Assembly: GCA_900472175.1 (NCBI GenBank)
Contig: UCHD01000004.1
Coordinates: 1 to 64,000 of the forward strand
Direction of reading: 5' to 3'
Source of the DNA: Hyphomicrobiales bacterium
Lineage (GTDB): Bacteria; Pseudomonadota; Alphaproteobacteria; Rhizobiales; Rhizobiaceae
DNA: 64,000 nucleotides
The stretch's first letter is position 1, and each line of letters opens with the position of its first letter. Positions 1 to 64,000 of the stretch are shown in pieces. The position numbers and the translations under genes are program-made. The notes below the pieces were generated by a model, which was given only the letters and a program-made list of their open reading frames with translations, did not search any database and had not been told where the DNA came from.

Positions 1-1698
1 GGCGCGATCACCGGCACACCTGCAGCAAACGGAGATTTCTCCATCACCGTTACAGCGACGGATACTGTCGGCACGAGCGGTTCGGCTGGCTATTCGCTGA
101 AGATCAAGCCATCCAGCGTGACATTCATCTTCAACCCGTCAGGCGGAGCGTTGGGCGAAGCGATGGCAGGCGAAGATTACAGCCAGATGATCACCGCAAC
201 GGGCGGAACGGGACCACTGATCTACAGCGTCGTTTCGGGCAGCTTGCCGAAAGACCTGGTGTTGAATATCTCGACCGGTGAACTTACCGGCCCGCTTTCG
301 GCCGACGCTGGCGGAGCGCACAGCTTTACTATCCAGGTGCGCGATGGCACTGGCGCTACCGGCAGCGCGACGTTCACTTTGAGTGTAAAGCCGCAGGCAA
401 CCACGGTTGCCGATCTCATCGTAGATGTCCCGGCTGGCGGAACGCCTGCTAACGTGTACCTTAACCGGGGTGCGACGGGTGGTCCGTTCACCGGAGCCGA
501 GCTTGTCTTTGTCAAGCCGGCCAATGCGGGCACGGCGACGATCATCCGCGGCGAGGTGGCGGCGGTTGGCGCTGCTGCGGCCCCTACCGGCTGGTACTTG
601 CAATACAAACCCGATCCCGCCTATTCCGGCGAGGTGCAGATCGGTTACAGGCTGATCAGCGCGCTCGGTGCGTCCAATACCGGGGTCGTCACCTACCGGC
701 TTGCGCATGATGCGGACAGGGTAGCCGAGGACATCGATACGCTGGTGCGCGGCTTTGTCGAGACGCGGCAGAACATGATTTCCTCGGCCATCAAGGTCCC
801 GGGGCTTCTGGAACGCCGGCAGATGGAGGCAGCGATCGATCCGGTCACCGCGCGCATGATGCCGTCGGAAGAGGGGATGACGGGCAGCTTTTCCACCAGC
901 CTGCGGCAGATGGAAGCGGCGCGCGACAATGCCGACGGCGTGATTGCGGCCGGGTCCTCGCCGTTCAACATCTGGATCGACGGCACCTTTCTGGCGCACA
1001 ACCGGGATGACAATGATGGGCGGTGGGGCAGCTTCGCGATGATCAATGCCGGTGCCGACTATCTCCTGACGGAAAAGGTGCTCGTGGGTCTGTCCTTCCA
1101 CTACGACTGGATGAGTGACCCGAGTGATGCGGATGCAGAATTGACCGGCAACGGCTGGCTTGCGGGCCCCTACGCCTCGTTGGAAGTCGCCCGCAACATC
1201 TTCTGGAACGCCAGCCTGCGCTACGGCGGCTCATCCAACGATGTCGACACCGCGTTTTGGGGCGGCACATTCGACACGACACGCTGGATGGCCGACACCG
1301 CACTTGAGGGGCAATGGGATATCGGCGAAGCAACCACCTTTACGCCGAAACTGCGTATTCTGTATCTTTCCGAAAACGTTGAAGACTACACGGTCCGGAA
1401 CGATGCCGGGGGGACGGTGGACGTTGATGGATTCGACGCGGAGCAGTTCCGTGTCAGCCTTGGCGCCGAAATCGCACGGTCGTTCACGCTGGACAACGGC
1501 ACGCGGGTGACGCCGAAGTTGGGCGTGACAGCCGGCTACTCGGGTCTTGATGGGTCGGACGCCTTCGGCTCGCTGACGGCCGGGATTTCTCTGCAGACCG
1601 CAAACCTGTGGATGCTGGACTTGAGCCTGCTACTCAACGTAGCCGATGGCGGCGAGACATCGGCGGGCGGACGCGTCCGGGCTGCAACGCAGTTTTGA
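1..1698 (+). CDS. Autotransporter with Ig-like repeats, C-terminal part (5' truncated by window)
   Basis: The frame is open from base 1, so this is the last 565 residues of a larger outer-membrane protein; the GTG at 118 is internal. Visible residues 1-140 hold two Ig-like (He_PIG/cadherin-type) repeats with the pattern FSITVTATD...FTIQVRDGTGATGSA. A linker with the sequence DRVAEDIDTLVRGFVETRQNM follows. From about residue 320 to the end lies an autotransporter beta-barrel domain: alternating polar and aromatic strands starting FNIWIDGTF and ending in a terminal Phe (RAATQF), the usual barrel-assembly signal. By family knowledge the barrel sits in the outer membrane and displays the repeat passenger on the surface, for adhesion or biofilm. 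Substrate or partner is unknown. The barrel call is firm; the passenger role is inference. Confidence 0.85.
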   Translation, partial: GAITGTPAANGDFSITVTATDTVGTSGSAGYSLKIKPSSVTFIFNPSGGALGEAMAGEDYSQMITATGGTGPLIYSVVSGSLPKDLVLNISTGELTGPLSADAGGAHSFTIQVRDGTGATGSATFTLSVKPQATTVADLIVDVPAGGTPANVYLNRGATGGPFTGAELVFVKPANAGTATIIRGEVAAVGAAAAPTGWYLQYKPDPAYSGEVQIGYRLISALGASNTGVVTYRLAHDADRVAEDIDTLVRGFVETRQNMISSAIKVPGLLERRQMEAAIDPVTARMMPSEEGMTGSFSTSLRQMEAARDNADGVIAAGSSPFNIWIDGTFLAHNRDDNDGRWGSFAMINAGADYLLTEKVLVGLSFHYDWMSDPSDADAELTGNGWLAGPYASLEVARNIFWNASLRYGGSSNDVDTAFWGGTFDTTRWMADTALEGQWDIGEATTFTPKLRILYLSENVEDYTVRNDAGGTVDVDGFDAEQFRVSLGAEIARSFTLDNGTRVTPKLGVTAGYSGLDGSDAFGSLTAGISLQTANLWMLDLSLLLNVADGGETSAGGRVRAATQF

Positions 1699-1803
1699 GG
1701 AGTGGAGTTCGTTTCGACAGGATGAGGCGGAAACGGCCATTGGGAGGGTGAGAGGGCATCGCACATTTAACGGTCTGTCGAGGGAGATATGCGATCTGGC
1801 GGC

Positions 1804-2190
1804 ATGACAAAAGTTGCTCGTGATCCCCTTTATCGTCGCCATCGATTTCCCACTTGAGGTGATTGCACACTCCGTTTGGTTATACCTTCGGTTCCGCTCA
1901 GCCTTCGCATGGTCGAGGATCGACTGGCGGCACGTGGGATCATCGTCTCGCACCAAACCGCTCGCCTTTGGGTGGAGAAATTCGGGCGGCAATTTGCAAA
2001 TGAAATCCGCAGCCGGTCCGCCGGTCAGCTCGGCGACAAATGGCACCTCGATAAAGTTGTCATCGCCATTGGCGGCAAGAAACACTGGCTGTGGCGAGCT
2101 ATCGATCAGGATGGCTTCGTTCTCGACGTGCTGATGCAGAGCCGCCGTATACCAAAGGCTGCCAGACGTCTGATGCGAAAGCTTCTGAAA
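1804..2190 (+). pseudogene. Decayed IS6-family transposase fragment
   Basis: An ATG at 1804 opens MTKVARDPLYRRHRF, the usual start of rhizobial IS6-family transposases. A frameshift near 1850 moves the match (EVIAHSVWLYLRF) to a second frame, and another near 1893 restores the first frame (SLRMVEDRLAARGI to RRLMRKLLK). The helix-turn-helix region and the first two catalytic Asp positions (WHLD, then IDQDGFVLD) are recognisable, but a Lys replaces the Glu normally after the first Asp motif. Homology stops at about 2190, before the final catalytic Glu. The copy is broken and inactive. Terminal inverted repeats were not identified. Confidence 0.8.
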
Positions 2191-2341
2191 ACGGCTGAAG
2201 TCTGTAGTCGGCCAAAAGCGGATCTCCAGCATCGTCCAAATAAAAATTGTATCCGATGCGATCCGTTTTGGCAGTCGTCAACGTCTTCTCATCGCAAGGC
2301 ATAATTGCGCCTTGAGATCAACCGTCGTCGGAGCCACGTGC

Positions 2342-2650
2342 ATGACCACCACCTCAACCATCACCCTTGTCAACATCCTTTCAGTATCGCCGGAGAAGCA
2401 GCCTTCGCTTGTAGCACTTCTTCAAGAGAACACCGAAACAGTGATCACAACGCTCAAGGGCTGGATCGCGACCGACCTGATTGCCAGTGCGGATGGCGAG
2501 CAGGTTGTCATCCATTCCCAGTGGGAAACACAAGCCGATGTCGCCGCTATGCGGTCCGATCCGCGGATGGTAGCCTACTTTCCGAAAATCGCAGCGCTCG
2601 CCTCGTTAAAATCCGTTGTCGGCGAAGTGGTCATGTCACATCATCGTTGA
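2342..2650 (+). CDS. Antibiotic biosynthesis monooxygenase (ABM)-domain protein
   Basis: A 102-residue protein from the ATG at 2342, preceded by GGAG; an earlier in-frame start at 2312 has no good ribosome site. Residues 5-95 resemble a dimeric alpha/beta ABM barrel: VNILSVSPEKQPSLVALLQENTE, then a Trp (KGWIATDL) and VIHSQWETQADVAAM, typical of small ABM or heme-degrading-fold monooxygenases. Such proteins oxidise aromatic or quinone substrates, or only bind them; no substrate can be assigned here. It ends 23 bases before the sigma factor gene on the same strand, so the two probably form one transcript, and the ABM gene may be a target or partner of that sigma factor. The family call is fairly sure; the role is unknown. 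Confidence 0.7.
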   Translation: MTTTSTITLVNILSVSPEKQPSLVALLQENTETVITTLKGWIATDLIASADGEQVVIHSQWETQADVAAMRSDPRMVAYFPKIAALASLKSVVGEVVMSHHR

Positions 2651-2673
2651 TCCAAGCGGGATCGGAGAGCGGC

Positions 2674-3543
2674 ATGCTGACAGACGATGAATTTGAACGC
2701 CTGCTCTCCAGCCTTCGACCAAGACTACACCGCTATTGCGCAAGGATGGTCGGTTCGGCCGTCGAGGGCGAGGACCTGGTCCAGGAAGTGATGATCCGTG
2801 CAGTCAAGGCTCGCGCAAGCGAAACGCAGATCGACAATCTGGAACTATGGATGCTGCGTGTTTCGTACAATGCAAGCCTCGACATGTTGCGCAAGCGGTC
2901 GCGGACCCAGTTCGTACGGTTTGAAGACGAGTTGCCGGACCTGGCGGAAGCGACGCCGCAGCCCGAAGTCGCAACAATCGGATTCCGAGCGCTTCTCCAG
3001 ATTGCGCCGCTTCAGAGATGCGCCGTCGTGCTCAAGGACGTGTTGGGTCATTCGGTCGGTGAGATTGCCGAAATCGCAAACTGCACCACACCAGCCGCGA
3101 AGTCCGCCTTGCAACGCGGCAGACTTCGATTGAAGGAGATTGTGGAACGGGACCGCCCCGATTTTCTTTTGCCGCTTGTCGATGAAAATACGCGGCAATG
3201 CCTTGCAGCTTATGTTGATGCCTTTCGAACCGGCGATTTCGACAGGATACGGCAGATGCTGTCAGAAGAAGTCAGGGTCGATCTCGTCAATCGCCTGAAG
3301 CTTTCAGGCCGAGGACAGGTCTCTTCATACTTTACCCGCTACGCCGAGGCAAAGCGTTGGCAGTATGCACTGGGCGCAATCGACGGAATGCCCGCAATGT
3401 TGGTTTATGACCGCACCGCCCCCTTGGACAAGCCAACGCATTTCGCCATCATCGACTGGAAAGCCAACCAGATCGTCGCGATCCGCGACTTCCTGTTCTC
3501 CTCTTACGTCTTGGAAGGAGCCGACTGGGTTCGGCTAAACTGA
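2674..3543 (+). CDS. ECF RNA polymerase sigma factor with C-terminal SnoaL-like domain (SigJ type)
   Basis: A 289-residue sigma-70-family extracytoplasmic-function factor. The ATG at 2674 has GGAGAG upstream and starts directly before the region 2 helix (LLSSLRPRLHRYCARMVG, then EDLVQEVMIRAV). Region 4 follows (LQRCAVVLKDVLGHSVGEIAEI) at about residues 105-155. The last ~110 residues (VDAFRTGDFDRIRQMLSEEVRVDL ...) look like a SnoaL/NTF2-like domain. In ECF groups of this build the tail controls activity in place of a separate anti-sigma factor. No anti-sigma gene is adjacent, in keeping with that. Upstream lies the ABM-domain gene. Both are enclosed by IS remnants, which suggests acquisition or rearrangement. 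The signal sensed is unknown. Confidence 0.82.
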   Translation: MLTDDEFERLLSSLRPRLHRYCARMVGSAVEGEDLVQEVMIRAVKARASETQIDNLELWMLRVSYNASLDMLRKRSRTQFVRFEDELPDLAEATPQPEVATIGFRALLQIAPLQRCAVVLKDVLGHSVGEIAEIANCTTPAAKSALQRGRLRLKEIVERDRPDFLLPLVDENTRQCLAAYVDAFRTGDFDRIRQMLSEEVRVDLVNRLKLSGRGQVSSYFTRYAEAKRWQYALGAIDGMPAMLVYDRTAPLDKPTHFAIIDWKANQIVAIRDFLFSSYVLEGADWVRLN

Positions 3544-3577
3544 TCGTAGCAACCGTGATGACGGTGGCGTCGCCCTA

Positions 3578-4372
3578 ATGGCAAGCGGCGCGATCATGCT
3601 GAGGCAATTGAAGATGCATGGAGTGGCCCATGCCGTCGGTGATCTGACAGACCAAGGGGCGCTGGCGTTCGAGGCTGCCATTCCGATCTTGTCCCAGCTT
3701 CTCAAGACGGAAACGGCCGAATGAGAGGACCGGTCAACCGCATATCAGCCCAAGACGGCGCGCTTCCCTGCCTACCGTGATCTGAACGGCTTCGACTTCA
3801 CCAGAAGCGAGATCAACGAGACACTCGTCCAACAGCTTCATCGCTGCGACTTCCTCGACGACGCCAACAACATTGTGCTGGTTGGTGGTCCCGGTACGGG
3901 CAAGACGCACATTGCCACCGCGCTCGGCGTCCAGGCCATCGAGCATTACCACAAGCGAGTGCGGTTCTTCTAGACTGTCGAACTGGTCAACACATTGGAA
4001 CAGGAAAAAGCACAAGGTCGTTCAGGGCAGATTGCCAACCGTCTCGTCCATTCCGATCTCGTCATTCTCGACGAGCTTGGATATCTGCCGTTCAGTGCCT
4101 CAGGCGGTGCACTGCTCTTCCATCTGCTGAGCAAACTCTACGAGCGCACCAGCATCATCATCACCATCAACCTCAGCTTTAGCGAACGGGCCAGCGTCTT
4201 CGGCGATGCAAAGATGACAACCGCACTGCTCGACCGGCTCACCCATCATTGCCACATCCTTGAAACCGGAAACGACAGCTTCCCCTTCAAAAATAGTTCT
4301 GCACATGAACCCAAAACGGCAAAGGAGAAACGGAGACGCTTGACCACGACGACCGACACGAACGATACCTAA
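3578..4372 (+). pseudogene. istB: IS21-family helper ATPase istB, interrupted by two in-frame stops
   Basis: Read in one frame from the ATG at 3578, the sequence encodes an IstB/DnaC-like ATPase: MLRQLKMHGVAHAV at the start, Walker A GGPGTGKTH, Walker [13 protein letters not shown], and [15 protein letters not shown] near the end. Two premature stops break it. TGA at about 3722 stands where the family has Arg (KTETAE|EDRSTAYQ), and TAG at about 3971 stands where it has Ser (VRFF|TVELVN). No full istA transposase precedes it, so the element cannot move by itself. The downstream IS end is still present at 4378-4423. Confidence 0.88.
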
Positions 4373-4377
4373 AAGGC

Positions 4378-4423
4378 GGGTCACTTCTCAGTGTAAATCC
4401 CGGGTCAACTCTCAGCGCAAATC
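4378..4423 (+). mobile_element. Right terminal repeats of the IS21-family remnant
   Basis: Two imperfect 22-base direct repeats, 4378-4399 and 4402-4423, both of the form GGGTCAnnTCTCAGnGnAAATC, lie six bases after the istB stop. Multiple repeats of this kind at IS21-family ends are transposase binding sites. The matching left end was not found, which fits a truncated element. Confidence 0.65.
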
Positions 4424-4476
4424 AACATATCTGTACTTCACCCGTGAGATGTCATCGGCATGGCGATACGGGAGAT

Positions 4477-5853
4477 TCAAATTATTGTCGTTGAAAGGGC
4501 GGGCTCCTGCGCAAGGAGATCGACCAGAAGGGAAAGACTATGCGTCAATTCCTTCATCGTTGCTGGAGCCCCTAGTCCAAGTCTTACGGCCTCCGGAGGT
4601 CGTGCCAGCGCAAAAGCGTCACTTGAAACGATACCGACTCCCACAGAGCGAAGCGCCGAGACCAGTTCGCCTCTCGACCATGGTTTTGGTACAGCAAGCC
4701 AGACGTGGAACCCACCAGGGGAAACTTCAACCTCGTAAGGCAACATCGCTTTCATGGCCTGAACTCTGGCCGCAGTTTCCTGGATAATTGCTCGGCAGAC
4801 CGCATCCGCTACCCCACTCTCGATCCAACGCGATGCAGTCGCACTGGTAAGAGGTGAAACCAGCGAGGCGGACGCACGGATGGCGCTGGCGACCCTTGGA
4901 CTGCGCCCGTGGGGCACCGCGACGTAGGCGACCCGCAACGCTGGGGATAAACACTTGGACAAACTGGCCACATGATAGACAATCTCCGGCGCGAGCACAG
5001 CGAGTGGCGCGGGCGCACCAGAAACTAAAGCACCGTAGGCATCATCTTCGATAATAGGGACGTTGTACGTGCGCGCCAACTCCACCAGCTCAAGGCGGCG
5101 GCCGTGCGGCATCGTGCGGGAGGTAGGGTTGTGGAGCGTCGGCATGCAATAAAGCGCTTTTGGCTTTGTTGTTTGGCAGGCCTTCGCGAATGCCTCTGGA
5201 AGCAATCCCTGTTCGTCCATTTCCAGGGGCAGCAACTTGAGCTTCAAATGCGAAGCTACCGAGCGGAAGCCCGGATAAGTCAATTCTTCAGCACAAACCG
5301 TATCCCCGGGTTCGGCGAGAGTGCTCAATATGGCGTGCAGAGCGCCTTGGGCGCCTGCGGCTATAAGAACGCGGTCGACAGTAAGATCGGGGAGTCGTCC
5401 CCTAAGCCACGATGTTGCAATTGTCCGGTCCCGCATGATCCCGCCCGGTTCCTGGTACCGCATCAAAAGATCAAGTCCCTCGGCTTCAAGATCCTTCATC
5501 ACGTCCCACATCCGGCGCGTGAGTGCCGTGTCATCGAAACGCGGCGGCAGGTTCATGCTCATGTCGACCAAGCCGGAAGGCTGTGGGCTGGACAATCGAC
5601 TCGGTCGCGTTCTGACATATGTGCCTTGGCCAACCCTTCCTTCTACCAGCCCTCGGCTTCGGGCTTCGGCATAGGCGCGGCTCACCGTGGTGAAGTCAAT
5701 GTCGAGATCGTCAGCTAGCCTGCGCTGCGTCGGAAGCCGGGCGCCCTCCGCAAGCCGCCCGCTTGCAATATCCGTCGCAAGTGCGTCAGCGATTGCCAGG
5801 TAGATGGGGCTATCCTTCGTGTCGAGTCTTGGCGTCCATGATGTCGCAACCAT
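4477..5853 (-). CDS. MocR-type regulator (GntR helix-turn-helix plus aminotransferase-like PLP domain)
   Basis: A 458-residue protein from the ATG at 5853, which has AGGA eight bases upstream; an open extension of 34 residues is unlikely to be used. Residues 15-80 form a GntR winged helix (SPIYLAIADALATDIASGRLAEG, LPTQRRLADDLDIDFTTVSRAY). Residues 110-450 are a fold-type I aminotransferase domain with the YPGF loop, NPTSRTMP, IIEDDAYG and the PLP-lysine motif SLSKCLSPALR. MocR proteins usually bind PLP as effector and control neighbouring pyridoxal, taurine, GABA or amino-acid genes. No such target is adjacent: the next gene is a DUF983 protein, and 326 bases of non-coding DNA lie upstream. 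The target is unknown. Confidence 0.88.
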   Translation of the reverse strand: MVATSWTPRLDTKDSPIYLAIADALATDIASGRLAEGARLPTQRRLADDLDIDFTTVSRAYAEARSRGLVEGRVGQGTYVRTRPSRLSSPQPSGLVDMSMNLPPRFDDTALTRRMWDVMKDLEAEGLDLLMRYQEPGGIMRDRTIATSWLRGRLPDLTVDRVLIAAGAQGALHAILSTLAEPGDTVCAEELTYPGFRSVASHLKLKLLPLEMDEQGLLPEAFAKACQTTKPKALYCMPTLHNPTSRTMPHGRRLELVELARTYNVPIIEDDAYGALVSGAPAPLAVLAPEIVYHVASLSKCLSPALRVAYVAVPHGRSPRVASAIRASASLVSPLTSATASRWIESGVADAVCRAIIQETAARVQAMKAMLPYEVEVSPGGFHVWLAVPKPWSRGELVSALRSVGVGIVSSDAFALARPPEAVRLGLGAPATMKELTHSLSLLVDLLAQEPALSTTII

Positions 5854-6179
5854 CGGAAGTCCTATTGCATTTGATTTGCTGATTGTATGGACATTATCCC
5901 GAAGCGTCTCGCAGCTGCTGTCAAGCCAGACATAACATCCGTAAAGCCGTGACACCTAACCGCCCAGATTTCGCTGATCTGCCTGGGCTTCAGGACTTGG
6001 TACTTACCGTTGGGATCTTCTGCGGGTCAAGCTGGCCAAGCTCCTTAAATGGCAGGGAACGCGGTAGTGCCAAGGGTTCAGCTCACAGAGGTTGTATGTG
6101 CGGCATTTTGTAATCTTTCCGGATTGATTGCATTAATGTATGTATTGATAGCACATATAATCCAAATTCGAAAGGAAAG
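5854..6179. other. Non-coding stretch between divergent MocR and DUF983 genes
   Basis: No credible gene is seen in this stretch. Its 3' end is AT-rich and includes a TATAAT at 6156-6161, a likely -10 element for the DUF983 gene with no clear -35. The string taatgtatgtat at 6135-6146 recurs at about 6848-6859 ahead of the second DUF983 gene. The half next to the MocR start presumably holds its promoter, but no operator stands out. Confidence 0.5.
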
Positions 6180-6596
6180 ATGATGGCAAGTGAATGGCCT
6201 CCGCTGCCGCCAATTCGGACTGGCATCAAAGGTCTTTGCCCACGGTGTGGGCAGGGTCATATCTTTGATGGTTTTCTTTCTCTGAAGCCCAGATGTGATG
6301 TCTGTGGTCTGGATTATTCCTTTGCCGATCCTGCCGATGGGCCGGCCTTCTTCGTTATATGTTTTACATGCATTCCTGCTGTCGCAGTCGCCTGCTATAT
6401 CGAGGTAGCCTACACGCCTCCCATCTGGGTCCATCTTCTTACATCGCTACCTTTGGTCTTGGCCGCCTGTCTTCTACCTCTGCGCCCGCTCAAAGGCTGG
6501 TTGGTCAACAGCCAGTATTTCTACAAAGCCGAGGAAGGAAAAATCGACTGGGAGTTCCGTCGGCAGGGAAGCGGAACAAGCGACCGGGAGCGTTAA
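6180..6596 (+). CDS. DUF983 family membrane protein with N-terminal zinc ribbon
   Basis: A 138-residue protein; the ATG pair at 6180/6183 follows GAAAGGAAAG. The N-terminus carries a four-Cys zinc ribbon (CPRCGQG at about residue 20 and CDVCG about 19 residues on). Two transmembrane helices follow (PAFFVICFTCIPAVAVACYI and HLLTSLPLVLAACLLP), then the DUF983 end RPLKGWLVNSQYFYKAEEG. DUF983 proteins are common in Alphaproteobacteria, and one member is often linked to cytochrome oxidase clusters; no oxidase genes are near here. A shorter paralogue lies 297 bases downstream. The family assignment is firm, the function unknown. Confidence 0.8.
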   Translation: MMASEWPPLPPIRTGIKGLCPRCGQGHIFDGFLSLKPRCDVCGLDYSFADPADGPAFFVICFTCIPAVAVACYIEVAYTPPIWVHLLTSLPLVLAACLLPLRPLKGWLVNSQYFYKAEEGKIDWEFRRQGSGTSDRER

Positions 6597-6893
6597 GCCA
6601 TGGTACCGCCGTCCGTCCGATGTGTACCTCTGGAGTTCGGCATTGGCCGCTTCTGGAGTCCGCCGGCACGTGAACTGACGCCCTACGCCCTGGTGAATAG
6701 TTTGCAGTCGCCGGTTTGATCGAGCTGAACACCAATGAGAACCGGCAAACGGTCGCTCGAATGCGTGAGCTGTACCCTGCATCAGTCAATCAGCTGACGG
6801 TAACCGCCAACCTGCGACAATTTGAATTGTAGGCGATATTGATCGGATAATGTATGTATGGATGCATCCAATCAATTCTAGGAATCCAGAACA
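6597..6893. other. Non-coding stretch between the two DUF983 genes
   Basis: No supported gene is seen. The last ~50 bases contain taatgtatgtatggat at about 6848, nearly the same as taatgtatgtattgat at 6135 ahead of the first DUF983 gene. This suggests the upstream region was duplicated with the gene. Confidence 0.45.
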
Positions 6894-7274
6894 ATGACTG
6901 ACAAATCGCCTCTGCTGTCGGCGAGCAACAGCGGGTTGGGACGTGGTCTCGAAAACTCCTCCGCCAAGCCAGCTGATCGTCTGGCATTCTTTTTAATCTG
7001 CTTCATTTGCTTAACAGGCGTGGCGCTGGTGTGCCGAATCCAAGTTGCTTATTCGCCCTCTATTTGGGCGCATCTCTTCATCGCCCTCCCACCCGTGCTT
7101 CTGGCTTGTCTTCTGCCCATTCGATTGTTGAAAGGCTGGCCTATAAGGAGCCGGTTCTACTTTGAGGCGGAAGAGCGAAAAATCGACCGCGACTACGCTC
7201 AATCGAAGCCTCGCAAGGGCACACCGAACGCGGTCAATATTAACATCTGCAATCGCACACGAGTTCCGAATTGA
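6894..7274 (+). CDS. DUF983 paralogue lacking the zinc ribbon
   Basis: A 126-residue protein whose middle matches the preceding DUF983 gene closely: PADRLAFFLICFICLTGVAL aligns with PADGPAFFVICFTCIPAVAV, and RLLKGWPIRSRFYFEAEERKID with RPLKGWLVNSQYFYKAEEGKID. It keeps the two membrane helices, but the four-Cys ribbon is gone, replaced by a short Ser/Gly-rich leader. The C-terminus has an unrelated, basic extension. It looks like a tandem duplicate with an internal deletion near the 5' end. It could be a decaying copy or a specialised one; the reading frame is intact. No obvious Shine-Dalgarno other than GGAATCCAGAACA precedes the ATG. Confidence 0.6.
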   Translation: MTDKSPLLSASNSGLGRGLENSSAKPADRLAFFLICFICLTGVALVCRIQVAYSPSIWAHLFIALPPVLLACLLPIRLLKGWPIRSRFYFEAEERKIDRDYAQSKPRKGTPNAVNINICNRTRVPN

Positions 7275-7503
7275 GAACGCTTTGACGCCCGGGGCCGGAG
7301 GCCGAGGGCTTCGGTTACACAGTCCGGTCGTCACCCCATTCAGTTCATGCCGGCAGCTGCTTAGTTTAAACAAACTGTTGGGGCGAACAGGTAACTCGCT
7401 ATTCGAACCCACAAGCAGCCACCTGCCGTTACATCTAAACATTGCTACGTTTGCCTGAGTTGAAATCATAAAGCGCGTAGCTGATTCACTTGAGAGTCTT
7501 CTT

Positions 7504-7731
7504 ATGGATTGGGTACCTATTGCCTTCGGCACGTTCAAAGCCCTCGGATTAGGCGCGGGCATGTTCTTCGCGATCAAGTGGCACTACGATCAGGGGGGGA
7601 AAGAGGAAAGGCGAGCTGCACTACGCACGAGCGGAATGATTGCTGCAGCCTTCCTTTTAGCGGTTTCGGCAGTGGTGCTGTTGGCGTTCGTCCTTAGCAG
7701 GATGCTTGGTTTGGACCTGAGTTACCCGTGA
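7504..7731 (+). CDS. Small two-helix membrane protein, hypothetical
   Basis: A 75-residue protein with GAGAG upstream of the ATG. There are two hydrophobic stretches: IAFGTFKALGLGAGMFFAI at residues 5-24 and GMIAAAFLLAVSAVVLLAFV at about 44-64. A charged loop separates them (KWHYDQGGKEERRAALRTS). I do not recognise a family. A strong hairpin terminator lies 92 bases after the stop, which supports a real transcription unit ending here. Confidence 0.5.
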   Translation: MDWVPIAFGTFKALGLGAGMFFAIKWHYDQGGKEERRAALRTSGMIAAAFLLAVSAVVLLAFVLSRMLGLDLSYP

Positions 7732-8046
7732 TGATGTCACGTTCTCAGTTTTGGCTAGCCCTGCCGGAAACGACGGACCTTGAGGATAGATTGAATTAGA
7801 ATGTTTACCAATGGTTGTATTAACGCAAAGATGTATATCTTTGCGTGTTTTTGGTATAGTTCGCTGTTTGCAGGATTTGAGCTACTGCCGCGCAGGTTAA
7901 ATTCCCGGTGTTGCTCTACACTTTAGGGGTGTGTCGCTATTTATTACTAAAATAGCGTCCGATTGAATTACCCTTCGATTAACTACTGCGCTTTACCGGC
8001 GTTTAGAGTTTCGCCGCTACTGTCCGCAGGCTGAGGGAATTCATTC
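7732..8046. other. Intergenic stretch before the TadG-like gene
   Basis: No gene is supported here. It contains the rho-independent terminator at 7823-7852. The stretch 7860-8040 is AT-richer than its neighbours and probably carries the promoter of the VWA/TadG gene, but no box can be named with confidence. Confidence 0.45.
7823..7852 (+). terminator. Rho-independent terminator
   Basis: A perfect 10-bp stem (ACGCAAAGAT / ATCTTTGCGT) with a four-base GTAT loop is followed by GTTTTT. It ends the transcript of the small membrane protein gene and lies well ahead of the next gene. Confidence 0.85.
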
Positions 8047-9456
8047 GTGCCAGCTCATGCATGGCGCGGGGACAAGGGGATCGCCGTGCGTATATTGAAG
8101 AGGCTTGTTGCCGACCGGGCGGGCAATTTCGCCATCATGGGGGCGATTGCGATCGTTCCAATTCTGGGTGCTGCCGGTATGGCGGTGGATTTCAGCCGCG
8201 CCATGGACCTCAAGGCGAGATTGCAGGACGCCGCCGATGCGGCCGTGCTCGGCTCGATCGCGGAACGATCCGCAGGCGTCACGCAGGCCGTCGGCATGAC
8301 CTCCAATGGTCCCGTGCCGCTCAGCGAGGCGGAAGCGCTGGCTTTTTTCAAAGCTCAATTCGAAGCCAATACGAGCTCCGTGAAAGAGGATGGTAGCGAG
8401 GGAGAGAAAAACGAGTCAGAGGATATGAAGCTTCAACTCGTCAAGGCTTCGGTTACCAAGAACGGCGCGGAGATCAACGCCAACCTGACCTATCAGGCAA
8501 CGGTGAAGACATCTTTCCTGCGGATCATCGGCAAGGACAGCATCGGCATTTCCGGAAGCGCCAATGCCGTCTTTCAGTCCCAATCCTTCATGGATTTCTA
8601 TATGCTGCTCGACAATACCCCATCGATGGGCGTCGCGGCGACCACGGCTGACATCGACAAGATGATTGCAGCGACGAAGAATGTCTCTGATGCCGGTTCC
8701 AGGAACTGCGCTTTCGCGTGTCACATCGTCTCGGAAAAAGGTGTTCCGGACGGGAATAGCAATTATGCCCTCGCCAAGAAGAAGGGCATCTCCATCCGTA
8801 TCGATGCGGTGGCAAAGGCGGTGAAGGAATTGACCAAAGAGGCCGACGATCAACGGAGCTACCCTGAGCAATATCGTATGGCGACCTATACGTTTGGTGA
8901 GACCGCAATGGATACCAAATTGCTCAAAGTGGCCGCTTTGACCAGCGATCTTTCCCAGGTGGATAAGACTGCGGATGGCATCAAATTGATGAGCATCCCA
9001 AGGCAGGGGTACAACAACGATCAGCAGACCGACTTTGATAATGCGCTGACAAAGATTGGGGAGGAAATCGGCACGCCGGGGAATGGTTTAACGGCTGCGA
9101 CCCCGGAGAAAATTGTGTTTCTCGTGTCCGACGGCGTCGGCGACAGCTACAAGCCGAAGGGGTGCACGGCGAAGTTGAGCGGCAGCCGCTGCCAGGAGCC
9201 GATTGACACGAAAAGTTGCGCTGCCTTGAAGACGAAGGGTATCAAGATCGCCGTGCTCTATACGACTTATCTGCCGCTTCCGAACAATAGCTGGTACAAC
9301 AGCTGGATTGCCCCATTCCAGCCGACGATCGGCACCAAGATGCAGGAATGCGCGTCTCCGGGCTTCTACTTCGAAGTGCCGCCGTCGCAAAATCTTGAGG
9401 GTGCCATGAAGACGCTCTTCAACAAGGTGGTTCATACACCGCGGCTGACGAGTTAA
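8047..9456 (+). CDS. TadE/TadG-like pilus-assembly protein with VWA domain
   Basis: Up to 469 residues. The N-terminus has the TadG signature: basic, then a hydrophobic helix (FAIMGAIAIVPILGAAGMAVDFSRAMDLKARLQDAADAAVL), which anchors the protein in the inner membrane with the rest in the periplasm. A von Willebrand factor A domain starts near residue 183 with MLLDNTPSMG, a MIDAS-like DxTxS motif; later parts include IVFLVSDGVGDS and several Cys. Starts are GTG at 8047 or, with a better AAGGGG site, GTG at 8086. TadG proteins belong to Flp/Tad pilus loci, but no cpa or tad genes are adjacent, so this is an orphan copy. The VWA suggests adhesion or scaffold assembly. The Thr in MIDAS differs from the usual DxSxS. 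Confidence 0.8.
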   Translation: MPAHAWRGDKGIAVRILKRLVADRAGNFAIMGAIAIVPILGAAGMAVDFSRAMDLKARLQDAADAAVLGSIAERSAGVTQAVGMTSNGPVPLSEAEALAFFKAQFEANTSSVKEDGSEGEKNESEDMKLQLVKASVTKNGAEINANLTYQATVKTSFLRIIGKDSIGISGSANAVFQSQSFMDFYMLLDNTPSMGVAATTADIDKMIAATKNVSDAGSRNCAFACHIVSEKGVPDGNSNYALAKKKGISIRIDAVAKAVKELTKEADDQRSYPEQYRMATYTFGETAMDTKLLKVAALTSDLSQVDKTADGIKLMSIPRQGYNNDQQTDFDNALTKIGEEIGTPGNGLTAATPEKIVFLVSDGVGDSYKPKGCTAKLSGSRCQEPIDTKSCAALKTKGIKIAVLYTTYLPLPNNSWYNSWIAPFQPTIGTKMQECASPGFYFEVPPSQNLEGAMKTLFNKVVHTPRLTS

Positions 9457-9491
9457 GCCACTTCAGCACGGATAGACGGCTTTCGAGCCGG

Positions 9492-9527
9492 AACGGCATG
9501 TGTCCAACCGGGGAAACATGCCGTTTT
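9492..9527 (+). terminator. Probable terminator after the TadG-like gene
   Basis: A 10-bp stem (AACGGCATGT at 9492-9501 with ACATGCCGTT at 9516-9525) encloses a 14-base loop and runs into TTTT. It begins 35 bases after the TadG stop codon. Confidence 0.65.
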
Positions 9528-9718
9528 GCCATGTTCCGGCGCTGGATCCGGCCACGGTTCGGTGCGTTTTTGCAGCGCAGCATCGCGACACTCTGTACAA
9601 TTGCACTCAAGCGCAGTATGAGGCGCGCATGTATTGGCTGGCGACGTGCCGGCCGCGGACTGTGCTTATCCTCATCGATCGAGGCTCGCATGACATCCGA
9701 ATTCCGAAAGATAAACAT

Positions 9719-11635
9719 ATGGTAGAGTTAGACGGCATCGCTCCGGCGATCGCTCAGGCATTGAGCAAGCGCGGTTATTCAGAGTTGACGCCGGTTCAGA
9801 AGGCCGTTTTGGGGCCTGAACTCGAAGGCAGGGACGCGCTGGTTTCGGCGCAGACCGGTTCGGGCAAGACTGTTGCCTTCGGTCTGGCGCTTGCCTCGAC
9901 GCTGCTCGAAGGCAAGGACCGCTTCGGCCAGCCCGGCGCGCCGTTGGCGCTCGCCGTCGCGCCGACCCGGGAACTCGCCTTGCAGGTCAAGCGCGAACTG
10001 GAATGGCTCTATGAACTCACCGGCGCAACCGTTGCTTCCTGTGTTGGCGGCATGGACATGCGCAGCGAACGGCGCGCGCTCGATCGCGGCGCCCATATCG
10101 TTGTCGGCACGCCCGGCCGTCTCTGCGATCACATCCGTCGCAGCGGCCTCGACATGTCGCGCCTGAAGGCTGTCGTTCTCGACGAAGCCGACGAAATGCT
10201 CGATCTCGGATTCCGCGAGGACCTCGAGTTCATCCTGGAAGCAGCACCGGCTGAACGCCGTACCTTGATGTTCTCTGCTACCGTGCCGCGCTCGATCGCC
10301 AATCTGGCCAAAAGCTACCAGCGTGATGCCGTGCGTATTTCGACGCAGGCCGAGCAGAAACAGCATCTTGATATTGAATACCGGGCGCTGACCGTTGCTC
10401 CGTCCGATCGCGAAAATGCCATCATCAACGTTCTGCGTTTTTATGAAGCGAAGAACGCACTGGTGTTCTGCTCGACTCGTGCCGCCGTCAATCATCTGAC
10501 CGCACGCTTCAACAATCGCGGTTTCTCGGTTGTCGCCATGTCCGGCGAGCTCAGCCAGAACGAGCGCACCCATGCGCTGCAGGCCATGCGCGACGGACGC
10601 GCCCGCGTCTGCATCGCCACCGACGTTGCCGCCCGTGGTATCGATCTGCCCGGCCTCGAGCTCGTGGTTCACGCGGACCTGCCGACCAACCCGGAAACCC
10701 TGCTACACCGGTCTGGCCGTACCGGCCGCGCCGGCCGCAAGGGTGTGAGCGCGTTGATCGTGCCGAACAGCGCGCGTCGCAAGGCTGAGCGCCTGTTGCG
10801 CGATGCCAATATCAATGCCGACTGGGCAAGGCCGCCATCGGCGGACGAGGTTAGCCGCCGTGACGACGAGCGCGTTCTGGCCGATCCGGCGCTCACCGAT
10901 CCGGTCACGCCCGATGAGGCCGATTTCATCCGCGAACTTTTGGAAAAGCATGGTGCCGAACAGGTCGCCGCCGCTTTCCTGCGGCAGGCGCGTGCTGGCC
11001 GTTCAGCGCCTGAAGACCTGATGGACACGCCGAACTACACACCATCCGGTGATCGTGGTGATCGTCCGGATCGCGGCGAGCCGCGGGCACCGCGTGGCGA
11101 TTTCGGCGATAGCGTCTGGTTTTCGCTGTCGGCCGGCCGAAAGCAGAATGTCGAGCCGCGCTGGCTGATTCCGATGCTCTGCCGCATCGGCAAGATCACC
11201 AAGCAGGAAATCGGCGCCATCAAGATGCAGACCGAAGAAACCTATGTCGAGATAACCCGCGAGTGGGTGGACCGTTTCGTCGAGGCGATCGGTCCGAAGC
11301 GGGCGCTCGAAAAGGGCATTACCGTAACGCAGCTCGATGGCGCGCCGGACCTCTCCGGCCCGCGTGGTGGATTTGCAGGCAAGAAGCCTTATCCGGCCAA
11401 GAACGACTGGAAGGGTGAAGGCAAGCCGAAGCGCAAGTTCGAAGGCAAGCCTGACTATGCCGGCGCTGACAATCGCGGGTCCGAGAAAACTGACAGCAAG
11501 CCCTGGACGAAGAAGGCCGGCAAGCCGGGCTTCGACAAGCCGAAGTTTGATAAACCGAAATTTGACAAGCCTAAGTTTGACAAATCCGGAACCGAAGGCG
11601 CCAAGCGCAAGCCGCACAAGAACAAGGCCAACTGA
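9719..11635 (+). CDS. DEAD-box RNA helicase with DbpA-like RNA-binding tail
   Basis: A 638-residue cytoplasmic ATP-dependent RNA helicase. I place the start at the ATG at 9719 (MVELDGIAPAIAQALSKRGY), because family members begin just before the Q motif (GYSELTPVQ); the upstream open frame overlaps a terminator and has no homology. Motifs in order: AQTGSGKT (I), PTRELA (Ia), VLDEADEMLDLGF (II, DEAD), SAT (III), ARGIDLPGLE (V) and HRSGRTGRAG (VI). Residues ~460-545 resemble the DbpA RNA-binding domain (VWFSLSAGRKQNVEPRWLIPM). The tail is Lys/Gly-rich with four KPKFDKP-type repeats, an RNA-binding extension common in rhizobial homologues. A role in ribosome assembly or cold adaptation is inference. 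Confidence 0.9.
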   Translation: MVELDGIAPAIAQALSKRGYSELTPVQKAVLGPELEGRDALVSAQTGSGKTVAFGLALASTLLEGKDRFGQPGAPLALAVAPTRELALQVKRELEWLYELTGATVASCVGGMDMRSERRALDRGAHIVVGTPGRLCDHIRRSGLDMSRLKAVVLDEADEMLDLGFREDLEFILEAAPAERRTLMFSATVPRSIANLAKSYQRDAVRISTQAEQKQHLDIEYRALTVAPSDRENAIINVLRFYEAKNALVFCSTRAAVNHLTARFNNRGFSVVAMSGELSQNERTHALQAMRDGRARVCIATDVAARGIDLPGLELVVHADLPTNPETLLHRSGRTGRAGRKGVSALIVPNSARRKAERLLRDANINADWARPPSADEVSRRDDERVLADPALTDPVTPDEADFIRELLEKHGAEQVAAAFLRQARAGRSAPEDLMDTPNYTPSGDRGDRPDRGEPRAPRGDFGDSVWFSLSAGRKQNVEPRWLIPMLCRIGKITKQEIGAIKMQTEETYVEITREWVDRFVEAIGPKRALEKGITVTQLDGAPDLSGPRGGFAGKKPYPAKNDWKGEGKPKRKFEGKPDYAGADNRGSEKTDSKPWTKKAGKPGFDKPKFDKPKFDKPKFDKSGTEGAKRKPHKNKAN

Positions 11636-11684
11636 GGCTGAGTGCTGGCTGATATTTAGAGTGGCTTGCCACGTGTAACGGTTG

Positions 11685-11795
11685 CCCTTCACCCTAACCC
11701 TCTCCCCGCTTACGGGGAGAGGGGACTACGGAATTTGCTGCACATTCCTTCGCCCCGTTTACGGGGAGAAGGTGCCCGAAGGGCGGATGAGGGGC
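11685..11795. repeat. RIME-like intergenic palindromic repeat, copy 1
   Basis: Two hairpins, CTCTCCCCGcttaCGGGGAGAG and TTCGCCCCGtttaCGGGGAGAA, flank a short spacer. The edges read CCCTTCACCCTAACC and GGGCGGATGAGGGG. This is the mosaic layout of the Rhizobium intergenic elements and it sits between the helicase gene and pcaB. Confidence 0.8.
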
Positions 11796-11834
11796 CTTGG
11801 CCGCAGACTCTGCCGATGAGCCTTGCTTATGTCT

Positions 11835-12878
11835 TCAGCTGCCAAGTCGCTCGATTTGACTGGCGAGTGTTTGCGCAAGCCGCGTGCTAGCGCCGCAGGC
11901 GATCACCATTTGCGGCAGGATCATCCATTCCAGTGTCCAGGCCGCCCCCGAGCGTTCTTGTTCATGCACCATCGATTGATGGATGGCAGAGAGCTGCACC
12001 GCGTTGAAGCGGGCGAGCGACACCAGTGTTTCGGCGGCGACCGGGTTTTGCTTGTGCGGCATGGCCGAGGAGCCGCCGCCACCGGACAGTGCGATTTCGT
12101 CACCGGCTTGAGCGAGCAGGGCGATATCCAAGCCGAGTTTTCCAAGGCTACCTGAGATCAATGACAGGAGATGAGCGAGATCGGCGATAACCGCGCGCTG
12201 GCTCTGCCATTGTGGGTGGCTGGAAAGGCCGAGGTTTTTGGCCAGCGCAGCCCGAACGGCATCAGCTTTGTCGCCCAGTTTTTCAAGGGTACCGGCTGCG
12301 CCACCAAATTGGAGTGGGAATGCCATTTCGTCCAGCCTGTCGCGATAATCGGCAAGTGGCGATGACCACGCGGAGAGGCGATCGGCGACGGTGATCGGGA
12401 TCGCCGCTTGCATCCGGGTATGGGCCATCAGCCGATTGGAGCCGAACCGGTGGCTAAGATCGTCGAAAAGGGCCAGCAAGGTGATGAGGCGGCTGGACAG
12501 GATGATGCTGGCGGCCTTGAGCCGCAGCATCAGGCTGGTGTCGATGACATCCTGGCTGGTGGCGCCGAAATGCACTTTTTCGGCCATTTCACCGCCGGTC
12601 GCCTTGCGCAATTGCCGGATAAGTTCCGGGATCACCACGCCATCGGTGGCGACCGCGTGGCGCAGGGCAAGGACATCGGGCTGGAATGTGGCGCAGGTTT
12701 CGGCGATGCGCGCCGCTGTTTCTTTGGAAACGATCCCGTGTTCGGTTTGCGCCTGCGCCAGGGCTGCCTCGAAAGACAACATGGCACGGATATCTGCCTC
12801 GGCCGAAAAGAAGGCGGAGATTTCCTCATCGCCGAGAAGGCCCGAGAGATAGGGATGGTCGAAAGGCGAGGCGGTCAT
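11835..12878 (-). CDS. pcaB: 3-carboxy-cis,cis-muconate cycloisomerase
   Basis: A 347-residue member of the fumarase/aspartase superfamily. It carries out the second ring-cleavage-pathway step, turning 3-carboxy-cis,cis-muconate into 4-carboxymuconolactone. The superfamily signature GGGGSSAMPHKQNP is present at about residues 262-275, as are the early AEKVHFGATSQDVIDT and the HTRMQAAIPI segments. It is shorter than many Gram-negative PcaB proteins (~450 residues) but matches the short rhizobial form. It is the last gene of the pcaDCHGB operon, 18 bases after pcaG, and a RIME-like repeat follows. Assignment is backed by both motif and operon context. Confidence 0.93.
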   Translation of the reverse strand: MTASPFDHPYLSGLLGDEEISAFFSAEADIRAMLSFEAALAQAQTEHGIVSKETAARIAETCATFQPDVLALRHAVATDGVVIPELIRQLRKATGGEMAEKVHFGATSQDVIDTSLMLRLKAASIILSSRLITLLALFDDLSHRFGSNRLMAHTRMQAAIPITVADRLSAWSSPLADYRDRLDEMAFPLQFGGAAGTLEKLGDKADAVRAALAKNLGLSSHPQWQSQRAVIADLAHLLSLISGSLGKLGLDIALLAQAGDEIALSGGGGSSAMPHKQNPVAAETLVSLARFNAVQLSAIHQSMVHEQERSGAAWTLEWMILPQMVIACGASTRLAQTLASQIERLGS

Positions 12879-12896
12879 ATCGGGTCCTGGTGCCAG

Positions 12897-13511
12897 CTAG
12901 ATGTCGAGGAACACAGTTTCCTTCTCACCCTGCAAATGGATGTCGAAAGTATAGACCGATCCGTCGCGCGGCGCGACCAGGGTTGCGACGCGGTGGCGGT
13001 GTTCGATGCGGGCAAGCAGCGGGTCTTCGGCGTTGGCTTGCTGCTCGTCGCCAAAGTACATGCGGGTGTGCAGGCCGATATTGATGCCACGGGCGACGAT
13101 CCAGACGGTGATGTGCGGCGCCATCCTGCTGCCGTCCTTGTAGGGTGCGCGGCCGGGCTTGATGGTCTCGAACGTGAAGACGCCGTCTTCCGCCCCGGTC
13201 GGACAGCGGCCCCAACCGGTGAAATTGGGGTCGGCGGTGCCGCGCAGTTCCGAGGGGCTGTTGTAGAGACCGGCGGCATCGGCCTGCCAGATTTCGACGA
13301 GCGCATCCTTCAACGGCACACCGGCACCGTCGATAACGCGGCCGCGCACGATGATGCGTTCGCCGAGCGTCTTGTCGTTGACCATGGTGGTGCCGAGATC
13401 GGTTTCGTAGACCCCGGTGATACCGGCAAAGTTCGGTGTACAGCCGATATGGACATAGGGACCGGCGGTCTGCGACGGCGATTCCTTCAGGTAGCCGAGA
13501 TCCTGAACCAT
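12897..13511 (-). CDS. pcaG: Protocatechuate 3,4-dioxygenase alpha subunit
   Basis: A 204-residue intradiol dioxygenase subunit, homologous to PcaH but without the full iron ligand set. Visible core: SPSQTAGPYVHIG near the start, GRVIDGAGVPLKDALVEIWQADAAG, then FTFETIKPGRAPYKDGSRMAPHITVWIVARG. With PcaH it opens the protocatechuate ring between C3 and C4 to give 3-carboxy-cis,cis-muconate. Its start codon shares one base with the pcaH stop (TGATG), so the two subunits are translationally coupled. The order H-G-B is as in other rhizobia. Confidence 0.94.
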   Translation of the reverse strand: MVQDLGYLKESPSQTAGPYVHIGCTPNFAGITGVYETDLGTTMVNDKTLGERIIVRGRVIDGAGVPLKDALVEIWQADAAGLYNSPSELRGTADPNFTGWGRCPTGAEDGVFTFETIKPGRAPYKDGSRMAPHITVWIVARGINIGLHTRMYFGDEQQANAEDPLLARIEHRHRVATLVAPRDGSVYTFDIHLQGEKETVFLDI

Positions 13512-14260
13512 CAGTTGCCCTCCATCCGGTTTTCAAACAGTGTCGAACGGCGGCCGCGCAGGACGATGTCGAACTTGTAGGCGCGTGCATCCATCGGGAT
13601 GGTATTGGCCCAGTCGAGCGGGGCGATCAGCTGTTCGATGGCACTTTTGTCCGGAATGGTAGTGACGATCGGACACTTCCAGATCATCGGGTCGCCTTCG
13701 AAATACATCTGAGTAATCAGGCGCTGGGCAAAGCCGTGGCCGAAGATCGAGAAATGGATATGGGCCGGACGCCAGTCGTTGACGCCGTTCGGCCAGGGGT
13801 AGGCACCGGGCCGGATGGTGCGGAACCGGTAGCTGCCGTCCTCGTCCGTGATGGTGCGGCCGCAGCCGCCGAAATTCGGGTCGAGCGCGGCAAGATAGCT
13901 TTCCTTCTTGTGGCGGTAGCGCCCGCCGGCATTGGCCTGCCAGAATTCGAGCAGTGCGCCGGGTACCGGCTTGCCGCGTTCATCGAGCACGCGGCCATGG
14001 ACGATGATGCGTTCGCCGATGGCGCTTTCACCCGGCTTGGCAAAATTGTGGATGAGGTCGTTATCAAGTTCACCAAGCAGGGAGTGGCCGAACACGGGGC
14101 CGGTGATTTCGGAAATCGTGCCGTCGAGCGACAGCAGCGCCTTTTGTGGCGAGCGCAGCACCGACGTCTTGTAGCCGGGCGTCAGCGCCGGAGCGTGCCA
14201 GGCGCGGTCGCGCTGGAAGAAGGCGCCGGTCTCAGGTTTTTTGTTGGAAAGATCAGACAT
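13511..14260 (-). CDS. pcaH: Protocatechuate 3,4-dioxygenase beta subunit (iron-binding)
   Basis: A 249-residue catalytic subunit. The non-heme Fe(III) ligands expected for intradiol dioxygenases can be read: Tyr115 (GGRYRHK), Tyr154 (PGAYPWPN) and His167/His169 (RPAHIHFS). The N-terminal [25 protein letters not shown] is typical of PcaH. It acts with PcaG as an (alpha beta)n complex in the cytoplasm. The gene lies 9 bases after pcaC and overlaps pcaG by one base. All key residues are intact, so an active enzyme is expected. Confidence 0.95.
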
Positions 14261-14269
14261 CGTCCTGCC

Positions 14270-14674
14270 TCATACCGCCTGTCCGGCGTCCATCTGTTCG
14301 AAAACCTGCTTGGCGATCTTGATGGCGCGGTTGGCTGCGGGAACGCCGGCGTAGATCGCCACATGCAACAGCGCTTCGCCGATATCCTCGCGGCTGGCGC
14401 CGGTATTGGCGGTGGCACGTACATGCATCGCCACTTCCTCGTCATGACCAAGGGCGGCGAGCAGGGCGATGGTGACCATCGAACGCTCGCGTTTCGTCCA
14501 GGTTGACCGGGACCAAACGTTGCCCCAGGCGGCTTCGGTGATCAGTTCCTGAAACGGCTGGTCGAAATCGGTGGTCGTGGACTGCGCCCGGTCGACGTGA
14601 CTATCGCCCAGCACGGCGCGGCGGGTGGCAAGACCCTGGCGGTAACGTTCGGTTGGCGCGGTGGCGTCACTCAT
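14270..14674 (-). CDS. pcaC: 4-carboxymuconolactone decarboxylase
   Basis: A 134-residue single-domain member of the CMD/AhpD-like family. It decarboxylates gamma-carboxymuconolactone to 3-oxoadipate enol-lactone. Key stretches: RRAVLGDSHVDRAQ, FQELITEAAWGNVWSR, RSMVTIALLAALGHDEEVAMHVRATANTGASREDIGEALLHVAIYAGVPAANRAIKIA, with the conserved His and Glu pattern of PcaC (there is no CxxC, so it is not a peroxidase-type AhpD). Its start overlaps the pcaD end by 8 bases. It stands alone rather than fused to PcaD as in the actinobacterial pcaL form. Confidence 0.94.
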   Translation of the reverse strand: MSDATAPTERYRQGLATRRAVLGDSHVDRAQSTTTDFDQPFQELITEAAWGNVWSRSTWTKRERSMVTIALLAALGHDEEVAMHVRATANTGASREDIGEALLHVAIYAGVPAANRAIKIAKQVFEQMDAGQAV

Positions 14675-15479
14675 GGGCGTGTTCTCCAGGCGGGATGGTG
14701 TCGATGAAGGCGCGCAGCACGGCGGTCAGCATTTCCGGCTGTTCGACGCAAGGGATATGGCCTGCATCCTTGATGACCTCGTAGCGGGCACCGGGGATCA
14801 GTTTTGCAGTCGACAGGACAACATCGGGCGGTGTCGAGCCATCCTGATCGCCGACGATGCAGATCGTCGGAACAGCGATGCGCTTGGCTGCTTCGGTGAA
14901 ATCCGCATCGCGGATTGCCGCACAGGTGCCGGCATAACCCGCCACCGGCTGACGGATCAGCATGTTGCGATAGCCGTGCAGCGCGTTGTTTTCCGGGCGC
15001 CGGAAGCCGGGCGTGAACCAGCGCTCGAGAATGCTGTCGGTAATGCTGGCGATGCCGTTCTCTTCGATGGCGGCGATGCGGGTGTTCCAGATCTCGGCCG
15101 TGCCGATCCTGTGGGCGGTGTCGCAGAGTGCCAGCGCCCGTACGAGATCCGGCCGGGCGGCATAGAGGCCCTGCGCAATCAGGCCGCCGACCGAGAGGCC
15201 GCAAATGACAGCCTGCTTGACGGCGAGCAGATCGAGCAGCCCTGCGAGATCGGCAACGTGCAGGTCCATCGAATAGGGCATGTCGCCGACATCCGAGAGG
15301 CCATGGCCGCGCTTGTCATAGAGAACCATGGCAAAGTCACCCGCGAAACGCACGATCACGTCGCGCCAGATGCGAAAATCCGTGCCGAGCGAATTGGCAA
15401 AGACCAGCACCGGTTTGTCATTGGCAGCACCAATGATCTGATAGTGAAGCGTGACGTCGTTGATGCGGGCAAACTGCAC
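14667..15479 (-). CDS. pcaD: 3-oxoadipate enol-lactonase
   Basis: A 270-residue alpha/beta hydrolase that opens 3-oxoadipate enol-lactone to 3-oxoadipate. The catalytic triad can be read: nucleophile Ser96 in CGLSVGG, Asp in VGDQDGSTPP, and His in KDAGHIPCVEQP. It is the first gene of pcaDCHGB, transcribed away from pcaQ, with AGGAGAATTTCC directly ahead of the ATG. The later steps (pcaIJ, pcaF) are not in this window and must be elsewhere. Expression is expected to depend on PcaQ through the operator at 15549-15564. Confidence 0.93.
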   Translation of the reverse strand: MQFARINDVTLHYQIIGAANDKPVLVFANSLGTDFRIWRDVIVRFAGDFAMVLYDKRGHGLSDVGDMPYSMDLHVADLAGLLDLLAVKQAVICGLSVGGLIAQGLYAARPDLVRALALCDTAHRIGTAEIWNTRIAAIEENGIASITDSILERWFTPGFRRPENNALHGYRNMLIRQPVAGYAGTCAAIRDADFTEAAKRIAVPTICIVGDQDGSTPPDVVLSTAKLIPGARYEVIKDAGHIPCVEQPEMLTAVLRAFIDTIPPGEHAHE

Positions 15480-15548
15480 GGAAATTCTCCTCGGAAACAG
15501 ATTGGAACTTTAATTTGGTTCGGTAAAATGACATTTTATTGCCTATCA

Positions 15549-15564
15549 TTAACTCTCAGGTTAT
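15549..15564 (-). promoter_or_regulatory. PcaQ operator
   Basis: Read on the minus strand this is ATAACC-TGAG-AGTTAA, one base off the ATAACC-N4-GGTTAA dyad described for PcaQ in Sinorhizobium meliloti. It lies 9 bases before the pcaQ ATG and about 70 bases before pcaD, in the divergent promoter region, so it can serve both activation of pcaD and autoregulation. Confidence 0.82.
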
Positions 15565-15572
15565 GAGTTGTC

Positions 15573-16502
15573 ATGATCGACGCCCGTGTGAAATTCCGCC
15601 ATTTGCAGACCTTTGTCGAGGTTGCCCGCCAGAAGAGCGTGATGAAGGCGGCCGATCTTCTGCATGTCAGCCAACCGGCGGTGACCAAGACCATCCGTGA
15701 GCTGGAAGAGGTTCTGGGGGTTGCCGTGTTCGAGCGGGATGGGCGCGGGATCAAGATTACCCGTTACGGCGAGGCCTTCCTGCGGCATGCAGGCGCGGCG
15801 CTGACGGCGTTGCGGCAAGGGCTGGATTCCGTTTCACAGGAACGCTCGGGCGATGGCCCCCCGGTCAGGATCGGTGCGCTTCCAACTGTCTCGACGCGGA
15901 TCATGCCACGGGCGATGGCGAATTTCCTCAACGAGGAAACCGGCAGCCGGATCAAGATCGTCACCGGCGAAAATGCTGTGTTGCTGGGACAGTTGCGGGT
16001 CGGTGACCTCGATCTGGTCGTTGGGCGGCTTGCAGCGCCTGAGCAGATGGCCGGGTTTTCGTTCGAGCACCTCTATTCCGAGCAGGTTGTTTTCGTCGTG
16101 CGCAGCGGCCACCCGCTGCTGTCGGCCAAACAGTCGGTGTTTGATAATCTCGGCGTCTATCCGGTGCTGATGCCGACGCGCGCCTCAATCATCCGGCCGT
16201 TTGTCGAGCGGTTCCTGATCGCCAACGGTATCGCCAGCCTGCCCAACCAGATCGAAACCGTCTCGGATTCCTTCGGACGGGCTTTCGTGCGGGCAAGCGA
16301 TGCGATCTGGATTATCTCGACCGGCGTGGTGGCCGGTGATATCGAGGACGGGATGCTGGCGGCACTGCCGATCGATACCAGCGAGACAAAGGGGCCGGTC
16401 GGCCTGACGATGCGAGCCAACGCCATCCCTTCGATGCCGCTTTCGATCCTGATGCAGACGATCCGGGAGGCCGCGGCGGAGGTTTCTGCGGGCGCGCGCT
16501 GA
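15573..16502 (+). CDS. pcaQ: LysR-type activator of the pca operon
   Basis: A 309-residue LysR-type regulator. An N-terminal helix-turn-helix occupies residues 5-65 (FRHLQTFVEVARQKSVMKAADLLHVSQPAVTKTIRELEEVLGV); the effector-binding domain follows (VRIGALPTVSTRIMPRAMANFL ...). It is divergent from pcaD with 93 bases between, and the PcaQ dyad lies in that gap. PcaQ of rhizobia responds to beta-carboxymuconate and activates pcaDCHGB. The context makes the assignment safe, although LysR sequences alone would not name it. Confidence 0.92.
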   Translation: MIDARVKFRHLQTFVEVARQKSVMKAADLLHVSQPAVTKTIRELEEVLGVAVFERDGRGIKITRYGEAFLRHAGAALTALRQGLDSVSQERSGDGPPVRIGALPTVSTRIMPRAMANFLNEETGSRIKIVTGENAVLLGQLRVGDLDLVVGRLAAPEQMAGFSFEHLYSEQVVFVVRSGHPLLSAKQSVFDNLGVYPVLMPTRASIIRPFVERFLIANGIASLPNQIETVSDSFGRAFVRASDAIWIISTGVVAGDIEDGMLAALPIDTSETKGPVGLTMRANAIPSMPLSILMQTIREAAAEVSAGAR

Positions 16503-16643
16503 TCGGCCGCGCGGCCGGTAGGTTTGCACATTAAAATCCGGTGCCGCGCCGTTGTTTTCCTGTACGATAATGCCACCCGCTGATATCGTGGCTTCAACTC
16601 CAAGTTTTGGTTTTCGTTGGTCTATTCGGGGTAGAGGCAAAGC

Positions 16644-18620
16644 ATGGCGGACGGAGCGCCCGGGGGGGCTGCAAAAACACAGCGGGCAGTCTGGACAAAA
16701 CCGCTGCGGTCGCTGCTGGGGCTGGCGATGGCAGCGTTGCTGATCGCCGTATCGGGGACCTTGGTCGGTCTCGACTATTGGCGGGCGCGGGATTCCGCGA
16801 TCATCGATGCACAGGCGGATATGCGCGCTTTTTCCGACCGCCTGGTCGATCGTCTCGGTATTCTGTCGGGAGGCACCACGGCGCTGGTGGGGTTTGCCGC
16901 ATCGATCGCCAATTCGCTTCTCGTTCCGCCGCCGGAACGCATGGACGACAAGATCAAGCTCCTGCGCGAAATCATCGCCCAGTCTCCCCATCTTGACGGC
17001 ATCTATGCCGGTTACCCGGACGGCTCCTTCATTCAGGCGGTCGATCTCAAGGCACCGGCGTGGCGCAAGTCGCTCGATGCGCCCGATGACGCCGTCATCG
17101 CAGTGCGGGCGATGCAGCCGGATCTGGCAGGATTGGCCAGCAACCGGCTTATCTTTCTCGACAAGGACGGCGGGCAGATGCTGGAGCGGCGCTTGCTGCC
17201 AACCGGTTTCGATCCACGAAACCGGCCGTGGTACCGGGCAGCGGTGAACGGCAAAAACCCGGCATCGATCGGCCCCTACAATATGGCAACCACCGGCGCG
17301 CCCGGCATGACCATCTCCGAAGCCCATCGTGGCAATGGCGGCATTGTCATCGGCGCCGATATTGATCTCGGGACGATCACCGAGTTTCTGGCGCGTGAGC
17401 GCCTGACCACGGGCACCGTCGCCTTCATCATGAATGCCAGCGGCAAGCCGATCATCCATTCCGACAAGGCATTGATGAACCGGATGCTGGCGCCCAAGGA
17501 GAAGGGTGACCGCGATATCGGCGGCACCGTCGATCCGCTGGTCAGCGGTCTGAAAGCCAATCTGCCCAAGGGCGATGGTGTCGGATTTGCGGAGATCGAC
17601 GGGCGCACCTACGTCGTCATGTCGACATCGGTGAAATCGGCACTGCTCTTGGCCGGCCACCGGACGGTGGTTGCAGCGCCACTGGATGAGCTGACCGAAA
17701 AGGCCAACCGCTACCTCTATCAAGGGCTGGCCATATCCGGCGCAATCGTGCTTCTGGGCCTGTTGGGGGCTCTCTTCCTGGCTCGTTTGGTTACCCAGTC
17801 GCTCAGCCAGCTGACTGCCAATGCCAACCGGCTACAGGATCTGGATTTTACGGCGCCAAAGCAGGTTTCGTCCCACGTTACCGAGATATCCACGCTGGGC
17901 CGGGCGATGAACCGGGCGCGTGATGCGATCTTCACTTTCGCGCTCTATGTGCCGAAGGAACTGGTTCGCAAGGGTATCGAATCCGGGCAGTTCGCCGGAC
18001 GCGGTGCGCGGCGTCAGGAGGTGACGGCCTGGTTTACCGATATCTACGATTTCACCACGTTGAGCGAGCAGCGCACGCCGGAGGAGGTGGTGGCGCTGCT
18101 GTCGGACTATTTCGACATCTTCAACGAGACCGTCAGTGAGCACGGAGGCGAGATTATCCAGTTTCTCGGAGACTCGGTCTTTGCCATGTGGAACGCGCCG
18201 ATGACCGATGAACATCACGCGGAAAACGCCTGCCGCTGTGCTTTGGCGGTGGAGCGGAAACTGACGATATTCAATGCCGACCTGAAGGCGCGCGGGTTGC
18301 CGGAACTGCGCACCCGCTTCGGTATTCATACCGGCACGGCGGTTGTCGGCAGCGTCGGGGCGAGGGACCGGCTGCAATATACCGCCATGGGCGACACGGT
18401 GAATGTGGCGTCCCGGCTGGAGGGCATGAACAAGGTTTATGGCACGGCGATCCTGGCCAGCAGCGCGGTGGTCGCCTTATGCGGCGATGCGATCGATTTT
18501 CGGCCGCTCGGCGAGGCGCAGGTGAAAGGCAGGGCGACGGCGTTGCAGCTGTTTGAGGTTATTGGCGAGAAGAATCGCGCTCCGTTGCTGGTGGACTGTC
18601 CGCCGGCGGCGGCAATCTGA
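16644..18620 (+). CDS. Class III adenylate cyclase with periplasmic Cache sensor and HAMP
   Basis: A 658-residue inner-membrane signalling protein. A first membrane helix (SLLGLAMAALLIAVSGTLVGL) is at about 23-43, and a large periplasmic dCache-like sensor spans ~45-350 (FDPRNRPWYRAAVNG is a typical Cache motif). A second helix (GLAISGAIVLLGLLGALFLA) is at about 360-380, then HAMP, then a class III nucleotide cyclase domain from ~460 (AWFTDIYDFTTLSEQ, LGDSVFAMWNAP, GIHTGTAVVGSVGARDRLQYTAMGDTVNVASRLEG). Both metal-binding Asp and the transition-state Asn/Arg segment are present, so activity is expected. The ligand is unknown. It lies next to pcaQ but shows no sign of co-regulation. Rhizobia carry many such cyclases. 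Confidence 0.9.
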   Translation: MADGAPGGAAKTQRAVWTKPLRSLLGLAMAALLIAVSGTLVGLDYWRARDSAIIDAQADMRAFSDRLVDRLGILSGGTTALVGFAASIANSLLVPPPERMDDKIKLLREIIAQSPHLDGIYAGYPDGSFIQAVDLKAPAWRKSLDAPDDAVIAVRAMQPDLAGLASNRLIFLDKDGGQMLERRLLPTGFDPRNRPWYRAAVNGKNPASIGPYNMATTGAPGMTISEAHRGNGGIVIGADIDLGTITEFLARERLTTGTVAFIMNASGKPIIHSDKALMNRMLAPKEKGDRDIGGTVDPLVSGLKANLPKGDGVGFAEIDGRTYVVMSTSVKSALLLAGHRTVVAAPLDELTEKANRYLYQGLAISGAIVLLGLLGALFLARLVTQSLSQLTANANRLQDLDFTAPKQVSSHVTEISTLGRAMNRARDAIFTFALYVPKELVRKGIESGQFAGRGARRQEVTAWFTDIYDFTTLSEQRTPEEVVALLSDYFDIFNETVSEHGGEIIQFLGDSVFAMWNAPMTDEHHAENACRCALAVERKLTIFNADLKARGLPELRTRFGIHTGTAVVGSVGARDRLQYTAMGDTVNVASRLEGMNKVYGTAILASSAVVALCGDAIDFRPLGEAQVKGRATALQLFEVIGEKNRAPLLVDCPPAAAI

Positions 18621-18623
18621 CGG

Positions 18624-19280
18624 TCAATCGTCCGAATAACGCTCTTCGCGCCAGGGATCGCCGCGCATGTGGTAGCCGTTCTTCTCCCAGAACCCGGCCT
18701 GATCTCCAATGAGGAACTCGATGCGGCGCAGCCATTTGGCGCTTTTCCAGAAGTAGAGATGCGGGATGACGAGGCGCATCGGGCCGCCGTGGTCGCGCGT
18801 CAGTGGCTCACCTTCCCAGGCTGTTGCGAGAATGCCGTCTTCGGAGGCGAAATCGGCAAGCGGCAGGTTGGTGGTGTAACCGTCATACCCGGTCAGCATG
18901 ACGAACCTCACTTCCGGCCGCGGCATGACCAGATCGAGCAGGTCGTGCGTCGAGACACCCTGCCAACGGTTGTCGTAGCGCGACCATGTCGTGACGCAAT
19001 GGATGTCCGACAGCTTTCGGCTCTGCGGCAGCCGGTGAAATGCGTCCCAATCCAGTGTAACGGGATTTTCGACGCCGCCGACAATCTGCAGCGCCCAAGT
19101 TGACTGCTGGATGCGTGGCTGCTGGCCGAGATCGAGCACCGGCCAGTTGGTAACCAGATGTTGGCCGGGTGGCAGGCGTTCGGTTTCAGCGCGCGTGATT
19201 TTTCCCGTCAGGAACTTGCCTTGCTCGGCCCAGCGGCGTTTGGACAGCGTCAGTTTCGTTTCCGCGGTTTCGTCCGTCAT
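18624..19280 (-). CDS. Cytosolic sulfite-oxidase-like molybdopterin protein
   Basis: A 218-residue protein with the oxidoreductase molybdopterin-binding fold: LVTNWPVLDLGQQPRI, WDAFHRLPQSRKLSDIHCVTTWSRYDNRWQGV with the Cys that ligates molybdenum, and MRLVIPHLYFWKSAKWLRRIEF. No signal peptide and no dimerisation or heme domain are seen, so it is a short cytosolic member, unlike periplasmic MsrP/YedY or SorA. The physiological substrate of this subgroup is not known to me. It is convergent with the cyclase gene (3 bases apart). Confidence 0.85.
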   Translation of the reverse strand: MTDETAETKLTLSKRRWAEQGKFLTGKITRAETERLPPGQHLVTNWPVLDLGQQPRIQQSTWALQIVGGVENPVTLDWDAFHRLPQSRKLSDIHCVTTWSRYDNRWQGVSTHDLLDLVMPRPEVRFVMLTGYDGYTTNLPLADFASEDGILATAWEGEPLTRDHGGPMRLVIPHLYFWKSAKWLRRIEFLIGDQAGFWEKNGYHMRGDPWREERYSDD

Positions 19281-19371
19281 GATGGCGCTCGCTGCTTTGG
19301 TCTCTCTGGGCCGTAGCGAATTACAGATTTAACGGAAGGACGTGTCAAGCATGTGGTTCGCACCAGCAATG

Positions 19372-19404
19372 GAAAAGGCCCGCGCAGCTTTCGATGCGCG
19401 GGCC
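19372..19404 (-). terminator. Terminator of the APC permease transcript
   Basis: A 10-bp GC-rich stem (GGCCCGCGCA with TGCGCGGGCC, 19377-19404) has an eight-base loop. On the minus strand it is followed by TTTTCC. It sits 24 bases after the permease stop codon. Confidence 0.8.
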
Positions 19405-19427
19405 TGCTTTATCGTGTTTTGGTCCGG

Positions 19428-21215
19428 TCAGACCGGCAGCTGGAAATAGGCGTTGGCGAACAGCACGACGGCAAGGCCTGCGGCCAGTGCCACATAGGGC
19501 AGGATGCCGGCTTTCTTGACGCCGAGGTCCTGGCCGACGAGGCCGAGGTCTTCCATCGCGCCCACCGGGAACTTCCCGCCGTCCCGCACATAGTGGCGAT
19601 AGGCAAAGACCGGCAGGATCAGGGCGGCGAAGATGAAGCCGACCCACAGCGCGTTGGAATAACCCCAGACTTTTGCACCGGCACCGAGGAACAGCGCGTT
19701 GACGAAGGCAAGAACGGTGTTGAGGCCGATCAGCCAGGTCGGGGCCTTCCAGGGGCGCTGGATGTGGCTGGAATCCATGCGGTGGATCCAGCCGGCATTG
19801 AGGTTGAGGAAGTTGAAGATGATGTAGCCGACATTGGAGACGGCCAGCACGAAGAAGTAGCCGGCGACGTCCGAGGCGATTGCAAGCAGGATCAGGTTGA
19901 AGCCGAAGTCGGTCCACATGGCGCGGGTCGGGGCGCCATGCTCGTTGACGTGATCAAGGTACTTTGGCAACCAGCCGTCTTTCGAACCTTGGTAGAGGGT
20001 GCGCGACGAACCGGCCATCGCGGTCATGATGGCGAGGAACAGCGCCATGATCATCAACAGAACGAGGATCTGCGTGATGATCTGGCCGCCATGGACGAGG
20101 CTTGCCAGGGCTTCCGCAACACCCGTGCCATCGACGATACCTGGCGCAAGCATGCCCGCATGGCCAAGAACGCCCTGGAATGTGAACGGGATGAGGAAGA
20201 AGAACAGGCAGCAGAGCAGGCCGGAATAGAAGATCGCCTTGAACGTGTCAGTCTTCGGGTTCTTCAGTTCACGGGTATAGCAGACGGCCGTTTCAAAACC
20301 GTAGGTCGACCAGGCGGCGATATAGAGGCCGCCGAGGAACAACGTCCATCCGCCATTGCTCCAGACGCCGTCGATACCGGAATAACCGGCGGTCGGTGGC
20401 ACTAGATTGGTGATGTTGGCGCTGTCGATCTGGCCGGAGAAGATCGGATAGAGGCCAATGAGCAGGAGCGGCAGCAGAACGATGATGGCGAGCCATTTCT
20501 GGACGCTTGCGGTTCCCTGGATGCCACGATGCTGGATCGCAAAGATGACCAGCATCAGAATGCCGCCGATGACGAAGGTGGCGTTGAGGTTGGCCTTGGC
20601 GAGGAAAGGAATGTCGAAGGTGATCAGCGACCAGTTGCGGATTGCCGGGGTGAGGGCGGCGATCGCGTCGGTCGACAACAGGGCCGAGATGGCGTCCTGT
20701 GGCGTCTTGCCGGCATTGGCAGCCAGCCATTCCGCGACGCGCGGGCTTTCGGCGGTTAGCGTTGCCATATTGGCGCTGATCCACTCCATTACCGCCGGGC
20801 TACCGGCGCCGGGAATGGGAAAGAGAGCATTCAGGATATAGCCCGCCGCGATGGCGCAGCCGAGCGACAGAACCGGCGACCAGGCGAACCAGTTGCACCA
20901 CACTGATAGTGGCGCGATGAATTTCGAATAACGCAGCCAGGCGGTGGCGCCATAGATCGATGCGCCGCCGGATTTGTTGCCGAACATGCCGGCGATTTCG
21001 GCGTAAGTGAAGGACTGCAGGAAGCCCATGACCATGGAAATGATCCAGACGACGAAGGCGAGCTTGCCTGTCGTTCCGGCAATGCCGCCGATGGAGAAGA
21101 GCACCAGCGGCGGTACGCCGGCAGCAACCCAGAATGCCCCTTTCCAGTCCAGCGCGCGGATCAGCCCGGTGCCCGAGGCAGCGGTCGACCCGTCGGTCTC
21201 AACGATAGATGCCAT
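19428..21215 (-). CDS. APC-superfamily amino acid/amine permease
   Basis: A 595-residue inner-membrane transporter. The start ATG at 21215 has GAGGAGACTG upstream; a longer open frame to 21344 lacks homology. At least twelve hydrophobic helices are visible, beginning ALDWKGAFWVAAGVPPLVLFSIGGIAGTTG, which is the APC consensus first helix. Later stretches include YAEIAGMFGNKSGGASIYGATAW and GLYIAAWSTYGFETAVCYTREL. A polar insertion of about 60 residues (MEWISANMATLTAESPRV...) lies between helices 4 and 5. It is divergent from tdm with a 294-base gap, in an island for methylamine breakdown, so uptake of a methylated amine, or of an amino acid formed from it, is plausible. No ABC TMAO transporter (tmoXVW) is nearby. 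The substrate is not established. Confidence 0.85.
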   Translation of the reverse strand: MASIVETDGSTAASGTGLIRALDWKGAFWVAAGVPPLVLFSIGGIAGTTGKLAFVVWIISMVMGFLQSFTYAEIAGMFGNKSGGASIYGATAWLRYSKFIAPLSVWCNWFAWSPVLSLGCAIAAGYILNALFPIPGAGSPAVMEWISANMATLTAESPRVAEWLAANAGKTPQDAISALLSTDAIAALTPAIRNWSLITFDIPFLAKANLNATFVIGGILMLVIFAIQHRGIQGTASVQKWLAIIVLLPLLLIGLYPIFSGQIDSANITNLVPPTAGYSGIDGVWSNGGWTLFLGGLYIAAWSTYGFETAVCYTRELKNPKTDTFKAIFYSGLLCCLFFFLIPFTFQGVLGHAGMLAPGIVDGTGVAEALASLVHGGQIITQILVLLMIMALFLAIMTAMAGSSRTLYQGSKDGWLPKYLDHVNEHGAPTRAMWTDFGFNLILLAIASDVAGYFFVLAVSNVGYIIFNFLNLNAGWIHRMDSSHIQRPWKAPTWLIGLNTVLAFVNALFLGAGAKVWGYSNALWVGFIFAALILPVFAYRHYVRDGGKFPVGAMEDLGLVGQDLGVKKAGILPYVALAAGLAVVLFANAYFQLPV

Positions 21216-21339
21216 AAACAGTCTCCTCGACCAGTTTTGTCTTGAAGCGCGTTTCCGCGCGTCCCCTTTATTGATGATGCCGACTGCGGTTTTTATTGCT
21301 TGGCGAAGCCTGCATTCAGCAGTGTCAATCGCCGTTCCC

Positions 21340-21357
21340 GTCACTGAATCTCGTGAC
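21340..21357. promoter_or_regulatory. Inverted repeat in the permease-tdm divergent region
   Basis: GTCAC-N8-GTGAC (21340-21344 and 21353-21357) lies in the 294-base gap between the divergently transcribed permease and tdm. Its spacing fits one turn between half-sites. It is a candidate operator only; no regulator is adjacent. Confidence 0.35.
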
Positions 21358-21509
21358 CGCAGTTATCTTCATAGTGAATTTTTTTTCCTCTCGGTCAAGT
21401 CTCTCTTTACTTTGCGGGGCCTCCCATAGGATAGTTTGGCCATATTGGCAGTGCATAAACTGGTGCTTATGGACAGGTAAGCCGACCAAGCCTTCGGGTG
21501 GGAGCTGAG

Positions 21510-23879
21510 ATGACTGATTCCGGACGATTTGCGGGCACCTTGATGCCGCCGCGGCCCAGCACGATTCTGCGGCCGGGCATTCCAGTACTTGCCCCAGGCG
21601 TCGAGCGCTACCGCGTCAAGGGACGCGGCACGACGGTCGTCAAGGTAATGGCGGGTGACCGGATCAGCATCAAGGATATCGAGGGCGGGCAGTTTTGCGA
21701 GGTCAGCTTCGTTGATGCCGCAGGGCGTTTCAATGCGGCCGGTCTCGGAGTCGCATTTTCGCGGCCCGCTTCTGGGCTTCAGGAGATCCTTGGCCGGGAT
21801 GAAGAGAGTGCGCGGCGAACACTGAGTGCGTTGAAACGGCGAAACGTCGATACCGCCGGGGCGCAGGCCCTGATGCTGTTCGGTGAAAGCTCTTCGCCGG
21901 GCGCTTCGGCAGAATGGACGATTGCGCTGGACGGACTGCTGATCGTCGCTGCTCCAGCGCCGCCGATGGATGCGGAGGCGCAGAATACTGCGACCGCGCT
22001 GGAACTGCGTGTGACCCGCACCAAAATCGAACGCACCTATGAAGAGATGCTGCCGGAGCCGATGGCTGATCCCGTGCAGGATCTGCGCATCCAGGCGGCG
22101 AGGGCATCGGCCTATTTCGTGCGGGCCGGCGAGTTCATTCAGGTCATCGACGTTTCGGGCCGGCAATGCACCGATTTTCAGGCTTTTTCGGCCCGCAAGG
22201 TCGATAAGGGGCTGGACCTGGCGCTCGACGCGACAGTGACGCGGACGCTGCTCGGCCGCAGCTATCCGACGCCGGGTCTGCCATCCAAGGCTTTCGACCG
22301 GGATTTCGAGCCGCTGGTGGAAATCGTTCAGGATACGGTCGGGCGTCATGACGCCTTCGCGACCGCCTGCAACTCACGCTACTATGACGATATGGGCTAT
22401 CCGGGGCATGTCAACTGCACCGACAATTTCAACCATGCGCTGGCGCCCTATGGGATCGCGCCGCGCAAGGGGTGGGAAGCCCTCAACTATTTCTACAACA
22501 CCAATGTCGATCATCACAACCAGCTCTATCTGGACGAGCCCTGGTCGCGGCCGGGCGATTACGTGCTGATGCGGGCGCTGACCGATCTGGTTTGCGTGTC
22601 GTCGTCCTGCCCCGACGATATCGATGCGGCCAATGCGTGGAACCCCACCGATATCCATGTCCGTACCTATTCGGACAAGGAAAAATTCTCGCGCGCCGTC
22701 GCCATCCGAATGACCCCTGATGCAGAGCCCGAAATGACCCAGGAAACCGCCTTCCATCCGCGCCTCTCAGGCCTGACCCGCAATCATGTGGAATACCGCG
22801 GCTACTGGCTGCCGAACCGCTTCAACAACGAAGGACCGATCGAGGAATACTGGGCCTGCCGCGACAAGGCCGTGGTGATGGACCTGTCGCCGCTTCGAAA
22901 ATTTGAGGTAACCGGTCCGGATGCGGAGGCATTGCTGCAATATTGCGTCACCCGCGATATCCGCAAACTGTCGCCGGGGCAGGTGGTCTATACGGCGATG
23001 TGCTACGAGAATGGCGGCATGATCGACGACGGTACCGTGTTCCGGCTGGGCGACAACAATTTCCGCTGGATCGGCGGCGATGACGTGAGCGGCATCTGGC
23101 TGCGCGAGCAGGCTGAGAAGATGGGCTACAAGGCCTGGGTCCGGTCCTCCACCGACCAGATGCACAATCTCGCTGTCCAGGGGCCGAACAGCCGCGACAT
23201 CATCAAGGAAATCATCTGGACGGCGCCGTCACAGCCGTCGATCGGCGAGCTTGAATGGTTCCGCTTCGCCGTCGGCCGCATCGGTCATTTCGAGGGCGCA
23301 CCAGTCGTTGTCTCACGCACCGGCTATACCGGTGAACTCGGCTATGAAATCTTCTGTCATCCGAAGGACGCGCTTGCCGTCTTCGATGCGGTCTGGGAAG
23401 CCGGGCAGAAGCATGGGCTGAAGCCGATGGGGCTGGAGGCGCTCGACATGGTGCGCATCGAGGCCGGGCTGGTGTTTGCCCATTACGATTTTTCCGACCA
23501 GACGGACCCGTTCGAGGCCGGTATCGGTTTCACTGTGCCGTTGAAATCGAAGACTGAGGATTTTATCGGCCGCGATGCGCTGATCAAGCGCAAGGAAAAC
23601 CCGCGCTACAAGCTGGTCGGGCTGGATATCGACGCCAATGATGCGGTCGGCCATGGCGACACGGTGCATATCGGCCGGGCACAGGTTGGCGTCGTCACCA
23701 GTGCGACCCGCTCGCCGCTTCTGAAGAAGACGATCGCGCTGGCGCGGATGGATGTGCTGCATTCGGAGATCGGCACCGAAGTCCAGATCGGCAAGCTGGA
23801 TGGCCAGCAGAAACGGCTACCGGCGAAGATCGTGCCGTTTGCGCATTACGATCCGCAGAAGCTGAAGCCGCGGTCGTAA
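21510..23879 (+). CDS. tdm: Trimethylamine N-oxide demethylase (DUF1989 plus GcvT fusion)
   Basis: A 789-residue two-part enzyme. Residues ~20-420 are a DUF1989-type metal-binding region with conserved Cys and His (GGQFCEVSF, GRQCTDFQAF, ACNSRYYDDMGYPGHVNCTDNF). Residues ~430-789 are a GcvT/aminomethyltransferase domain that binds tetrahydrofolate (GYWLPNRFNNEGPIEEYW, SRTGYTGELGYEIF, GLEALDMVRIEAGL). This domain order is that of Tdm from Roseobacter and Methylocella, which splits TMAO to dimethylamine and formaldehyde, the latter caught as methylene-THF. The ATG at 21510 is chosen over GTG at 21498 because GGGAGC sits upstream. tmm lies convergent downstream and dmmDABC beyond it. This fits TMA to TMAO to DMA to MMA. 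The DUF1989 metal ligands are inferred. Confidence 0.9.
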   Translation: MTDSGRFAGTLMPPRPSTILRPGIPVLAPGVERYRVKGRGTTVVKVMAGDRISIKDIEGGQFCEVSFVDAAGRFNAAGLGVAFSRPASGLQEILGRDEESARRTLSALKRRNVDTAGAQALMLFGESSSPGASAEWTIALDGLLIVAAPAPPMDAEAQNTATALELRVTRTKIERTYEEMLPEPMADPVQDLRIQAARASAYFVRAGEFIQVIDVSGRQCTDFQAFSARKVDKGLDLALDATVTRTLLGRSYPTPGLPSKAFDRDFEPLVEIVQDTVGRHDAFATACNSRYYDDMGYPGHVNCTDNFNHALAPYGIAPRKGWEALNYFYNTNVDHHNQLYLDEPWSRPGDYVLMRALTDLVCVSSSCPDDIDAANAWNPTDIHVRTYSDKEKFSRAVAIRMTPDAEPEMTQETAFHPRLSGLTRNHVEYRGYWLPNRFNNEGPIEEYWACRDKAVVMDLSPLRKFEVTGPDAEALLQYCVTRDIRKLSPGQVVYTAMCYENGGMIDDGTVFRLGDNNFRWIGGDDVSGIWLREQAEKMGYKAWVRSSTDQMHNLAVQGPNSRDIIKEIIWTAPSQPSIGELEWFRFAVGRIGHFEGAPVVVSRTGYTGELGYEIFCHPKDALAVFDAVWEAGQKHGLKPMGLEALDMVRIEAGLVFAHYDFSDQTDPFEAGIGFTVPLKSKTEDFIGRDALIKRKENPRYKLVGLDIDANDAVGHGDTVHIGRAQVGVVTSATRSPLLKKTIALARMDVLHSEIGTEVQIGKLDGQQKRLPAKIVPFAHYDPQKLKPRS

Positions 23880-24067
23880 CAGGATTGGCCGGGTGACGGG
23901 GACTTGCAGCCGGGAGATTGTCAGAGTTTCAGGAGACGGGCGCTTTTTGCGGGCACTATTGCGAGGATGGCGATGGCGCCCCGGCTTCCTCATAGTGGTG
24001 TCGCAATTTGCCGGGCGGAAGACGAAGGAATTTATCTGGGAATATTTTGGCAGTTTAAAATTGATGT

Positions 24068-24095
24068 GCCGAAGGCCACTCTGTTGGCCTTCGGC
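24068..24095. terminator. Hairpin between convergent tdm and tmm
   Basis: A perfect 10-bp stem (GCCGAAGGCC with GGCCTTCGGC) has an eight-base loop and lies between the two convergent stop codons. T-runs are weak on both sides, so it may act as a bidirectional terminator or only as a structural barrier. Confidence 0.55.
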
Positions 24096-24116
24096 GATTT
24101 CATCGGCAAATCGCGA

Positions 24117-25454
24117 TCAGTTCTTGAGATAAACTTCCAGCGTATCGTCCATCGCTTCCAGCCACGGGGTATGGTGCTTGGGCGCCATCGTGCCGGTCAT
24201 CAGCGATTTGTAGGCGTTGTCACGGAAGCCCATGATGTTTTCGGCCTTGTGATGTTCCCATTCCATGAAGGTCTGGTTGGTGCCTTCTACGTCGAACTTC
24301 GGATAATCGGTGTCTTCCAGTAGTTCGATGACGTAATCGCCCTGGAACCAGATCATCTGCTCCGCATCATCGAGCGTTTCCTCGCGGGCGCGCCATTTGT
24401 CGAAATGCGCCTGCATCTCCGCCTTCGGCGGCAGCTTGATGCGGTTCATGATCACATCGCGGGCATACCAGGCCTGGGCATCGAACATGTTGAAGGTGTA
24501 GAACTGGTCCTGCATACCGATATACATCAGCTGCGGATTGTCCTCGTAGACCACGCCCTTGTAGAGATTGTCCGACCACAGCCGGTTGGCGGTCTTCAGG
24601 CGCAGGTCGTCGGGCAGGAACGGGAAGTGGTGGAGATAACCGGTGCACAGGATCAGTGCATCGACCTCCTTGGTCGAGCCATCGGCAAAATGCGCCGTCT
24701 TGTTGACCAGTTTCTGCAGCAGCGGCCGTTCCTCGAAACGCTCCGGCCACTTGAAGCCCATCGGCTTGGAACGGTAGCTGGTGGTCACCGATTTCGCGCC
24801 ATATTTCCAGCATTGCGAGCCGATATCCTCGGCCGAATAGGAGCGGCCAACGATCAAAACGTCCTTGTCCTTGAACTCCAGCGCATCGCGGAAATCATGC
24901 GCGTGCAGGACGCGGCCGCCAAAGGTCTTCACACCTTCGAAATAGGGAACGTTCGGGGTGGAGAAATGGCCGGAGGCGACAACGACATAATCGAAGATTT
25001 CGTCATACATGACGTCGTTGACGCGGTCGTGCGCGGTGACAGTAAAGGTCTTTGATTCCTCATCGAAACGGACCATGCGCACTGGTGTCGAGAAGCGCAC
25101 CCACTTGCGCACATCGGCCTTTTCGACTCGGCCCTTGATATAGTCCCAGAGCACGGCGCGGGGCGGGTAGGAACCGATCGGCTTGCCGAAATGCTCCTCG
25201 AACGAGTAGTCGGCGAATTCCAGGCATTCCTTCGGGCCGTTCGACCAGAGATAGCGGTACATGCTGCCATGAACCGGCTCGCCATATTCATCAAGCCCGG
25301 TGCGCCAGGTGTAGTTCCAAAGGCCACCCCAATCAGCCTGTTTTTCGAAGCAGACGATTTCCGGGATGTCTGCCCCCTTCTGGGCGGCGGACTGGAAGGC
25401 TCTCAATTGAGCGAGGCCCGAGGGGCCCGCGCCGATCACGGCTACTCTGGTCAT
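24117..25454 (-). CDS. tmm: Trimethylamine monooxygenase (flavin-containing)
   Basis: A 445-residue bacterial FMO that oxidises trimethylamine to TMAO with NADPH and O2. The FAD motif GAGPSG is at residues 8-13, the FMO fingerprint [11 protein letters not shown] (FxGxxxHxxxF) at 178-188, and the NADPH-binding motif [11 protein letters not shown] at ~202-212. The protein follows bacterial Tmm over its full length ([62 protein letters not shown]). The ATG at 25454 follows AAGGGAACA. An Arg stands in the nucleotide motif where I recall Ser in characterised Tmm; I cannot tell its effect. It lies downstream of dmmC on the same strand, separated by a RIME-like repeat. Confidence 0.93.
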
Positions 25455-25525
25455 GTCTGTTTGTTCCCTTTTTATGTCGTTGTCAGTTCTTCCGGTCGTT
25501 GCCGAATATCTCTCTATGCCGTTTG

Positions 25526-25637
25526 CCCTCACCCTAGCCCTCTCCCCGCATGCGGGGAGAGGGGACGACGGAGGTCGTCCGCTTGTCCCTTCTCCCCGTT
25601 CACGGGGAGAAGGTGGCCGACAGGCCGGATGAGGGGC
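25526..25637. repeat. RIME-like intergenic palindromic repeat, copy 2
   Basis: Same layout as copy 1: CCCTCACCCTAGCCC edge, hairpin CTCTCCCCGcatgCGGGGAGAG, hairpin CTTCTCCCCGttcaCGGGGAGAAG, then GGCCGGATGAGGGG. It lies between dmmC and tmm and may end or attenuate the dmm transcript. Confidence 0.82.
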
Positions 25638-25648
25638 TTTTTCTCTCC

Positions 25649-26689
25649 TTAATCCGGGTAAATCCCCGCGCTGGTCGGTGCACCGTCATCATATTTCGCC
25701 AGCCAGTCGATCATGATCGGGCGATTGCGGGTCAGGCCCTTGTAGTCGACGATCTCCGGCGGCAGGCTTTTGAGCACACGCGGGAGGCGGCGGCCCCATT
25801 TCGGGACGGTTACCAGTTCGTCGAGGCTGATCAGGTAGCAGCGGATGACGAAGAGGATGGCGTTGGAGCGCGGCAGGCGCCAGAGGCTCTGGAGTTCGAC
25901 ACGCAGGTGCATCTTGTTGCCGACATTTTCCGGCGTCACGGTCTGACGGTCCGGTCCCCATTTGTGATAGTTTTCCGGTGAGGTATCGAGCCTCGGATTG
26001 ACCGTCATCGTCCAGTTGAGACGACGGGTCGGCTTGCCCTGCTGCAGGTTCAGGAGGAATTTCAGCGCCCGGTCGAACACGCCGATCTGGTGGGCGAGCG
26101 GCACCGGCCCATGCCATTCCATGAAGTTCATGCCGATGTCGAAATCCAGCGACCAGTCGGCCTGGGTGGTGACCATGCCGGCATCCATCCAGAGGTTGTT
26201 GTCGCGCTGGTCGACGATACAGAAATCGCCCTGGGCCTGCCGGGTGATATATTCCATCGGCGGATAGGACAGGGTCGATGGATCGCCGAACGTAAAGGTG
26301 TCGTCGATACCCATCGGCCGGTTGATCCAGCGCCAGCGGTCGCCGTTCTTCTCCAATGTGAAATGCTCGGGGTAATCCTGTGCCTGGTGCTCCATCAACA
26401 GCTCCAGCACGTCCCATTGCGCCGCCATCATATGCGGCAGGGCCTGGCAGCGCAGCGGATCTTCCTTCAGGACCATCGCCCGGTCCTGCATCTCGGCGAC
26501 ATAGTGCTCGTCGACGTCGATCAGGTTTTCAAAGACGCTGTCCGCCTTGCCGCGGATATGCGGCTCCATATTGACCGAATACATGTATTCGTCGCGGTCG
26601 AAGGGGAAGGGGAAACGCCTGATATTGGTGAGGCTGTTGCGGAAGGTGAAGTCGTCGCGGAACGTTTCGCTCCTGAACGTGATGGTCAT
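25649..26689 (-). CDS. dmmC: Dimethylamine monooxygenase, heme-dependent catalytic subunit (DUF3445)
   Basis: A 346-residue member of the DUF3445 / heme-dependent oxidative N-demethylase family. Distinctive stretches: [57 protein letters not shown]-type core (here [19 protein letters not shown]) and [22 protein letters not shown]. By analogy with the Ruegeria and Pseudomonas enzymes it removes one methyl from dimethylamine, giving monomethylamine and formaldehyde, with electrons from the reductase subunit. It is the fourth gene of dmmDABC, 18 bases after dmmB. Letter names follow the D-A-B-C gene order; subunit lettering in the literature should be checked. Confidence 0.85.
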
Positions 26690-26707
26690 CTGTCCGGTCC
26701 CCTTGAG

Positions 26708-27673
26708 CTAGAGTTGAAGAACGAGTTGCTGGCCCTTGAACCGCGAGACGCAGATCATGACCTTCTTGCCGGATGCCTTTTCGTCATCCGACAGGTAGAT
26801 ATCGTTATGCTCCAGCGTGCCGTCGCAGGAGGAGACTTCAGTCTCGCACTGGCCGCAGGCGCCGCCCCGGCACATGTAGGGGGCGTCGCAGCCATGCGCT
26901 TCGGCTGCTTCCAGAATGCTCTGGTGTTCGCCGACGGTCATGTGGATATTGGATTTTTCGAGGAATACCTGGAACGGCAGGCCCGCGGGCGGCGCGAGGA
27001 AGCGTTCCGAATGCAGGTTTTCCTTCGGCCATCCGGCTTTCAGCCCGGTCATCAGCACGCCGTCGATCATGCCGGCGGGACCGCAGACATAGAGATGCGT
27101 GCCGAGCGGCTGGTTGTCGGCAATCTCTGCGACGGGAATGTAGGTCTTTTCCTCATCGACGTAGATCTTGATGCGGCGCGGGCCGTAGCGATCCAGTAAT
27201 TGCTGCCAGTAAGCGCCGTGTGAGCGTGAGCGGATGGCGTAGTGCAGTTCGAAAGCGATGTTGTCGCGGCTGAACTGTTCTATCATCGCGATGAACGGCG
27301 TGATGCCGATGCCGCCGGCAAACAGGATGTGCTTGCGGCCGCGATGATCCGGCGCAAACAGGTTGACCGGCTGGCTGACCGTCAACCGGTCGCCGGGACG
27401 GACCTGCTCGTGCATGAAGATTGAGCCGCCGCGCGAGTTTGGAACCCTGAGCACGCTGATTTCATAAGCGCTGTTGTCGTCGGGATTCGACATCAGCGAA
27501 TAGGGGTTGCGGCGCAAAAGCCCATTGTCGTTCATCGAGACGACGACATGGGCGCCGCCGGAGAAGAACGGCATGGGACGGCCGTCCAGCCGCTCGAAGC
27601 GGAAGCGTTTGACCAGATCGGTCACCTGCGTCACCGCTGCGACCCTGACAGGCATATCTGTGTTGAGGCTCAC
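26708..27673 (-). CDS. dmmB: Dimethylamine monooxygenase reductase subunit (PDR/VanB type)
   Basis: A 321-residue electron-transfer protein. An FNR-like flavin domain comes first (RRNPYSLMS binds FMN), then an NAD(P)H domain (LFAGGIGITPFIAMIEQ, YVCGPAGMIDGVL), then a plant-type [2Fe-2S] ferredoxin domain (CRGGACGQCET with a later Cys in VMICVSRFKG). This is the phthalate-dioxygenase-reductase layout. It passes electrons from NAD(P)H to the heme subunit DmmC. It begins with GTG at 27673 and overlaps dmmA by four bases, so translation is coupled. It might also serve the orphan Rieske oxygenase at 44761-45990, which lacks its own reductase; that is inference. Confidence 0.88.
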   Translation of the reverse strand: MSLNTDMPVRVAAVTQVTDLVKRFRFERLDGRPMPFFSGGAHVVVSMNDNGLLRRNPYSLMSNPDDNSAYEISVLRVPNSRGGSIFMHEQVRPGDRLTVSQPVNLFAPDHRGRKHILFAGGIGITPFIAMIEQFSRDNIAFELHYAIRSRSHGAYWQQLLDRYGPRRIKIYVDEEKTYIPVAEIADNQPLGTHLYVCGPAGMIDGVLMTGLKAGWPKENLHSERFLAPPAGLPFQVFLEKSNIHMTVGEHQSILEAAEAHGCDAPYMCRGGACGQCETEVSSCDGTLEHNDIYLSDDEKASGKKVMICVSRFKGQQLVLQL

Positions 27674-28275
27674 GGGAACATCTCCTCGGGGGCAGGCGCA
27701 GTGCCCGGTTCTTCCGCATCGATGTTGACGCCCTGGAACGCGCCGAGACGCCGGGAATAGTGGTCACGGACTAGCAGCGGCAGGCCGCAATGCGTGCAGG
27801 CAAAGGGACTGGTGGTCACGTTGTCAGTGATGCCCTTGCAGTGCACGCATTGTACGCGGCGCGCCGTCGAGCCGCGATGTTCGGTATGGATCGAGTTGAA
27901 ATCGATACCGAATTCCAGCGCCACCTGCATGATCTGGCCAATGAAGCCTTCGGTCCCGGCGATGTAGAGCCGCGTTCCCATCCGCGCCTGCTCAAGACAG
28001 GCACGCAGGCGAAATAACAGCGGCTGAAGCGTTGGGGCCTGCCAGAAGACATCGGGTGACAGAGCCGAGAGGGCTACGTCGTACGCTTTCGGCGCTGCCC
28101 CTGCGGCGAGATAGAGAATTTCCGATTTGGCCAGAAAATCCGTGCCCTTCAGTTCCACCTGATCGGCGAACGCTGCCGCCCCTTCGCCTTCAAGGACGAA
28201 GAGGTGGCGCTTGGCGTGGGGATCGATGTCGAGCCCCTTATATTCCGGCCGGCTTTTGATCCCTTGTACGAGCAT
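27670..28275 (-). CDS. dmmA: Dimethylamine monooxygenase subunit, DmmA family
   Basis: A 201-residue protein; ATG at 28275, four bases after the dmmD stop, preceded by AGGG. Residues 1-150 look like a flavodoxin/reductase-like alpha/beta domain (RHLFVLEGEGAAAF, RLYIAGTEGFIGQIMQVAL). Residues ~150-180 carry a zinc-ribbon or rubredoxin-like CxxC...CxxC pair (VQCVHCKG and FACTHCGLPL). This is the small third subunit of the DMA monooxygenase; its exact role, electron transfer or assembly, is not settled. Its position between dmmD and dmmB supports the call. Confidence 0.82.
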   Translation of the reverse strand: MLVQGIKSRPEYKGLDIDPHAKRHLFVLEGEGAAAFADQVELKGTDFLAKSEILYLAAGAAPKAYDVALSALSPDVFWQAPTLQPLLFRLRACLEQARMGTRLYIAGTEGFIGQIMQVALEFGIDFNSIHTEHRGSTARRVQCVHCKGITDNVTTSPFACTHCGLPLLVRDHYSRRLGAFQGVNIDAEEPGTAPAPEEMFP

Positions 28276-28279
28276 ACCG

Positions 28280-29413
28280 TCAGCCCTGCGCCGTCCGTTT
28301 CGTCTTCTTCGGATCATCGAAGGTGATCGTATGGGCGATGGCCGGGGCGTTGACGGTCTTGCCCTTCACGTGGAGCTTGGTGCCTTGGACGGCATAGGGA
28401 ACCTCGACGCGCATGATCGCCATTGAGCGGTTGGTGAGCTTGGAATAGGACGGGCAGGTGATGACGCCGACCTTTTTGTCGCCGGCCCAGACCTCGTCGC
28501 CGAGATCGGTCGGGCCGTCAGATTCGACCAGCAGACCGAAGATCTTGAAGCGTTCCTTGCCCTTCAGGCGGGCATGTTCCTCGGCGCCGCGAAAACCGGT
28601 CTTGCCCGGGCTGACGGTGAAATCGAGGCCGAGTTCCCAGAGGCTGTCGCCCGGCTGTTCGTTGGCGAAGGGATACATCTGCGAATTGTCATAGGGGTAG
28701 AACAGCAGGTAGCTTTCGACGCGCAGCATGTCGAGAACGCTGAAGCAGACGGGAATGATGCCCATCGCCTTGCCTTCATCGACGATCCGGTCCCAGACCA
28801 TGCCGGCATCCTGGCCCCGCACGAAGATTTCATAGCCGCGTTCGCCGGTATAGCCGGTGCGCGAGATCATTACCGGGGCGCCGAACAGCGTCGTCTGCAT
28901 ATGATGGAAATATTTGAGGTCGCGGATGCCGGGCACGTATTTCTCAAGGTAATCGACGGCCAGTGGACCCTGCAGCGACAGGTCGTGCAGGTCGTCATCG
29001 AACAGCACGGCGCAATTGCGGCCCTGGGCCTGCTTGACGATTTCCTCGAAGCCGGAGCCCGAGCCATGCACCAGCATCCAGGAGTTTGGGCCGGTGCGGT
29101 AGACGATGCAGTCATCGGTGAAATGACCGCGATCGTTGAGCATGCAGGCATAGACCGACTTGCCGGGATAAACCTTCGTCATGTCGCGGGTGGTGATATA
29201 TTCCAGCACGGCGATCGCATGCGGGCCGACGAGGTGAACCTTCTTCAGGCCGGAGACGTCCATGATGCCGGCCTTGGTGCGCACGGCGATGTGTTCTTCA
29301 TAAATATCCTTGTCATAGGTCCAGGCGGTTCCCATGCCGCTCCAGTCCTCGAGGTTCGATCCCAATGCCCGATGTCGGTCGCCCAAGGCGGAAAAACGCC
29401 AGCTAAGTGCCAT
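28280..29413 (-). CDS. dmmD: GcvT-family aminomethyltransferase of the dimethylamine operon
   Basis: A 377-residue stand-alone tetrahydrofolate-binding GcvT protein (AGIMDVSGLKKVHLVGP, TRDMTKVYPGKSVYACMLNDRGHFTDDCIVY, ISRTGYTGERGYEIFV, SVLDMLRVESYLLFYPYD). It presumably captures formaldehyde released by DmmABC as 5,10-methylene-THF. It is the first gene of dmmDABC. Its ATG has AAGGGAACAAATC upstream, the same leader type as tmm and the dehydrogenase at 39616. A near-palindrome at 29443-29457 lies about 30 bases before the start and is a candidate operator. Confidence 0.85.
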   Translation of the reverse strand: MALSWRFSALGDRHRALGSNLEDWSGMGTAWTYDKDIYEEHIAVRTKAGIMDVSGLKKVHLVGPHAIAVLEYITTRDMTKVYPGKSVYACMLNDRGHFTDDCIVYRTGPNSWMLVHGSGSGFEEIVKQAQGRNCAVLFDDDLHDLSLQGPLAVDYLEKYVPGIRDLKYFHHMQTTLFGAPVMISRTGYTGERGYEIFVRGQDAGMVWDRIVDEGKAMGIIPVCFSVLDMLRVESYLLFYPYDNSQMYPFANEQPGDSLWELGLDFTVSPGKTGFRGAEEHARLKGKERFKIFGLLVESDGPTDLGDEVWAGDKKVGVITCPSYSKLTNRSMAIMRVEVPYAVQGTKLHVKGKTVNAPAIAHTITFDDPKKTKRTAQG

Positions 29414-29442
29414 GATTTGTTCCCTTATTTATTTCACTCTGT

Positions 29443-29457
29443 GGAAATAATTATTCC
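29443..29457. promoter_or_regulatory. AT-rich near-palindrome ahead of dmmD
   Basis: GGAAATAATTATTCC, palindromic except for one extra A, starts 30 bases upstream of the dmmD start codon. It overlaps a looser repeat, ATTTC-N8-GAAAT, at 29430-29447. It is a candidate operator or promoter core. No regulator gene is adjacent. Confidence 0.4.
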
Positions 29458-29633
29458 TGAGTATATTCGCGTTTTTGGGAACGGCAAGCCCGCGATGTGG
29501 ATTTATCGCCGGAAAGTGCGGTGTCGCGAACGGCGAAAATCATGCCGTTTTCGTGCTTCGGCATGCAAGGCTGAGGGTATTCAACGCCGGAAATCCTGAC
29601 TTTTCAAGTGGCGTGATCTGGGAGAGGCAGAAA

Positions 29634-29663
29634 CAAAAATGCCCGGATCAACGGTCCGGGCAT
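29634..29663 (-). terminator. Terminator of the DUF982 gene
   Basis: A perfect 9-bp stem ATGCCCGGA / TCCGGGCAT with a seven-base loop; on the minus strand it is followed by TTTTTG. It begins 26 bases after the DUF982 stop. Confidence 0.85.
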
Positions 29664-29688
29664 CAGCAACGGGTAGAAATTACGAGAA

Positions 29689-29925
29689 TCAGGCAAGCAC
29701 GCCTTCTTCCTTCATCGCCGCGGTAAACGAGGCCCAGGCTTTTTGCGGGCTGCGGATACCATCAAGGGCATCGAGGCAGTGCTGTAAGGCGCGGCGATAG
29801 GCGACGCCACGACGGCCTGGCCAACGGCGAAGAAATTCGACGGCGTCCCAGGCGGAGGCAATGATGTTTTCCTGGCTCTGCTTGATGATCACTCTGACGG
29901 GGTTTGGAAAGCGTTTGTAACTCAC
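29689..29925 (-). CDS. DUF982 domain protein
   Basis: A 78-residue protein typical of the short DUF982 family, which is largely limited to Rhizobiales: PVRVIIKQSQENIIASAWDAVEFLRRWPGRRG, then AYRRALQHCLDALDG and ASFTAAMKEEGVLA. I use the GTG at 29925 because GAGGA lies four bases upstream; a longer frame to 29964 adds residues without homology. The function is unknown. It is monocistronic with its own terminator. Confidence 0.78.
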   Translation of the reverse strand: MSYKRFPNPVRVIIKQSQENIIASAWDAVEFLRRWPGRRGVAYRRALQHCLDALDGIRSPQKAWASFTAAMKEEGVLA

Positions 29926-30189
29926 GTCGTCCTCATGCTGATTCTTGAAATTGCAGCACCCCAACGTTCGGGATTCGAGAAGGTTCCATGGCTCGATTCA
30001 TTTCGGAGTCTGCTTTCGAAATGATGTTCCGATACAGCCCGGTTTTACCGAGTGGCCCTTTGCCACTCTATCCACTCCGCGCCGATTTTCCGGTGTCTTA
30101 GGAAATTCAGCGGGTCCTCGGCATCGAACCGCGAGCAGATGCAGCACCTGCGGCCCAATCGCTCTTTTCTAGCACCAGCACGTCGAGAC
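29926..30189. other. Stretch without an intact gene upstream of a decayed gene
   Basis: No intact gene is seen. The 5' end must carry the DUF982 promoter. The remainder leads into the pseudogene fragment at 30190-30342 and shows no clear homology in any frame. Confidence 0.4.
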
Positions 30190-30342
30190 CGGCGCGCGAT
30201 CAGTGATCCGGCAATCTTGGCTGCGAAGGGCTATGCGGGTGGCGATAAATTCGTCGGCAAGACGCTGTTCGAGTCGCCAATGCCGAGCGAACTACGCTAG
30301 AAGATGATTGCCGAATTTGCGAAGATCAAGGCGGGCTATTGA
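30190..30342 (+). pseudogene. C-terminal remnant of a decayed gene ahead of the amine oxidase
   Basis: One frame reads SDPAILAAKGYAGGDKFVG, then KTLFESPMPSELR, a TAG stop at 30298, and KMIAEFAKIKAGY before a TGA at 30340. The amphipathic, Lys-rich end is protein-like and looks like the C-terminus of a periplasmic solute-binding protein, with TAG replacing a likely CAG (Gln). The final TGA overlaps the TTG start of the amine oxidase, as in a coupled operon. The upstream part of the gene is not recognisable. The family assignment is tentative. Confidence 0.4.
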
Positions 30343-31640
30343 GCGAGTATGATGCAGATGTGATCGTTGCAGGGGCCGGATTTTCCGGCCTTTCGGCAGC
30401 GGATGCGCTGGTTTCAGCCGGTTTCGACGTGATCGTGCTAGAGGCCCGCGACCGTGTTGGCGGCAGGGTTGAAGCCATGGCGTTTGCCGATGGCGTGGTG
30501 ATGGACACCGGCGGACAGTTCATCTGTGACGAGATGCCGAACGTGATGGCACTGGCGCGGCGGTTCGAGCTTCCCTTGGCGGAAACGCCGCTGGAGGGTG
30601 CCTTTTTGATTCAGCCGCAGTCGTTTGCCGGGACCGGCTCGTCTTTCGCTGAGGCCGGCCGGATTCGTGCCCGGGCCAACAGGATCGATCCGCGCGACCC
30701 GGCGATCGCCGGTCTGACGGCGGGCGAATGGCTTGGCCGCCAGAGTGATCCACCGGGCGCAAAGGCGAGCTACCAGGCGATGGTCGAAGGGCTCTGGTGC
30801 CGGCCGGTCGGGGAAATTCCGCTCTGGTATCTGATCGACAATGACAGGCGCACGATCAGCAACGGCAACGAGCTACAGTATTTCGCCGAAGGCACGATCC
30901 ATGCCGCTGCCACGGCTCTGGCGGCAACACTCGGTCAGCGCCTGCGGCTCGATACGCCCGTCGCCGGTATAGTGCGCAAAAAGGATTCTGTCGCGGTAAC
31001 GACTGGTAAAGGCGACGTGCTGACGGCGCGCCAGGTGCTCATTGCCGTGCCGCCGGTGATGGCGTCGCGCATCGCGCATGAACCCGCGTTGCCGGAGCCG
31101 CTTGCGGGTGCATTGGCTGCCTGGAAGAGCGGGACGGTGATCAAGGTGCTGGTGCGCTACGAACGGCCATTCTGGCGTGATCGCGGGCTGAGCGGCATGA
31201 TCATGTGGCGCGATACGCTGGGGCTTTTTGCATGTGATGTCAGCAGTATAAAGGCGGTGGCGTTGGTCGTGTTCGTTGGCGGCCCGCTTGCGGTCGAATG
31301 GAGCGGCAAGGGAAGAGCGTTCATTGAAGTGGAAATTCGCCGCCGGCTGGTCGAGGCTCTGGGTGCGGAGGCCACTGATGTCACGGGTTTGATGATCCGG
31401 GACTGGGTGGACGATCCATGGAGTGGCGGCGGTTACAGCGATGTTATCGCCGGTCTTCGGTCTTATGATGCCGAAGATATTCTGCGGGCCGGAGTGCCGC
31501 CGGTGCATTTTGCCTCGTCGGAGCTGGCGCCGTCATTCCCCGCCTATATCGAAGGCGCCATTATTGCCGGCCGCGAAGCGGCGGAGCGGGTGATTGCGGC
31601 TCGTCAATCGGCCGTCGCCACCGGTGCATCCGGATCGTAG
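30339..31640 (+). CDS. FAD-dependent amine oxidase
   Basis: A 433-residue monoamine-oxidase-like flavoprotein. The FAD dinucleotide motif is near the start (DVIVAGAGFSGLSAADAL ... VIVLEARDRVGGRV), followed by GGQFICDEMPNVMALARRF. The C-terminal GEAxxx-type FAD segment reads PPVHFASSELAPSFPAYIEGAIIAGREAAERV. It begins with TTG at 30339, overlapping the TGA of the decayed upstream gene, a remnant of translational coupling that may now lower its expression. It would deaminate a primary or secondary amine to aldehyde; the substrate is not known. Polyamines or methylated amines would suit the neighbourhood, but that is inference. Confidence 0.82.
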   Translation: MSEYDADVIVAGAGFSGLSAADALVSAGFDVIVLEARDRVGGRVEAMAFADGVVMDTGGQFICDEMPNVMALARRFELPLAETPLEGAFLIQPQSFAGTGSSFAEAGRIRARANRIDPRDPAIAGLTAGEWLGRQSDPPGAKASYQAMVEGLWCRPVGEIPLWYLIDNDRRTISNGNELQYFAEGTIHAAATALAATLGQRLRLDTPVAGIVRKKDSVAVTTGKGDVLTARQVLIAVPPVMASRIAHEPALPEPLAGALAAWKSGTVIKVLVRYERPFWRDRGLSGMIMWRDTLGLFACDVSSIKAVALVVFVGGPLAVEWSGKGRAFIEVEIRRRLVEALGAEATDVTGLMIRDWVDDPWSGGGYSDVIAGLRSYDAEDILRAGVPPVHFASSELAPSFPAYIEGAIIAGREAAERVIAARQSAVATGASGS

Positions 31641-31730
31641 GCCAGCCGGTTCCTCTAAATAGGAATGGCTTGGGAAGTCATGGGTCTCGTGAAATTTCTC
31701 GTTCTCCCCGACGCTCAGAGCGATTTTGGC

Positions 31731-31751
31731 CCTCACGGCTTTGCCGTGAGG
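31731..31751. repeat. Perfect hairpin between convergent genes
   Basis: CCTCACGGC-TTT-GCCGTGAGG forms a 9-bp stem with a three-base loop, between the amine oxidase and the DUF1194 gene. It lacks a T-run, so a terminator role is uncertain. Confidence 0.45.
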
Positions 31752-31805
31752 CGCTGCCAATATACCTGCGGCCGTGGAAAAAGTCGAAAGCGATAGTTGC
31801 CGGTG

Positions 31806-32603
31806 CTACTTGTCCAGTTGCGGATAGACCCGGTCGAGAAAACCAGGACGCAATTTTTCGCCCATCAGGCAGTCGGTGGCCGGTGTGTTCTGGGCAGGGA
31901 TAATCCGCGCAGTTGGTCTCGAGTTGCTGACTTCCATCACCAGTTTCTGCCGGATGGCGACGGCGAAATCCTCCGGCTGGTGGACCGGCAGGACGAATGA
32001 ACCAGGGCCGCCGATGACGCAATCCGCGTAATACCGGTCAAGCGAAGCCGTGCCGACGGACGGGCGAATGATGATGGCAAGGCCATTGATGATGATGCCG
32101 CTGGCTACGGCTGCGTTGCGCGCCGGGTCGACCGGCGGGCCGAGATTGTTTGGGCCATCGCCGGATATGTCGACCACCCGGCGCATCGCGTCGTAGGGGC
32201 TCGCTGATATCAGTTTCGACGCGAAGGTGATGGCATTGGAGATCGAGGTGCCGCGGCGGGTGAAGACCGGGCGGGAAGCAAGGTGTTCGGCCAGATCCGC
32301 CGCATCCTGCGCGTCGTCAATCAATCTCCAGCTGACAACGGAGGTTTCGTTGACGCTTCCGGCCCACTCGAAATAGCTGATGGCGATGCGGCCGTTGAGG
32401 CCGGACGCGACCGCGTTGATGAAATCCGGATGGCGCAGGGCCTCGACATAGCCCATGCGCTGCACCTGCGCTTCCTCGATATCCATCGACCCTGACATGT
32501 CGACGGCAAGCACCAGCGCAACATCGACCGGAGCGGCGTCGGCGACCGGCGTCGCAAGAGGCGCGCCCGAAATTGTCAGAAACATCGCAAGAGTTAGGAG
32601 CAT
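31806..32603 (-). CDS. DUF1194 (VWA-like) exported protein
   Basis: A 265-residue protein. The ATG at 32603 opens a signal peptide (MLLTLAMFLTISGAPLATPVADA). The mature part is a VWA-like fold with an intact MIDAS motif LAVDMSGSMD (DxSxS), then GRIAISYFEWAG, FTRRGTSISNAITFA and RRVVDISGDGPNNLG, the DUF1194 core. Several Cys are near the end (ADCVIGG, ATDCLMGEK). It should be periplasmic. The family is common in Alphaproteobacteria and its role is unknown. It is a separate unit, divergent from the glucanase-like gene. Confidence 0.83.
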   Translation of the reverse strand: MLLTLAMFLTISGAPLATPVADAAPVDVALVLAVDMSGSMDIEEAQVQRMGYVEALRHPDFINAVASGLNGRIAISYFEWAGSVNETSVVSWRLIDDAQDAADLAEHLASRPVFTRRGTSISNAITFASKLISASPYDAMRRVVDISGDGPNNLGPPVDPARNAAVASGIIINGLAIIIRPSVGTASLDRYYADCVIGGPGSFVLPVHQPEDFAVAIRQKLVMEVSNSRPTARIIPAQNTPATDCLMGEKLRPGFLDRVYPQLDK

Positions 32604-32758
32604 CCGGTCATCCAATCGCGGCTGAAGATCGTATGAAACTAAAATGTAACACACATCGTCAGTGAGGCGACCGTTCCGGATGCGGACGACTTCAACAATC
32701 GGTGATTTGTAATGGCGTGCGTTTTAGTGAATTTTCGGTCGACTGGAGTAAGCCTGCA

Positions 32759-34048
32759 ATGCTTCTGAAAAACGAAACCGACATGGTCATTGTCGACCGG
32801 TTGCAGCAAGCGTCGTTCGGATACTTTCTAGAGTTCGTCAATCCCGAAAACGGCTTGATTGCTGATACCTCTCTGCCCGGCGCGCCTTCGAGCATCGCCG
32901 CAACCGGCTTTGGCCTTGCCGCCTATCCGGTTGGTGTCGAGCGAGGATGGATGAGCCGGCAGGATGCTGCGGCAAGAACGCTGGTGACGTTGCGGTTCTT
33001 TGCTGCAAGTCCGCAAAGCCGCAGCAAGGATGCGACCGGCTACAAAGGGCTCTATTACCATTTTCTGGACATGAAGACCGGCCTGCGGACATGGCGCAGC
33101 GAGCTTTCGCTGATCGACAGCGCTCTTCTGATCGCCGGCATGATAACGGCGGCGGCCTATTTCAAACAGGACAACGAGGTCGAGACCGAGATCCGCTCTC
33201 TTACCGATATGCTCTATGCCCGGGCGAACTGGGCCTGGGCGTTGGACGGCCAGGGGGCCTTATGGCTCGGATGGAAGCCGCGGACGGGTTTTCTGCCCTA
33301 TCGCTGGGAATCCTATAGCGAAGCGCTTATCCTCTACACGCTGGCTCTGGCCTCGCCGTCCTATCCGATCGGCAGGGAAAGCTATGATGTCTTTGCCAGC
33401 AAGTTCGACTGGATGACGGTGAAGGGCAAACCGTACCTCCATGCCGGACCGCTTTTCATCCATTTGTTTTCCCATGCGTGGATTGATTTTCGTGGCATCC
33501 GCGATGCGGCTGTGGAAATGCACGATACGGACTATTTCGAAAACACCCGTCGTGCGATTGCCGTCCAGCGTGACTATGCCATCACCAACCCCGGCAACTT
33601 TACCGGCTATGGCGCCGATGCCTGGGGGCTGACATCGTGCGATGGTCCGCAGCGTCCGCGCCGCCTGCTGGATGGGCGCCGCCAACAGTTTGCAGGCTAT
33701 GCCGCGCGCGGTGCGCCGCTGGGGCCGGACGATGGCACGCTTGCGCCCTGGGCGCCGCTTGCATGTCTTCCATTCGAGCCGGAGGCCGCGATGTCGGCGA
33801 CACGGCATATCCTGTCGAGCTATCCCGATGTCATCGCGGATGGCCGTTTTCTCGGCAGTTTCAATCCGAGCGTCCCCGGCAAGACGGCTGAGGGATGGCT
33901 CAACAACCGCAGCGTCGGCTTGGACCAGGGGCTACTGGTGATGATGATCGAGAACCATCGCAGCGGCCTCTACTGGAACATGCTGCGCGAAACGCCGGTT
34001 ATCCGGCGTGGCCTCAGACGGGCAGGCTTTTCCGGCGGCTGGCTTTGA
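32759..34048 (+). CDS. Glycoamylase-family protein, likely beta-1,2-glucanase type (GH144-like)
   Basis: A 429-residue (alpha/alpha)6-barrel enzyme of the Pfam glycoamylase family. Characteristic stretches: QQASFGYFLEFVNPENGLIADTS, ATGYKGLYYHFLDMKTGLRTWRSELSLIDSALLIAGM, FIHLFSHAWIDFRGIRDA and WLNNRSVGLDQGLLVMMIENHRSGLYWNM. This family includes endo-beta-1,2-glucanases and the C-terminal domain of the cyclic beta-1,2-glucan synthase NdvB. As rhizobia make cyclic beta-1,2-glucans, turnover of these or related glucans is plausible. No signal peptide is seen, so it is probably cytosolic. GGAG lies upstream of the ATG at 32759; a GTG at 32702 is an alternative. Substrate not proven. Confidence 0.75.
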   Translation: MLLKNETDMVIVDRLQQASFGYFLEFVNPENGLIADTSLPGAPSSIAATGFGLAAYPVGVERGWMSRQDAAARTLVTLRFFAASPQSRSKDATGYKGLYYHFLDMKTGLRTWRSELSLIDSALLIAGMITAAAYFKQDNEVETEIRSLTDMLYARANWAWALDGQGALWLGWKPRTGFLPYRWESYSEALILYTLALASPSYPIGRESYDVFASKFDWMTVKGKPYLHAGPLFIHLFSHAWIDFRGIRDAAVEMHDTDYFENTRRAIAVQRDYAITNPGNFTGYGADAWGLTSCDGPQRPRRLLDGRRQQFAGYAARGAPLGPDDGTLAPWAPLACLPFEPEAAMSATRHILSSYPDVIADGRFLGSFNPSVPGKTAEGWLNNRSVGLDQGLLVMMIENHRSGLYWNMLRETPVIRRGLRRAGFSGGWL

Positions 34049-34084
34049 GGTAAACGGGCTGCCAGCAGACAACGGGCGGCGCCT

Positions 34085-34942
34085 TTGGACGAAAACCGGG
34101 ATTCAGGCAGTTTTCGAGAGACGGATGTGGAGCAGGCCGAAGCCGCCATCGTCTGGCAGGCGAAGCATTTTCCCCAGGTTGCAGCGTCCATGGGTGTGAA
34201 AGGCGGCGATTTTCTCTCCGTGACCGATGCGTGGCGCAATGATGGCGGTGTGATCGAGTGGCTGCTGGATTATCAAAACCGTTTTGCTGATGGCATGGAT
34301 GATCGCGTCAGAGGCGCGCATCTCATTTCATTCTACAGCCACCATCTAAGCGTCGCGGCCGGTGCAATCTATCTGCGAACAGGCCTCGTTCCCGACCTGC
34401 GCCCGGATCGACTGGCGCTGCGGTTCGAACCTGCCGTTCCGCAGGATCGGGTTTCGCCGGTGGATAATCGCCCATCCGATGCCCGCCGCCTCGATTTTCA
34501 CTTCGAACACACCTTGCGTGGTGAAGACCCGGCGCTGCTGTTTCATGATCTTTTTGCCGAAAGCTTCATTCCGGTGATCGACGCCCTGCAGGGGCGTACT
34601 GGCTTGTCCCGCGTTGCGCAGTGGCGGCTGGTGGCTGACGGTCTTGCGGGTGCGTTTCTGGAGATCGGCGCGGCTTTGGGTGAGGAGGAGCGGGCAATGG
34701 CCGCCGCGCTTGCTATCATCAACCGGGCAGGTTCGCCGCTTTCTTCTGACGCTGTTCGATATACCAGGATCGGCGCCATCTGCGGCGGCGTTCCGGTCGA
34801 ACGCCTGTTCCGCCTGCGAAGCGGCTGCTGTCTCTACTATCGCACAGACGGTGGGGATTTTTGCGATGTCTGCGTGCTTCTCGATGACGAGACGCAAAAA
34901 AGCCGCCTGTGCGCCCATGTCGAGCGCTCCGGCGGCCGGTAA
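34085..34942 (+). CDS. FhuF-like siderophore-iron reductase
   Basis: About 285 residues from a TTG at 34085; a GTG at 34127 is another possible start. The last 40 residues hold the FhuF iron-sulfur signature, CCLYYRTDGGDFCDVCVLL (CC-x10-CxxC), which binds a [2Fe-2S] cluster. The preceding domain resembles the ferric iron reductase FhuF-like fold (FYSHHLSVAAGAIYLRTGLVPDL, LDFHFEHTLRGEDPALLFHDLFAESFIPVIDAL). It would release iron from imported hydroxamate siderophores in the cytoplasm. It follows the glucanase-like gene by 36 bases and has no transport genes next to it. A second, more typical FhuF is at 49474-50238. Confidence 0.75.
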   Translation: MDENRDSGSFRETDVEQAEAAIVWQAKHFPQVAASMGVKGGDFLSVTDAWRNDGGVIEWLLDYQNRFADGMDDRVRGAHLISFYSHHLSVAAGAIYLRTGLVPDLRPDRLALRFEPAVPQDRVSPVDNRPSDARRLDFHFEHTLRGEDPALLFHDLFAESFIPVIDALQGRTGLSRVAQWRLVADGLAGAFLEIGAALGEEERAMAAALAIINRAGSPLSSDAVRYTRIGAICGGVPVERLFRLRSGCCLYYRTDGGDFCDVCVLLDDETQKSRLCAHVERSGGR

Positions 34943-34947
34943 TTGAA

Positions 34948-34978
34948 AATGCCGCGCAAGCCATGCCTGCGCGGCATT
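34948..34978. terminator. Bidirectional terminator between FhuF-like gene and cbtA
   Basis: An 11-bp stem AATGCCGCGCA / TGCGCGGCATT with a nine-base loop lies between the two convergent stops. A and T tails are present on both sides (GAAA before, TTTG after). Confidence 0.75.
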
Positions 34979-34988
34979 TGTCATGGGC

Positions 34989-35762
34989 TTATGCCGATTT
35001 TAAAAACCGGTCGTTCAGGTAGCCTGAGATCACGCCGAGCACGATCCAGAACGCCAGTGTCGTTGCCAGAGCCGCGACTGCAAATTCCGCGCCGAGGACG
35101 GCTGGAACCGGGCTTGAGATATCTGACGGTTGCGGCGCGCCATAGGCATGTGGTGCAGCAATCAGGACAAGGCCAATGATCTTGGCGACGATTTCACCGC
35201 GCAAAACGACGAGATAAAGGCCGGCAACGGAGAGCACGATCGTTGCGATCCACCAGGCCTGCCGGTCATGCAGATCGGCGGCAGGAAAGCCCGGCAGCTC
35301 CGGCGGCAGGCCGATGGCGGGCAGGAGATGGATAGCCAGCCAGCCGCATGCGCCCCAGAGCGCGCCGTTGCGGAGCGTGACCGGATAATTGAAGACAAGG
35401 CTGGCACCTGCAAGCAAAAGACCAAAGCCGGCACCTGCCACCAGATTGGCAAGCAGCGTGCCGGAGAACCGGCTCATGCCGAACATGATGCCGCCCTCGC
35501 CTTCGTGTTCACCCTCATGCGCATAGGCCGGCGTGACCGGTGAGAGTGCCGACAGCATCTCGCCGATTACCGAAGAACGCGTCAGCGAAGAGTGCTGCTG
35601 CTGGCCGTCGGTGGTTGCCGGCGGTTCTGCAGCGGGTTCCTTGACCTCATATTCCTCGGCGTGAAGGATGAGTGGGACCACCCGCAATTCCTGCGCCGCG
35701 GTCATGAAGACGCCCGCGATCAGTCCAGCCACCAATGCGGCCAGAAGTGTTTTGACAATCAT
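34989..35762 (-). CDS. cbtA: Cobalt transporter subunit CbtA
   Basis: A 257-residue inner-membrane protein with about five or six hydrophobic helices (KTLLAALVAGLIAGVFMTAAQ first; LLANLVAGAGFGLLLAGASLV; GALWGACGWLAIHLLPAIGLP; FAVAALATTLAFWIVLGVISGYL last). A His/Glu-rich loop AYAHEGEHEGEGG can bind metal. The family was predicted to import cobalt for B12 synthesis because its genes sit under cobalamin riboswitches. The same holds here: cbtB precedes it by 194 bases on the same strand, with a riboswitch ahead. Confidence 0.9.
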   Translation of the reverse strand: MIVKTLLAALVAGLIAGVFMTAAQELRVVPLILHAEEYEVKEPAAEPPATTDGQQQHSSLTRSSVIGEMLSALSPVTPAYAHEGEHEGEGGIMFGMSRFSGTLLANLVAGAGFGLLLAGASLVFNYPVTLRNGALWGACGWLAIHLLPAIGLPPELPGFPAADLHDRQAWWIATIVLSVAGLYLVVLRGEIVAKIIGLVLIAAPHAYGAPQPSDISSPVPAVLGAEFAVAALATTLAFWIVLGVISGYLNDRFLKSA

Positions 35763-35956
35763 GTGATACCCCCAAATTCAAGCGGAGCAGATCTATCCGT
35801 CCGTGCTCGACGCTTGCTGTGTTTCAATTTCCCATGGCAAAAACCGCCCGATGCCAGTGCATGGGCGCGATCCACCGCTGCGCGATTTCCAAAATGAAAT
35901 CCGCGATCCTGTTCATCGACAAAATGTGGAAAGCCCATGGCTTTCCATGATCTGCA

Positions 35957-36133
35957 TCAATGGCAGGGGAAGCCGTAGGAATGGCGGACATCGTGGGCGG
36001 TATCGTGCAGCACGGCGGAATTGGCAAGGCCGGCGCCGAAGACCAGGAAACCACCAATCAAAAGGGCAAGAATAGCCGTGGTGATGCGGTCGTTGAGAGA
36101 AAGCGGAATGCTTGAAACTGTAGTCGTAGCCAT
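35957..36133 (-). CDS. cbtB: Cobalt transporter subunit CbtB
   Basis: A 58-residue single-helix membrane protein; the ATG at 36133 has a strong GGAGGTTGTC site, making the longer frame unlikely. The helix is TAILALLIGGFLVFGAGLANSAVLHD. It ends with the CbtB signature HDTAHDVRHSYGFPCH, whose His and Cys residues are likely to bind cobalt. It partners CbtA. The cobalamin riboswitch at 36196-36405 lies in its leader, so high B12 should shut down expression. Confidence 0.92.
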   Translation of the reverse strand: MATTTVSSIPLSLNDRITTAILALLIGGFLVFGAGLANSAVLHDTAHDVRHSYGFPCH

Positions 36134-36195
36134 GACAACCTCCGTGATGGCGCGTGGGAAATATCCCACCAATTGGGCACCATGCCCTTCATCAA

Positions 36196-36405
36196 CCGGC
36201 AGGTTTCCTGGCTCGCGGCGTCAGGCGCTTTCGCGCCAAGGAGTTTGTCTTGCCTTCCCGGGGCGGGGACGAAAAGTCCCTTGCCTCAGTGGCTTTTACC
36301 GGTCGAACATACCGGCATGACAAACTCTGACCGCTCTACAGTCGCGGGGTCGGCCGTGATAAAGATGCCCAGAATGGGTCCACCCGTCACGTTCCCATTT
36401 ACTCC
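36196..36405 (-). promoter_or_regulatory. Cobalamin (B12) riboswitch ahead of cbtBA
   Basis: On the minus strand the leader contains the B12 box GAGCCAGGAAACCTGCC at about 36197-36213. It also has the conserved AAATGGGAAC and GACGGG segment at about 36384-36402 and the GCGACTGT core near 36337-36344. The region ends about 60 bases before the cbtB start. Element type and strand agree with its target, a cobalt transporter. Confidence 0.9.
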
Positions 36406-36410
36406 CCGAA

Positions 36411-36670
36411 AGCGCCTCGCTCACAGGGAACCAATTGATTGGGCAATGATTATGCCGACACCCTTGTCATGTCAATTCGGGGCTGCGACCTGTCATGACG
36501 CATTGCTGCTGTTGATTTTGCGCCGAATGTCGGATTTTAATATGCAAGATCTCGCTGAGAGCGCCTAAGTTGCAACTGATTTATTTAAAGCAACACCTGC
36601 TGGTTGATTATTTTTAACGTTGCTCGCCATCAATAACGGAACAATAGTTCTTTAGGAACCTTGGTGTAGA
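36411..36670. other. Non-coding stretch between the riboswitch and the GGDEF-EAL gene
   Basis: No gene is seen. It should contain the divergent promoters of the cbtBA leader and of the PAS-GGDEF-EAL gene. A palindromic GTCATGAC at about 36492 and an AT-rich tract at 36575-36620 are the only notable parts. Confidence 0.4.
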
Positions 36671-38482
36671 ATGACGCGCACGCTGATGCGCGAAGAATCC
36701 ATCACAGAGAAAACCATGAAAGCGGCGAGGTCCGAACAGGAATTCCAGAATATTCTTCGCCGACTTGGGCTTGCGCTTGACGCTTCCCAGATTGGTGTGT
36801 GGGAGCACGATACCCAGAAAGACGAAGTCGTCTGGGATCAGCAGATGCACCGTATCTACGCTACCGGCAAGACGCAGAAGCGCGTCAAGGCGGAGGTCTG
36901 GATGAACGCCATCCATCCCGATGATTTTGCCCAGGCCCAGGCCGATTTCGACAGGGCGATCGCGGCCAAGGATGTCTATTCTTCGGAATACCGGATCGTT
37001 CTGCCGGATGGCGAAATCCGCTATCTCCGGTCGCGGGCATATTGTTTCGAAGAAGACGGCAATATCACGCTCATTGGGGCCGAATGGGATGTTACCGCGG
37101 ATGTGCTGCTTAACCGCGAACTGCGGCGGCAGACGGCGATCGCCGAGGCGCGCGCCGTCGCTCTTGAAGCCAGCACGCGGCGGATCGAATATGCGGCTGA
37201 GCACGACTATCTGACAGGACTGCCCAACCGCCGCTTCTTTGACCGGCGGCTGGCGGAGCTTGCGGCGGACCCCGGCCTTGAAAAGCTGGCGATCCTGCAT
37301 ATCGGGTTGGACCGGTTCAAGCAGATCAACGACACGGCCGGCCACGCGACCGGCGACGATGTCCTGAAATCCTGCGCCAGGCGGATTGAGGAGGGCATGC
37401 CGAAGAACGCCTTCATCGCCCGTGTCAGCGGCGACGAATTCGCGGTTCTGATTGCTAATTTCACGTCACTGGATGATCTCAAGAACCGCGCCGAGCGGCT
37501 GGCGCAGCAATTGAAGCAATCAGTCTGGCACAATGACGAGGTCTTGCGCACCGGCGGCTCGATCGGTGTCGCGGCGGCCAGTGGCCGCAATATTGCCGGT
37601 CTGCTGGCGCAATCGGACATTGCGCTGCACCGCGCCAAGAAACTTGGCCGCGGCCGGGTTGAGGTCTACTCGGCGCTGTTGAAGGCGCAGTTGAGCAACG
37701 AGCAGCGCGTTGGCAGGCAATTCGCCCATGGCCTGGAGAAGGGAGAATTCATTCCTTATTATCAGGCCCAGGTGGATGCCCGGACGCGGCGCATTGTCGG
37801 CATGGAGGTTTTGGCGCGCTGGTGCCATCCGAAGCGCGGTTTGCTTTTGCCGGGTGAGTTCATCAAGGTTGCGGGAAGCCTTGGCCGGCTGGATGATCTG
37901 GATGCGGCGATCCTGAAGGCTGCGCTTAAAGACCGGCAGAGCTGGATAAAGCAGGGCGTGCATGTGCCGCGCATCGCGGTGAACGTGTCGGCGGCCCGGT
38001 TGTCGGATCCGCTGCTGATCGACGAACTTCAACATCTGCATGTACAGCCGGATATGCTGGCATTCGAATTGCTGGAGACCATTTTCCTGGATGATACCGA
38101 GGATGAGGTGTTTTCCAATGTGGCCGGTTTGAAGGCGATGGGCATCGACGTCGAGATCGATGACTTCGGCTCCGGCCATGCGTCGATCATTGGGCTTGTG
38201 AAGCTGAAGCCGCGGCGGATGAAGATCGACCGGCAGCTGGTAATGCCGACCACAACGTCACGCGAACAGAAGCGGCTGTTGCGCTCGATCATCGATATCG
38301 CCAAGGCGCTCAATATCGAGGTCATCGCCGAAGGCGTCGAGACGCTGGAGCATGCAAAGCTCCTGACCCGCCTCGGGTGCGATATCCTGCAGGGCTATGC
38401 GATTGCCTATCCGGTTCCGGCCGCCGATATGCTGGCACGATTGACGCTGGATCAGCAGTTGGACCTCGTCGCGCAGAATTGA
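36671..38482 (+). CDS. PAS-GGDEF-EAL cyclic-di-GMP signalling protein
   Basis: A 603-residue soluble protein. A PAS/PAC sensor is at ~25-150 (LGLALDASQIGVWEHDTQKDEVVWDQQMHRIYATG, YRIVLPDGEIRYLRSR). The GGDEF domain is at ~175-335 with SGDEF in the active loop (ARVSGDEFAV) instead of GGDEF. The EAL domain is at ~355-600 with EVLAR in place of EAL, but with the other metal and catalytic positions kept (NVSAARL, FELLETIF, DDFGSGHASI, MKIDRQLV, AEGVET). Phosphodiesterase activity is therefore likely; cyclase activity is uncertain, since SGDEF loops may work or act only as GTP sensors. No membrane helix is seen. Alternative starts at 36686 and 36716 exist. Confidence 0.88.
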   Translation: MTRTLMREESITEKTMKAARSEQEFQNILRRLGLALDASQIGVWEHDTQKDEVVWDQQMHRIYATGKTQKRVKAEVWMNAIHPDDFAQAQADFDRAIAAKDVYSSEYRIVLPDGEIRYLRSRAYCFEEDGNITLIGAEWDVTADVLLNRELRRQTAIAEARAVALEASTRRIEYAAEHDYLTGLPNRRFFDRRLAELAADPGLEKLAILHIGLDRFKQINDTAGHATGDDVLKSCARRIEEGMPKNAFIARVSGDEFAVLIANFTSLDDLKNRAERLAQQLKQSVWHNDEVLRTGGSIGVAAASGRNIAGLLAQSDIALHRAKKLGRGRVEVYSALLKAQLSNEQRVGRQFAHGLEKGEFIPYYQAQVDARTRRIVGMEVLARWCHPKRGLLLPGEFIKVAGSLGRLDDLDAAILKAALKDRQSWIKQGVHVPRIAVNVSAARLSDPLLIDELQHLHVQPDMLAFELLETIFLDDTEDEVFSNVAGLKAMGIDVEIDDFGSGHASIIGLVKLKPRRMKIDRQLVMPTTTSREQKRLLRSIIDIAKALNIEVIAEGVETLEHAKLLTRLGCDILQGYAIAYPVPAADMLARLTLDQQLDLVAQN

Positions 38483-38504
38483 GGGCAGCGCGCCTTCGTT
38501 TTTC

Positions 38505-39353
38505 CTATTGCCCCAGCAGATCCTGCATGACGCCGATGATGCGGCGGTGCTGGTGCGCGTGGCGCGTGCGGATGCTGGTGGCGGCGTAAACCGCCTGTTG
38601 TATCGGCGGTGCATCTGTGATCGGGAAGGCTAAACCTTCGCCTTCAAGGCGCAAGGCGGTGCTGCCGGTCACGTAGGCGGCGCCTCCGAGCGCCTTCAAG
38701 AGGCCGGTAATGGCGATGTTTTGCCCAGAGGCCAGTGGTGCTGCGGAAAGCTGCGGCAGCGCCAGCCGGTGTGCACGATCGAATGCAGGGGAATAGACGG
38801 CCTGGATATAGGTTTCCGGTAGCAATTCTGCGACTGTCCGGGCCGTTGTGCCGACCAGCACATACGTCATGTCGCCGATCCGTTCATAATGCAGGTCCGG
38901 CAGATAATGTGGCGTATAGAGAATAGCGAGATCGAGATCGCCGGCGGCCAGATCGCGGTTCATCTGGTTGGAATAATCGGCTTCCATATAGATCGAGGTC
39001 GTCGGTAAGTCGGCCCGGACGGCTGAGAGCCATCTGCCGGCAAAGGCCTCGGCCAGATCATGCTGAATGCCGAGCCGCATGGAGCGTTCGTAGGTGCCGG
39101 CATTTTCCACGGCCCGTGTTGCCTCGTGCCATTGATGCTGCAGGGCCTTGGCGTGATCGAGGAAGCGCAGGCCGGAGGCGGTTGGCGCCGTGCCACCCTT
39201 GTTGCGGGTAAAAAGCTTGCGGTTGAACTGTGCTTCCAGCGCCTTGACCCTATGCGAAACGGTGGATTGCGTGATGTTTAGCCGTTCCGCAGTTCGATTG
39301 AAGCTGCGGGTTTCCATCAGGTCGAGGAAGGTTTCGATGAGGTCGATCTGCAT
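38505..39353 (-). CDS. LysR-type regulator beside the FAD/GcvT dehydrogenases
   Basis: A 282-residue LysR protein starting at the ATG at 39353 (MQIDLIETFLDLMETRSFNRTAERLNITQSTVSHRVKALEAQF is the helix-turn-helix). The open frame continues upstream to 39617, but that part is a translated palindromic repeat and is not real. The effector domain follows (SMRLGIQHDLAEAFAGRWLSAVRADLP). It is divergent from the dehydrogenase gene at 39616, with a 262-base gap that contains an ATC-N9-GAT palindrome at 39527-39541. Control of the 39.6-46 kb block, with a betaine or related amine as inducer, is inference. Confidence 0.85.
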   Translation of the reverse strand: MQIDLIETFLDLMETRSFNRTAERLNITQSTVSHRVKALEAQFNRKLFTRNKGGTAPTASGLRFLDHAKALQHQWHEATRAVENAGTYERSMRLGIQHDLAEAFAGRWLSAVRADLPTTSIYMEADYSNQMNRDLAAGDLDLAILYTPHYLPDLHYERIGDMTYVLVGTTARTVAELLPETYIQAVYSPAFDRAHRLALPQLSAAPLASGQNIAITGLLKALGGAAYVTGSTALRLEGEGLAFPITDAPPIQQAVYAATSIRTRHAHQHRRIIGVMQDLLGQ

Positions 39354-39376
39354 GGGTGTTTCCGTTTCTGCGTGAA

Positions 39377-39507
39377 AACCCCTCCCCAGCCCTCCCCACA
39401 AGGGGGGGCGACGGTGCTCCGTCTCGCCTTCCGTGAGCTCATGCAAAGGGCAGGCGGCAGTCTCGATAAACTCCCTCCCCCTTGTGGGGAGGGTTGGGGA
39501 GGGGTTT
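39377..39507. repeat. Palindromic repeat, second family, between divergent genes
   Basis: Inverted arms of about 35 bases, near 39377-39411 (AACCCCTCCCCAGCCCTCCC ...) and 39473-39507 (... GGAGGGTTGGGGAGGGGTTT), enclose about 60 bases. The sequence differs from the CTCTCCCCG hairpin type found elsewhere in the window, so this is a separate rhizobial repeat family. Confidence 0.8.
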
Positions 39508-39526
39508 ATTTCATTCCTGCAATCTA

Positions 39527-39541
39527 ATCGAATTCTTCGAT
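39527..39541. promoter_or_regulatory. ATC-N9-GAT LysR-type palindrome
   Basis: ATCGAA-TTC-TTCGAT is a perfect 6-3-6 palindrome matching the ATC-N9-GAT pattern known from nod boxes and other LysR operators. It lies 75 bases upstream of the dehydrogenase start and in the gap shared with the LysR gene, the expected place for an activator site. Confidence 0.65.
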
Positions 39542-39615
39542 CAATAAAGCGCATTCTGACCGCTTGATGCAAATGCTGTTCATGGCCAAAACTTCCTGCA
39601 AACAAGGGAACAGAC

Positions 39616-42063
39616 ATGTCGAATTTGCCGTCTTATGCGCGCGTCGTGATCATTGGGGGAGGTGCGGTCGGTGCGTCCGCTCTCTATCATCTGGCCAAGG
39701 CCGGATGGACGGACTGCGTGCTTCTGGAAAAGAACGAGTTGACGGCCGGTTCGACATGGCATGCGGCGGGCAACGTGCCGACATTTTCGTCCTCCTGGTC
39801 GATCATGAACATGCAGCGCTATTCGGCCTCGCTCTACCGCGAACTGGGCGCGCTGGTCGATTATCCGATGAATTACCATGTCACCGGCTCGATCCGGCTT
39901 GGCCATTCCAAGGAGCGGCTGCAGGAGTTCAAGCGCGTCGTCGGCATGGGGCGCTATCAGGGCATGGACCTCGATATCCTCTCGCCGGATCAGATCAGGT
40001 CGAAATACCCCTTCGTCGAAACTCATGACCTGACCGGTGCGCTTTACGATCCCTATGACGGCGACATCGACCCGGCGCAGCTGACGCAGGCGCTGGCCAA
40101 GGGCGCGCGCGACATGGGCGCGAAAATCTTCCGCTTCTGTCCCGCCACCGGCGCGCGCCGGGAAAATGAAGAGTGGATCATTTCCACGCCGCAGGGCGAA
40201 ATCCGCTGTGAATACGTCGTCAATGCCGCGGGTTATTACGCCCGCGAGGTCGGAAAATGGTTCGGCCGCGACGTGCCGATGATGGTCATGAGCCATCAAT
40301 ACATGCTCTTCGAGGAAATTCCGGAACTGGCCGCCTGGTCGAAGGAAGCCGGGCACAAATTGCCGCTGCTGCGCGATGTCGACAGTTCCTATTACCTGCG
40401 CCAGGAAAAGACCGGGATGAATCTCGGTCCCTATGAGAAAAACTGCAAGGCGCACTGGATCACGCCGGACGATCCGATGCCGGAGGATTTTTCCTTCCAG
40501 CTTTTCCCCGACGATCTGGAGCGGCTGGAATGGTATCTGAACGATGCCGTCGAGCGCGTGCCGATCCTCGGCACCGCCGGTCTGTCGCGGATGATCAATG
40601 GACCGATCCCTTATGCGCCGGATGGCAACCCGCTGATCGGACCGATGCCGGGCGTGCCGAATGCGTTCGAGGCTTGCGTCTTTACCTTCGGCATCTGCCA
40701 GGCGGGTGGTGCCGGCAAGGTGCTGGCTGAATGGGTAACGGAAGGGCAGACGGAGTGGGACATGTGGTCCTGCGATCCGCGCCGGTTCACCAGTTTTACC
40801 GATCAGGATTATTGCATCGCCAAGGGCATGGAAATTTATGGCCATGAATATGCCATGCATTTCCCGAAACATGCCTGGCCTGCGGGCCGCAACAAGAAGC
40901 TGTCGCCCATCCACGACCGGATCGCGGCCCTTGGCGCGCAGTTCAAGCCCTATAACGGCTGGGAGCGGGCCAACTGGTACGCCAAGCCGGGCGACGACCT
41001 GTCGGAAGAAGCCACGCAGACCTGGAACCGGGCGGGACCTTGGCAGAAACGCATCGAGGAGGAATGCCTCGCCGTCACCAATGCCGCCGGTATCCTCGAC
41101 CTGCCGGGCTTTTCCCGCTACCGGCTGAAGGGCGAGGGCGCCCGCAACTGGTTGCTTGGCCTCACCACCGGCAAGGTGCCGAAGCTGGGACGGATCGGGC
41201 TTGCCTATTTCTCAGACGACAAGGGCCGTATCGTCACTGAAATGTCGGTCATGGCGCTGGAAGAGGATTTCTTCTTCCTGATCACGGCGGCAACGGCGCA
41301 GTGGCACGATTTCGAATGGCTGAAAAAACACCTGCCGCAGGATGCGGCGTTCACGCTGGACGATGTCTCGGACAGCTTTACCTGCCAGATCCTTTCCGGT
41401 CCGAAGTCGCGGGACATCCTGGCCGAGGTTTCCGATGCCGATCTGGCCAAGGGTTGGCTGACGCATCAGTCGGTGCAGATCGCCGGGCGCTGGTGCCAGC
41501 TGGTGCGCGTCTCCTTCGCCGGCGAACTCGGCTGGGAAATACACACTAAGATCGATGATACAGCGACGATCTTTGACGCGGTCTGGGCTGCCGGGCAGAA
41601 GCATGGCCTGAAACCCTTCGGAATGGAGGCGCTGGACAGTCTGCGCATCGAAAAGGGTTATCGTGCCTGGAAAGGCGATCTTTCGACTGACTACACCATT
41701 CTGCAGGGCGGGCTCGAACGCTTTGTCGATTGGGGAAAACCGGACTTCAAGGGCAAGGCGGCGCTGGAGCGGGAAAAGCAGCAGGGCGTGACCAAACGCT
41801 TCGTGACGCTGATCGTCGACGCTGGAGATTGCGACGCGCCCTACATGTCGACGCTCTGGCATGGTGGCAAGGTTGTCGGCGAAACGACCTCGGGCAACTG
41901 GGGTTACCGCATCGGTAAATCCGTGGCGCTCGGTATGCTGCGCGCTGATCTTGCGCAGCCTGGTACCGAAGTCGAAGTCGAGATCTACGGCGACCGTTTC
42001 AAAGCCATCGTGCAGGCGGATGAGCCATTGTTTGATCCCAAGAATGAAAGACTGCGCGCATGA
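39616..42063 (+). CDS. FAD oxidoreductase-GcvT fusion, dimethylglycine/sarcosine dehydrogenase type (1)
   Basis: An 815-residue protein. An N-terminal DAO-type FAD domain carries VVIIGGGAVGASALYHLAKAG at 10-30 and STWHAAG at 47-53; by homology to DMGDH, His49 is the covalent FAD site. The C-terminal GcvT region (from ~430) contains YRLKGEGARNWLLGLTTG, SFAGELGWEIHTK and FGMEALDSLRIEKGYRAWKGD, for capture of the methyl group on THF. The enzyme should oxidatively demethylate a secondary or tertiary N-methyl amino acid. Its ATG follows AAGGGAACAGAC. It overlaps the next paralogue by four bases (ATGA). The exact substrate is not set; dimethylglycine is the best guess given the Rieske gene downstream. 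Confidence 0.82.
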   Translation: MSNLPSYARVVIIGGGAVGASALYHLAKAGWTDCVLLEKNELTAGSTWHAAGNVPTFSSSWSIMNMQRYSASLYRELGALVDYPMNYHVTGSIRLGHSKERLQEFKRVVGMGRYQGMDLDILSPDQIRSKYPFVETHDLTGALYDPYDGDIDPAQLTQALAKGARDMGAKIFRFCPATGARRENEEWIISTPQGEIRCEYVVNAAGYYAREVGKWFGRDVPMMVMSHQYMLFEEIPELAAWSKEAGHKLPLLRDVDSSYYLRQEKTGMNLGPYEKNCKAHWITPDDPMPEDFSFQLFPDDLERLEWYLNDAVERVPILGTAGLSRMINGPIPYAPDGNPLIGPMPGVPNAFEACVFTFGICQAGGAGKVLAEWVTEGQTEWDMWSCDPRRFTSFTDQDYCIAKGMEIYGHEYAMHFPKHAWPAGRNKKLSPIHDRIAALGAQFKPYNGWERANWYAKPGDDLSEEATQTWNRAGPWQKRIEEECLAVTNAAGILDLPGFSRYRLKGEGARNWLLGLTTGKVPKLGRIGLAYFSDDKGRIVTEMSVMALEEDFFFLITAATAQWHDFEWLKKHLPQDAAFTLDDVSDSFTCQILSGPKSRDILAEVSDADLAKGWLTHQSVQIAGRWCQLVRVSFAGELGWEIHTKIDDTATIFDAVWAAGQKHGLKPFGMEALDSLRIEKGYRAWKGDLSTDYTILQGGLERFVDWGKPDFKGKAALEREKQQGVTKRFVTLIVDAGDCDAPYMSTLWHGGKVVGETTSGNWGYRIGKSVALGMLRADLAQPGTEVEVEIYGDRFKAIVQADEPLFDPKNERLRA

Positions 42064-44507
42064 GCAAGCCTATCCCCAAAAAGGCCCGCGTGGTCATCAT
42101 CGGCGGCGGTGTGTCGGGCTGTTCGGTCGCCTATCATCTGGCGAAACTCGGCTGGACCGATGTCGTGCTTCTGGAGCGCAAGCAGCTGACCTCCGGCACG
42201 ACATGGCATGCCGCCGGGCTGATTGGCCAGCTGCGTGCCTCACAGAACATGACCCGGCTCGCCAAATATTCGGCCGACCTCTACACCAAGCTCGAGGCCG
42301 AAACCGGTATCGGCACCGGTATGCGCCAGTGCGGCTCGATTACCGTGGCACTCACGGAAGAGCGCAAACAGGAGATTTACCGGCAGGCCTCGCTGGCCCG
42401 CGCCTTTGACGTCGATGTGCGGGAAATATCGCCGGACGAAGTCAAGGCGATGTATCCGCATCTGAATGTCTCGGATGTGGTCGGTGCCGTACATCTACCG
42501 CTGGATGGCCAATGCGATCCAGCCAATATCGCCATGGCGCTGGCCAAGGGCGCCCGGCAGAACGGCGCGACCATTCTTGAGGGAGTCAAGGTAACGGCGG
42601 TCCACAAGAAGGACGGCCGGGTCTCGGGCGTGACCTGCGAGCAGAACGGCGAGACGTTCACGATCGAGACCGAAAATGTCGTCAATGCGGCCGGCATGTG
42701 GGGCAGGGAGCTTGGCCTTATGTCCGGCGTTACCGTGCCGCTGCATGCCTGCGAGCATTTCTATATCGTCACCGAACCCGTGGCCGGTCTGCAGCGCCTG
42801 CCGGTTCTGCGGGTGCCGGACGAGTGCACCTATTACAAGGAGGACGCCGGCAAGATGCTGGTCGGGGCCTTCGAGCTCAAGGCCAAGCCTTGGGGCATGG
42901 ATGGCATCCGTGAGGATTTCTGCTTCGATCAGCTGCCGGATGATTTCGATCATTTCGCGCCGATCCTGGAAAAGGCTGTTGGACGCATGCCGATGCTGGA
43001 AACGGCAGGGATTCATACGTTCTTCAACGGCCCTGAGAGCTTTACGCCGGATGACCGCTATTACCTCGGCGAAGCGCCGGAGCTGAAAGGCTATTGGGTC
43101 GCGGCCGGTTACAATTCGATCGGCATCGTCTCCTCCGGCGGCGCCGGCATGGCGCTGGCGCAATGGATGAACGATGGCGAGCCGCCGTTTGACCTCTGGG
43201 AGGTCGATATCCGCCGGGCGCAACCGTTCCAGAAAAACCGCACCTATCTCAAGGAGCGGGTGACCGAGACGCTAGGGCTGCTTTATGCCGATCACTTCCC
43301 CTACCGCCAGATGGCGACGGCACGCGGCGTTCGCCGCACGCCCTTGCACGAACACCTGAAGGCGCGCGGTGCTGTCTTCGGTGAAGTGGCTGGCTGGGAG
43401 CGGGCCAACTGGTTTGCCAAGGAAGGCCAGGAGCGGGAATACAAATATAGCTGGAAGCGGCAGAACTGGTTTGAAAACCAGCGCGACGAGCATCTGGCGA
43501 TCCGGGGTGGCGTCGGTCTGATTGATATGACGTCGTTCGGCAAGATCCGCGTCGAAGGGCGCGATGCGCTGCCCTTTCTGCAAAAACTCTGTGCCAACCA
43601 GCTGGATGTTGCGGCGGGCCGTATCGTCTATACGCAGATGCTCAACGCCCGCGGCGGCATCGAGAGCGACCTGACGGTCACCCGGCTGTCGGATACGGCT
43701 TTCCTGCTGGTCGTGCCCGGCGCGACGTTGCAACGCGATCTTGCGTGGCTGCGCAAGCATCTCGCCGATGAATTCGTCGTTATCACCGATGTGACGGCGT
43801 CGGAATCGGTGCTCTGCGTCATGGGGCCGAAGGCACGCGAGCTGATGCAAAAGGTCAGCCCCAACGACTTCTCCAATGCGGCGCATCCGTTTGGTACGGC
43901 GCGGGAAATCGAAGTCGGCATGGGCCTCGCCCGCGCTCACCGGGTCACCTATGTCGGCGAACTCGGCTGGGAACTCTATGTCTCGACCGACCAGACGGCG
44001 CATGTGTTCGAGACGCTGGAAGCGGCAGGGGCCGATATCGGCCTGAAACTTTGTGGCATCCATACGCTCGATAGCTGCCGGATCGAAAAGGCCTTCCGCC
44101 ATTTCGGCCATGACATTACCGATGAGGACCATGTGCCGGAAGCCGGGCTCGGCTTTGCAGTGCGCACCGGCAAGGGCGACTTCATCGGCCGCGAAGCCGT
44201 CTTGAGGAAACAGGACAAGGGGCTTTCGCGCCGGCTGGTGCAGTTCCGGTTGACCGATCCGGAGCCGCTTCTGTTCCACAACGAAGCGGTGGTGCGCGAC
44301 GGCAAGATCGTTGGAACGATCACGTCAGGCAATTACGGCCACCATCTCGGCGGCGCGATCGGGCTCGGCTATGTGCCGTGCCGGGAAGAGAGCGAGGCTG
44401 ATGTGCTGGGCTCTGTTTACGAGATCGAGATTGCCGGGACACGGGTGAAGGCGGAGGCGTCGCTTGCGCCGATGTATGATCCGAAGTCGGAGCGGGTGCG
44501 GGTTTAG
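42060..44507 (+). CDS. FAD oxidoreductase-GcvT fusion, dimethylglycine/sarcosine dehydrogenase type (2)
   Basis: An 815-residue paralogue of the preceding protein with the same layout: VVIIGGGVSGCSVAYHLAKLG, TTWHAAGLIGQLRASQNMTR (His50 as the FAD site), then a GcvT part (GGVGLIDMTSFGKIRVEG, VTYVGELGWELYVS, GIHTLDSCRIEKAFRHFGHD). The two proteins are clearly divergent in sequence, so they are likely to act on different substrates, such as dimethylglycine and sarcosine, or to work as a pair. Start and stop overlap (ATGA) shows translational coupling. A palindromic repeat separates it from the Rieske gene. Which protein takes which step cannot be told from sequence. Confidence 0.82.
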   Translation: MSKPIPKKARVVIIGGGVSGCSVAYHLAKLGWTDVVLLERKQLTSGTTWHAAGLIGQLRASQNMTRLAKYSADLYTKLEAETGIGTGMRQCGSITVALTEERKQEIYRQASLARAFDVDVREISPDEVKAMYPHLNVSDVVGAVHLPLDGQCDPANIAMALAKGARQNGATILEGVKVTAVHKKDGRVSGVTCEQNGETFTIETENVVNAAGMWGRELGLMSGVTVPLHACEHFYIVTEPVAGLQRLPVLRVPDECTYYKEDAGKMLVGAFELKAKPWGMDGIREDFCFDQLPDDFDHFAPILEKAVGRMPMLETAGIHTFFNGPESFTPDDRYYLGEAPELKGYWVAAGYNSIGIVSSGGAGMALAQWMNDGEPPFDLWEVDIRRAQPFQKNRTYLKERVTETLGLLYADHFPYRQMATARGVRRTPLHEHLKARGAVFGEVAGWERANWFAKEGQEREYKYSWKRQNWFENQRDEHLAIRGGVGLIDMTSFGKIRVEGRDALPFLQKLCANQLDVAAGRIVYTQMLNARGGIESDLTVTRLSDTAFLLVVPGATLQRDLAWLRKHLADEFVVITDVTASESVLCVMGPKARELMQKVSPNDFSNAAHPFGTAREIEVGMGLARAHRVTYVGELGWELYVSTDQTAHVFETLEAAGADIGLKLCGIHTLDSCRIEKAFRHFGHDITDEDHVPEAGLGFAVRTGKGDFIGREAVLRKQDKGLSRRLVQFRLTDPEPLLFHNEAVVRDGKIVGTITSGNYGHHLGGAIGLGYVPCREESEADVLGSVYEIEIAGTRVKAEASLAPMYDPKSERVRV

Positions 44508-44509
44508 TT

Positions 44510-44683
44510 CCTCTTCTCCCCAACGGGGAGAAGTGCCGAGTGAAACGAGGCGATGAGGGGGCGGTTCGGCAGGCTCCCCCTCATCCGGCCCTTCGGGCCA
44601 CCTTCTCCCCGCTGGGGAGAAGAGGGATTACGCGGCGGCCTCCGTCGTCCCCTCTCCTCGCGAGCGGGGAGAGGGCTAGGGGC
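44510..44683. repeat. RIME-like intergenic palindromic repeats, compound copy
   Basis: Three hairpins in series: CTTCTCCCCaacGGGGAGAAG near 44512, CCTTCTCCCCgctGGGGAGAAG near 44601 and CTCTCctcgcgagcGGGGAGAG near 44652. Linkers such as GATGAGGGGGCGG and CCCCTCATCCGGCCC lie between. This longer mosaic lies between the second dehydrogenase and the Rieske oxygenase gene. Confidence 0.8.
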
Positions 44684-44760
44684 AGTCACCGACCCTGCCC
44701 ACAGCGAAATGCGCGCGCCGGAACGCGATTTTTCCGGTGAGGTCTTTCAGGAGAGAAAAC

Positions 44761-45990
44761 ATGCTCGCGCCCGAATTTTCCAACAGCGTTGCCGAGGGCG
44801 ACCGCATCGACCAGCTCGTCGCCGCCCACAAGCCGGGCCATGGACTCGCCCGGCCGTTCTACCGGGACGTGGATATCTACGAGCGCGATCTGGAGCGTGT
44901 CTTCCGCCGCCATTGGCACTGCGTCGCGCATGAAAGCGTCATCCCGAAGCCGAACGATTTCGAAGTGTTTCGCATGGCCTCTGAGCAGGTGATCCTGACG
45001 CGGCATGCGGACGGGACGATCCATGCCATTCTCAATGTCTGCCGCCATCGCGGGGCGGAAGTCTGCACCAAGGACAAGGGCAATGCGCGTGTGTTCGTCT
45101 GTCCCTATCATGCGTGGACTTATGGCAATGACGGTGCATTGAAGGCCGCGCGGTTGATGCCAAAAGATTTCAAGCGGGAAGACCATGGGCTGAAGAAGCT
45201 GCATGTCCGTGTCGTCGAAGGGTTGGTGTTTATTTCCTTTGCGGAAAATCCGCTCGATTTCACCGAGGTGGAAAACCTGTTGCATGCCACCTGCGGTCAG
45301 TACGGCTGGGGGCAAGCGAAGGTGGCTTATCGCCAGAGCTATCCGGTCGATGCCAACTGGAAGCTGGCGGTGGAAAACTATGTCGAGTGTTATCACTGCG
45401 GCCCGGCGCACCCGGAATATTCGCAAACCCATGCGCTGGAGCAGCCGCTGCACATGATCGAGGCGCTGAATGCGGCGATGGAGGAGCGCACCTGCGCGCT
45501 TGGCATCCAGGTCGGTTCCGGCGATCACTGGCAGACATCGGAGAATGGCAAGGAAACCATCCATGCCTTCCGCTATGCGCTCTATGATGGCGTCAAGACC
45601 GGCAGCCAGGATGGATCGCCATTGGCGCCACTGATGGGCCGCTTTACCGAATTTGATGGCGGCGTCACCTCCGTCCATCTCGGCGGCACGTCGTTCCTCG
45701 TCTGCTATCCCGACCACGGCATGATCTACCGCTTCATTCCAAAAGGTCCGGAAGCCTGCGAGATGGAACTGATTTGGCTCGTCAACGGCGAGGCGCAAGA
45801 GGGTGTCGACTACGACCTCGAGAAGCTGAAATGGCTCTGGACGGTGACCACAGACGAGGACAAGTCGATCATCGAACACACGTCGCGGGGCGTACGCTCG
45901 CACTATTTTGTGCCCGGCCCGATCGCGCCGATGGAGCAGAACGAGCTGCGTTACATCAACTGGTATCTCGACGAAATCAGCCGGGCCTAG
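44761..45990 (+). CDS. Rieske-type ring-hydroxylating/N-demethylating oxygenase (GbcA/stachydrine demethylase-like)
   Basis: A 409-residue oxygenase component. Rieske [2Fe-2S] ligands are Cys94, His96, Cys114 and His117 (CRHRGAEVC ... CPYHAW). The mononuclear iron site lies in NYVECYHCGPAHPEY with His212 and His217. This subfamily includes glycine betaine monooxygenase GbcA, stachydrine demethylase and carnitine oxygenase, which remove a methyl from a quaternary ammonium as formaldehyde. Next to two DMGDH-like enzymes, glycine betaine is the best candidate, and stachydrine or another betaine is possible. No reductase gene is adjacent; DmmB at 26.7 kb is one possible donor. AGGAGAG sits upstream of the ATG. 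Confidence 0.83.
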   Translation: MLAPEFSNSVAEGDRIDQLVAAHKPGHGLARPFYRDVDIYERDLERVFRRHWHCVAHESVIPKPNDFEVFRMASEQVILTRHADGTIHAILNVCRHRGAEVCTKDKGNARVFVCPYHAWTYGNDGALKAARLMPKDFKREDHGLKKLHVRVVEGLVFISFAENPLDFTEVENLLHATCGQYGWGQAKVAYRQSYPVDANWKLAVENYVECYHCGPAHPEYSQTHALEQPLHMIEALNAAMEERTCALGIQVGSGDHWQTSENGKETIHAFRYALYDGVKTGSQDGSPLAPLMGRFTEFDGGVTSVHLGGTSFLVCYPDHGMIYRFIPKGPEACEMELIWLVNGEAQEGVDYDLEKLKWLWTVTTDEDKSIIEHTSRGVRSHYFVPGPIAPMEQNELRYINWYLDEISRA

Positions 45991-46433
45991 CCACCGCGCC
46001 GGTCAAAATGGGTGCGCAGTGCGACGTGGGTCTGCACGGTTGCTACGCCCGCGATCGTGGCGATCTGCCTTCGGATCGTGTCGAGATCTCCGTTCGATCC
46101 GCATTCGATCAATAGCATCAGGTCGGTGGGACCCGCCAGCGACCAGCAGCTGACAACCTGCGGGATACCGGAAATATGCGGCACGACATGGTCGCAATTC
46201 TTGCCCGGCTGAAAGCTGACTGCAACGACGGCCCGCACGCCGGGATCGGCAATTTCGGTCCCAAGGCGTATTGTATAGCCCGCGATCACATTCTTGCTTT
46301 CCAGACGCCGCAGCCGCTCATGAACGGCGCTGCGTGAAAGGTCGCTGCGCCTGGCAAGCTCGACCAGGCTCTGGCGAGAATCACTGCGCAAGGCAGCGAC
46401 AAGAAGACGGTCTTTTTCGTCCAGTTCGATCAC
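45987..46433 (-). CDS. Lrp/AsnC-family regulator
   Basis: A 148-residue regulator with an N-terminal helix-turn-helix (LDEKDRLLVAALRSDSRQSLVELARRSDLSRSAVHERLRRLE) and a C-terminal RAM domain (VRAVVAVSFQPGKNCDHVVPHISGIPQV, TDLMLLIECGSNGDLDTIRRQIATIAGV). I choose the GTG at 46433 with GGGGGAG upstream; ATG at 46484 would add 17 residues. It overlaps the Rieske gene end by four bases (convergent) and is divergent from the isochorismatase-like gene, which is its likeliest target. Confidence 0.84.
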   Translation of the reverse strand: MIELDEKDRLLVAALRSDSRQSLVELARRSDLSRSAVHERLRRLESKNVIAGYTIRLGTEIADPGVRAVVAVSFQPGKNCDHVVPHISGIPQVVSCWSLAGPTDLMLLIECGSNGDLDTIRRQIATIAGVATVQTHVALRTHFDRRGG

Positions 46434-46553
46434 TTTGTCCGTTCTCCCCCTGTCAAACCGGATGGATGACCGGTTGCCCGGCATCTTGCTCAATGAAACC
46501 GGACGAAATGGCAAGTAGCTTCTGCGCGCAACAACCAAAGGAGTGATCGGGCT

Positions 46554-47111
46554 ATGAAATTTTCTGACAGGGCAGCGTTGATACTTGTGGACATGCAACA
46601 GGCCTTCGATGCCGCGCCATGGCCAAAACGATGGAACGACAAGGTCGATGCGAACGGGCTGGCAGTTCTGTCGGCGTGGCGTGCGGCCGGGCGTCCGCTC
46701 TTCCATGTGCGGCACGACAGTGTCGAAGAGGGATCGTCGCTTCGTCCCGGGAGCCCCGGCAACGCGTTCCGCCGCGGTTTCGAGCCGCAGCCGGGCGAGC
46801 CGCTGGTCACCAAGAGTGTCAATGCTGCTTTCATCGGTACGGACCTGGATCTCCGGCTGCGCCGGGCGGATATCGACACGATCGTCGTGTTTGGAATTTC
46901 GACGGACATGTGCGTTTCGACGACGGTGCGGGTCGGTGCCAATATGGGCTACAAGGTCACGCTGGTGGAAGATGCGTGCGATTGTTTTGATCTTGCCGAT
47001 AGTCGCGGTGAAAGGATTGCTGCGGTTGATATTCATCGCGCGCATGTCGCGACGCTTCGGGCTGATTTCGCAACGGTTGTGACCACAGCGGAAATCCTGC
47101 CGAGAGTGTGA
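46554..47111 (+). CDS. Isochorismatase-family cysteine hydrolase
   Basis: A 185-residue hydrolase with the family triad: Asp in LILVDMQQAF, Lys in VTKSVNAAF, and Cys in FGISTDMCVSTTVR, followed by GYKVTLVEDACDCFD. Members act on amides such as nicotinamide, ureidoacrylate or N-carbamoylsarcosine, or on isochorismate; the exact substrate is open. It is divergent from the Lrp gene with about 120 bases between, and AAGGAG precedes the ATG. N-carbamoylsarcosine would suit the nearby sarcosine metabolism, but nothing in the sequence proves it. Confidence 0.84.
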   Translation: MKFSDRAALILVDMQQAFDAAPWPKRWNDKVDANGLAVLSAWRAAGRPLFHVRHDSVEEGSSLRPGSPGNAFRRGFEPQPGEPLVTKSVNAAFIGTDLDLRLRRADIDTIVVFGISTDMCVSTTVRVGANMGYKVTLVEDACDCFDLADSRGERIAAVDIHRAHVATLRADFATVVTTAEILPRV

Positions 47112-47133
47112 CGGCAGGCCCCGCAGGCAGCCT

Positions 47134-47661
47134 TCAGGGTAAACGACCGCGAACCTCTGTAATCCGATGGGACCATTTTGGCGCGGCCGGTTCGACGCCA
47201 TAGGCGTTTTTCGGGAAAGTGAAGAAGGTCGAGAAGCTCTGGCTCTGGCCGGCGGGGACGCGGGCCAGAATCAAGGCCGTGTCCACGCCGAGCGTTCGGC
47301 AATTGTTTTGCGGGCAATCTTCCAGCGTGACCGACAGTTTGAAATAGTCGAGATTGTAGCCGCTGTTGTTTTTTACTGTGCCGGTCGCACGGTAGCTCAT
47401 GTCGGGTTGATTTCGCGTGAACTCCAGGCCGTCGATGGATAAGTCCTGCGGCGTCAGCGCCGGTTGAGCTTGCGCGTCGCCAGTCTCCGTCACGGCTTCT
47501 GCCGGTGGCCTGCCTTCATTGATCCAGATCACAAAAGCCGAAACAAGCGCCAGTGCGACGAGGATGCTGAGCACCGGTTCTGCAAAGCGCCGGAAGCGCG
47601 ACGAGCGCATGGCGAAATACACGATCAACAGGCCGGCAACCGCAGGAAATATCCAAATCAT
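47134..47661 (-). CDS. Membrane-anchored hypothetical protein
   Basis: A 175-residue protein with two hydrophobic helices at the N-terminus (MIWIFPAVAGLLIVYFA and FAEPVLSILVALALVSAFVIWI). An exported beta-rich domain of ~110 residues follows (LEFTRNQPDMSYRATGTVKNNSGYNLDYFKLSVTLEDC ...), resembling FxLYD-type domains that contain the Asn-Asn/Ser-Gly turn. A CPQNNC pair may form a disulfide. The start is ATG at 47661 with GGAGG upstream. No function is known. Confidence 0.6.
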   Translation of the reverse strand: MIWIFPAVAGLLIVYFAMRSSRFRRFAEPVLSILVALALVSAFVIWINEGRPPAEAVTETGDAQAQPALTPQDLSIDGLEFTRNQPDMSYRATGTVKNNSGYNLDYFKLSVTLEDCPQNNCRTLGVDTALILARVPAGQSQSFSTFFTFPKNAYGVEPAAPKWSHRITEVRGRLP

Positions 47662-47818
47662 CAAAGTCCTCCAGCCCTCTATATAGGCGGGGCGGCATCG
47701 TGAGGGAAGCGGGGACCGGCAGGATCCTGCGATCGCTGCGGGCGGCGGAACAATGCAAAGGATCAGCCGTTACCTGCTCGAACCCAGACATACTTCAATT
47801 GCTGAAAGGAAGAGACCA

Positions 47819-48319
47819 ATGGCTGGCAAAGCCCTGGAAGACCTGTTCTATGACATGCTCAAGGATGTCTATTACGCCGAACGCAAAATCCTGAAGACCC
47901 TGCCGAAAATGGCCAAAGGCGCGCAGAGCCCGAAGCTCAAGGCAGCCTTTGAAAAGCATCATGCAGAAACCGAAGGCCAGATCGAGCGCCTGCAGCAGGT
48001 GTTTGAAATCTTCGGCAAGCGCGCTGTCGGCAAGACCTGCCCGGCGATCGACGGCATTGTCGAGGAAGGTGAAGAAATCCTCGACGAATTCAAGGGGTCA
48101 CCGGCGCTCGATGCCGGGCTGCTCGCCACAGCGCAGGCTGTCGAACACTATGAGATGGCCCGGTACGGCACGTTGAGGACCTGGGCTGGAATGCTCGGTC
48201 TCAAGGATGCAGTCAAGTTGCTCGACGAGACCCTGCAGCAGGAAGGTGCGACCGATCACGCGCTGACGGCTCTGGCTGAGGCTTCGGTCAATGCGACGGC
48301 GATGAAAAAGGCCGCATAA
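47819..48319 (+). CDS. DUF892 / YciF-like ferritin-fold protein
   Basis: A 166-residue four-helix protein of the DUF892 (YciE/YciF) family: LEDLFYDMLKDVYYAERKILKTLPKMAKGA, FEKHHAETEGQIERLQQVFEIFGKRA, AGLLATAQAVEHYEMARYGTLRTWAGMLG and ETLQQEGATDHALTALAE. The Glu/His positions (YAERK, HHAETEGQ, EHYE, QQE) match a di-iron site. Members are stress-induced and probably bind iron; activity is unclear. Start ATG at 47819 with AAGGAAGAG. It is convergent with the iron operon, ending at a shared hairpin. Confidence 0.86.
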   Translation: MAGKALEDLFYDMLKDVYYAERKILKTLPKMAKGAQSPKLKAAFEKHHAETEGQIERLQQVFEIFGKRAVGKTCPAIDGIVEEGEEILDEFKGSPALDAGLLATAQAVEHYEMARYGTLRTWAGMLGLKDAVKLLDETLQQEGATDHALTALAEASVNATAMKKAA

Positions 48320-48331
48320 CTGGCCGATGTC

Positions 48332-48371
48332 AAATTAGCCGGAAATTCCATCTCCGGCTAATTTCTATTTC
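48332..48371. terminator. Bidirectional terminator
   Basis: An 11-bp stem AAATTAGCCGG / CCGGCTAATTT with an 11-base loop lies between the DUF892 gene and the convergent binding-protein gene. T-rich DNA (TTTCTATTT) follows on the plus strand, and it touches the stop codon of the minus-strand gene. Confidence 0.75.
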
Positions 48372-49477
48372 AGGCTGATCCAGTAGGAGCCGCGGAACGG
48401 AACGGCGGCAAAGCGCTCGTTAATTTCCTTCAGGCTCCTGTCCGGATCGATATCCGCAAACATCTCCGGCCGCAGCCAATGGGCAAAGGCCTCGGCCGCC
48501 AGGATATTGAGCGGCACGGCGTTGAAGAAATTCCACAATCCATGCACCCGGCCGTTCTGGACGCCAGACAGGTTGGCCAGTACCGGGTTCTTGACGGCTT
48601 CGGCAAGTGTCTTGCGCGCCTCCTCGGCGGAAACGCCGGGGCCGACGGAAAAGACGCTGTAGGTGCCGCCGGGCGAGGCGGTGGCGATATAGACCTGCGG
48701 ATCGGCCTCGATCAGGTATTCGCTGCTGACAGTTCCACCCTGGCGCGGCAGGTTTTTGGTGGCAATGTTGCGGCTGCCGGTGATGCCGATGAACTCGCCA
48801 AGGCCACCCGTACCATAGGCATAGCAGCAGCGATCGGGATTGGGGAATGCGTCCATCAGCACGGTCGGGCCTGGCTCGGGATTGGCGGCAACCCGGTCTG
48901 TGATGCGCTTCAGGTGTTCCTCGTAGAAATCGGCAAAGGCGTTTGCCTGTTCCTCGCGCTCCAGGACCTTGCCGAGCAACCGCATGTTGTCAGGTGTATT
49001 CTTCAAGGGATCGCTGTTGAAATCGACAACGAAGACCGGGACGCCAGTGCTTTCGAGATAGTCGATCGCCCGCTTGCCGAGATCGGTATCGGCCTGCCAG
49101 TTGGCCATGATGGCAAGGTCAGCCTTCAAGGACAGGATGGTTTCGAAGGACAGGCCGTCGCCCGTGCCATCACCGATAATCGGAACGTCCGCAAGGGCCG
49201 GAAATTTTTCCACGAAGTCCTTGTAGATTTCGGGGTTGTCGCCCTTCAGGTCTCCCGACCAGCCAGCCAGCAGGCTGACGGGATCGGGATGGATCAGCGA
49301 CAGCGCCACCAGGTTGAAGCCACTGCCGAGCAGGATGGCTTGGGGTTTCTCCTTGATCGTCACCTGCCGGCCAATCCCGTCGGTGAGCGTCAACGGCCAG
49401 CGATCCTGCGCGTTCGACATGGCAGCACAGGCCAAAAACAGGCCAAGGGTCAAAAGAAGGAGGCGTTTCACAATCAT
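48365..49477 (-). CDS. Iron-siderophore ABC transporter substrate-binding protein
   Basis: A 370-residue periplasmic protein of the FecB/FhuD-type (TroA superfamily) fold. A signal peptide is at 1-23 (MIVKRLLLLTLGLFLACAAMSNA). The core follows: LTLTDGIGRQVTIKEKPQAILLGSGFNLVALSLIHPDPVSLLAGW, a long helix (FADFYEEHLKRITDRVA) and a C-lobe ending VPLNILAAEAFAHWLRPEMF. It overlaps fhuF by four bases (ATGA). The operon order is TonB receptor, fhuF, binding protein. No permease or ATPase gene follows, so partners must be encoded elsewhere. Confidence 0.87.
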   Translation of the reverse strand: MIVKRLLLLTLGLFLACAAMSNAQDRWPLTLTDGIGRQVTIKEKPQAILLGSGFNLVALSLIHPDPVSLLAGWSGDLKGDNPEIYKDFVEKFPALADVPIIGDGTGDGLSFETILSLKADLAIMANWQADTDLGKRAIDYLESTGVPVFVVDFNSDPLKNTPDNMRLLGKVLEREEQANAFADFYEEHLKRITDRVAANPEPGPTVLMDAFPNPDRCCYAYGTGGLGEFIGITGSRNIATKNLPRQGGTVSSEYLIEADPQVYIATASPGGTYSVFSVGPGVSAEEARKTLAEAVKNPVLANLSGVQNGRVHGLWNFFNAVPLNILAAEAFAHWLRPEMFADIDPDRSLKEINERFAAVPFRGSYWISLK

Positions 49478-50238
49478 TGCTTTCTTTGGGCGGGCAGGGC
49501 GCAGAGTTCGCCACAGCTGGGTATGCCCGGCAGAAGATAGCGCAGGCAACAGATCTTGCGGCGGCAGACGGTCTCTTCGCCATCAGCTTCATGCCGCAGG
49601 CAGCCGAGAAACGGGTTTGGGGTCCCGTCGGGCAGGTGTGTCTGCGAAAACAGCGACCGTGAGGCCCAGGTGTCGCCGTCGGCGGGGCGTTCCCGTTCGG
49701 TGGCGTTGAAAGCGTAGTCGATATAGACCGCCGCATTGTTCCACGCGAGCTTTGGTGCAATGCCGCCCACCGCTTTCAACTGCGCGATAATCTCGGCCAG
49801 ATGCTGGCTGATCAGTGGCATGACGAAGGAGAGAAGGTCGGTGCCCTTGCCCTCGCTCCAATCACCCTCGCGGGCAAGTCCGAGAGCGCGTGGCAAGCCG
49901 TCTTCGGCCAGCGCGATCGTCATTTCGCCGGGAACGACCGGCAAAACGTGATCGGCCCGGCGAGCAACGATATAAGGGATGGTCAACATCGAAAAATAAT
50001 AGAGCGACCACATCGAAGCGACAGCTCGCCGGTCCGTACCGCCGTGGACGTTCGCATAGGTATCAAGAGCCGCGGTGAAGCCGCCGGAACCGAAGAATTC
50101 CGACAGCGGCACGCCGCCTTCCAGCTCCGACGACAGCATCATCTTCTCGCCGCACCAGGCGTGCTCACCGGCAAACACCGCCTTCAGGCTGGAGGCCCCG
50201 AAAGCGGTGCTGACGTCGTGGTTGGGGGAAAGGCTCAA
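49474..50238 (-). CDS. fhuF: Siderophore-iron reductase FhuF
   Basis: A 254-residue protein ending with the FhuF [2Fe-2S] signature CCLRYLLPGIPSCGELC (CC-x10-CxxC type). The body matches the family: VASMWSLYYFSMLTIPYIVARRADHVLPV, LISQHLAEIIAQLKAVGGIAPKLAWNNAAVYIDYAF. It reduces ferric siderophores, typically hydroxamates, in the cytoplasm. The start is a TTG at 50238, five bases from the end of the receptor gene; the next Met (33 residues in) would cut the domain. Translation is probably coupled with both neighbours. Confidence 0.85.
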   Translation of the reverse strand: MSLSPNHDVSTAFGASSLKAVFAGEHAWCGEKMMLSSELEGGVPLSEFFGSGGFTAALDTYANVHGGTDRRAVASMWSLYYFSMLTIPYIVARRADHVLPVVPGEMTIALAEDGLPRALGLAREGDWSEGKGTDLLSFVMPLISQHLAEIIAQLKAVGGIAPKLAWNNAAVYIDYAFNATERERPADGDTWASRSLFSQTHLPDGTPNPFLGCLRHEADGEETVCRRKICCLRYLLPGIPSCGELCALPAQRKQ

Positions 50239-50242
50239 ACGG

Positions 50243-52426
50243 TCACCAGCTGTATTTCAACGAACCGATGACGGCACGGCCCTGATCACGGTAGCAGAAG
50301 CCTGCCGAGCAAACCGTATCGCGGCGGTCAAAGACGTTGGTTGCATTGACCTGCAGGCGCAGGCCCTCATATTTCTTGTCGATGGCCGCGAAGTCGTAAT
50401 GGGCGGCGGCATCGAAGAGGACGCGCGCGCCGTTGCGCGTCGTATTTTGGTCGTTGCCGAAGCTCGAGCCTAAGAAGCGGGCACCGGCACCGAAGCCGAG
50501 GCCGGCTGCCGGGCCATCTTCCGGCAACGTGTAGTCCGCCCAGAGCGATGCCATGTGACGCGGCACGGAGGAGACGTAGTTGCCTACCGTATCGGCCGGG
50601 CCTTCGGTGATCTTGATGTCGGTATAGGTATAGGACGCGATCAGCGACAGGCCGTTGTCGAGGCTGGTATTGGCTTCCAGTTCGAAGCCCCGCGAGCGCA
50701 CCTTGCCGCGCTGAACCTGAATGTTTTCAGGTCCTGTCGGCAGGTCCACAACCTCGTAATAAAGGCTGTTCTTCTGGTCGATATTAAAGAGAGCCGCCGT
50801 GATCATCGTGTTGCTGTTGGGCAGCAGATACTTGACGCCGATTTCTTCCTGCTGGCTTTCGGTCGGCTTGAACGGCTGTTCCGTTTCCTTGTTCCAGCCG
50901 GCATTGGGCGAGAAGGCCGTGGAGTAGCTGATATAGGGCGCAAGGCCGAAATCGGTTTCGTAGGTCAGGCCGATACGGCCGGAAAATGCCTTGTCCTGTT
51001 GCGAAACCTGGTTCGTCAAACCGGTGGTCAGATCGGTGTTGTCCGTATCGGTCGAGACCCAGTCGTAGCGGGCGCCGGCTGTCAGCGTCCAGGCGTCATA
51101 ACGGATCTGGTCCTGGATGTAGGTGCCAAGCTGCCATTGGTCCTGGACGACGCGCTCGTTGAAGTCGATCGGGTCGGTCGGACGGCCTTTGGTCGGGTTC
51201 TTGGTGTCAAGCGGCGGCGTGAAGCCGGTTCCGGCGAGGGACTTGAACCGCAATTTCGTGTAGTCGACACCGGCGAGCAATGTGTGATCGAGTGCGCCGG
51301 TATCGAACTTGGCCTCCATCTGATTGTCGATGACCACGGAGCTGAGGCGCTCGTCGAACGTTCCGGCGCTGCTATCCAGCAAGGTCGGATCAATGGCGTT
51401 CGGTGCGTAGGCGAAGGCCCAGTCGGCATCGACGTTCAGCGTCGAGACGCGCATGTTCTGGCGGAAGGTAAAGACGTCGTTCAGGCGGTGCTCAAATTCG
51501 TAGCCGAGGCGCGCCTGTGTCTGCACAGAGTCGTTGAAGTCCGGATTGCCGGCGAAAATGTCGGTTACCTTGCCAGTCGGGTCGTTGTAATAGGCCGCCG
51601 AACCGCCGGTCTTGGTGCGGGAATATTCGCCAAGAATGGTCAGCTTGGTGTCTTCGTCCGGCTTCCATGTAAAGGCCGGTGCGATATAGGCGCGGTCGTC
51701 CGGGACGCTGATCTGCTCTGTGTCGGCGCTGCGCAGCAGGCCAGTCATGCGGTAGTAGAGTGGATCGGTGTCGTTGATCGGGCCAGAGAAATCGAACTGG
51801 CCCTGGTAGCGGTTGTCCGTGCCGTATTGCAGCTGCAGTTCGCGCAACGGCTCCTCGGTTGGCCGCTTGGTGATCAGGTTGAACAGGCCACCGGCGCCGG
51901 ACGCACCATAGAGGGCCGACGACGGGCCGCGCAGGATCGAGACGCCTTCCAGGCCATAAGGCTCGTTCTTGAACAGCGAGGAGCTGGCGCCGGGCTGGCG
52001 CAGGTTGTCACGGAACATGCCGGTATAGGTAACGTCGAAGCCACGCACGGTGAAAGAATCGAAGCGCGGATCGAAGCCGTATCCACCGACCCGCGAGCCG
52101 GGCGTATAAGCAAACGTTTCGAGAAGTGTCTGCGGGTTGCGATCCTTCAACTGCTGCTCGGTCACGGACGAGATCGATTGCGGTATCTGCAGGAAGGGTG
52201 TGTCGACCTTGGCGCCGGTGGCGCTGCTGGTGCCAACATAGCCATCGGCCGTGATGACGCCGCCGCTGCCGCCCGTGACGGTCAAGACCTCCAGCGCCGT
52301 CGCGCCGTTGGTGCCGGTTTGCGTAGCGGCATCCTGCGCAAACGCCGCCAGCGAGAGGGTGAGGAGCGAGGTACCGGCAAGGGCGAGACGAACAGTAGAC
52401 CGGGTGGCGCGGCGGGGCTGGAGCAT
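50243..52426 (-). CDS. TonB-dependent siderophore receptor
   Basis: A 727-residue outer-membrane receptor. A signal peptide is present (LALAGTSLLTLSLAAFAQ). The plug domain includes DTPFLQIPQSISSVTEQQLKDRNPQTLLETFAYTPG, FTVRGFD, and LEGVSILRGPSSALYGASGAGGLFNLITKRPTEEP. A 22-strand barrel ends with RDQGRAVIGSLKYSW, a terminal Trp. The type fits the FhuA/FoxA ferrichrome or ferrioxamine group, in agreement with the FhuF downstream. Start is ATG at 52426, with GTG at 52435 as an alternative. An iron-responsive operator (TGA-N9-TCA) lies about 80 bases upstream. Two Cys near the end (RRDTVCSAGFCYRDQ) probably form a disulfide. Confidence 0.9.
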   Translation of the reverse strand: MLQPRRATRSTVRLALAGTSLLTLSLAAFAQDAATQTGTNGATALEVLTVTGGSGGVITADGYVGTSSATGAKVDTPFLQIPQSISSVTEQQLKDRNPQTLLETFAYTPGSRVGGYGFDPRFDSFTVRGFDVTYTGMFRDNLRQPGASSSLFKNEPYGLEGVSILRGPSSALYGASGAGGLFNLITKRPTEEPLRELQLQYGTDNRYQGQFDFSGPINDTDPLYYRMTGLLRSADTEQISVPDDRAYIAPAFTWKPDEDTKLTILGEYSRTKTGGSAAYYNDPTGKVTDIFAGNPDFNDSVQTQARLGYEFEHRLNDVFTFRQNMRVSTLNVDADWAFAYAPNAIDPTLLDSSAGTFDERLSSVVIDNQMEAKFDTGALDHTLLAGVDYTKLRFKSLAGTGFTPPLDTKNPTKGRPTDPIDFNERVVQDQWQLGTYIQDQIRYDAWTLTAGARYDWVSTDTDNTDLTTGLTNQVSQQDKAFSGRIGLTYETDFGLAPYISYSTAFSPNAGWNKETEQPFKPTESQQEEIGVKYLLPNSNTMITAALFNIDQKNSLYYEVVDLPTGPENIQVQRGKVRSRGFELEANTSLDNGLSLIASYTYTDIKITEGPADTVGNYVSSVPRHMASLWADYTLPEDGPAAGLGFGAGARFLGSSFGNDQNTTRNGARVLFDAAAHYDFAAIDKKYEGLRLQVNATNVFDRRDTVCSAGFCYRDQGRAVIGSLKYSW

Positions 52427-52505
52427 GTCATGCACTTTCTGGATAGGCGTGAGGTATAAGGTGACCCCTTCTATCAAGATTAGTTTTTCAGAAAAGCTAA
52501 ATGTA

Positions 52506-52520
52506 TGACTTAAATACTCA
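52506..52520. promoter_or_regulatory. Iron-responsive operator (RirA-type, TGA-N9-TCA)
   Basis: TGACTTAAATACTCA matches the TGA-N9-TCA palindrome of rhizobial iron-responsive operators recognised by RirA. It lies about 80 bases upstream of the TonB receptor start in an AT-rich promoter region, so the receptor-fhuF-binding protein operon should be repressed when iron is ample. Confidence 0.7.
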
Positions 52521-52590
52521 TGTTTTCAGTTGTGTGGGATTTCAGCAACATTTTTGGCGGAAATTTCAGTCGTTTCCGCCAGTTAGCGCA

Positions 52591-52627
52591 AAAATTGGAG
52601 AAGGCCGCACGTGAGAGGCGGCCTTCT
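52591..52627 (-). terminator. Probable terminator of the polyamine operon
   Basis: A 9-bp stem GAAGGCCGC / GCGGCCTTC (52601-52627) has a nine-base loop. On the minus strand TCCAATTTTT follows. It lies 31 bases past the aldehyde dehydrogenase stop. Confidence 0.6.
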
Positions 52628-52658
52628 GCGAACCGGCTATGTTGGATACCGCCAGCGG

Positions 52659-54086
52659 CTATCCATGGTTGATCATCACATGTCGGACGGCCGTATAATC
52701 TTCCAGCGCGTAGATCGACATGTCCTTGCCATAGCCGGATTGCTTGATGCCGCCGTGGGGCATTTCGTTGGTCAGCATGAAATGGGTGTTGATCCAGGTG
52801 CAGCCATATTGCAGGCGGGAGGCAGCCTTCATCGCCTTGGAGATGTCCTTGGTCCAGACGGAGGAGGCGAGGCCGTAGTCGCTGTCATTGGCCCAGGCGA
52901 CGGCCTGATCGTTTTCGGTAAAGCGCGTGACCGAGACGACCGGGCCGAACACTTCGCGGCGGACGATTTCGTCTTCCTGGGTGGCTCCGGCGACGACTGT
53001 CGGCTGGAAGAAGAAGCCGTCCTTGCTGCCGAGATTGCCGCCGGTGGTGATTTCAATGTGCTTCTGCTCGCTGGCGCGCTCGACAAAGCTTGCCACCCGG
53101 TCGCGCTGGCGCCGGGAAATCAGCGGGCCGATCTCGTTTTCGGCATCGTCTGCGAGATTGTACTTGATCGTGGAGACGGCCGAAGTGAGGTCGGCGACCA
53201 GCTTTTCGTAGATGCCGTCCTGCGCATAGATGCGGCAGGCGGCGGTGCAATCCTGACCGGCATTATAATAGCCGAAGGCGCGGATACCGTTGACGACGGC
53301 TTCGAGATCGGCATCGTCATAGACGATGACGGGCGCCTTGCCGCCGAGTTCCAGATGAGTGCGCTTGACGGTTTTAGCCGCTGCCTGCAGCACCTTCTTG
53401 CCGGTGGCGATATCGCCGGTGATCGAGACCATGCCGATCTTCGGGTGGTTGATCAGCGTATTGCCGACGGTATCGCCGCGGCCGAGGATGACGTTGACGA
53501 CGCCTTCCGGCAGGATGTCGGCCAGCAGGCGCGCCATTTTCAGCGCTGTCAGCGGCGTCTGTTCGGAGGGCTTGAAGACGACGGTGTTGCCGCCGGCAAT
53601 GGCGGGTGCCAGCTTCCAGGCCATCATCATCAGCGGATAGTTCCACGGCGCGATCGAGCCGATGATACCGACGGGATCGCGGCGGATCATCGAGGTATGG
53701 CCGGGCAGATATTCGCCGGCGACGGTTGCATGCAGGTTGCGGATAGCACCGGCGAAAAAGCGCCAGCAGTCAACGATGGCGGGCAGTTCGTCATTGCGCA
53801 CGGCATTGATCGGCTTGCCACAGTTCAGGGCTTCCAGCGCTGCGAAGGCGTCGGCGTCCCTCTCGATCGCGTCGGCGATCTTCAAAAGGTAGCCGGAGCG
53901 TTCGCCGGGCGTGGTCATCGACCAAGTCACGAAGGCCTTTTCGGCGGCATCGACGGCGCGCTCGATCTGCGATTGCGAGGCCTCGGCGAGATCGATGATC
54001 TTTGCGCCGGTGCGCGGGTTGAGGATCAGTTCCTCGGCTTCGGTGCCTGCCTCGAACTGTGATCCGATCAGCAATTGTGTGTCCAT
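52659..54086 (-). CDS. patD: Gamma-aminobutyraldehyde dehydrogenase
   Basis: A 475-residue NAD-dependent aldehyde dehydrogenase, closely like E. coli PatD/YdcW. Conserved stretches: [50 protein letters not shown], catalytic Glu in [19 protein letters not shown], and catalytic Cys in [14 protein letters not shown]. It oxidises 4-aminobutanal from putrescine to GABA. It is the last gene of the ABC operon, 24 bases after the second permease, the same linkage as E. coli ydcSTUV-patD. No putrescine transaminase gene is adjacent. Confidence 0.92.
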
Positions 54087-54110
54087 TTTGGTTCTCCCGT
54101 GAAGTTCGGA

Positions 54111-54926
54111 TTATTTTCCGGCGCCGGCGATCTGGTCGCCGTCGCGGGTGAGGTAGTAGGCGGCCAGGATCGGCAGGAAGGTGACCAGCATCACCACCAT
54201 GGCGACGACGTTGGTGACCGGCCGCTGGCGGGGGCGGATCAGTTCTTCCAGCATCCAGATCGGCAGCGTCGATTGCTGGCCGCCGGTGAAGGTGGTGACG
54301 ATCACCTCGTCGAAGGACAGGGCGAAGGCGAGCATGCCGCCGGCCAGAAGTGCCGTGCCGATATTCGGCAGGATGATATGGCGGAAGGTTTGAAAACCGT
54401 CGGCGCCAAGATCCATCGACGCCTCGATCAGCGAGCCGGAAACGCGGCGGAAACGGGCGACGGCGTTGTTGTAGACGACGACGATGCAGAAGGTCGCGTG
54501 GCCGAGCACGATGGTCCAGAACGAGAAGGGGATATCGGCCATGGAAAAAGCAGAGCGCAGGGCGATGCCGGTGATGATGCCGGGAAGCGCGATCGGCAGG
54601 ATGACTAGCAGCGAGATCGTCTCGCGGCCGAAAAACCGTGTCTGGCTGACGGCGGCGGCACAGAGTGTACCCAACACCAAGGCGATGGCCGTGGCGATGG
54701 TGGCGACCTTGACGGAGAGCGTGAGCGCCGCCCAGACATCCGGCCGGTTCCAGGTAACGGCAAACCATTGCAGCGTCAGGCCGGGTGGCGGGAACTGGTA
54801 GCTCTTTTCCTCCGTGGTGAAGGCATAAAGGAAGATCAGCAGGATCGGGATATGCAGGAAGGCGAGCCCGCCGATGGCAGCGATCTTCAGGCCCAGCGGG
54901 GCGGTGGTGGAGCGGTCAGAGCGCAT
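54111..54926 (-). CDS. Polyamine ABC transporter permease (PotC type)
   Basis: A 271-residue inner-membrane permease with six helices ([24 protein letters not shown] first). The ABC permease EAA-type loop reads [30 protein letters not shown]. The start ATG at 54926 lies inside the previous gene (11-base overlap) with GGGAG upstream. It pairs with the PotB-type permease. Order in the operon is binding protein, ATPase, permease, permease, aldehyde dehydrogenase. Confidence 0.9.
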
Positions 54927-55865
54927 CGAAGGCTCCCATGCGTTTGGCCATCCAGAGATAGAGGCCCATGATGACGATCGGGACGACGGTGAAGGCGGCA
55001 GCCAGCGGAATGTTGCCCGCGGTGCCCTGCTGGGCATAGACGGCCTGGCCGATGAACAGCCGCGAGGAACCGACAATCTGCGGGATGATGTAATCGCCGA
55101 GTGTCAGCGAAAACGTGAAGATCGAGCCGGCGACGATGCCGGGCAGGGCAAGCGGAAACAGCACGTGGCGGAAGGTCTGCTGCGGTGTGCCGCCGAGATC
55201 GGACGAGGCCTCGATCAGGTTGCTCGGCACACGCTCCAGCGCTGCCTGGATCGGCAGGATCATGAACGGCATCCAGACATAGACGAAGACAAGGAAGGTG
55301 CCGGTATAGCTGACCGACAGCGAATTGCCGCCGATGATCGGCAGTGCCAGCCAGCCGTCGAGCAACCAGAGCAGATGGAGCTTGGTGAAGGCCCAGGTGA
55401 GAATGCCTTCCTTGGCAAGGATCAGCTTCCAGGCGTAGATCTTGACGAGATAGCTCGACCACAGCGGCAGCATGATGCCGAGGTAGAAGACGGCCTTCCA
55501 TTTTCCCTTGGCATAACGGGCGGCGTAATAGGCAATCGGAAAGGCGATCAGAGCCGAAAAGATCGTGACCACCGCTGCCATGGTGATGGTACGGACGATG
55601 ATGTCGAAATTGGCGTCCGAAAGCAGCTGCCTGTAGGTCGACAGCGTGAACTCGTAACTGATCAGGCCCGAGAAATCATCGATTGAGAAGAAGCTCTGCA
55701 GCAGCAGCGCAAACAGCGAACCGAGATAGATGATGCCGAGCCAGAGGACGGGCGGGCCAAGCAGGATCACGAGAAGAACGTGCGGGTGCTTCCACAGGAA
55801 GTCCGACAACCGTCCCGTCAGGCCCGGCCGGTTCGGCGTGATTGCCGCGGGCGTGGCGAGCGTGC

Positions 55866-55869
<4 letters not shown>
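54916..55869 (-). CDS. Polyamine ABC transporter permease (PotB type)
   Basis: A 317-residue permease. The N-terminal part ([38 protein letters not shown]) is followed by five more helices. The EAA loop reads [31 protein letters not shown]. The start ATG at 55869 overlaps the ATPase stop by four bases (ATGA), so the genes are coupled. It builds the membrane channel with the PotC-type subunit. Confidence 0.9.
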
Positions 55870-56864
<995 letters not shown>

Positions 56865-56890
56865 GGGGACTCCGTATTTCTTTCTTGGGC

Positions 56891-57003
56891 TGCCCCTCAT
56901 CCGGCCTGTCGGCCACCTTCTCCCCGCAGGCGGGGCGAAGGGGCAGGCGGCAACCTCCGTCATTCCCTCTCCCCGTTTACGGGGAGAGGGTCAGGGTGAG
57001 GGG
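56891..57003. repeat. RIME-like intergenic palindromic repeat, inside the polyamine operon
   Basis: CCCCTCATCCGGCC edge, hairpin CTTCTCCCCGcaggCGGGGCGAAG, hairpin CTCTCCCCGtttaCGGGGAGAG, and closing GTCAGGGTGAGGGG. It lies between the binding-protein and ATPase genes on the minus strand, so the transcript would carry two strong hairpins. Confidence 0.82.
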
Positions 57004-57025
57004 CATTGCAGGTATTGGTGTTGGC

Positions 57026-58186
57026 TTATCGCCCGCCGATGACGCCGATGTAGTCGGAGACCCAGCGGTGATAGGGCACGCACTCGCTCTGGCTGGCGCA
57101 TTTCGAAGTCGGCGTCTTCCAGAACTTCACCTTGTCGAAATCATCATAACCATTGGCCTTGCAGCCGCCGTCGGTGAGAAGTTCGTTGCCCTTGCAGGCC
57201 GCTCCCACGGACGGGTTGGCGCCGAACCAGGCGGAGACATCGCCCTGAACCTTGGGCGACAGCGAATGTTCCATCCACATATAGGCGCAGTTGGGATGCT
57301 CGCTTTCGGCATGCAGCATTGTTGTGTCGGCCCAACCGGTCACGCCTTCTTCCGGAATGGTCGAGGCGATCGGCTGTTTTTCCGCCTGCAGCAGATTGAC
57401 CTGGAACGGCCAGGAGCCGGAAGCGACGACGCCTTCGTTCTTGAAGTCGTCGATCTGGATCATCGCGTCATGCCAGTAGCGGCTGGCGAGCGTGCGCTGG
57501 ACGCGCAGCACGTCAAGGGCTGCCTTGTACTGGTCTTCGTTGAGTTCGTAAGGGTCCTTGATGCCAAGTTCCTTGTTGTGGAACATCAAGTAGTTGGCGG
57601 CATCGGCCACATGGATCGGGCCATCATAGGCCTGAACGCGGCCCTTGTTGGATTTGCCATCGGGCAGGGTCATTTCCTTGAAGACGACATCCCAGCTCTT
57701 CGGCGCTTGCCCCTTGAAGGTGTCGGTATTGTACATCAATACGTTCGGACCCCAGACGTAGGGAACACCATAGTGGACGCCGTTGACTGTGTACCACGGC
57801 GACGACTGCATGCGTTCATCAACAGTCTTGAAGCTCGGGATCAGGTCGGTGTTGATCGGCTGGACACGCTTGCCGGCAACAAGGCGGAGCGATGCGTCAC
57901 CAGAGGCGGTAACGAGGTCGAAGCCGCCTTCATTCATCAGCGCGACCATTTCGTCGGAGGTCGCAGCCGTCTTGACGCTGACCTTGCAACCCGTCTCTTT
58001 TTCGAAGCTGGTGACCCAGTCGTAAGACTTGTCAGTCTCGCCGCGCTCGATATAGCCGGCCCAGGCGACGATCGACAGTTCGCCTTCGCCCTTGCCGAGT
58101 TCCTTCAAGGGTTCCTGTGCGAAAGCGTGGGTTGCGAAAGCAAGCGAAAGGGTGAGCGCGGTGCAGGATTTCAGAATCTGCTTCAT
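57026..58186 (-). CDS. Polyamine ABC transporter substrate-binding protein
   Basis: A 386-residue periplasmic protein with a signal peptide (MKQILKSCTALTLSLAFATHAFA). The fold is PotD/YdcS-like: GELSIVAWAGYIERGETDKSYDWVTSFEKETGCKV, DGKRVQ-type binding loops, YGVPYVWGPNVLMYN, and ASGSWPFQVNLLQAEKQPIAS. Four Cys occur near the C-terminus (GAACKGNE, GGCKANG, SKCASQSECVP), probably two disulfides. It is the first gene of the transporter operon, with GGGAGA before the ATG. An ATC-N9-GAT palindrome lies about 103 bases upstream. Putrescine or a related amine is the likely ligand, given patD. Confidence 0.9.
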   Translation of the reverse strand: MKQILKSCTALTLSLAFATHAFAQEPLKELGKGEGELSIVAWAGYIERGETDKSYDWVTSFEKETGCKVSVKTAATSDEMVALMNEGGFDLVTASGDASLRLVAGKRVQPINTDLIPSFKTVDERMQSSPWYTVNGVHYGVPYVWGPNVLMYNTDTFKGQAPKSWDVVFKEMTLPDGKSNKGRVQAYDGPIHVADAANYLMFHNKELGIKDPYELNEDQYKAALDVLRVQRTLASRYWHDAMIQIDDFKNEGVVASGSWPFQVNLLQAEKQPIASTIPEEGVTGWADTTMLHAESEHPNCAYMWMEHSLSPKVQGDVSAWFGANPSVGAACKGNELLTDGGCKANGYDDFDKVKFWKTPTSKCASQSECVPYHRWVSDYIGVIGGR

Positions 58187-58288
58187 CTTCAGTCTCCCGT
58201 TTTGGTGTCCGAATTTTTCGGTCTTGTTCCCAAAACGAAAGGTGCCTCGATTTCGCCGCTTTCGCAAATTCATTAATCAGAATGGCGC

Positions 58289-58305
58289 TATCGGATTTTC
58301 CGATA
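58289..58305. promoter_or_regulatory. ATC-N9-GAT LysR-type palindrome ahead of the polyamine operon
   Basis: TATCGGA-TTT-TCCGATA is a perfect 7-3-7 palindrome fitting the ATC-N9-GAT LysR operator pattern. It lies in the 129-base gap between the LysR gene stop and the binding-protein start, about 103 bases before the latter. It probably marks the LysR site for this operon. Confidence 0.65.
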
Positions 58306-58315
58306 TCGGTTCTAT

Positions 58316-59227
58316 TTATCGCGGCCGGCCGCTACGCAGGGCCTCGGCCACCCCGATGAAATCCTTGGCCGCTTGCGGAAGGCCCGAGCCCTTGCGCCAG
58401 ACCATGCCAACCTGAACGACGGGCAGGGCGCCGGAGACATCGCGGCTTTCGATTCGGTCGCCTTCCAGAGACCAGGGGCGGTAAACCAGATCCGGCAAAA
58501 GGGCGATGCCGGCGCCGGTGGCCACGAGGCTGCGCACCGCCTCGACGGAACGGGTGCGGAAAGCCACGTGCGGGCGGGCGCCGAGCGCGGTCAGCAGCTT
58601 GCCGGTATTCTCCTCGATTTCGTCGACCGTCAGCATGATCAACGGTTCCTTGGCGATATCGGCGACAGAGATGATATCGGCGGAGACTAGCGGATGGCCG
58701 AGCGGCAACCACAGACGATAGGGCGAGGTCTCGATGATTTCCGCCTGCAGCGCCATGCGATCGCGCAGATTGGAGATGACCATGACGGCAACATCAAGCT
58801 CGCCGCCGATCAACAGGTGCTCGAGATAGGAGCCATTGTCCTCGATGGCGCTGACCTCGACACCGGGGCAGGCGCGGCGGTAGCGGGCGAGCAGATCGGA
58901 CAGCACGTAACCGGCAACCAGCGAGGTGACACCGAGATTGAGCTTACCGCCGGTGCGTTCTTCCCGCTCCTGCGAAAACGAGCGGCGGGCATCGGAAACA
59001 CCGGCGAGGATCTTGGTGGCATGGCGCAGGAACTGGTGGCCATTATGGGTGATATGCAGCCCGCGCGGATGACGCTCGAACAGCTCGACGCCAAGATCGG
59101 TTTCCAGCTCCTTGACAGCCTCTGTGATCGAGGATTGCGAAATCGACAGGTTCTGCGCCGCACGCGTGACCGAGCCCTGTTCGGCGACGGCGATGAAATA
59201 CTGAAGCTGACGGAGCGTGAAGGCCAT
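58316..59227 (-). CDS. LysR-type regulator of the polyamine transport operon (putative)
   Basis: A 303-residue LysR protein: helix-turn-helix TLRQLQYFIAVAEQGSVTRAAQNLSISQSSITEAVKELE at ~4-45, effector domain LNLGVTSLVAGYVLSDLLARYRRACPGVEVSA and later SVEAVRSLVATGAGIALLPDLVYRPW. It lies upstream of the polyamine uptake operon on the same strand. The palindrome in the gap supports control of that operon, and a polyamine or GABA-related effector is inferred. Confidence 0.85.
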   Translation of the reverse strand: MAFTLRQLQYFIAVAEQGSVTRAAQNLSISQSSITEAVKELETDLGVELFERHPRGLHITHNGHQFLRHATKILAGVSDARRSFSQEREERTGGKLNLGVTSLVAGYVLSDLLARYRRACPGVEVSAIEDNGSYLEHLLIGGELDVAVMVISNLRDRMALQAEIIETSPYRLWLPLGHPLVSADIISVADIAKEPLIMLTVDEIEENTGKLLTALGARPHVAFRTRSVEAVRSLVATGAGIALLPDLVYRPWSLEGDRIESRDVSGALPVVQVGMVWRKGSGLPQAAKDFIGVAEALRSGRPR

Positions 59228-59391
59228 GACCTAGCTAACACGGTTGCGGGGGGAGATGGCAAGGTACTGAAGGCTTGGTTCCGTCATCGATTGGCAGGGT
59301 GCGCCGTCAGAAGCGTTTCGGCATGCCGGTTTCTGAATAGTACATGGAGATGGATTTGATAGGTTCACTGTAATGGATGCAGGAAAAGCTC

Positions 59392-60315
59392 ATGGATTCG
59401 ATATTTTCAAAACCAATCCCCACCGAACCCGGCATCCTCGCCTTCCACAAGCGCTGCGAAGCGTTCTATCCGGCCGATGCCGTCGATGCGTCGATCGGGC
59501 AGCAGCGGGAATGGTATGACGCGCTCTGTGCCGAGTTCGACGCTCCGTCACCGGAAGGGCTGACGCGACAAGACGAGATGGTGGGCGGTCGCATTCCGGT
59601 TCGCCGCTACCGGCCGGCAGACATCGCGACGCAAACAAGGATTTTCTATATTCACGGCGGCGGTTTCGTCGTCGGTTCGCTGCAAAGTCATGATGCCATC
59701 TGCGCCGAGATTGCCCATGCGGCCAAGGCGGAGCTGGTCTCCGTCGATTACCGGCTGGCACCGGAGCATGTCTGGCCTGCAGCGTTTGACGATTGTTTTG
59801 ATGTTTTGTCGTGGCTGCTCGCTGATAGGCGGCCGCTGGTTGTTGTTGGGGACAGCGCGGGTGGTAATCTGGCAGCGGGCATGACGTTGAAAGCCAAGGC
59901 GGCGGCGCTGAGCGGCATCGTAGGCCAAGTTCTGATCTATCCGGGACTGGGCGGCGATCTCGTCTCCGGCTCTTATGTTGAAATGGCGGAGGCCCCGGGC
60001 CTGACGACCGCCGATGTTGCCTATTACCGGGATGTCCTGAAGGCTCCGGCGGAAAACGCCTTTGCCCATCCCTTGAAAGTAGCTGATTTTTCCGGCCTTC
60101 CGCCAGCCTACATCACATCGGCGCATTTCGATCCGCTGCGCGATGATGCGGCACTTTATGGCCAGAGGTTGATTGCTGCGGGTGTCAACGTCACCTACCG
60201 CGACGAGCCGCAGATGATCCATGCGTGGCTGCGCGCCCGTCATATGAGCGAGGGCGCGCGGGACGGTTTTGTGCGGCTGTGCCGTGGTGTCAGCGATCTT
60301 GTTGGGACGCTGTGA
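59392..60315 (+). CDS. Alpha/beta hydrolase, hormone-sensitive-lipase-like esterase
   Basis: A 307-residue esterase of the HSL (family IV) group. The oxyanion motif HGGGFVVGS is at ~90, nucleophile Ser in VVGDSAGGNLAAG, Asp in SAHFDPLRDDA, and His in EPQMIHAWLR. Start: ATG at 59392 with AGGAAAAGCTC upstream; ATG at 59377 adds five residues. It would hydrolyse short-chain acyl esters; the natural substrate is unknown. It is convergent with msrA, the stop codons touching (60315/60316). Confidence 0.86.
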   Translation: MDSIFSKPIPTEPGILAFHKRCEAFYPADAVDASIGQQREWYDALCAEFDAPSPEGLTRQDEMVGGRIPVRRYRPADIATQTRIFYIHGGGFVVGSLQSHDAICAEIAHAAKAELVSVDYRLAPEHVWPAAFDDCFDVLSWLLADRRPLVVVGDSAGGNLAAGMTLKAKAAALSGIVGQVLIYPGLGGDLVSGSYVEMAEAPGLTTADVAYYRDVLKAPAENAFAHPLKVADFSGLPPAYITSAHFDPLRDDAALYGQRLIAAGVNVTYRDEPQMIHAWLRARHMSEGARDGFVRLCRGVSDLVGTL

Positions 60316-61059
60316 TCAGCCTTTGGCCTTCAGCACTAGGACCGGCTTGGCGCTGAATTCGGTCGGAAACAGCGCCTTGAGGTTCTCGATCTTCGGCATG
60401 TCGTTGTAGACGATATAGGGGTAGGTCGGGTTGAGCGTCAGGAAATCCTGGTGGTATTCCTCGGCCGGATAGAAGGCGGTCATGTCGGATACCTTGGTGA
60501 CGACCGGTTCGCCATAGACCTTGGCCTTGTCGAGCTGGGCGATGTAACTCTCAGCGATCTTCTTCTGCTCGCCGCTGGTCGCAAAGATTTCCGAGCGGTA
60601 TTGCGTGCCGTGGTCCGGTCCCTGATAGTTCAGCTGCGTCGGGTTGTGTGCGACCGAGAAATAGATCTGCAGCAACTGGCCATAGGTGACCATCTTCGGA
60701 TTGTAGGTGACTTCGACGGCTTCGGCATGTCCTGTATCGCCGCCGCTGACGGTTTCATAGATGGCCGTTTCCTTGGTGCCGCCGGAATAGCCGGAAACCG
60801 CATTCTTGACGCCCTTCACGTGCTGGAAGACGCCCTGAACGCCCCAGAAGCAACCGCCGGCAAAGACGGCTTTCTCCGTGGTCGCGGTCGATGCTTCATC
60901 GATGGCGGGCGGGGGGATGACTACGGCTTCCTCTGCGGCGTTGCTGAAGGTCGAGGATATCGAAAACATTGCCGCAGCAATGGCTGTCATGCCGGTAAAT
61001 CCCAAAATGAACGGGCGTTTGGTTGCATCCGAAATTCTGTCTTTTTCAAGCTGCGGCAT
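60316..61059 (-). CDS. msrA: Peptide-methionine (S)-S-oxide reductase, envelope form
   Basis: A 247-residue MsrA that repairs methionine-S-sulfoxide. Active-site motif GGCFWG with Cys70, followed by GVQGVFQHVKGVKNAVSGYSGG, GHAEAVEVTYNP and YQGPDHGTQYRSEIF. An N-terminal hydrophobic segment (FILGFTGMTAIAAAMFSISSTFSNA, residues 17-41) indicates export or membrane anchoring, so it probably acts in the periplasm. Cys70 is the only Cys in the protein, so no resolving Cys exists and reduction must use an external thiol. Start ATG at 61059 with GGAGG upstream. Confidence 0.92.
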   Translation of the reverse strand: MPQLEKDRISDATKRPFILGFTGMTAIAAAMFSISSTFSNAAEEAVVIPPPAIDEASTATTEKAVFAGGCFWGVQGVFQHVKGVKNAVSGYSGGTKETAIYETVSGGDTGHAEAVEVTYNPKMVTYGQLLQIYFSVAHNPTQLNYQGPDHGTQYRSEIFATSGEQKKIAESYIAQLDKAKVYGEPVVTKVSDMTAFYPAEEYHQDFLTLNPTYPYIVYNDMPKIENLKALFPTEFSAKPVLVLKAKG

Positions 61060-61264
61060 GCTAGTCCTCCTTCGATGGCCTTGGACCCTGGCAGGGCAAC
61101 TCGCTATTGATCGCAGCGATATGCAGCCTTGCTTTATGAGCAAACTGTGGCCAACAGAGACAGACTGGTCAAATCGCAAATGCGTGCGTAACACCAATGT
61201 GAGAGACCGGAGATGAGGATACACATCCGTGTGATCCGGTGTGGATCAGGGCAGGGAGATAGAC

Positions 61265-61669
61265 ATGAGCGGCATTACCGACCTTGAAACGCTCTTGCGC
61301 GAGATGCGGCCGGATTTGCGTCCGGGCGACTATGTCTATTGCACCGTGCCGGCAGGGGACGCCAGCTGGCTTTCGCTGAAGCCGCTCTGCTTCTTTCGCG
61401 AGGAGGAGGGGCTGACCCTGATTCTGGACAAGGCCGATGCCGACAAGGCAGGCCTGACTTATGGTTTGGTGATGCGCTGCATCACGCTGACCGTGCATTC
61501 TGCCCTGGAGGCGGTTGGTCTGACGGCGGCGGTTGCGGTGGCGCTGACGCGGCATGGCATCAGCGCCAATGTAGTCGCGGCCTATCACCACGACCACATT
61601 TTCGTGCCGGCTGATGATGCGGAGCGGGCGATTGCGGCCCTGGCAGAGGCCGCACCCGTTCTCACATGA
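61265..61669 (+). CDS. ACT-domain protein
   Basis: A 134-residue protein made of two ACT-like halves: MSGITDLETLLREMRPDLRPGDYVYCTVP, then LTVHSALEAVGLTAAVAVALTRHGISANVVAAYHHDHIFVP, which is the typical C-terminal ACT_7 segment with HHDHIFVP. Such small proteins bind amino acids and may regulate transport or synthesis. CAGGGAG precedes the ATG at 61265. Its end overlaps the CocE-like gene by eight bases on the opposite strand. Confidence 0.82.
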   Translation: MSGITDLETLLREMRPDLRPGDYVYCTVPAGDASWLSLKPLCFFREEEGLTLILDKADADKAGLTYGLVMRCITLTVHSALEAVGLTAAVAVALTRHGISANVVAAYHHDHIFVPADDAERAIAALAEAAPVLT

Positions 61670-63665
61670 AGTCGCGCGGCACGCGCGTTTCGCCGAAGGT
61701 CTTTTCGAAGATCTTCGTCTCTCCTTCGAAGGCAACCACGTAAGCCGAGGTCAGCCACTCGGTCGCTGTGCAGGCAATCCGCGAGACCGAAACCGTCTTC
61801 ACTGACCAGTTTTCGCGTTTGGCAATGCAGGTCCAGGTCGAAGTGCCTGTCATCGACAACGGATCATCCGCTGCGATTGTCCAGGTTTCGTCGCGGATAT
61901 CCTGTGTGGCAAGGCCGGTATCGGGATGTTCGGTCAGGCCGCCGTCCTCGTAGATATAGTAGTGCGTCTGGCCGGTGGTCATGTCGCGCTCGACCCGGCG
62001 GCTGGTGCTTCCAGCCGTGCGCTCGATGTATTTCGGCAGCGGATCGGGATTGGCGGGCTCCGGCATGGCGATGAGCCGGTGTTCGCCGAGCTTGGGCATG
62101 GCGAGCCCCAGCGAAGCGAGATCGAGCGTCACACCGGGATCGGATGGGGCAGGCAGAACCATCGGCCAATAGGCGGTCGAAAGTGACAGCCGGATGCGAT
62201 GTCCTGCGCCGAAGCGGTAACCGCAGGCATCGAGTACCAGCTGCACTCTTGTCTTCTTGCCCTTTTCCATCGGTTTCGGTTCGGCATTGCCGTCGCGGTG
62301 GGCAAGGTTCAGCACGCCGAAGGTGACGCGGGTGGCGGTGCCATCGGGATGAATGTCGACGATGCGGGCGACAAGATTGGCCCAATCGGCATCGCAGCTC
62401 AGTTCGACCGTCAGCACCGGTTGGCCAAGATAATCCATCGCCAGCGTCAGCGGTGCCGTTTCGAAGGTCAGCGAACCGGCATCGTCGCTGCGCTGGTCGC
62501 CAGCCATCTCGGCATCAGGCTTCAGGGTGAACCATTCGCCGGAGGCCGTACCTGTGTCGAGCGGCGATTTCAGATAGGCGTTGTGATCATGGGCGCCCGC
62601 AATCGGCATGCCCTCGTTGAGACTGCCGAACTGATCGACATAGAAGGTCTGCATTTCCGGCTGCTGCCATTCGTCCTTGGCAATCCAGAAGCCGGGATCG
62701 GCGTTGCGGCGCAGCGCCGGTTTCGGGCCATCAAGGATATAGGCGCGCATCTGCGGCAGCGCCTCGACGCCGGTTTCCTCGTCGCGCAGCCAATGGTTCC
62801 ACCAGGCAATCGCCTCGCCATGGAAATCGGCGCGCGGCTTCGGCCAGGCGAAATGCGGATATTTGTGCACCCAAGGGCCGATCAGGGCCTTTACCTTGCC
62901 GCCGAGACCTTCGGCCGCCTTCATCGGCGTGTTGCGGTATCCGTCCGCCCAGCCGGCAATGACCATGGCGGGAACCGGGAAGCCATCGAAATCCTCGCAG
63001 ATCGAGCCGTGTTCCCAGAAGGCGTCCCGGCGTTGATGCTGGAGCCATTCTTCCATGAAGTAGGGCTCGTTTTCCAGCCGCTCCAGCCACATCTCCTTCC
63101 ACTTGCCGCCGACCAGTGCCGGATCGGGCGAACGCGACTGATAGGCCAGCATGGTGGCAGCCCAGGAGAGCTGGGCCGAAAGGTGCGTGCCGTTCTTGTA
63201 GTGGATGTCGTCATTGTAGCGATCGACCGTGGAGGCGATGGAGATCACCGCCTTCAGTGCCGGCGGCTTCAGGGCGGCCACCTGCAGGCAGTTGAAGCCG
63301 CCCCAGGAAATGCCCATCATGCCGACATTGCCGTTCGACCAGGGCTGGGCGGCGATCCAGGCGATCAGTTCGCAACCGTCGCTCAGTTCGCGCGGCGTAT
63401 ATTCGCCGTCGATAACGCCGTCGCTTTCACCGGAGCCGCGGATATCGACGCGTATGCCGGCGATGCCGGCGGCCGCAAACACCGGATAGGTGGACTCGTC
63501 GCGGGCATTGGTGCCGCCGCGCTTGCGATACGGCAGGTATTCGAGAACGGCCGGAACGGGGCTCGCATCGGCACCATCCGGCATCCAGATGCGGGCGGAC
63601 AGACGCGTGCCGTCTGCGAGAGTGATCCACTCGTTCTCGATCAGGGTAAAACTGCGTTTGGACAT
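61662..63665 (-). CDS. CocE/NonD-family hydrolase (X-Pro dipeptidyl-peptidase-like)
   Basis: A 667-residue S15-type serine hydrolase. N-terminal alpha/beta hydrolase: LEYLPYRKRGGTNARDESTYPVFAAAGIAGIRVDIRGSGESDG and nucleophile Ser120 in GMMGISWGGFNC. Asp and His fall in IAGWADGYRN and GPWVHKYPHFAW. A C-terminal jelly-roll domain follows (LTVELSCDADWANLVARIVDIHPDGTATRV). Members cleave X-Pro peptides, cocaine-like esters or glutaryl amides. It lies 25 bases after an oligopeptide-binding protein gene on the same strand, so peptide or amide use is likely. Several Met codons stand close together (63665, 63674, 63683); I take 63665, which has GAGATGG upstream. Confidence 0.87.
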   Translation of the reverse strand: MSKRSFTLIENEWITLADGTRLSARIWMPDGADASPVPAVLEYLPYRKRGGTNARDESTYPVFAAAGIAGIRVDIRGSGESDGVIDGEYTPRELSDGCELIAWIAAQPWSNGNVGMMGISWGGFNCLQVAALKPPALKAVISIASTVDRYNDDIHYKNGTHLSAQLSWAATMLAYQSRSPDPALVGGKWKEMWLERLENEPYFMEEWLQHQRRDAFWEHGSICEDFDGFPVPAMVIAGWADGYRNTPMKAAEGLGGKVKALIGPWVHKYPHFAWPKPRADFHGEAIAWWNHWLRDEETGVEALPQMRAYILDGPKPALRRNADPGFWIAKDEWQQPEMQTFYVDQFGSLNEGMPIAGAHDHNAYLKSPLDTGTASGEWFTLKPDAEMAGDQRSDDAGSLTFETAPLTLAMDYLGQPVLTVELSCDADWANLVARIVDIHPDGTATRVTFGVLNLAHRDGNAEPKPMEKGKKTRVQLVLDACGYRFGAGHRIRLSLSTAYWPMVLPAPSDPGVTLDLASLGLAMPKLGEHRLIAMPEPANPDPLPKYIERTAGSTSRRVERDMTTGQTHYYIYEDGGLTEHPDTGLATQDIRDETWTIAADDPLSMTGTSTWTCIAKRENWSVKTVSVSRIACTATEWLTSAYVVAFEGETKIFEKTFGETRVPRDFM

Positions 63666-63690
63666 GCTATCCATCTCTGTCATTCCGCTC

Positions 63691-64000
63691 TTAATTGTCG
63701 AACCAGACGCGGCTTGCGACGTAGCCGTTCGAAAGATCATTGCCGATGTCGTGGACAAAGCCCTTCAGCGAAGCGGAAGCCGCGTTCACGTAATCGTTGA
63801 AGACCGGCAGGATGAGGCCGCCTTCGTCGCGAACCGTCAGTGCCATGGTGCGGTAAAGCTCCTTGCGCTTGGTCTCATCAAGTTCCGAGCGTGCCTGAAG
63901 CAGGATCTTGTCGAAATCCTCGCGCTTGAAACGGGTGTCATTCCATTCGGCGGTCGAGAGGTACGATGTCGAATAGCGTGAATCCTGCGTCGGGCGGCCA
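63691..64000 (-). CDS. ABC transporter substrate-binding protein, oligopeptide family, C-terminal part (cut by window edge)
   Basis: The minus strand reads without stop from the window end to a TAA at 63691. It gives about 102 residues ending VHDIGNDLSNGYVASRVWFDN. The stretch AEWNDTRFKREDFDKILLQA, followed by RSELDETKRKELYRTM and ALTVRDEGGLILPVFNDYVNA, is the characteristic C-lobe of DppA/OppA-type (SBP_bac_5) binding proteins. The gene starts outside the window. It precedes the CocE-like hydrolase by 25 bases, so the two are probably co-transcribed. Confidence 0.85.
   Translation of the reverse strand, partial: GRPTQDSRYSTSYLSTAEWNDTRFKREDFDKILLQARSELDETKRKELYRTMALTVRDEGGLILPVFNDYVNAASASLKGFVHDIGNDLSNGYVASRVWFDN

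Follow-up and report, generated by a model that had tools for sequence, protein, structure and literature searches.

Positions 1-64,000 (forward strand) of contig UCHD01000004.1, assembly GCA_900472175.1, from a Hyphomicrobiales bacterium (GTDB lineage Bacteria; Pseudomonadota; Alphaproteobacteria; Rhizobiales; Rhizobiaceae), were analysed as one stretch of 64,000 nt, here called the window. Within it lies a putative gene cluster for the conversion of trimethylamine (TMA) to methylamine (MMA), and the locus raises the question of whether such a pathway is out of place in a rhizobium and whether it stops at MMA. With a probability of about 0.9, the cluster is ordinary and intact and makes up the upper half of the aerobic route by which Alphaproteobacteria usually degrade methylated amines, with the lower half on another contig, C33, of the same genome. 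Open reading frames and family models established the identities and the order of the genes at 19428-29413, and the first-pass annotation, which had placed tmm, tdm and dmmDABC together with a permease, was borne out (Table 1).

Table 1. Features of the methylated-amine cluster and its promoter regions in the window
Feature	Position	Strand	Basis
TMAO permease (TmoP; APC superfamily)	19428-21344	-	NF053774, PF13520
Divergent promoter region, permease / tdm	21216-21509	.	gap between probable starts
Tdm, TMAO demethylase (DUF1989 + GCV_T)	21498-23879	+	NF053776
Tmm, trimethylamine monooxygenase	24117-25532	-	NF058570
DmmC, haem-dependent oxidative N-demethylase-like subunit of DMA monooxygenase	25649-26689	-	PF11927
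DmmB, FAD/NAD(P)/2Fe-2S reductase subunit	26708-27673	-	PF00970, PF00175, PF00111, PF22290; operon position
DmmA	27670-28317	-	NF041259, PF22290 + PF22289
DmmD, GCV_T-type protein	28280-29413	-	PF01571
Candidate operator upstream of dmmD	29433-29458	-	near-palindrome GGAATAATTATTTCC, then GTGAA

TMAO uptake in Roseobacter takes place through the ABC importer TmoXVW, whereas the window genome has an APC-type TMAO permease. The permease scored 839.8 bits against the TMAO permease equivalog NF053774 (cut-off 690), and CDS lengths in relatives place its probable start at 21215 (595 aa). The lack of a TMAO ABC transporter had been pointed out as a gap; it is accounted for by this permease, since with a match to the TMAO permease model an ABC importer is not needed, and a missing TMAO importer was rejected on the same ground. 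Seven OpuAC-type proteins occur in the genome. The three best of the seven match betaine- or choline-named PDB proteins (E <= 1e-10), and none of these three matched a TMAO-named PDB protein; a TmoX structure was presumably present among the PDB entries compared.

Tdm scored 1256.1 bits against the equivalog NF053776 (cut-off 1100) and stayed below the GcvT model cut-offs. Its probable start, again from CDS lengths in relatives, is 21510 (789 aa), and the best solved structure by sequence was PDB 9q59, a TMAO demethylase (E=0). The metal residues D226, C291, H304, C307, C371 and D374 are all kept, among them the Zn ligands C291, C307 and C371 and the proposed Fe ligands H304 and D374. They were mapped by spacing from the residues of Methylocella silvestris BL2 Tdm given in the accessible part of PMC12560246, and not from the BL2 sequence; both Tdm and the permease of the window pass NCBIfam models with short names ending in Msil. 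In a tree of GCV_T proteins that holds no row for glycine-cleavage GcvT, Tdm formed a clade of its own, apart from SoxA and DMGDH-type proteins.

Tmm scored 851.6 bits against the equivalog NF058570 (cut-off 675), with a probable start at 25454 (445 aa) by the CDS lengths in relatives. The best PDB matches by sequence were the bacterial flavin-containing monooxygenases 2xve, 5gsn and 5ipy and the trimethylamine monooxygenase 6kbw. The protein carries the FAD/NADPH motifs GAGPSG and VGRSYS and, going by motif match rather than an alignment with the mutated enzyme, keeps the conserved Asn (NGPKEC) and Asp (MQDQ) of bacterial Tmm.

The order dmmD-A-B-C was found with a DmmA family protein, a reductase and a HODM-type subunit, and it is identical in Rhizobium johnstonii pRL11 and Rhizobium sp. 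T136. DmmA scored 121.5 bits against NF041259 (cut-off 60), with a probable start at 28275 (201 aa) from the same CDS lengths. DmmC scored 243.3 bits against PF11927 (haem-dependent oxidative N-demethylase alpha), and its best PDB match was 5lte, a haem-dependent N-demethylase (E=3.4e-150). In the NCBIfam search no model was over cut-off for DmmB or DmmC, and these two names are putative, given from domains and position. With this qualification, the assigned route from TMA over TMAO and DMA to MMA is supported by the available family models. DmmD scores below the GcvT model cut-offs and, in the GCV_T tree described above, again without a glycine-cleavage GcvT row, groups with DmmD orthologues in a single clade separate from Tdm, SoxA and DMGDH types; its presumed role is tetrahydrofolate-linked formaldehyde handling.

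A tblastn search confirmed that gmaS, mgs and mgd are missing from the 64-kb window. Read together with the position of the MMA genes in two named rhizobia, R. johnstonii 3841 (pRL11) and T136 (pT136c), where upper and lower modules lie side by side and purU, gmaS, mgs and mgd follow dmmD, this absence could mean that the pathway ends at MMA and that MMA is excreted. Such an end is very unlikely. The full-genome search that had been proposed found gmaS, mgsCBA, two regulators (XRE- and AraC-type) and mgdABCD as one cluster on another contig (C33:190-11566), thus all eight genes of the N-methylglutamate pathway (GmaS, MgsABC, MgdABCD), and gmaS, mgs and mgdA/mgdC are present in both congeners examined. 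Of the two outcomes left open at first pass, a location elsewhere proved right and MMA release was rejected.

The mgdABCD genes on C33 are of the soxB/soxD/soxA/soxG type. The GmaS-type synthetase scored 680.8 bits (cut-off 469.6); TIGR03105 is unspecific for GmaS, being over cut-off also in one of 14 control genomes (Synechococcus elongatus), and the name GmaS is therefore based on the mgs and mgd neighbours. MgdD, at 117.1 bits, stayed under the soxG threshold (143.95), and Mgd cannot be told from sarcosine oxidase with the sox models. The SoxA encoded on C33 was the closest of the three copies in the genome to gmaS-linked SoxA in 23/23 loci, with a tiny margin in Mesorhizobium (52.3 vs 52.0% at locus L080). 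The XRE-type regulator is encoded at C33:4676-5371. An HTH_18 AraC-type gene at C33:5447-6499 adjoins mgdA, and the AraC-type regulator TmaR of Ruegeria pomeroyi is likewise placed next to mgd in the accessible descriptions of that system.

Upper and lower modules were found on separate contigs in all three genomes of the genus that were searched. An assembly error as the cause of the split was rejected, both congeners showing the same division. A similar split is described in the available text of PMC8235418 for Aminobacter aminovorans KCTC 2477, whose upper genes are chromosomal and whose NMG genes are plasmid-borne. With the modules of the window genome on two contigs, their joint expression is putative.

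In relatives purU adjoins gmaS, and no PurU was over cut-off in the assembly studied here. A true loss of purU was rejected: C33 ends about where purU would begin, one congener (G100) has three full-length copies, and in another (G167) a contig ends inside purU. An assembly gap caused by a repeat is the simpler reading. As PurU was over cut-off in just 2/10 genomes queried, purU may also be dispensable.

The rhizobial setting had been regarded as unusual for these genes, a view which the survey of relatives did not uphold. In 199 genomes sampled within the family, Tdm was over cut-off in 39 and Tmm in 32. Among the matches listed for these genomes, Tmm scores drop from 821 to 102 bits with nothing between, and Tdm scores from 1031 to 282 bits except for one match of 681 bits, which begins at a contig end. 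With such gaps the Tmm and Tdm matches are therefore not due to chance. Tdm and a GmaS-type gene accompany Tmm in all 32 genomes that have it, and a GmaS-type gene is present in 37 of the 39 genomes with Tdm vs 24 of the 160 without (Fisher p = 1.4e-21). Among the controls, which were well-known genomes, Tdm was over cut-off in 0/14 and Tmm in 1/14.

Orthologous tmoP, tdm, tmm and dmmCBAD, at 66-97% identity, are carried by pRL11 and pT136c. These have a PAS-domain gene beside tmm, whereas in the window the stop codons of tdm and tmm are just 237 bases apart. For Aminobacter, the accessible text of PMC8235418 describes tmm, tmd, tmoP and dmmDABC, the same seven upper genes with the permease included, together with the NMG pathway and the serine cycle; gene order at the one Aminobacter locus compared (L090) differs from that of the window. 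The TMA pathway of R. pomeroyi DSS-3 has the same enzyme steps, as compared by description and not by sequence from the available parts of PMC5520151 and PMC13390433. The find is thus real but unsurprising, the same set being common in relatives and already published for Aminobacter.

It is improbable that the enzymes act mainly on substrates other than free TMA and TMAO, such as dimethylsulfide in the case of Tmm or DMA from other sources. Tmm enzymes oxidise DMS too, according to the accessible part of PMC8498191, and the window holds a second, different group of N-demethylation genes (39616-45990). However, many relatives have the genes for Tmm, Tdm, the TMAO permease and DMA monooxygenase together and identically ordered, which fits serial demethylation.

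Marine Roseobacter are the best-known carriers of the tmm/tdm/dmm gene set, and a recent acquisition from marine bacteria (Roseobacter or similar) was considered. A Paracoccaceae row (L083, whose branch is long and uncertainly placed) and Inquilinus-, Mycobacterium- and Mycolicibacterium-named rows sit among rhizobial rows in the Tdm tree, so transfer may occur. The window Tdm itself, however, groups with Pararhizobium, Rhizobium, Sinorhizobium-named and Shinella copies in a set of 7 rows (SH-aLRT 96) and lies within a set of 13 rows (SH-aLRT 99), by a quick method and in a tree without marine Roseobacter, SAR11 or Methylocella rows, where taxon names replaced a species tree because marker genes are lacking at the loci. 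Furthermore, the G+C content of the cluster is 0.599 compared to 0.598 for the remaining window, and the lysR and molybdopterin genes that flank the cluster occur in Pararhizobium polonicum as well. A recent marine origin is therefore most improbable.

A candidate operator lies upstream of dmmD, directly following a TATACT box that was assigned by eye, and is conserved in related dmmD promoters. It is doubtful, though conceivable, that the separated upper (tmm/tdm/dmm) and lower (gmaS/mgs/mgd) modules in Rhizobiaceae form one regulon through a shared operator GGAAATAAATATTCC-N6-GAAA. This operator would lie upstream of both dmmD and mgsA and within the tmoP-tdm promoter, and it would be recognised by one of the two conserved regulators, XRE- or AraC-type, whose genes stand between the mgs and mgd genes. 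The shared motif is a tentative lead. It was first seen by eye and scored afterwards, with a matrix trained on dmmD promoters alone, and related sequences inflate the counts. A weak match is present at 21363-21388 in the permease-tdm promoter region. In the matrix scan, the tmoP site of the window genome scored 10.3, below the 99th percentile of shuffles (11.8), and its mgsA site 8.7 (99th percentile 10.0); the motif was found in 5/49 tmm promoters and 0/27 mgdA promoters. A simpler pattern, TTTC-spacer-GAAA, had been tried earlier on the same promoters. With a spacer of 8 it occurred in 9/37 dmmD and 0/24 mgsA promoters, with a spacer of 9 in 0/37 and 4/24, respectively, and in tmoP promoters it was found in 0/61.

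Activity, substrate, expression and the fate of formaldehyde are taken here by analogy from published work on other bacteria. On that basis the permease would import TMAO, and Tmm, using NADPH and O2, would convert TMA to TMAO. Tdm, with Zn and Fe, would then yield DMA and formaldehyde, and DmmABC would convert DMA to MMA and formaldehyde, with DmmD helping to hand formaldehyde to tetrahydrofolate. MMA would be taken by GmaS, MgsABC and MgdABCD from C33. The likely gain is nitrogen, plus energy from C1 oxidation. A pathway gap within one window can thus reflect genome layout. A Mesorhizobium strain grows on TMA (PMC4653772), and the present genome is one more from a rhizobium with an apparent capacity for full use of TMA and TMAO as nitrogen. 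This fits the view, already suggested by the published work on Aminobacter and Mesorhizobium, that land bacteria, and not just marine ones, can be a sink for methylated amines.

Open reading frames at 19428-29413 of the window were scanned against Pfam and NCBIfam, and the resulting assignments are listed in the table. The genes dmmD-A-B-C-tmm lie in this order on the minus strand; dmmDABC are separated by small gaps or overlaps and lie about 190 bases ahead of tmm, a spacing that would be compatible with one or two transcription units. A region of about 290 bases separates the divergent tdm and permease genes. Judged with the CDS lengths of relatives, the tool-assigned starts of the permease, Tdm, Tmm and DmmA are probably too early. 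The function of DmmABC and the role of DmmD are described in PMC5520151 (excerpts).

Predicted features of the window and of C33:1-20000 (window coordinates unless prefixed; cut-offs in brackets)
Feature	Location	Strand	Basis
TMAO permease (tmoP)		-	NCBIfam specific curated model, 839.8 bits (690)
Tdm		+	NCBIfam specific curated model, 1256.1 bits (1100)
Tmm		-	NCBIfam specific curated model, 851.6 bits (675)
DmmC-position protein		-	haem-dependent oxidative N-demethylase alpha type, PF11927; PDB 5lte, E = 3.4e-150
DmmB-position protein		-	FAD, NAD, 2Fe-2S domains and DmmA-like_N; no model over cut-off
DmmA		-	domain model, 121.5 bits (60)
DmmD		-	stand-alone GCV_T protein
Molybdopterin oxidoreductase-domain protein, 218 aa	18624-19280	-	adjoins TMAO permease
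CbtA-type cobalt transporter	34989-35762		
Cobalamin riboswitch	36181-36450	-	RF00174, 67.4 bits; upstream of CbtA-type gene
Second N-demethylation group	38505-47201		
LysR regulator	in 38505-47201		
DAO+GCV_T protein, 815 aa	39616-42063		tandem pair
DAO+GCV_T protein, 815 aa	42060-44507		tandem pair
Rieske oxygenase	44737-45990		nearest glycine betaine monooxygenase, far below cut-off, 268.6 (670)
Lrp/AsnC-type regulator	in 38505-47201		
Periplasmic binding protein	48365-49549		near TonB-dependent receptor
TonB-dependent receptor	50243-52477	-	ferrioxamine B receptor model, 1354.5 (904)
gmaS	C33:190-1497	-	TIGR03105 and neighbours
mgsC	C33:1589-2917	-	
mgsB	C33:2933-3655	-	
mgsA	C33:3658-4563	-	
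XRE-type regulator	C33:4676-5371	-	
AraC/GlxA-type regulator	C33:5447-6499	-	
mgdA/soxB	C33:6395-7765	+	soxB type over subfamily cut-off
mgdB/soxD	C33:7775-8047	+	soxD type over subfamily cut-off by 0.2 bits
mgdC/soxA	C33:7939-11001	+	soxA type over subfamily cut-off
mgdD/soxG	C33:10994-11566	+	soxG, 117.1 bits, below cut-off (143.95)

The first-pass annotation had named a grouping of Tdm homologues with other GcvT proteins as a refutation, which was not observed. Tdm and DmmD scored 254.8 and 186.8 bits on GcvT models, both below the cut-off of 300. A tree of GCV_T domains from 31 selected rows, without glycine-cleavage GcvT, placed 14 Tdm rows on one side of a branch (support 98/99) and 11 DmmD rows on one side of another (100/100), both apart from six same-genome SoxA-/DMGDH-type rows, for which the program warns of long branches. 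The Zn ligands C263, C279 and C343 of Methylocella silvestris Tdm, its proposed Fe ligands H276 and D346 and the earlier proposed bridge D198 (PMC12560246, in part) are identical to C291, C307, C371, H304, D374 and D226 of the window Tdm at a constant offset of 28, the mapping being by spacing and not via alignment to the M. silvestris protein. Across an alignment of 86 Tdm rows (the window and 85 others), conservation of the four Cys/His residues was 98% or higher, and D226 and D374 were invariant in an eight-row alignment. Tmm carries FAD and NADPH motifs and, by motif match, the Asn and Asp discussed in PMC8498191. Tmm scores listed over 199 genomes showed a gap between 821 and 102 bits; among 14 well-known control genomes, Tdm exceeded its cut-off in none and Tmm in one.

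None of gmaS, mgs, mgd, purU and folD was found in the 64-kb window by tblastn, gene by gene, which confirmed the reported absence of gmaS, mgs and mgd. A profile search of the source assembly (5.46 Mb, 50 contigs), in which the window is C23:1-64000, identified a GmaS-type gene at C33:196-1482 (TIGR03105, 680.4 bits), and reading of C33:1-20000 revealed a gmaS-mgs-mgd cluster at C33:190-11566. Of the two options offered earlier, release of methylamine or genes elsewhere in the genome, the latter was found. Overlaps between the C33 genes are due to tool-chosen starts. TIGR03105 is titled type III glutamate-ammonia ligase and was over cut-off also in Synechococcus elongatus (1/14 controls); it is therefore the neighbouring genes that support the name GmaS. 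Mgd and sarcosine oxidase are not distinguished by the sox subfamily models. Three soxA-type genes in the genome were over cut-off; in all 23 fetched loci with gmaS and a soxA-type gene, the C33 copy was the nearest of these to the soxA-type gene of the locus, by a wide margin in Rhizobium-type loci (93 vs 65% in Sinorhizobium sp. RAC02) and a tiny one in Mesorhizobium (52.3 vs 52.0% in locus L080).

Since the window holds none of gmaS, mgs and mgd, the distance between the two modules would come to about 20 kb or more even if C23 and C33 were joined at their first bases. They likewise lie on separate contigs in two congeners, G100 and G167; G100 and locus L043 (Rhizobium sp. Leaf453) are probably one genome and hence not independent. 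C33 ends directly past gmaS, at the point where purU starts in G100. Full-length purU occurs in three copies in G100, and one G167 contig breaks off within the gene. These three observations (C33:1 and loci L125 and L126) suggest that purU repeats probably break the assemblies of this genome and its congeners. The apparent pathway gap is a matter of genome layout.

A TMAO ABC importer had also been reported missing. As a gap in import this did not hold, the cluster permease exceeding the TMAO permease model cut-off. Seven OpuAC-type binding proteins are encoded in the genome; the best three match PDB proteins named glycine-betaine, betaine/proline and choline, and none of these three had a TMAO-named PDB match. 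The substrate of the second N-demethylation group in the window is perhaps another betaine.

In an even draw of 199 genomes from the same family, this genome and both congeners included, Tdm was over cut-off in 39 and Tmm in 32, and all 32 with Tmm also had Tdm and a GmaS-type gene. The latter was present in 61 genomes at E <= 1e-150, all over cut-off, namely in 37/39 with Tdm vs 24/160 without. Tdm was over cut-off in 23 of 289 genomes of the class. In a plasmid collection, 134 records had a site matching over 80% or more of Tdm, and 139 carried a relative of Tmm at E <= 1e-60, of which 95 were named Rhizobium; 22 Acinetobacter plasmid records had a Tmm relative at E <= 1e-60 with at least 80% of the query covered.

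Scanning species genomes with the eight-row Tdm alignment gave at least 565 stretches encoding a relative. The best 80 of these and five plasmid stretches form 85 named loci, all picked for Tdm or Tmm, with Rhizobium johnstonii pRL11 present twice and many cut by contig ends. With identity cut-offs set by hand for this analysis, tmm was detected in 50 of them and the permease in 61, with 39 each for dmmC and dmmB, 36 each for dmmA and dmmD, 29 for gmaS and 31 for mgsC. The window order tmoP-tdm-tmm-dmmCBAD was found again in loci of Rhizobium, Pararhizobium and Shinella; those observed from Mesorhizobium, Aminobacter and Paracoccaceae are arranged otherwise. The annotated genes continue past dmmD in pRL11 and in Rhizobium sp. 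T136, in the order dmmD-(folD, T136 only)-purU-gmaS-mgs-GlxA-mgd, the T136 stretch stopping at the first mgd gene. The window neighbours were rare: lysR (15573) was found in 2/85 loci and the molybdopterin-domain gene in 3/85 and in both congeners, of which G100 is probably identical with the L043 genome. Rhizobial-type tdm/tmm/dmm clusters were also seen in L059 (Mycobacterium sp. KBS0706; Tdm 76% identical to the window) and L065 (Mycolicibacterium sp., MAG; 75%), whose names or bins are probably wrong.

The Tdm tree of 86 rows was built by a quick method, without sequences from marine Roseobacter, SAR11 and Methylocella. The window Tdm fell in a set of seven (SH-aLRT 96) with Pararhizobium polonicum, Rhizobium sp. 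Leaf453, Sinorhizobium sp. RAC02, two Shinella and Rhizobium sp. T136, nested in 13 rhizobial rows (SH-aLRT 99). A few rows not rhizobially named sit among the rhizobial rows, which indicates transfer or mislabelling in the wider Tdm group. The longest blastn alignment among eight loci compared was to P. polonicum (17.8 kb, 85.7% mean identity). Nothing in base composition points to recent entry of the cluster into this genome, since its G+C is 0.599 vs 0.598 for the rest of the window.

A near-palindrome upstream of dmmD, just past a -10-like box, is kept in relatives. Sixteen distinct sites, present in 29 of 35 dmmD promoters, served to build a matrix; of 37 promoters in total, that of the window and the short one of L066 were excluded. 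The P. polonicum site is identical to that of the window. Scanning 104 kb of the genome recovered the dmmD site on both strands, followed at 10.8 bits by position 8732, which lies within a coding frame, at 10.3 bits by the tmoP-tdm promoter (21363) and at 8.7 bits by the mgsA promoter (C33:4630). When the distinct promoters from the fetched loci were scored, values above the 99th percentile of their own shuffles were observed for mgsA in 13/24, tmoP in 20/60 and tdm in 27/85, the last two partly covering the same region, for xre in 6/13, tmm in 5/49, glxA in 1/6 and mgdA in 0/27. A putative motif common to the dmmD, tmoP-tdm and mgsA promoters is a suggestive regulatory lead only: the matrix derives from dmmD promoters, and the tmoP and mgsA sites of this genome score below the 99th percentile of their shuffles (11.8 and 10.0 bits). 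TmaR, an AraC-type regulator, often adjoins mgd in Rhodobacterales and some Hyphomicrobiales (PMC13390433, in part).

Comparable gene sets are known. The consulted portions of PMC8235418 describe tmm, tmd, tmoP, dmmDABC and NMG genes in Aminobacter, with the upper genes chromosomal and the NMG genes on a plasmid in A. aminovorans KCTC 2477. Mesorhizobium sp. 1M-11 has Tmm and grows on TMA, and M. loti with gmaS showed no methylotrophic growth on methylated amines (PMC4653772, in part), so genes alone are no proof of use as carbon. Two papers naming P. polonicum aside, the literature searched contained no account of this pathway in Pararhizobium. The methylated-amine pathway seen here is real and of a known kind; judged by gene content, the window and C33 together encode all of it, and the host is a rhizobium close to Pararhizobium.
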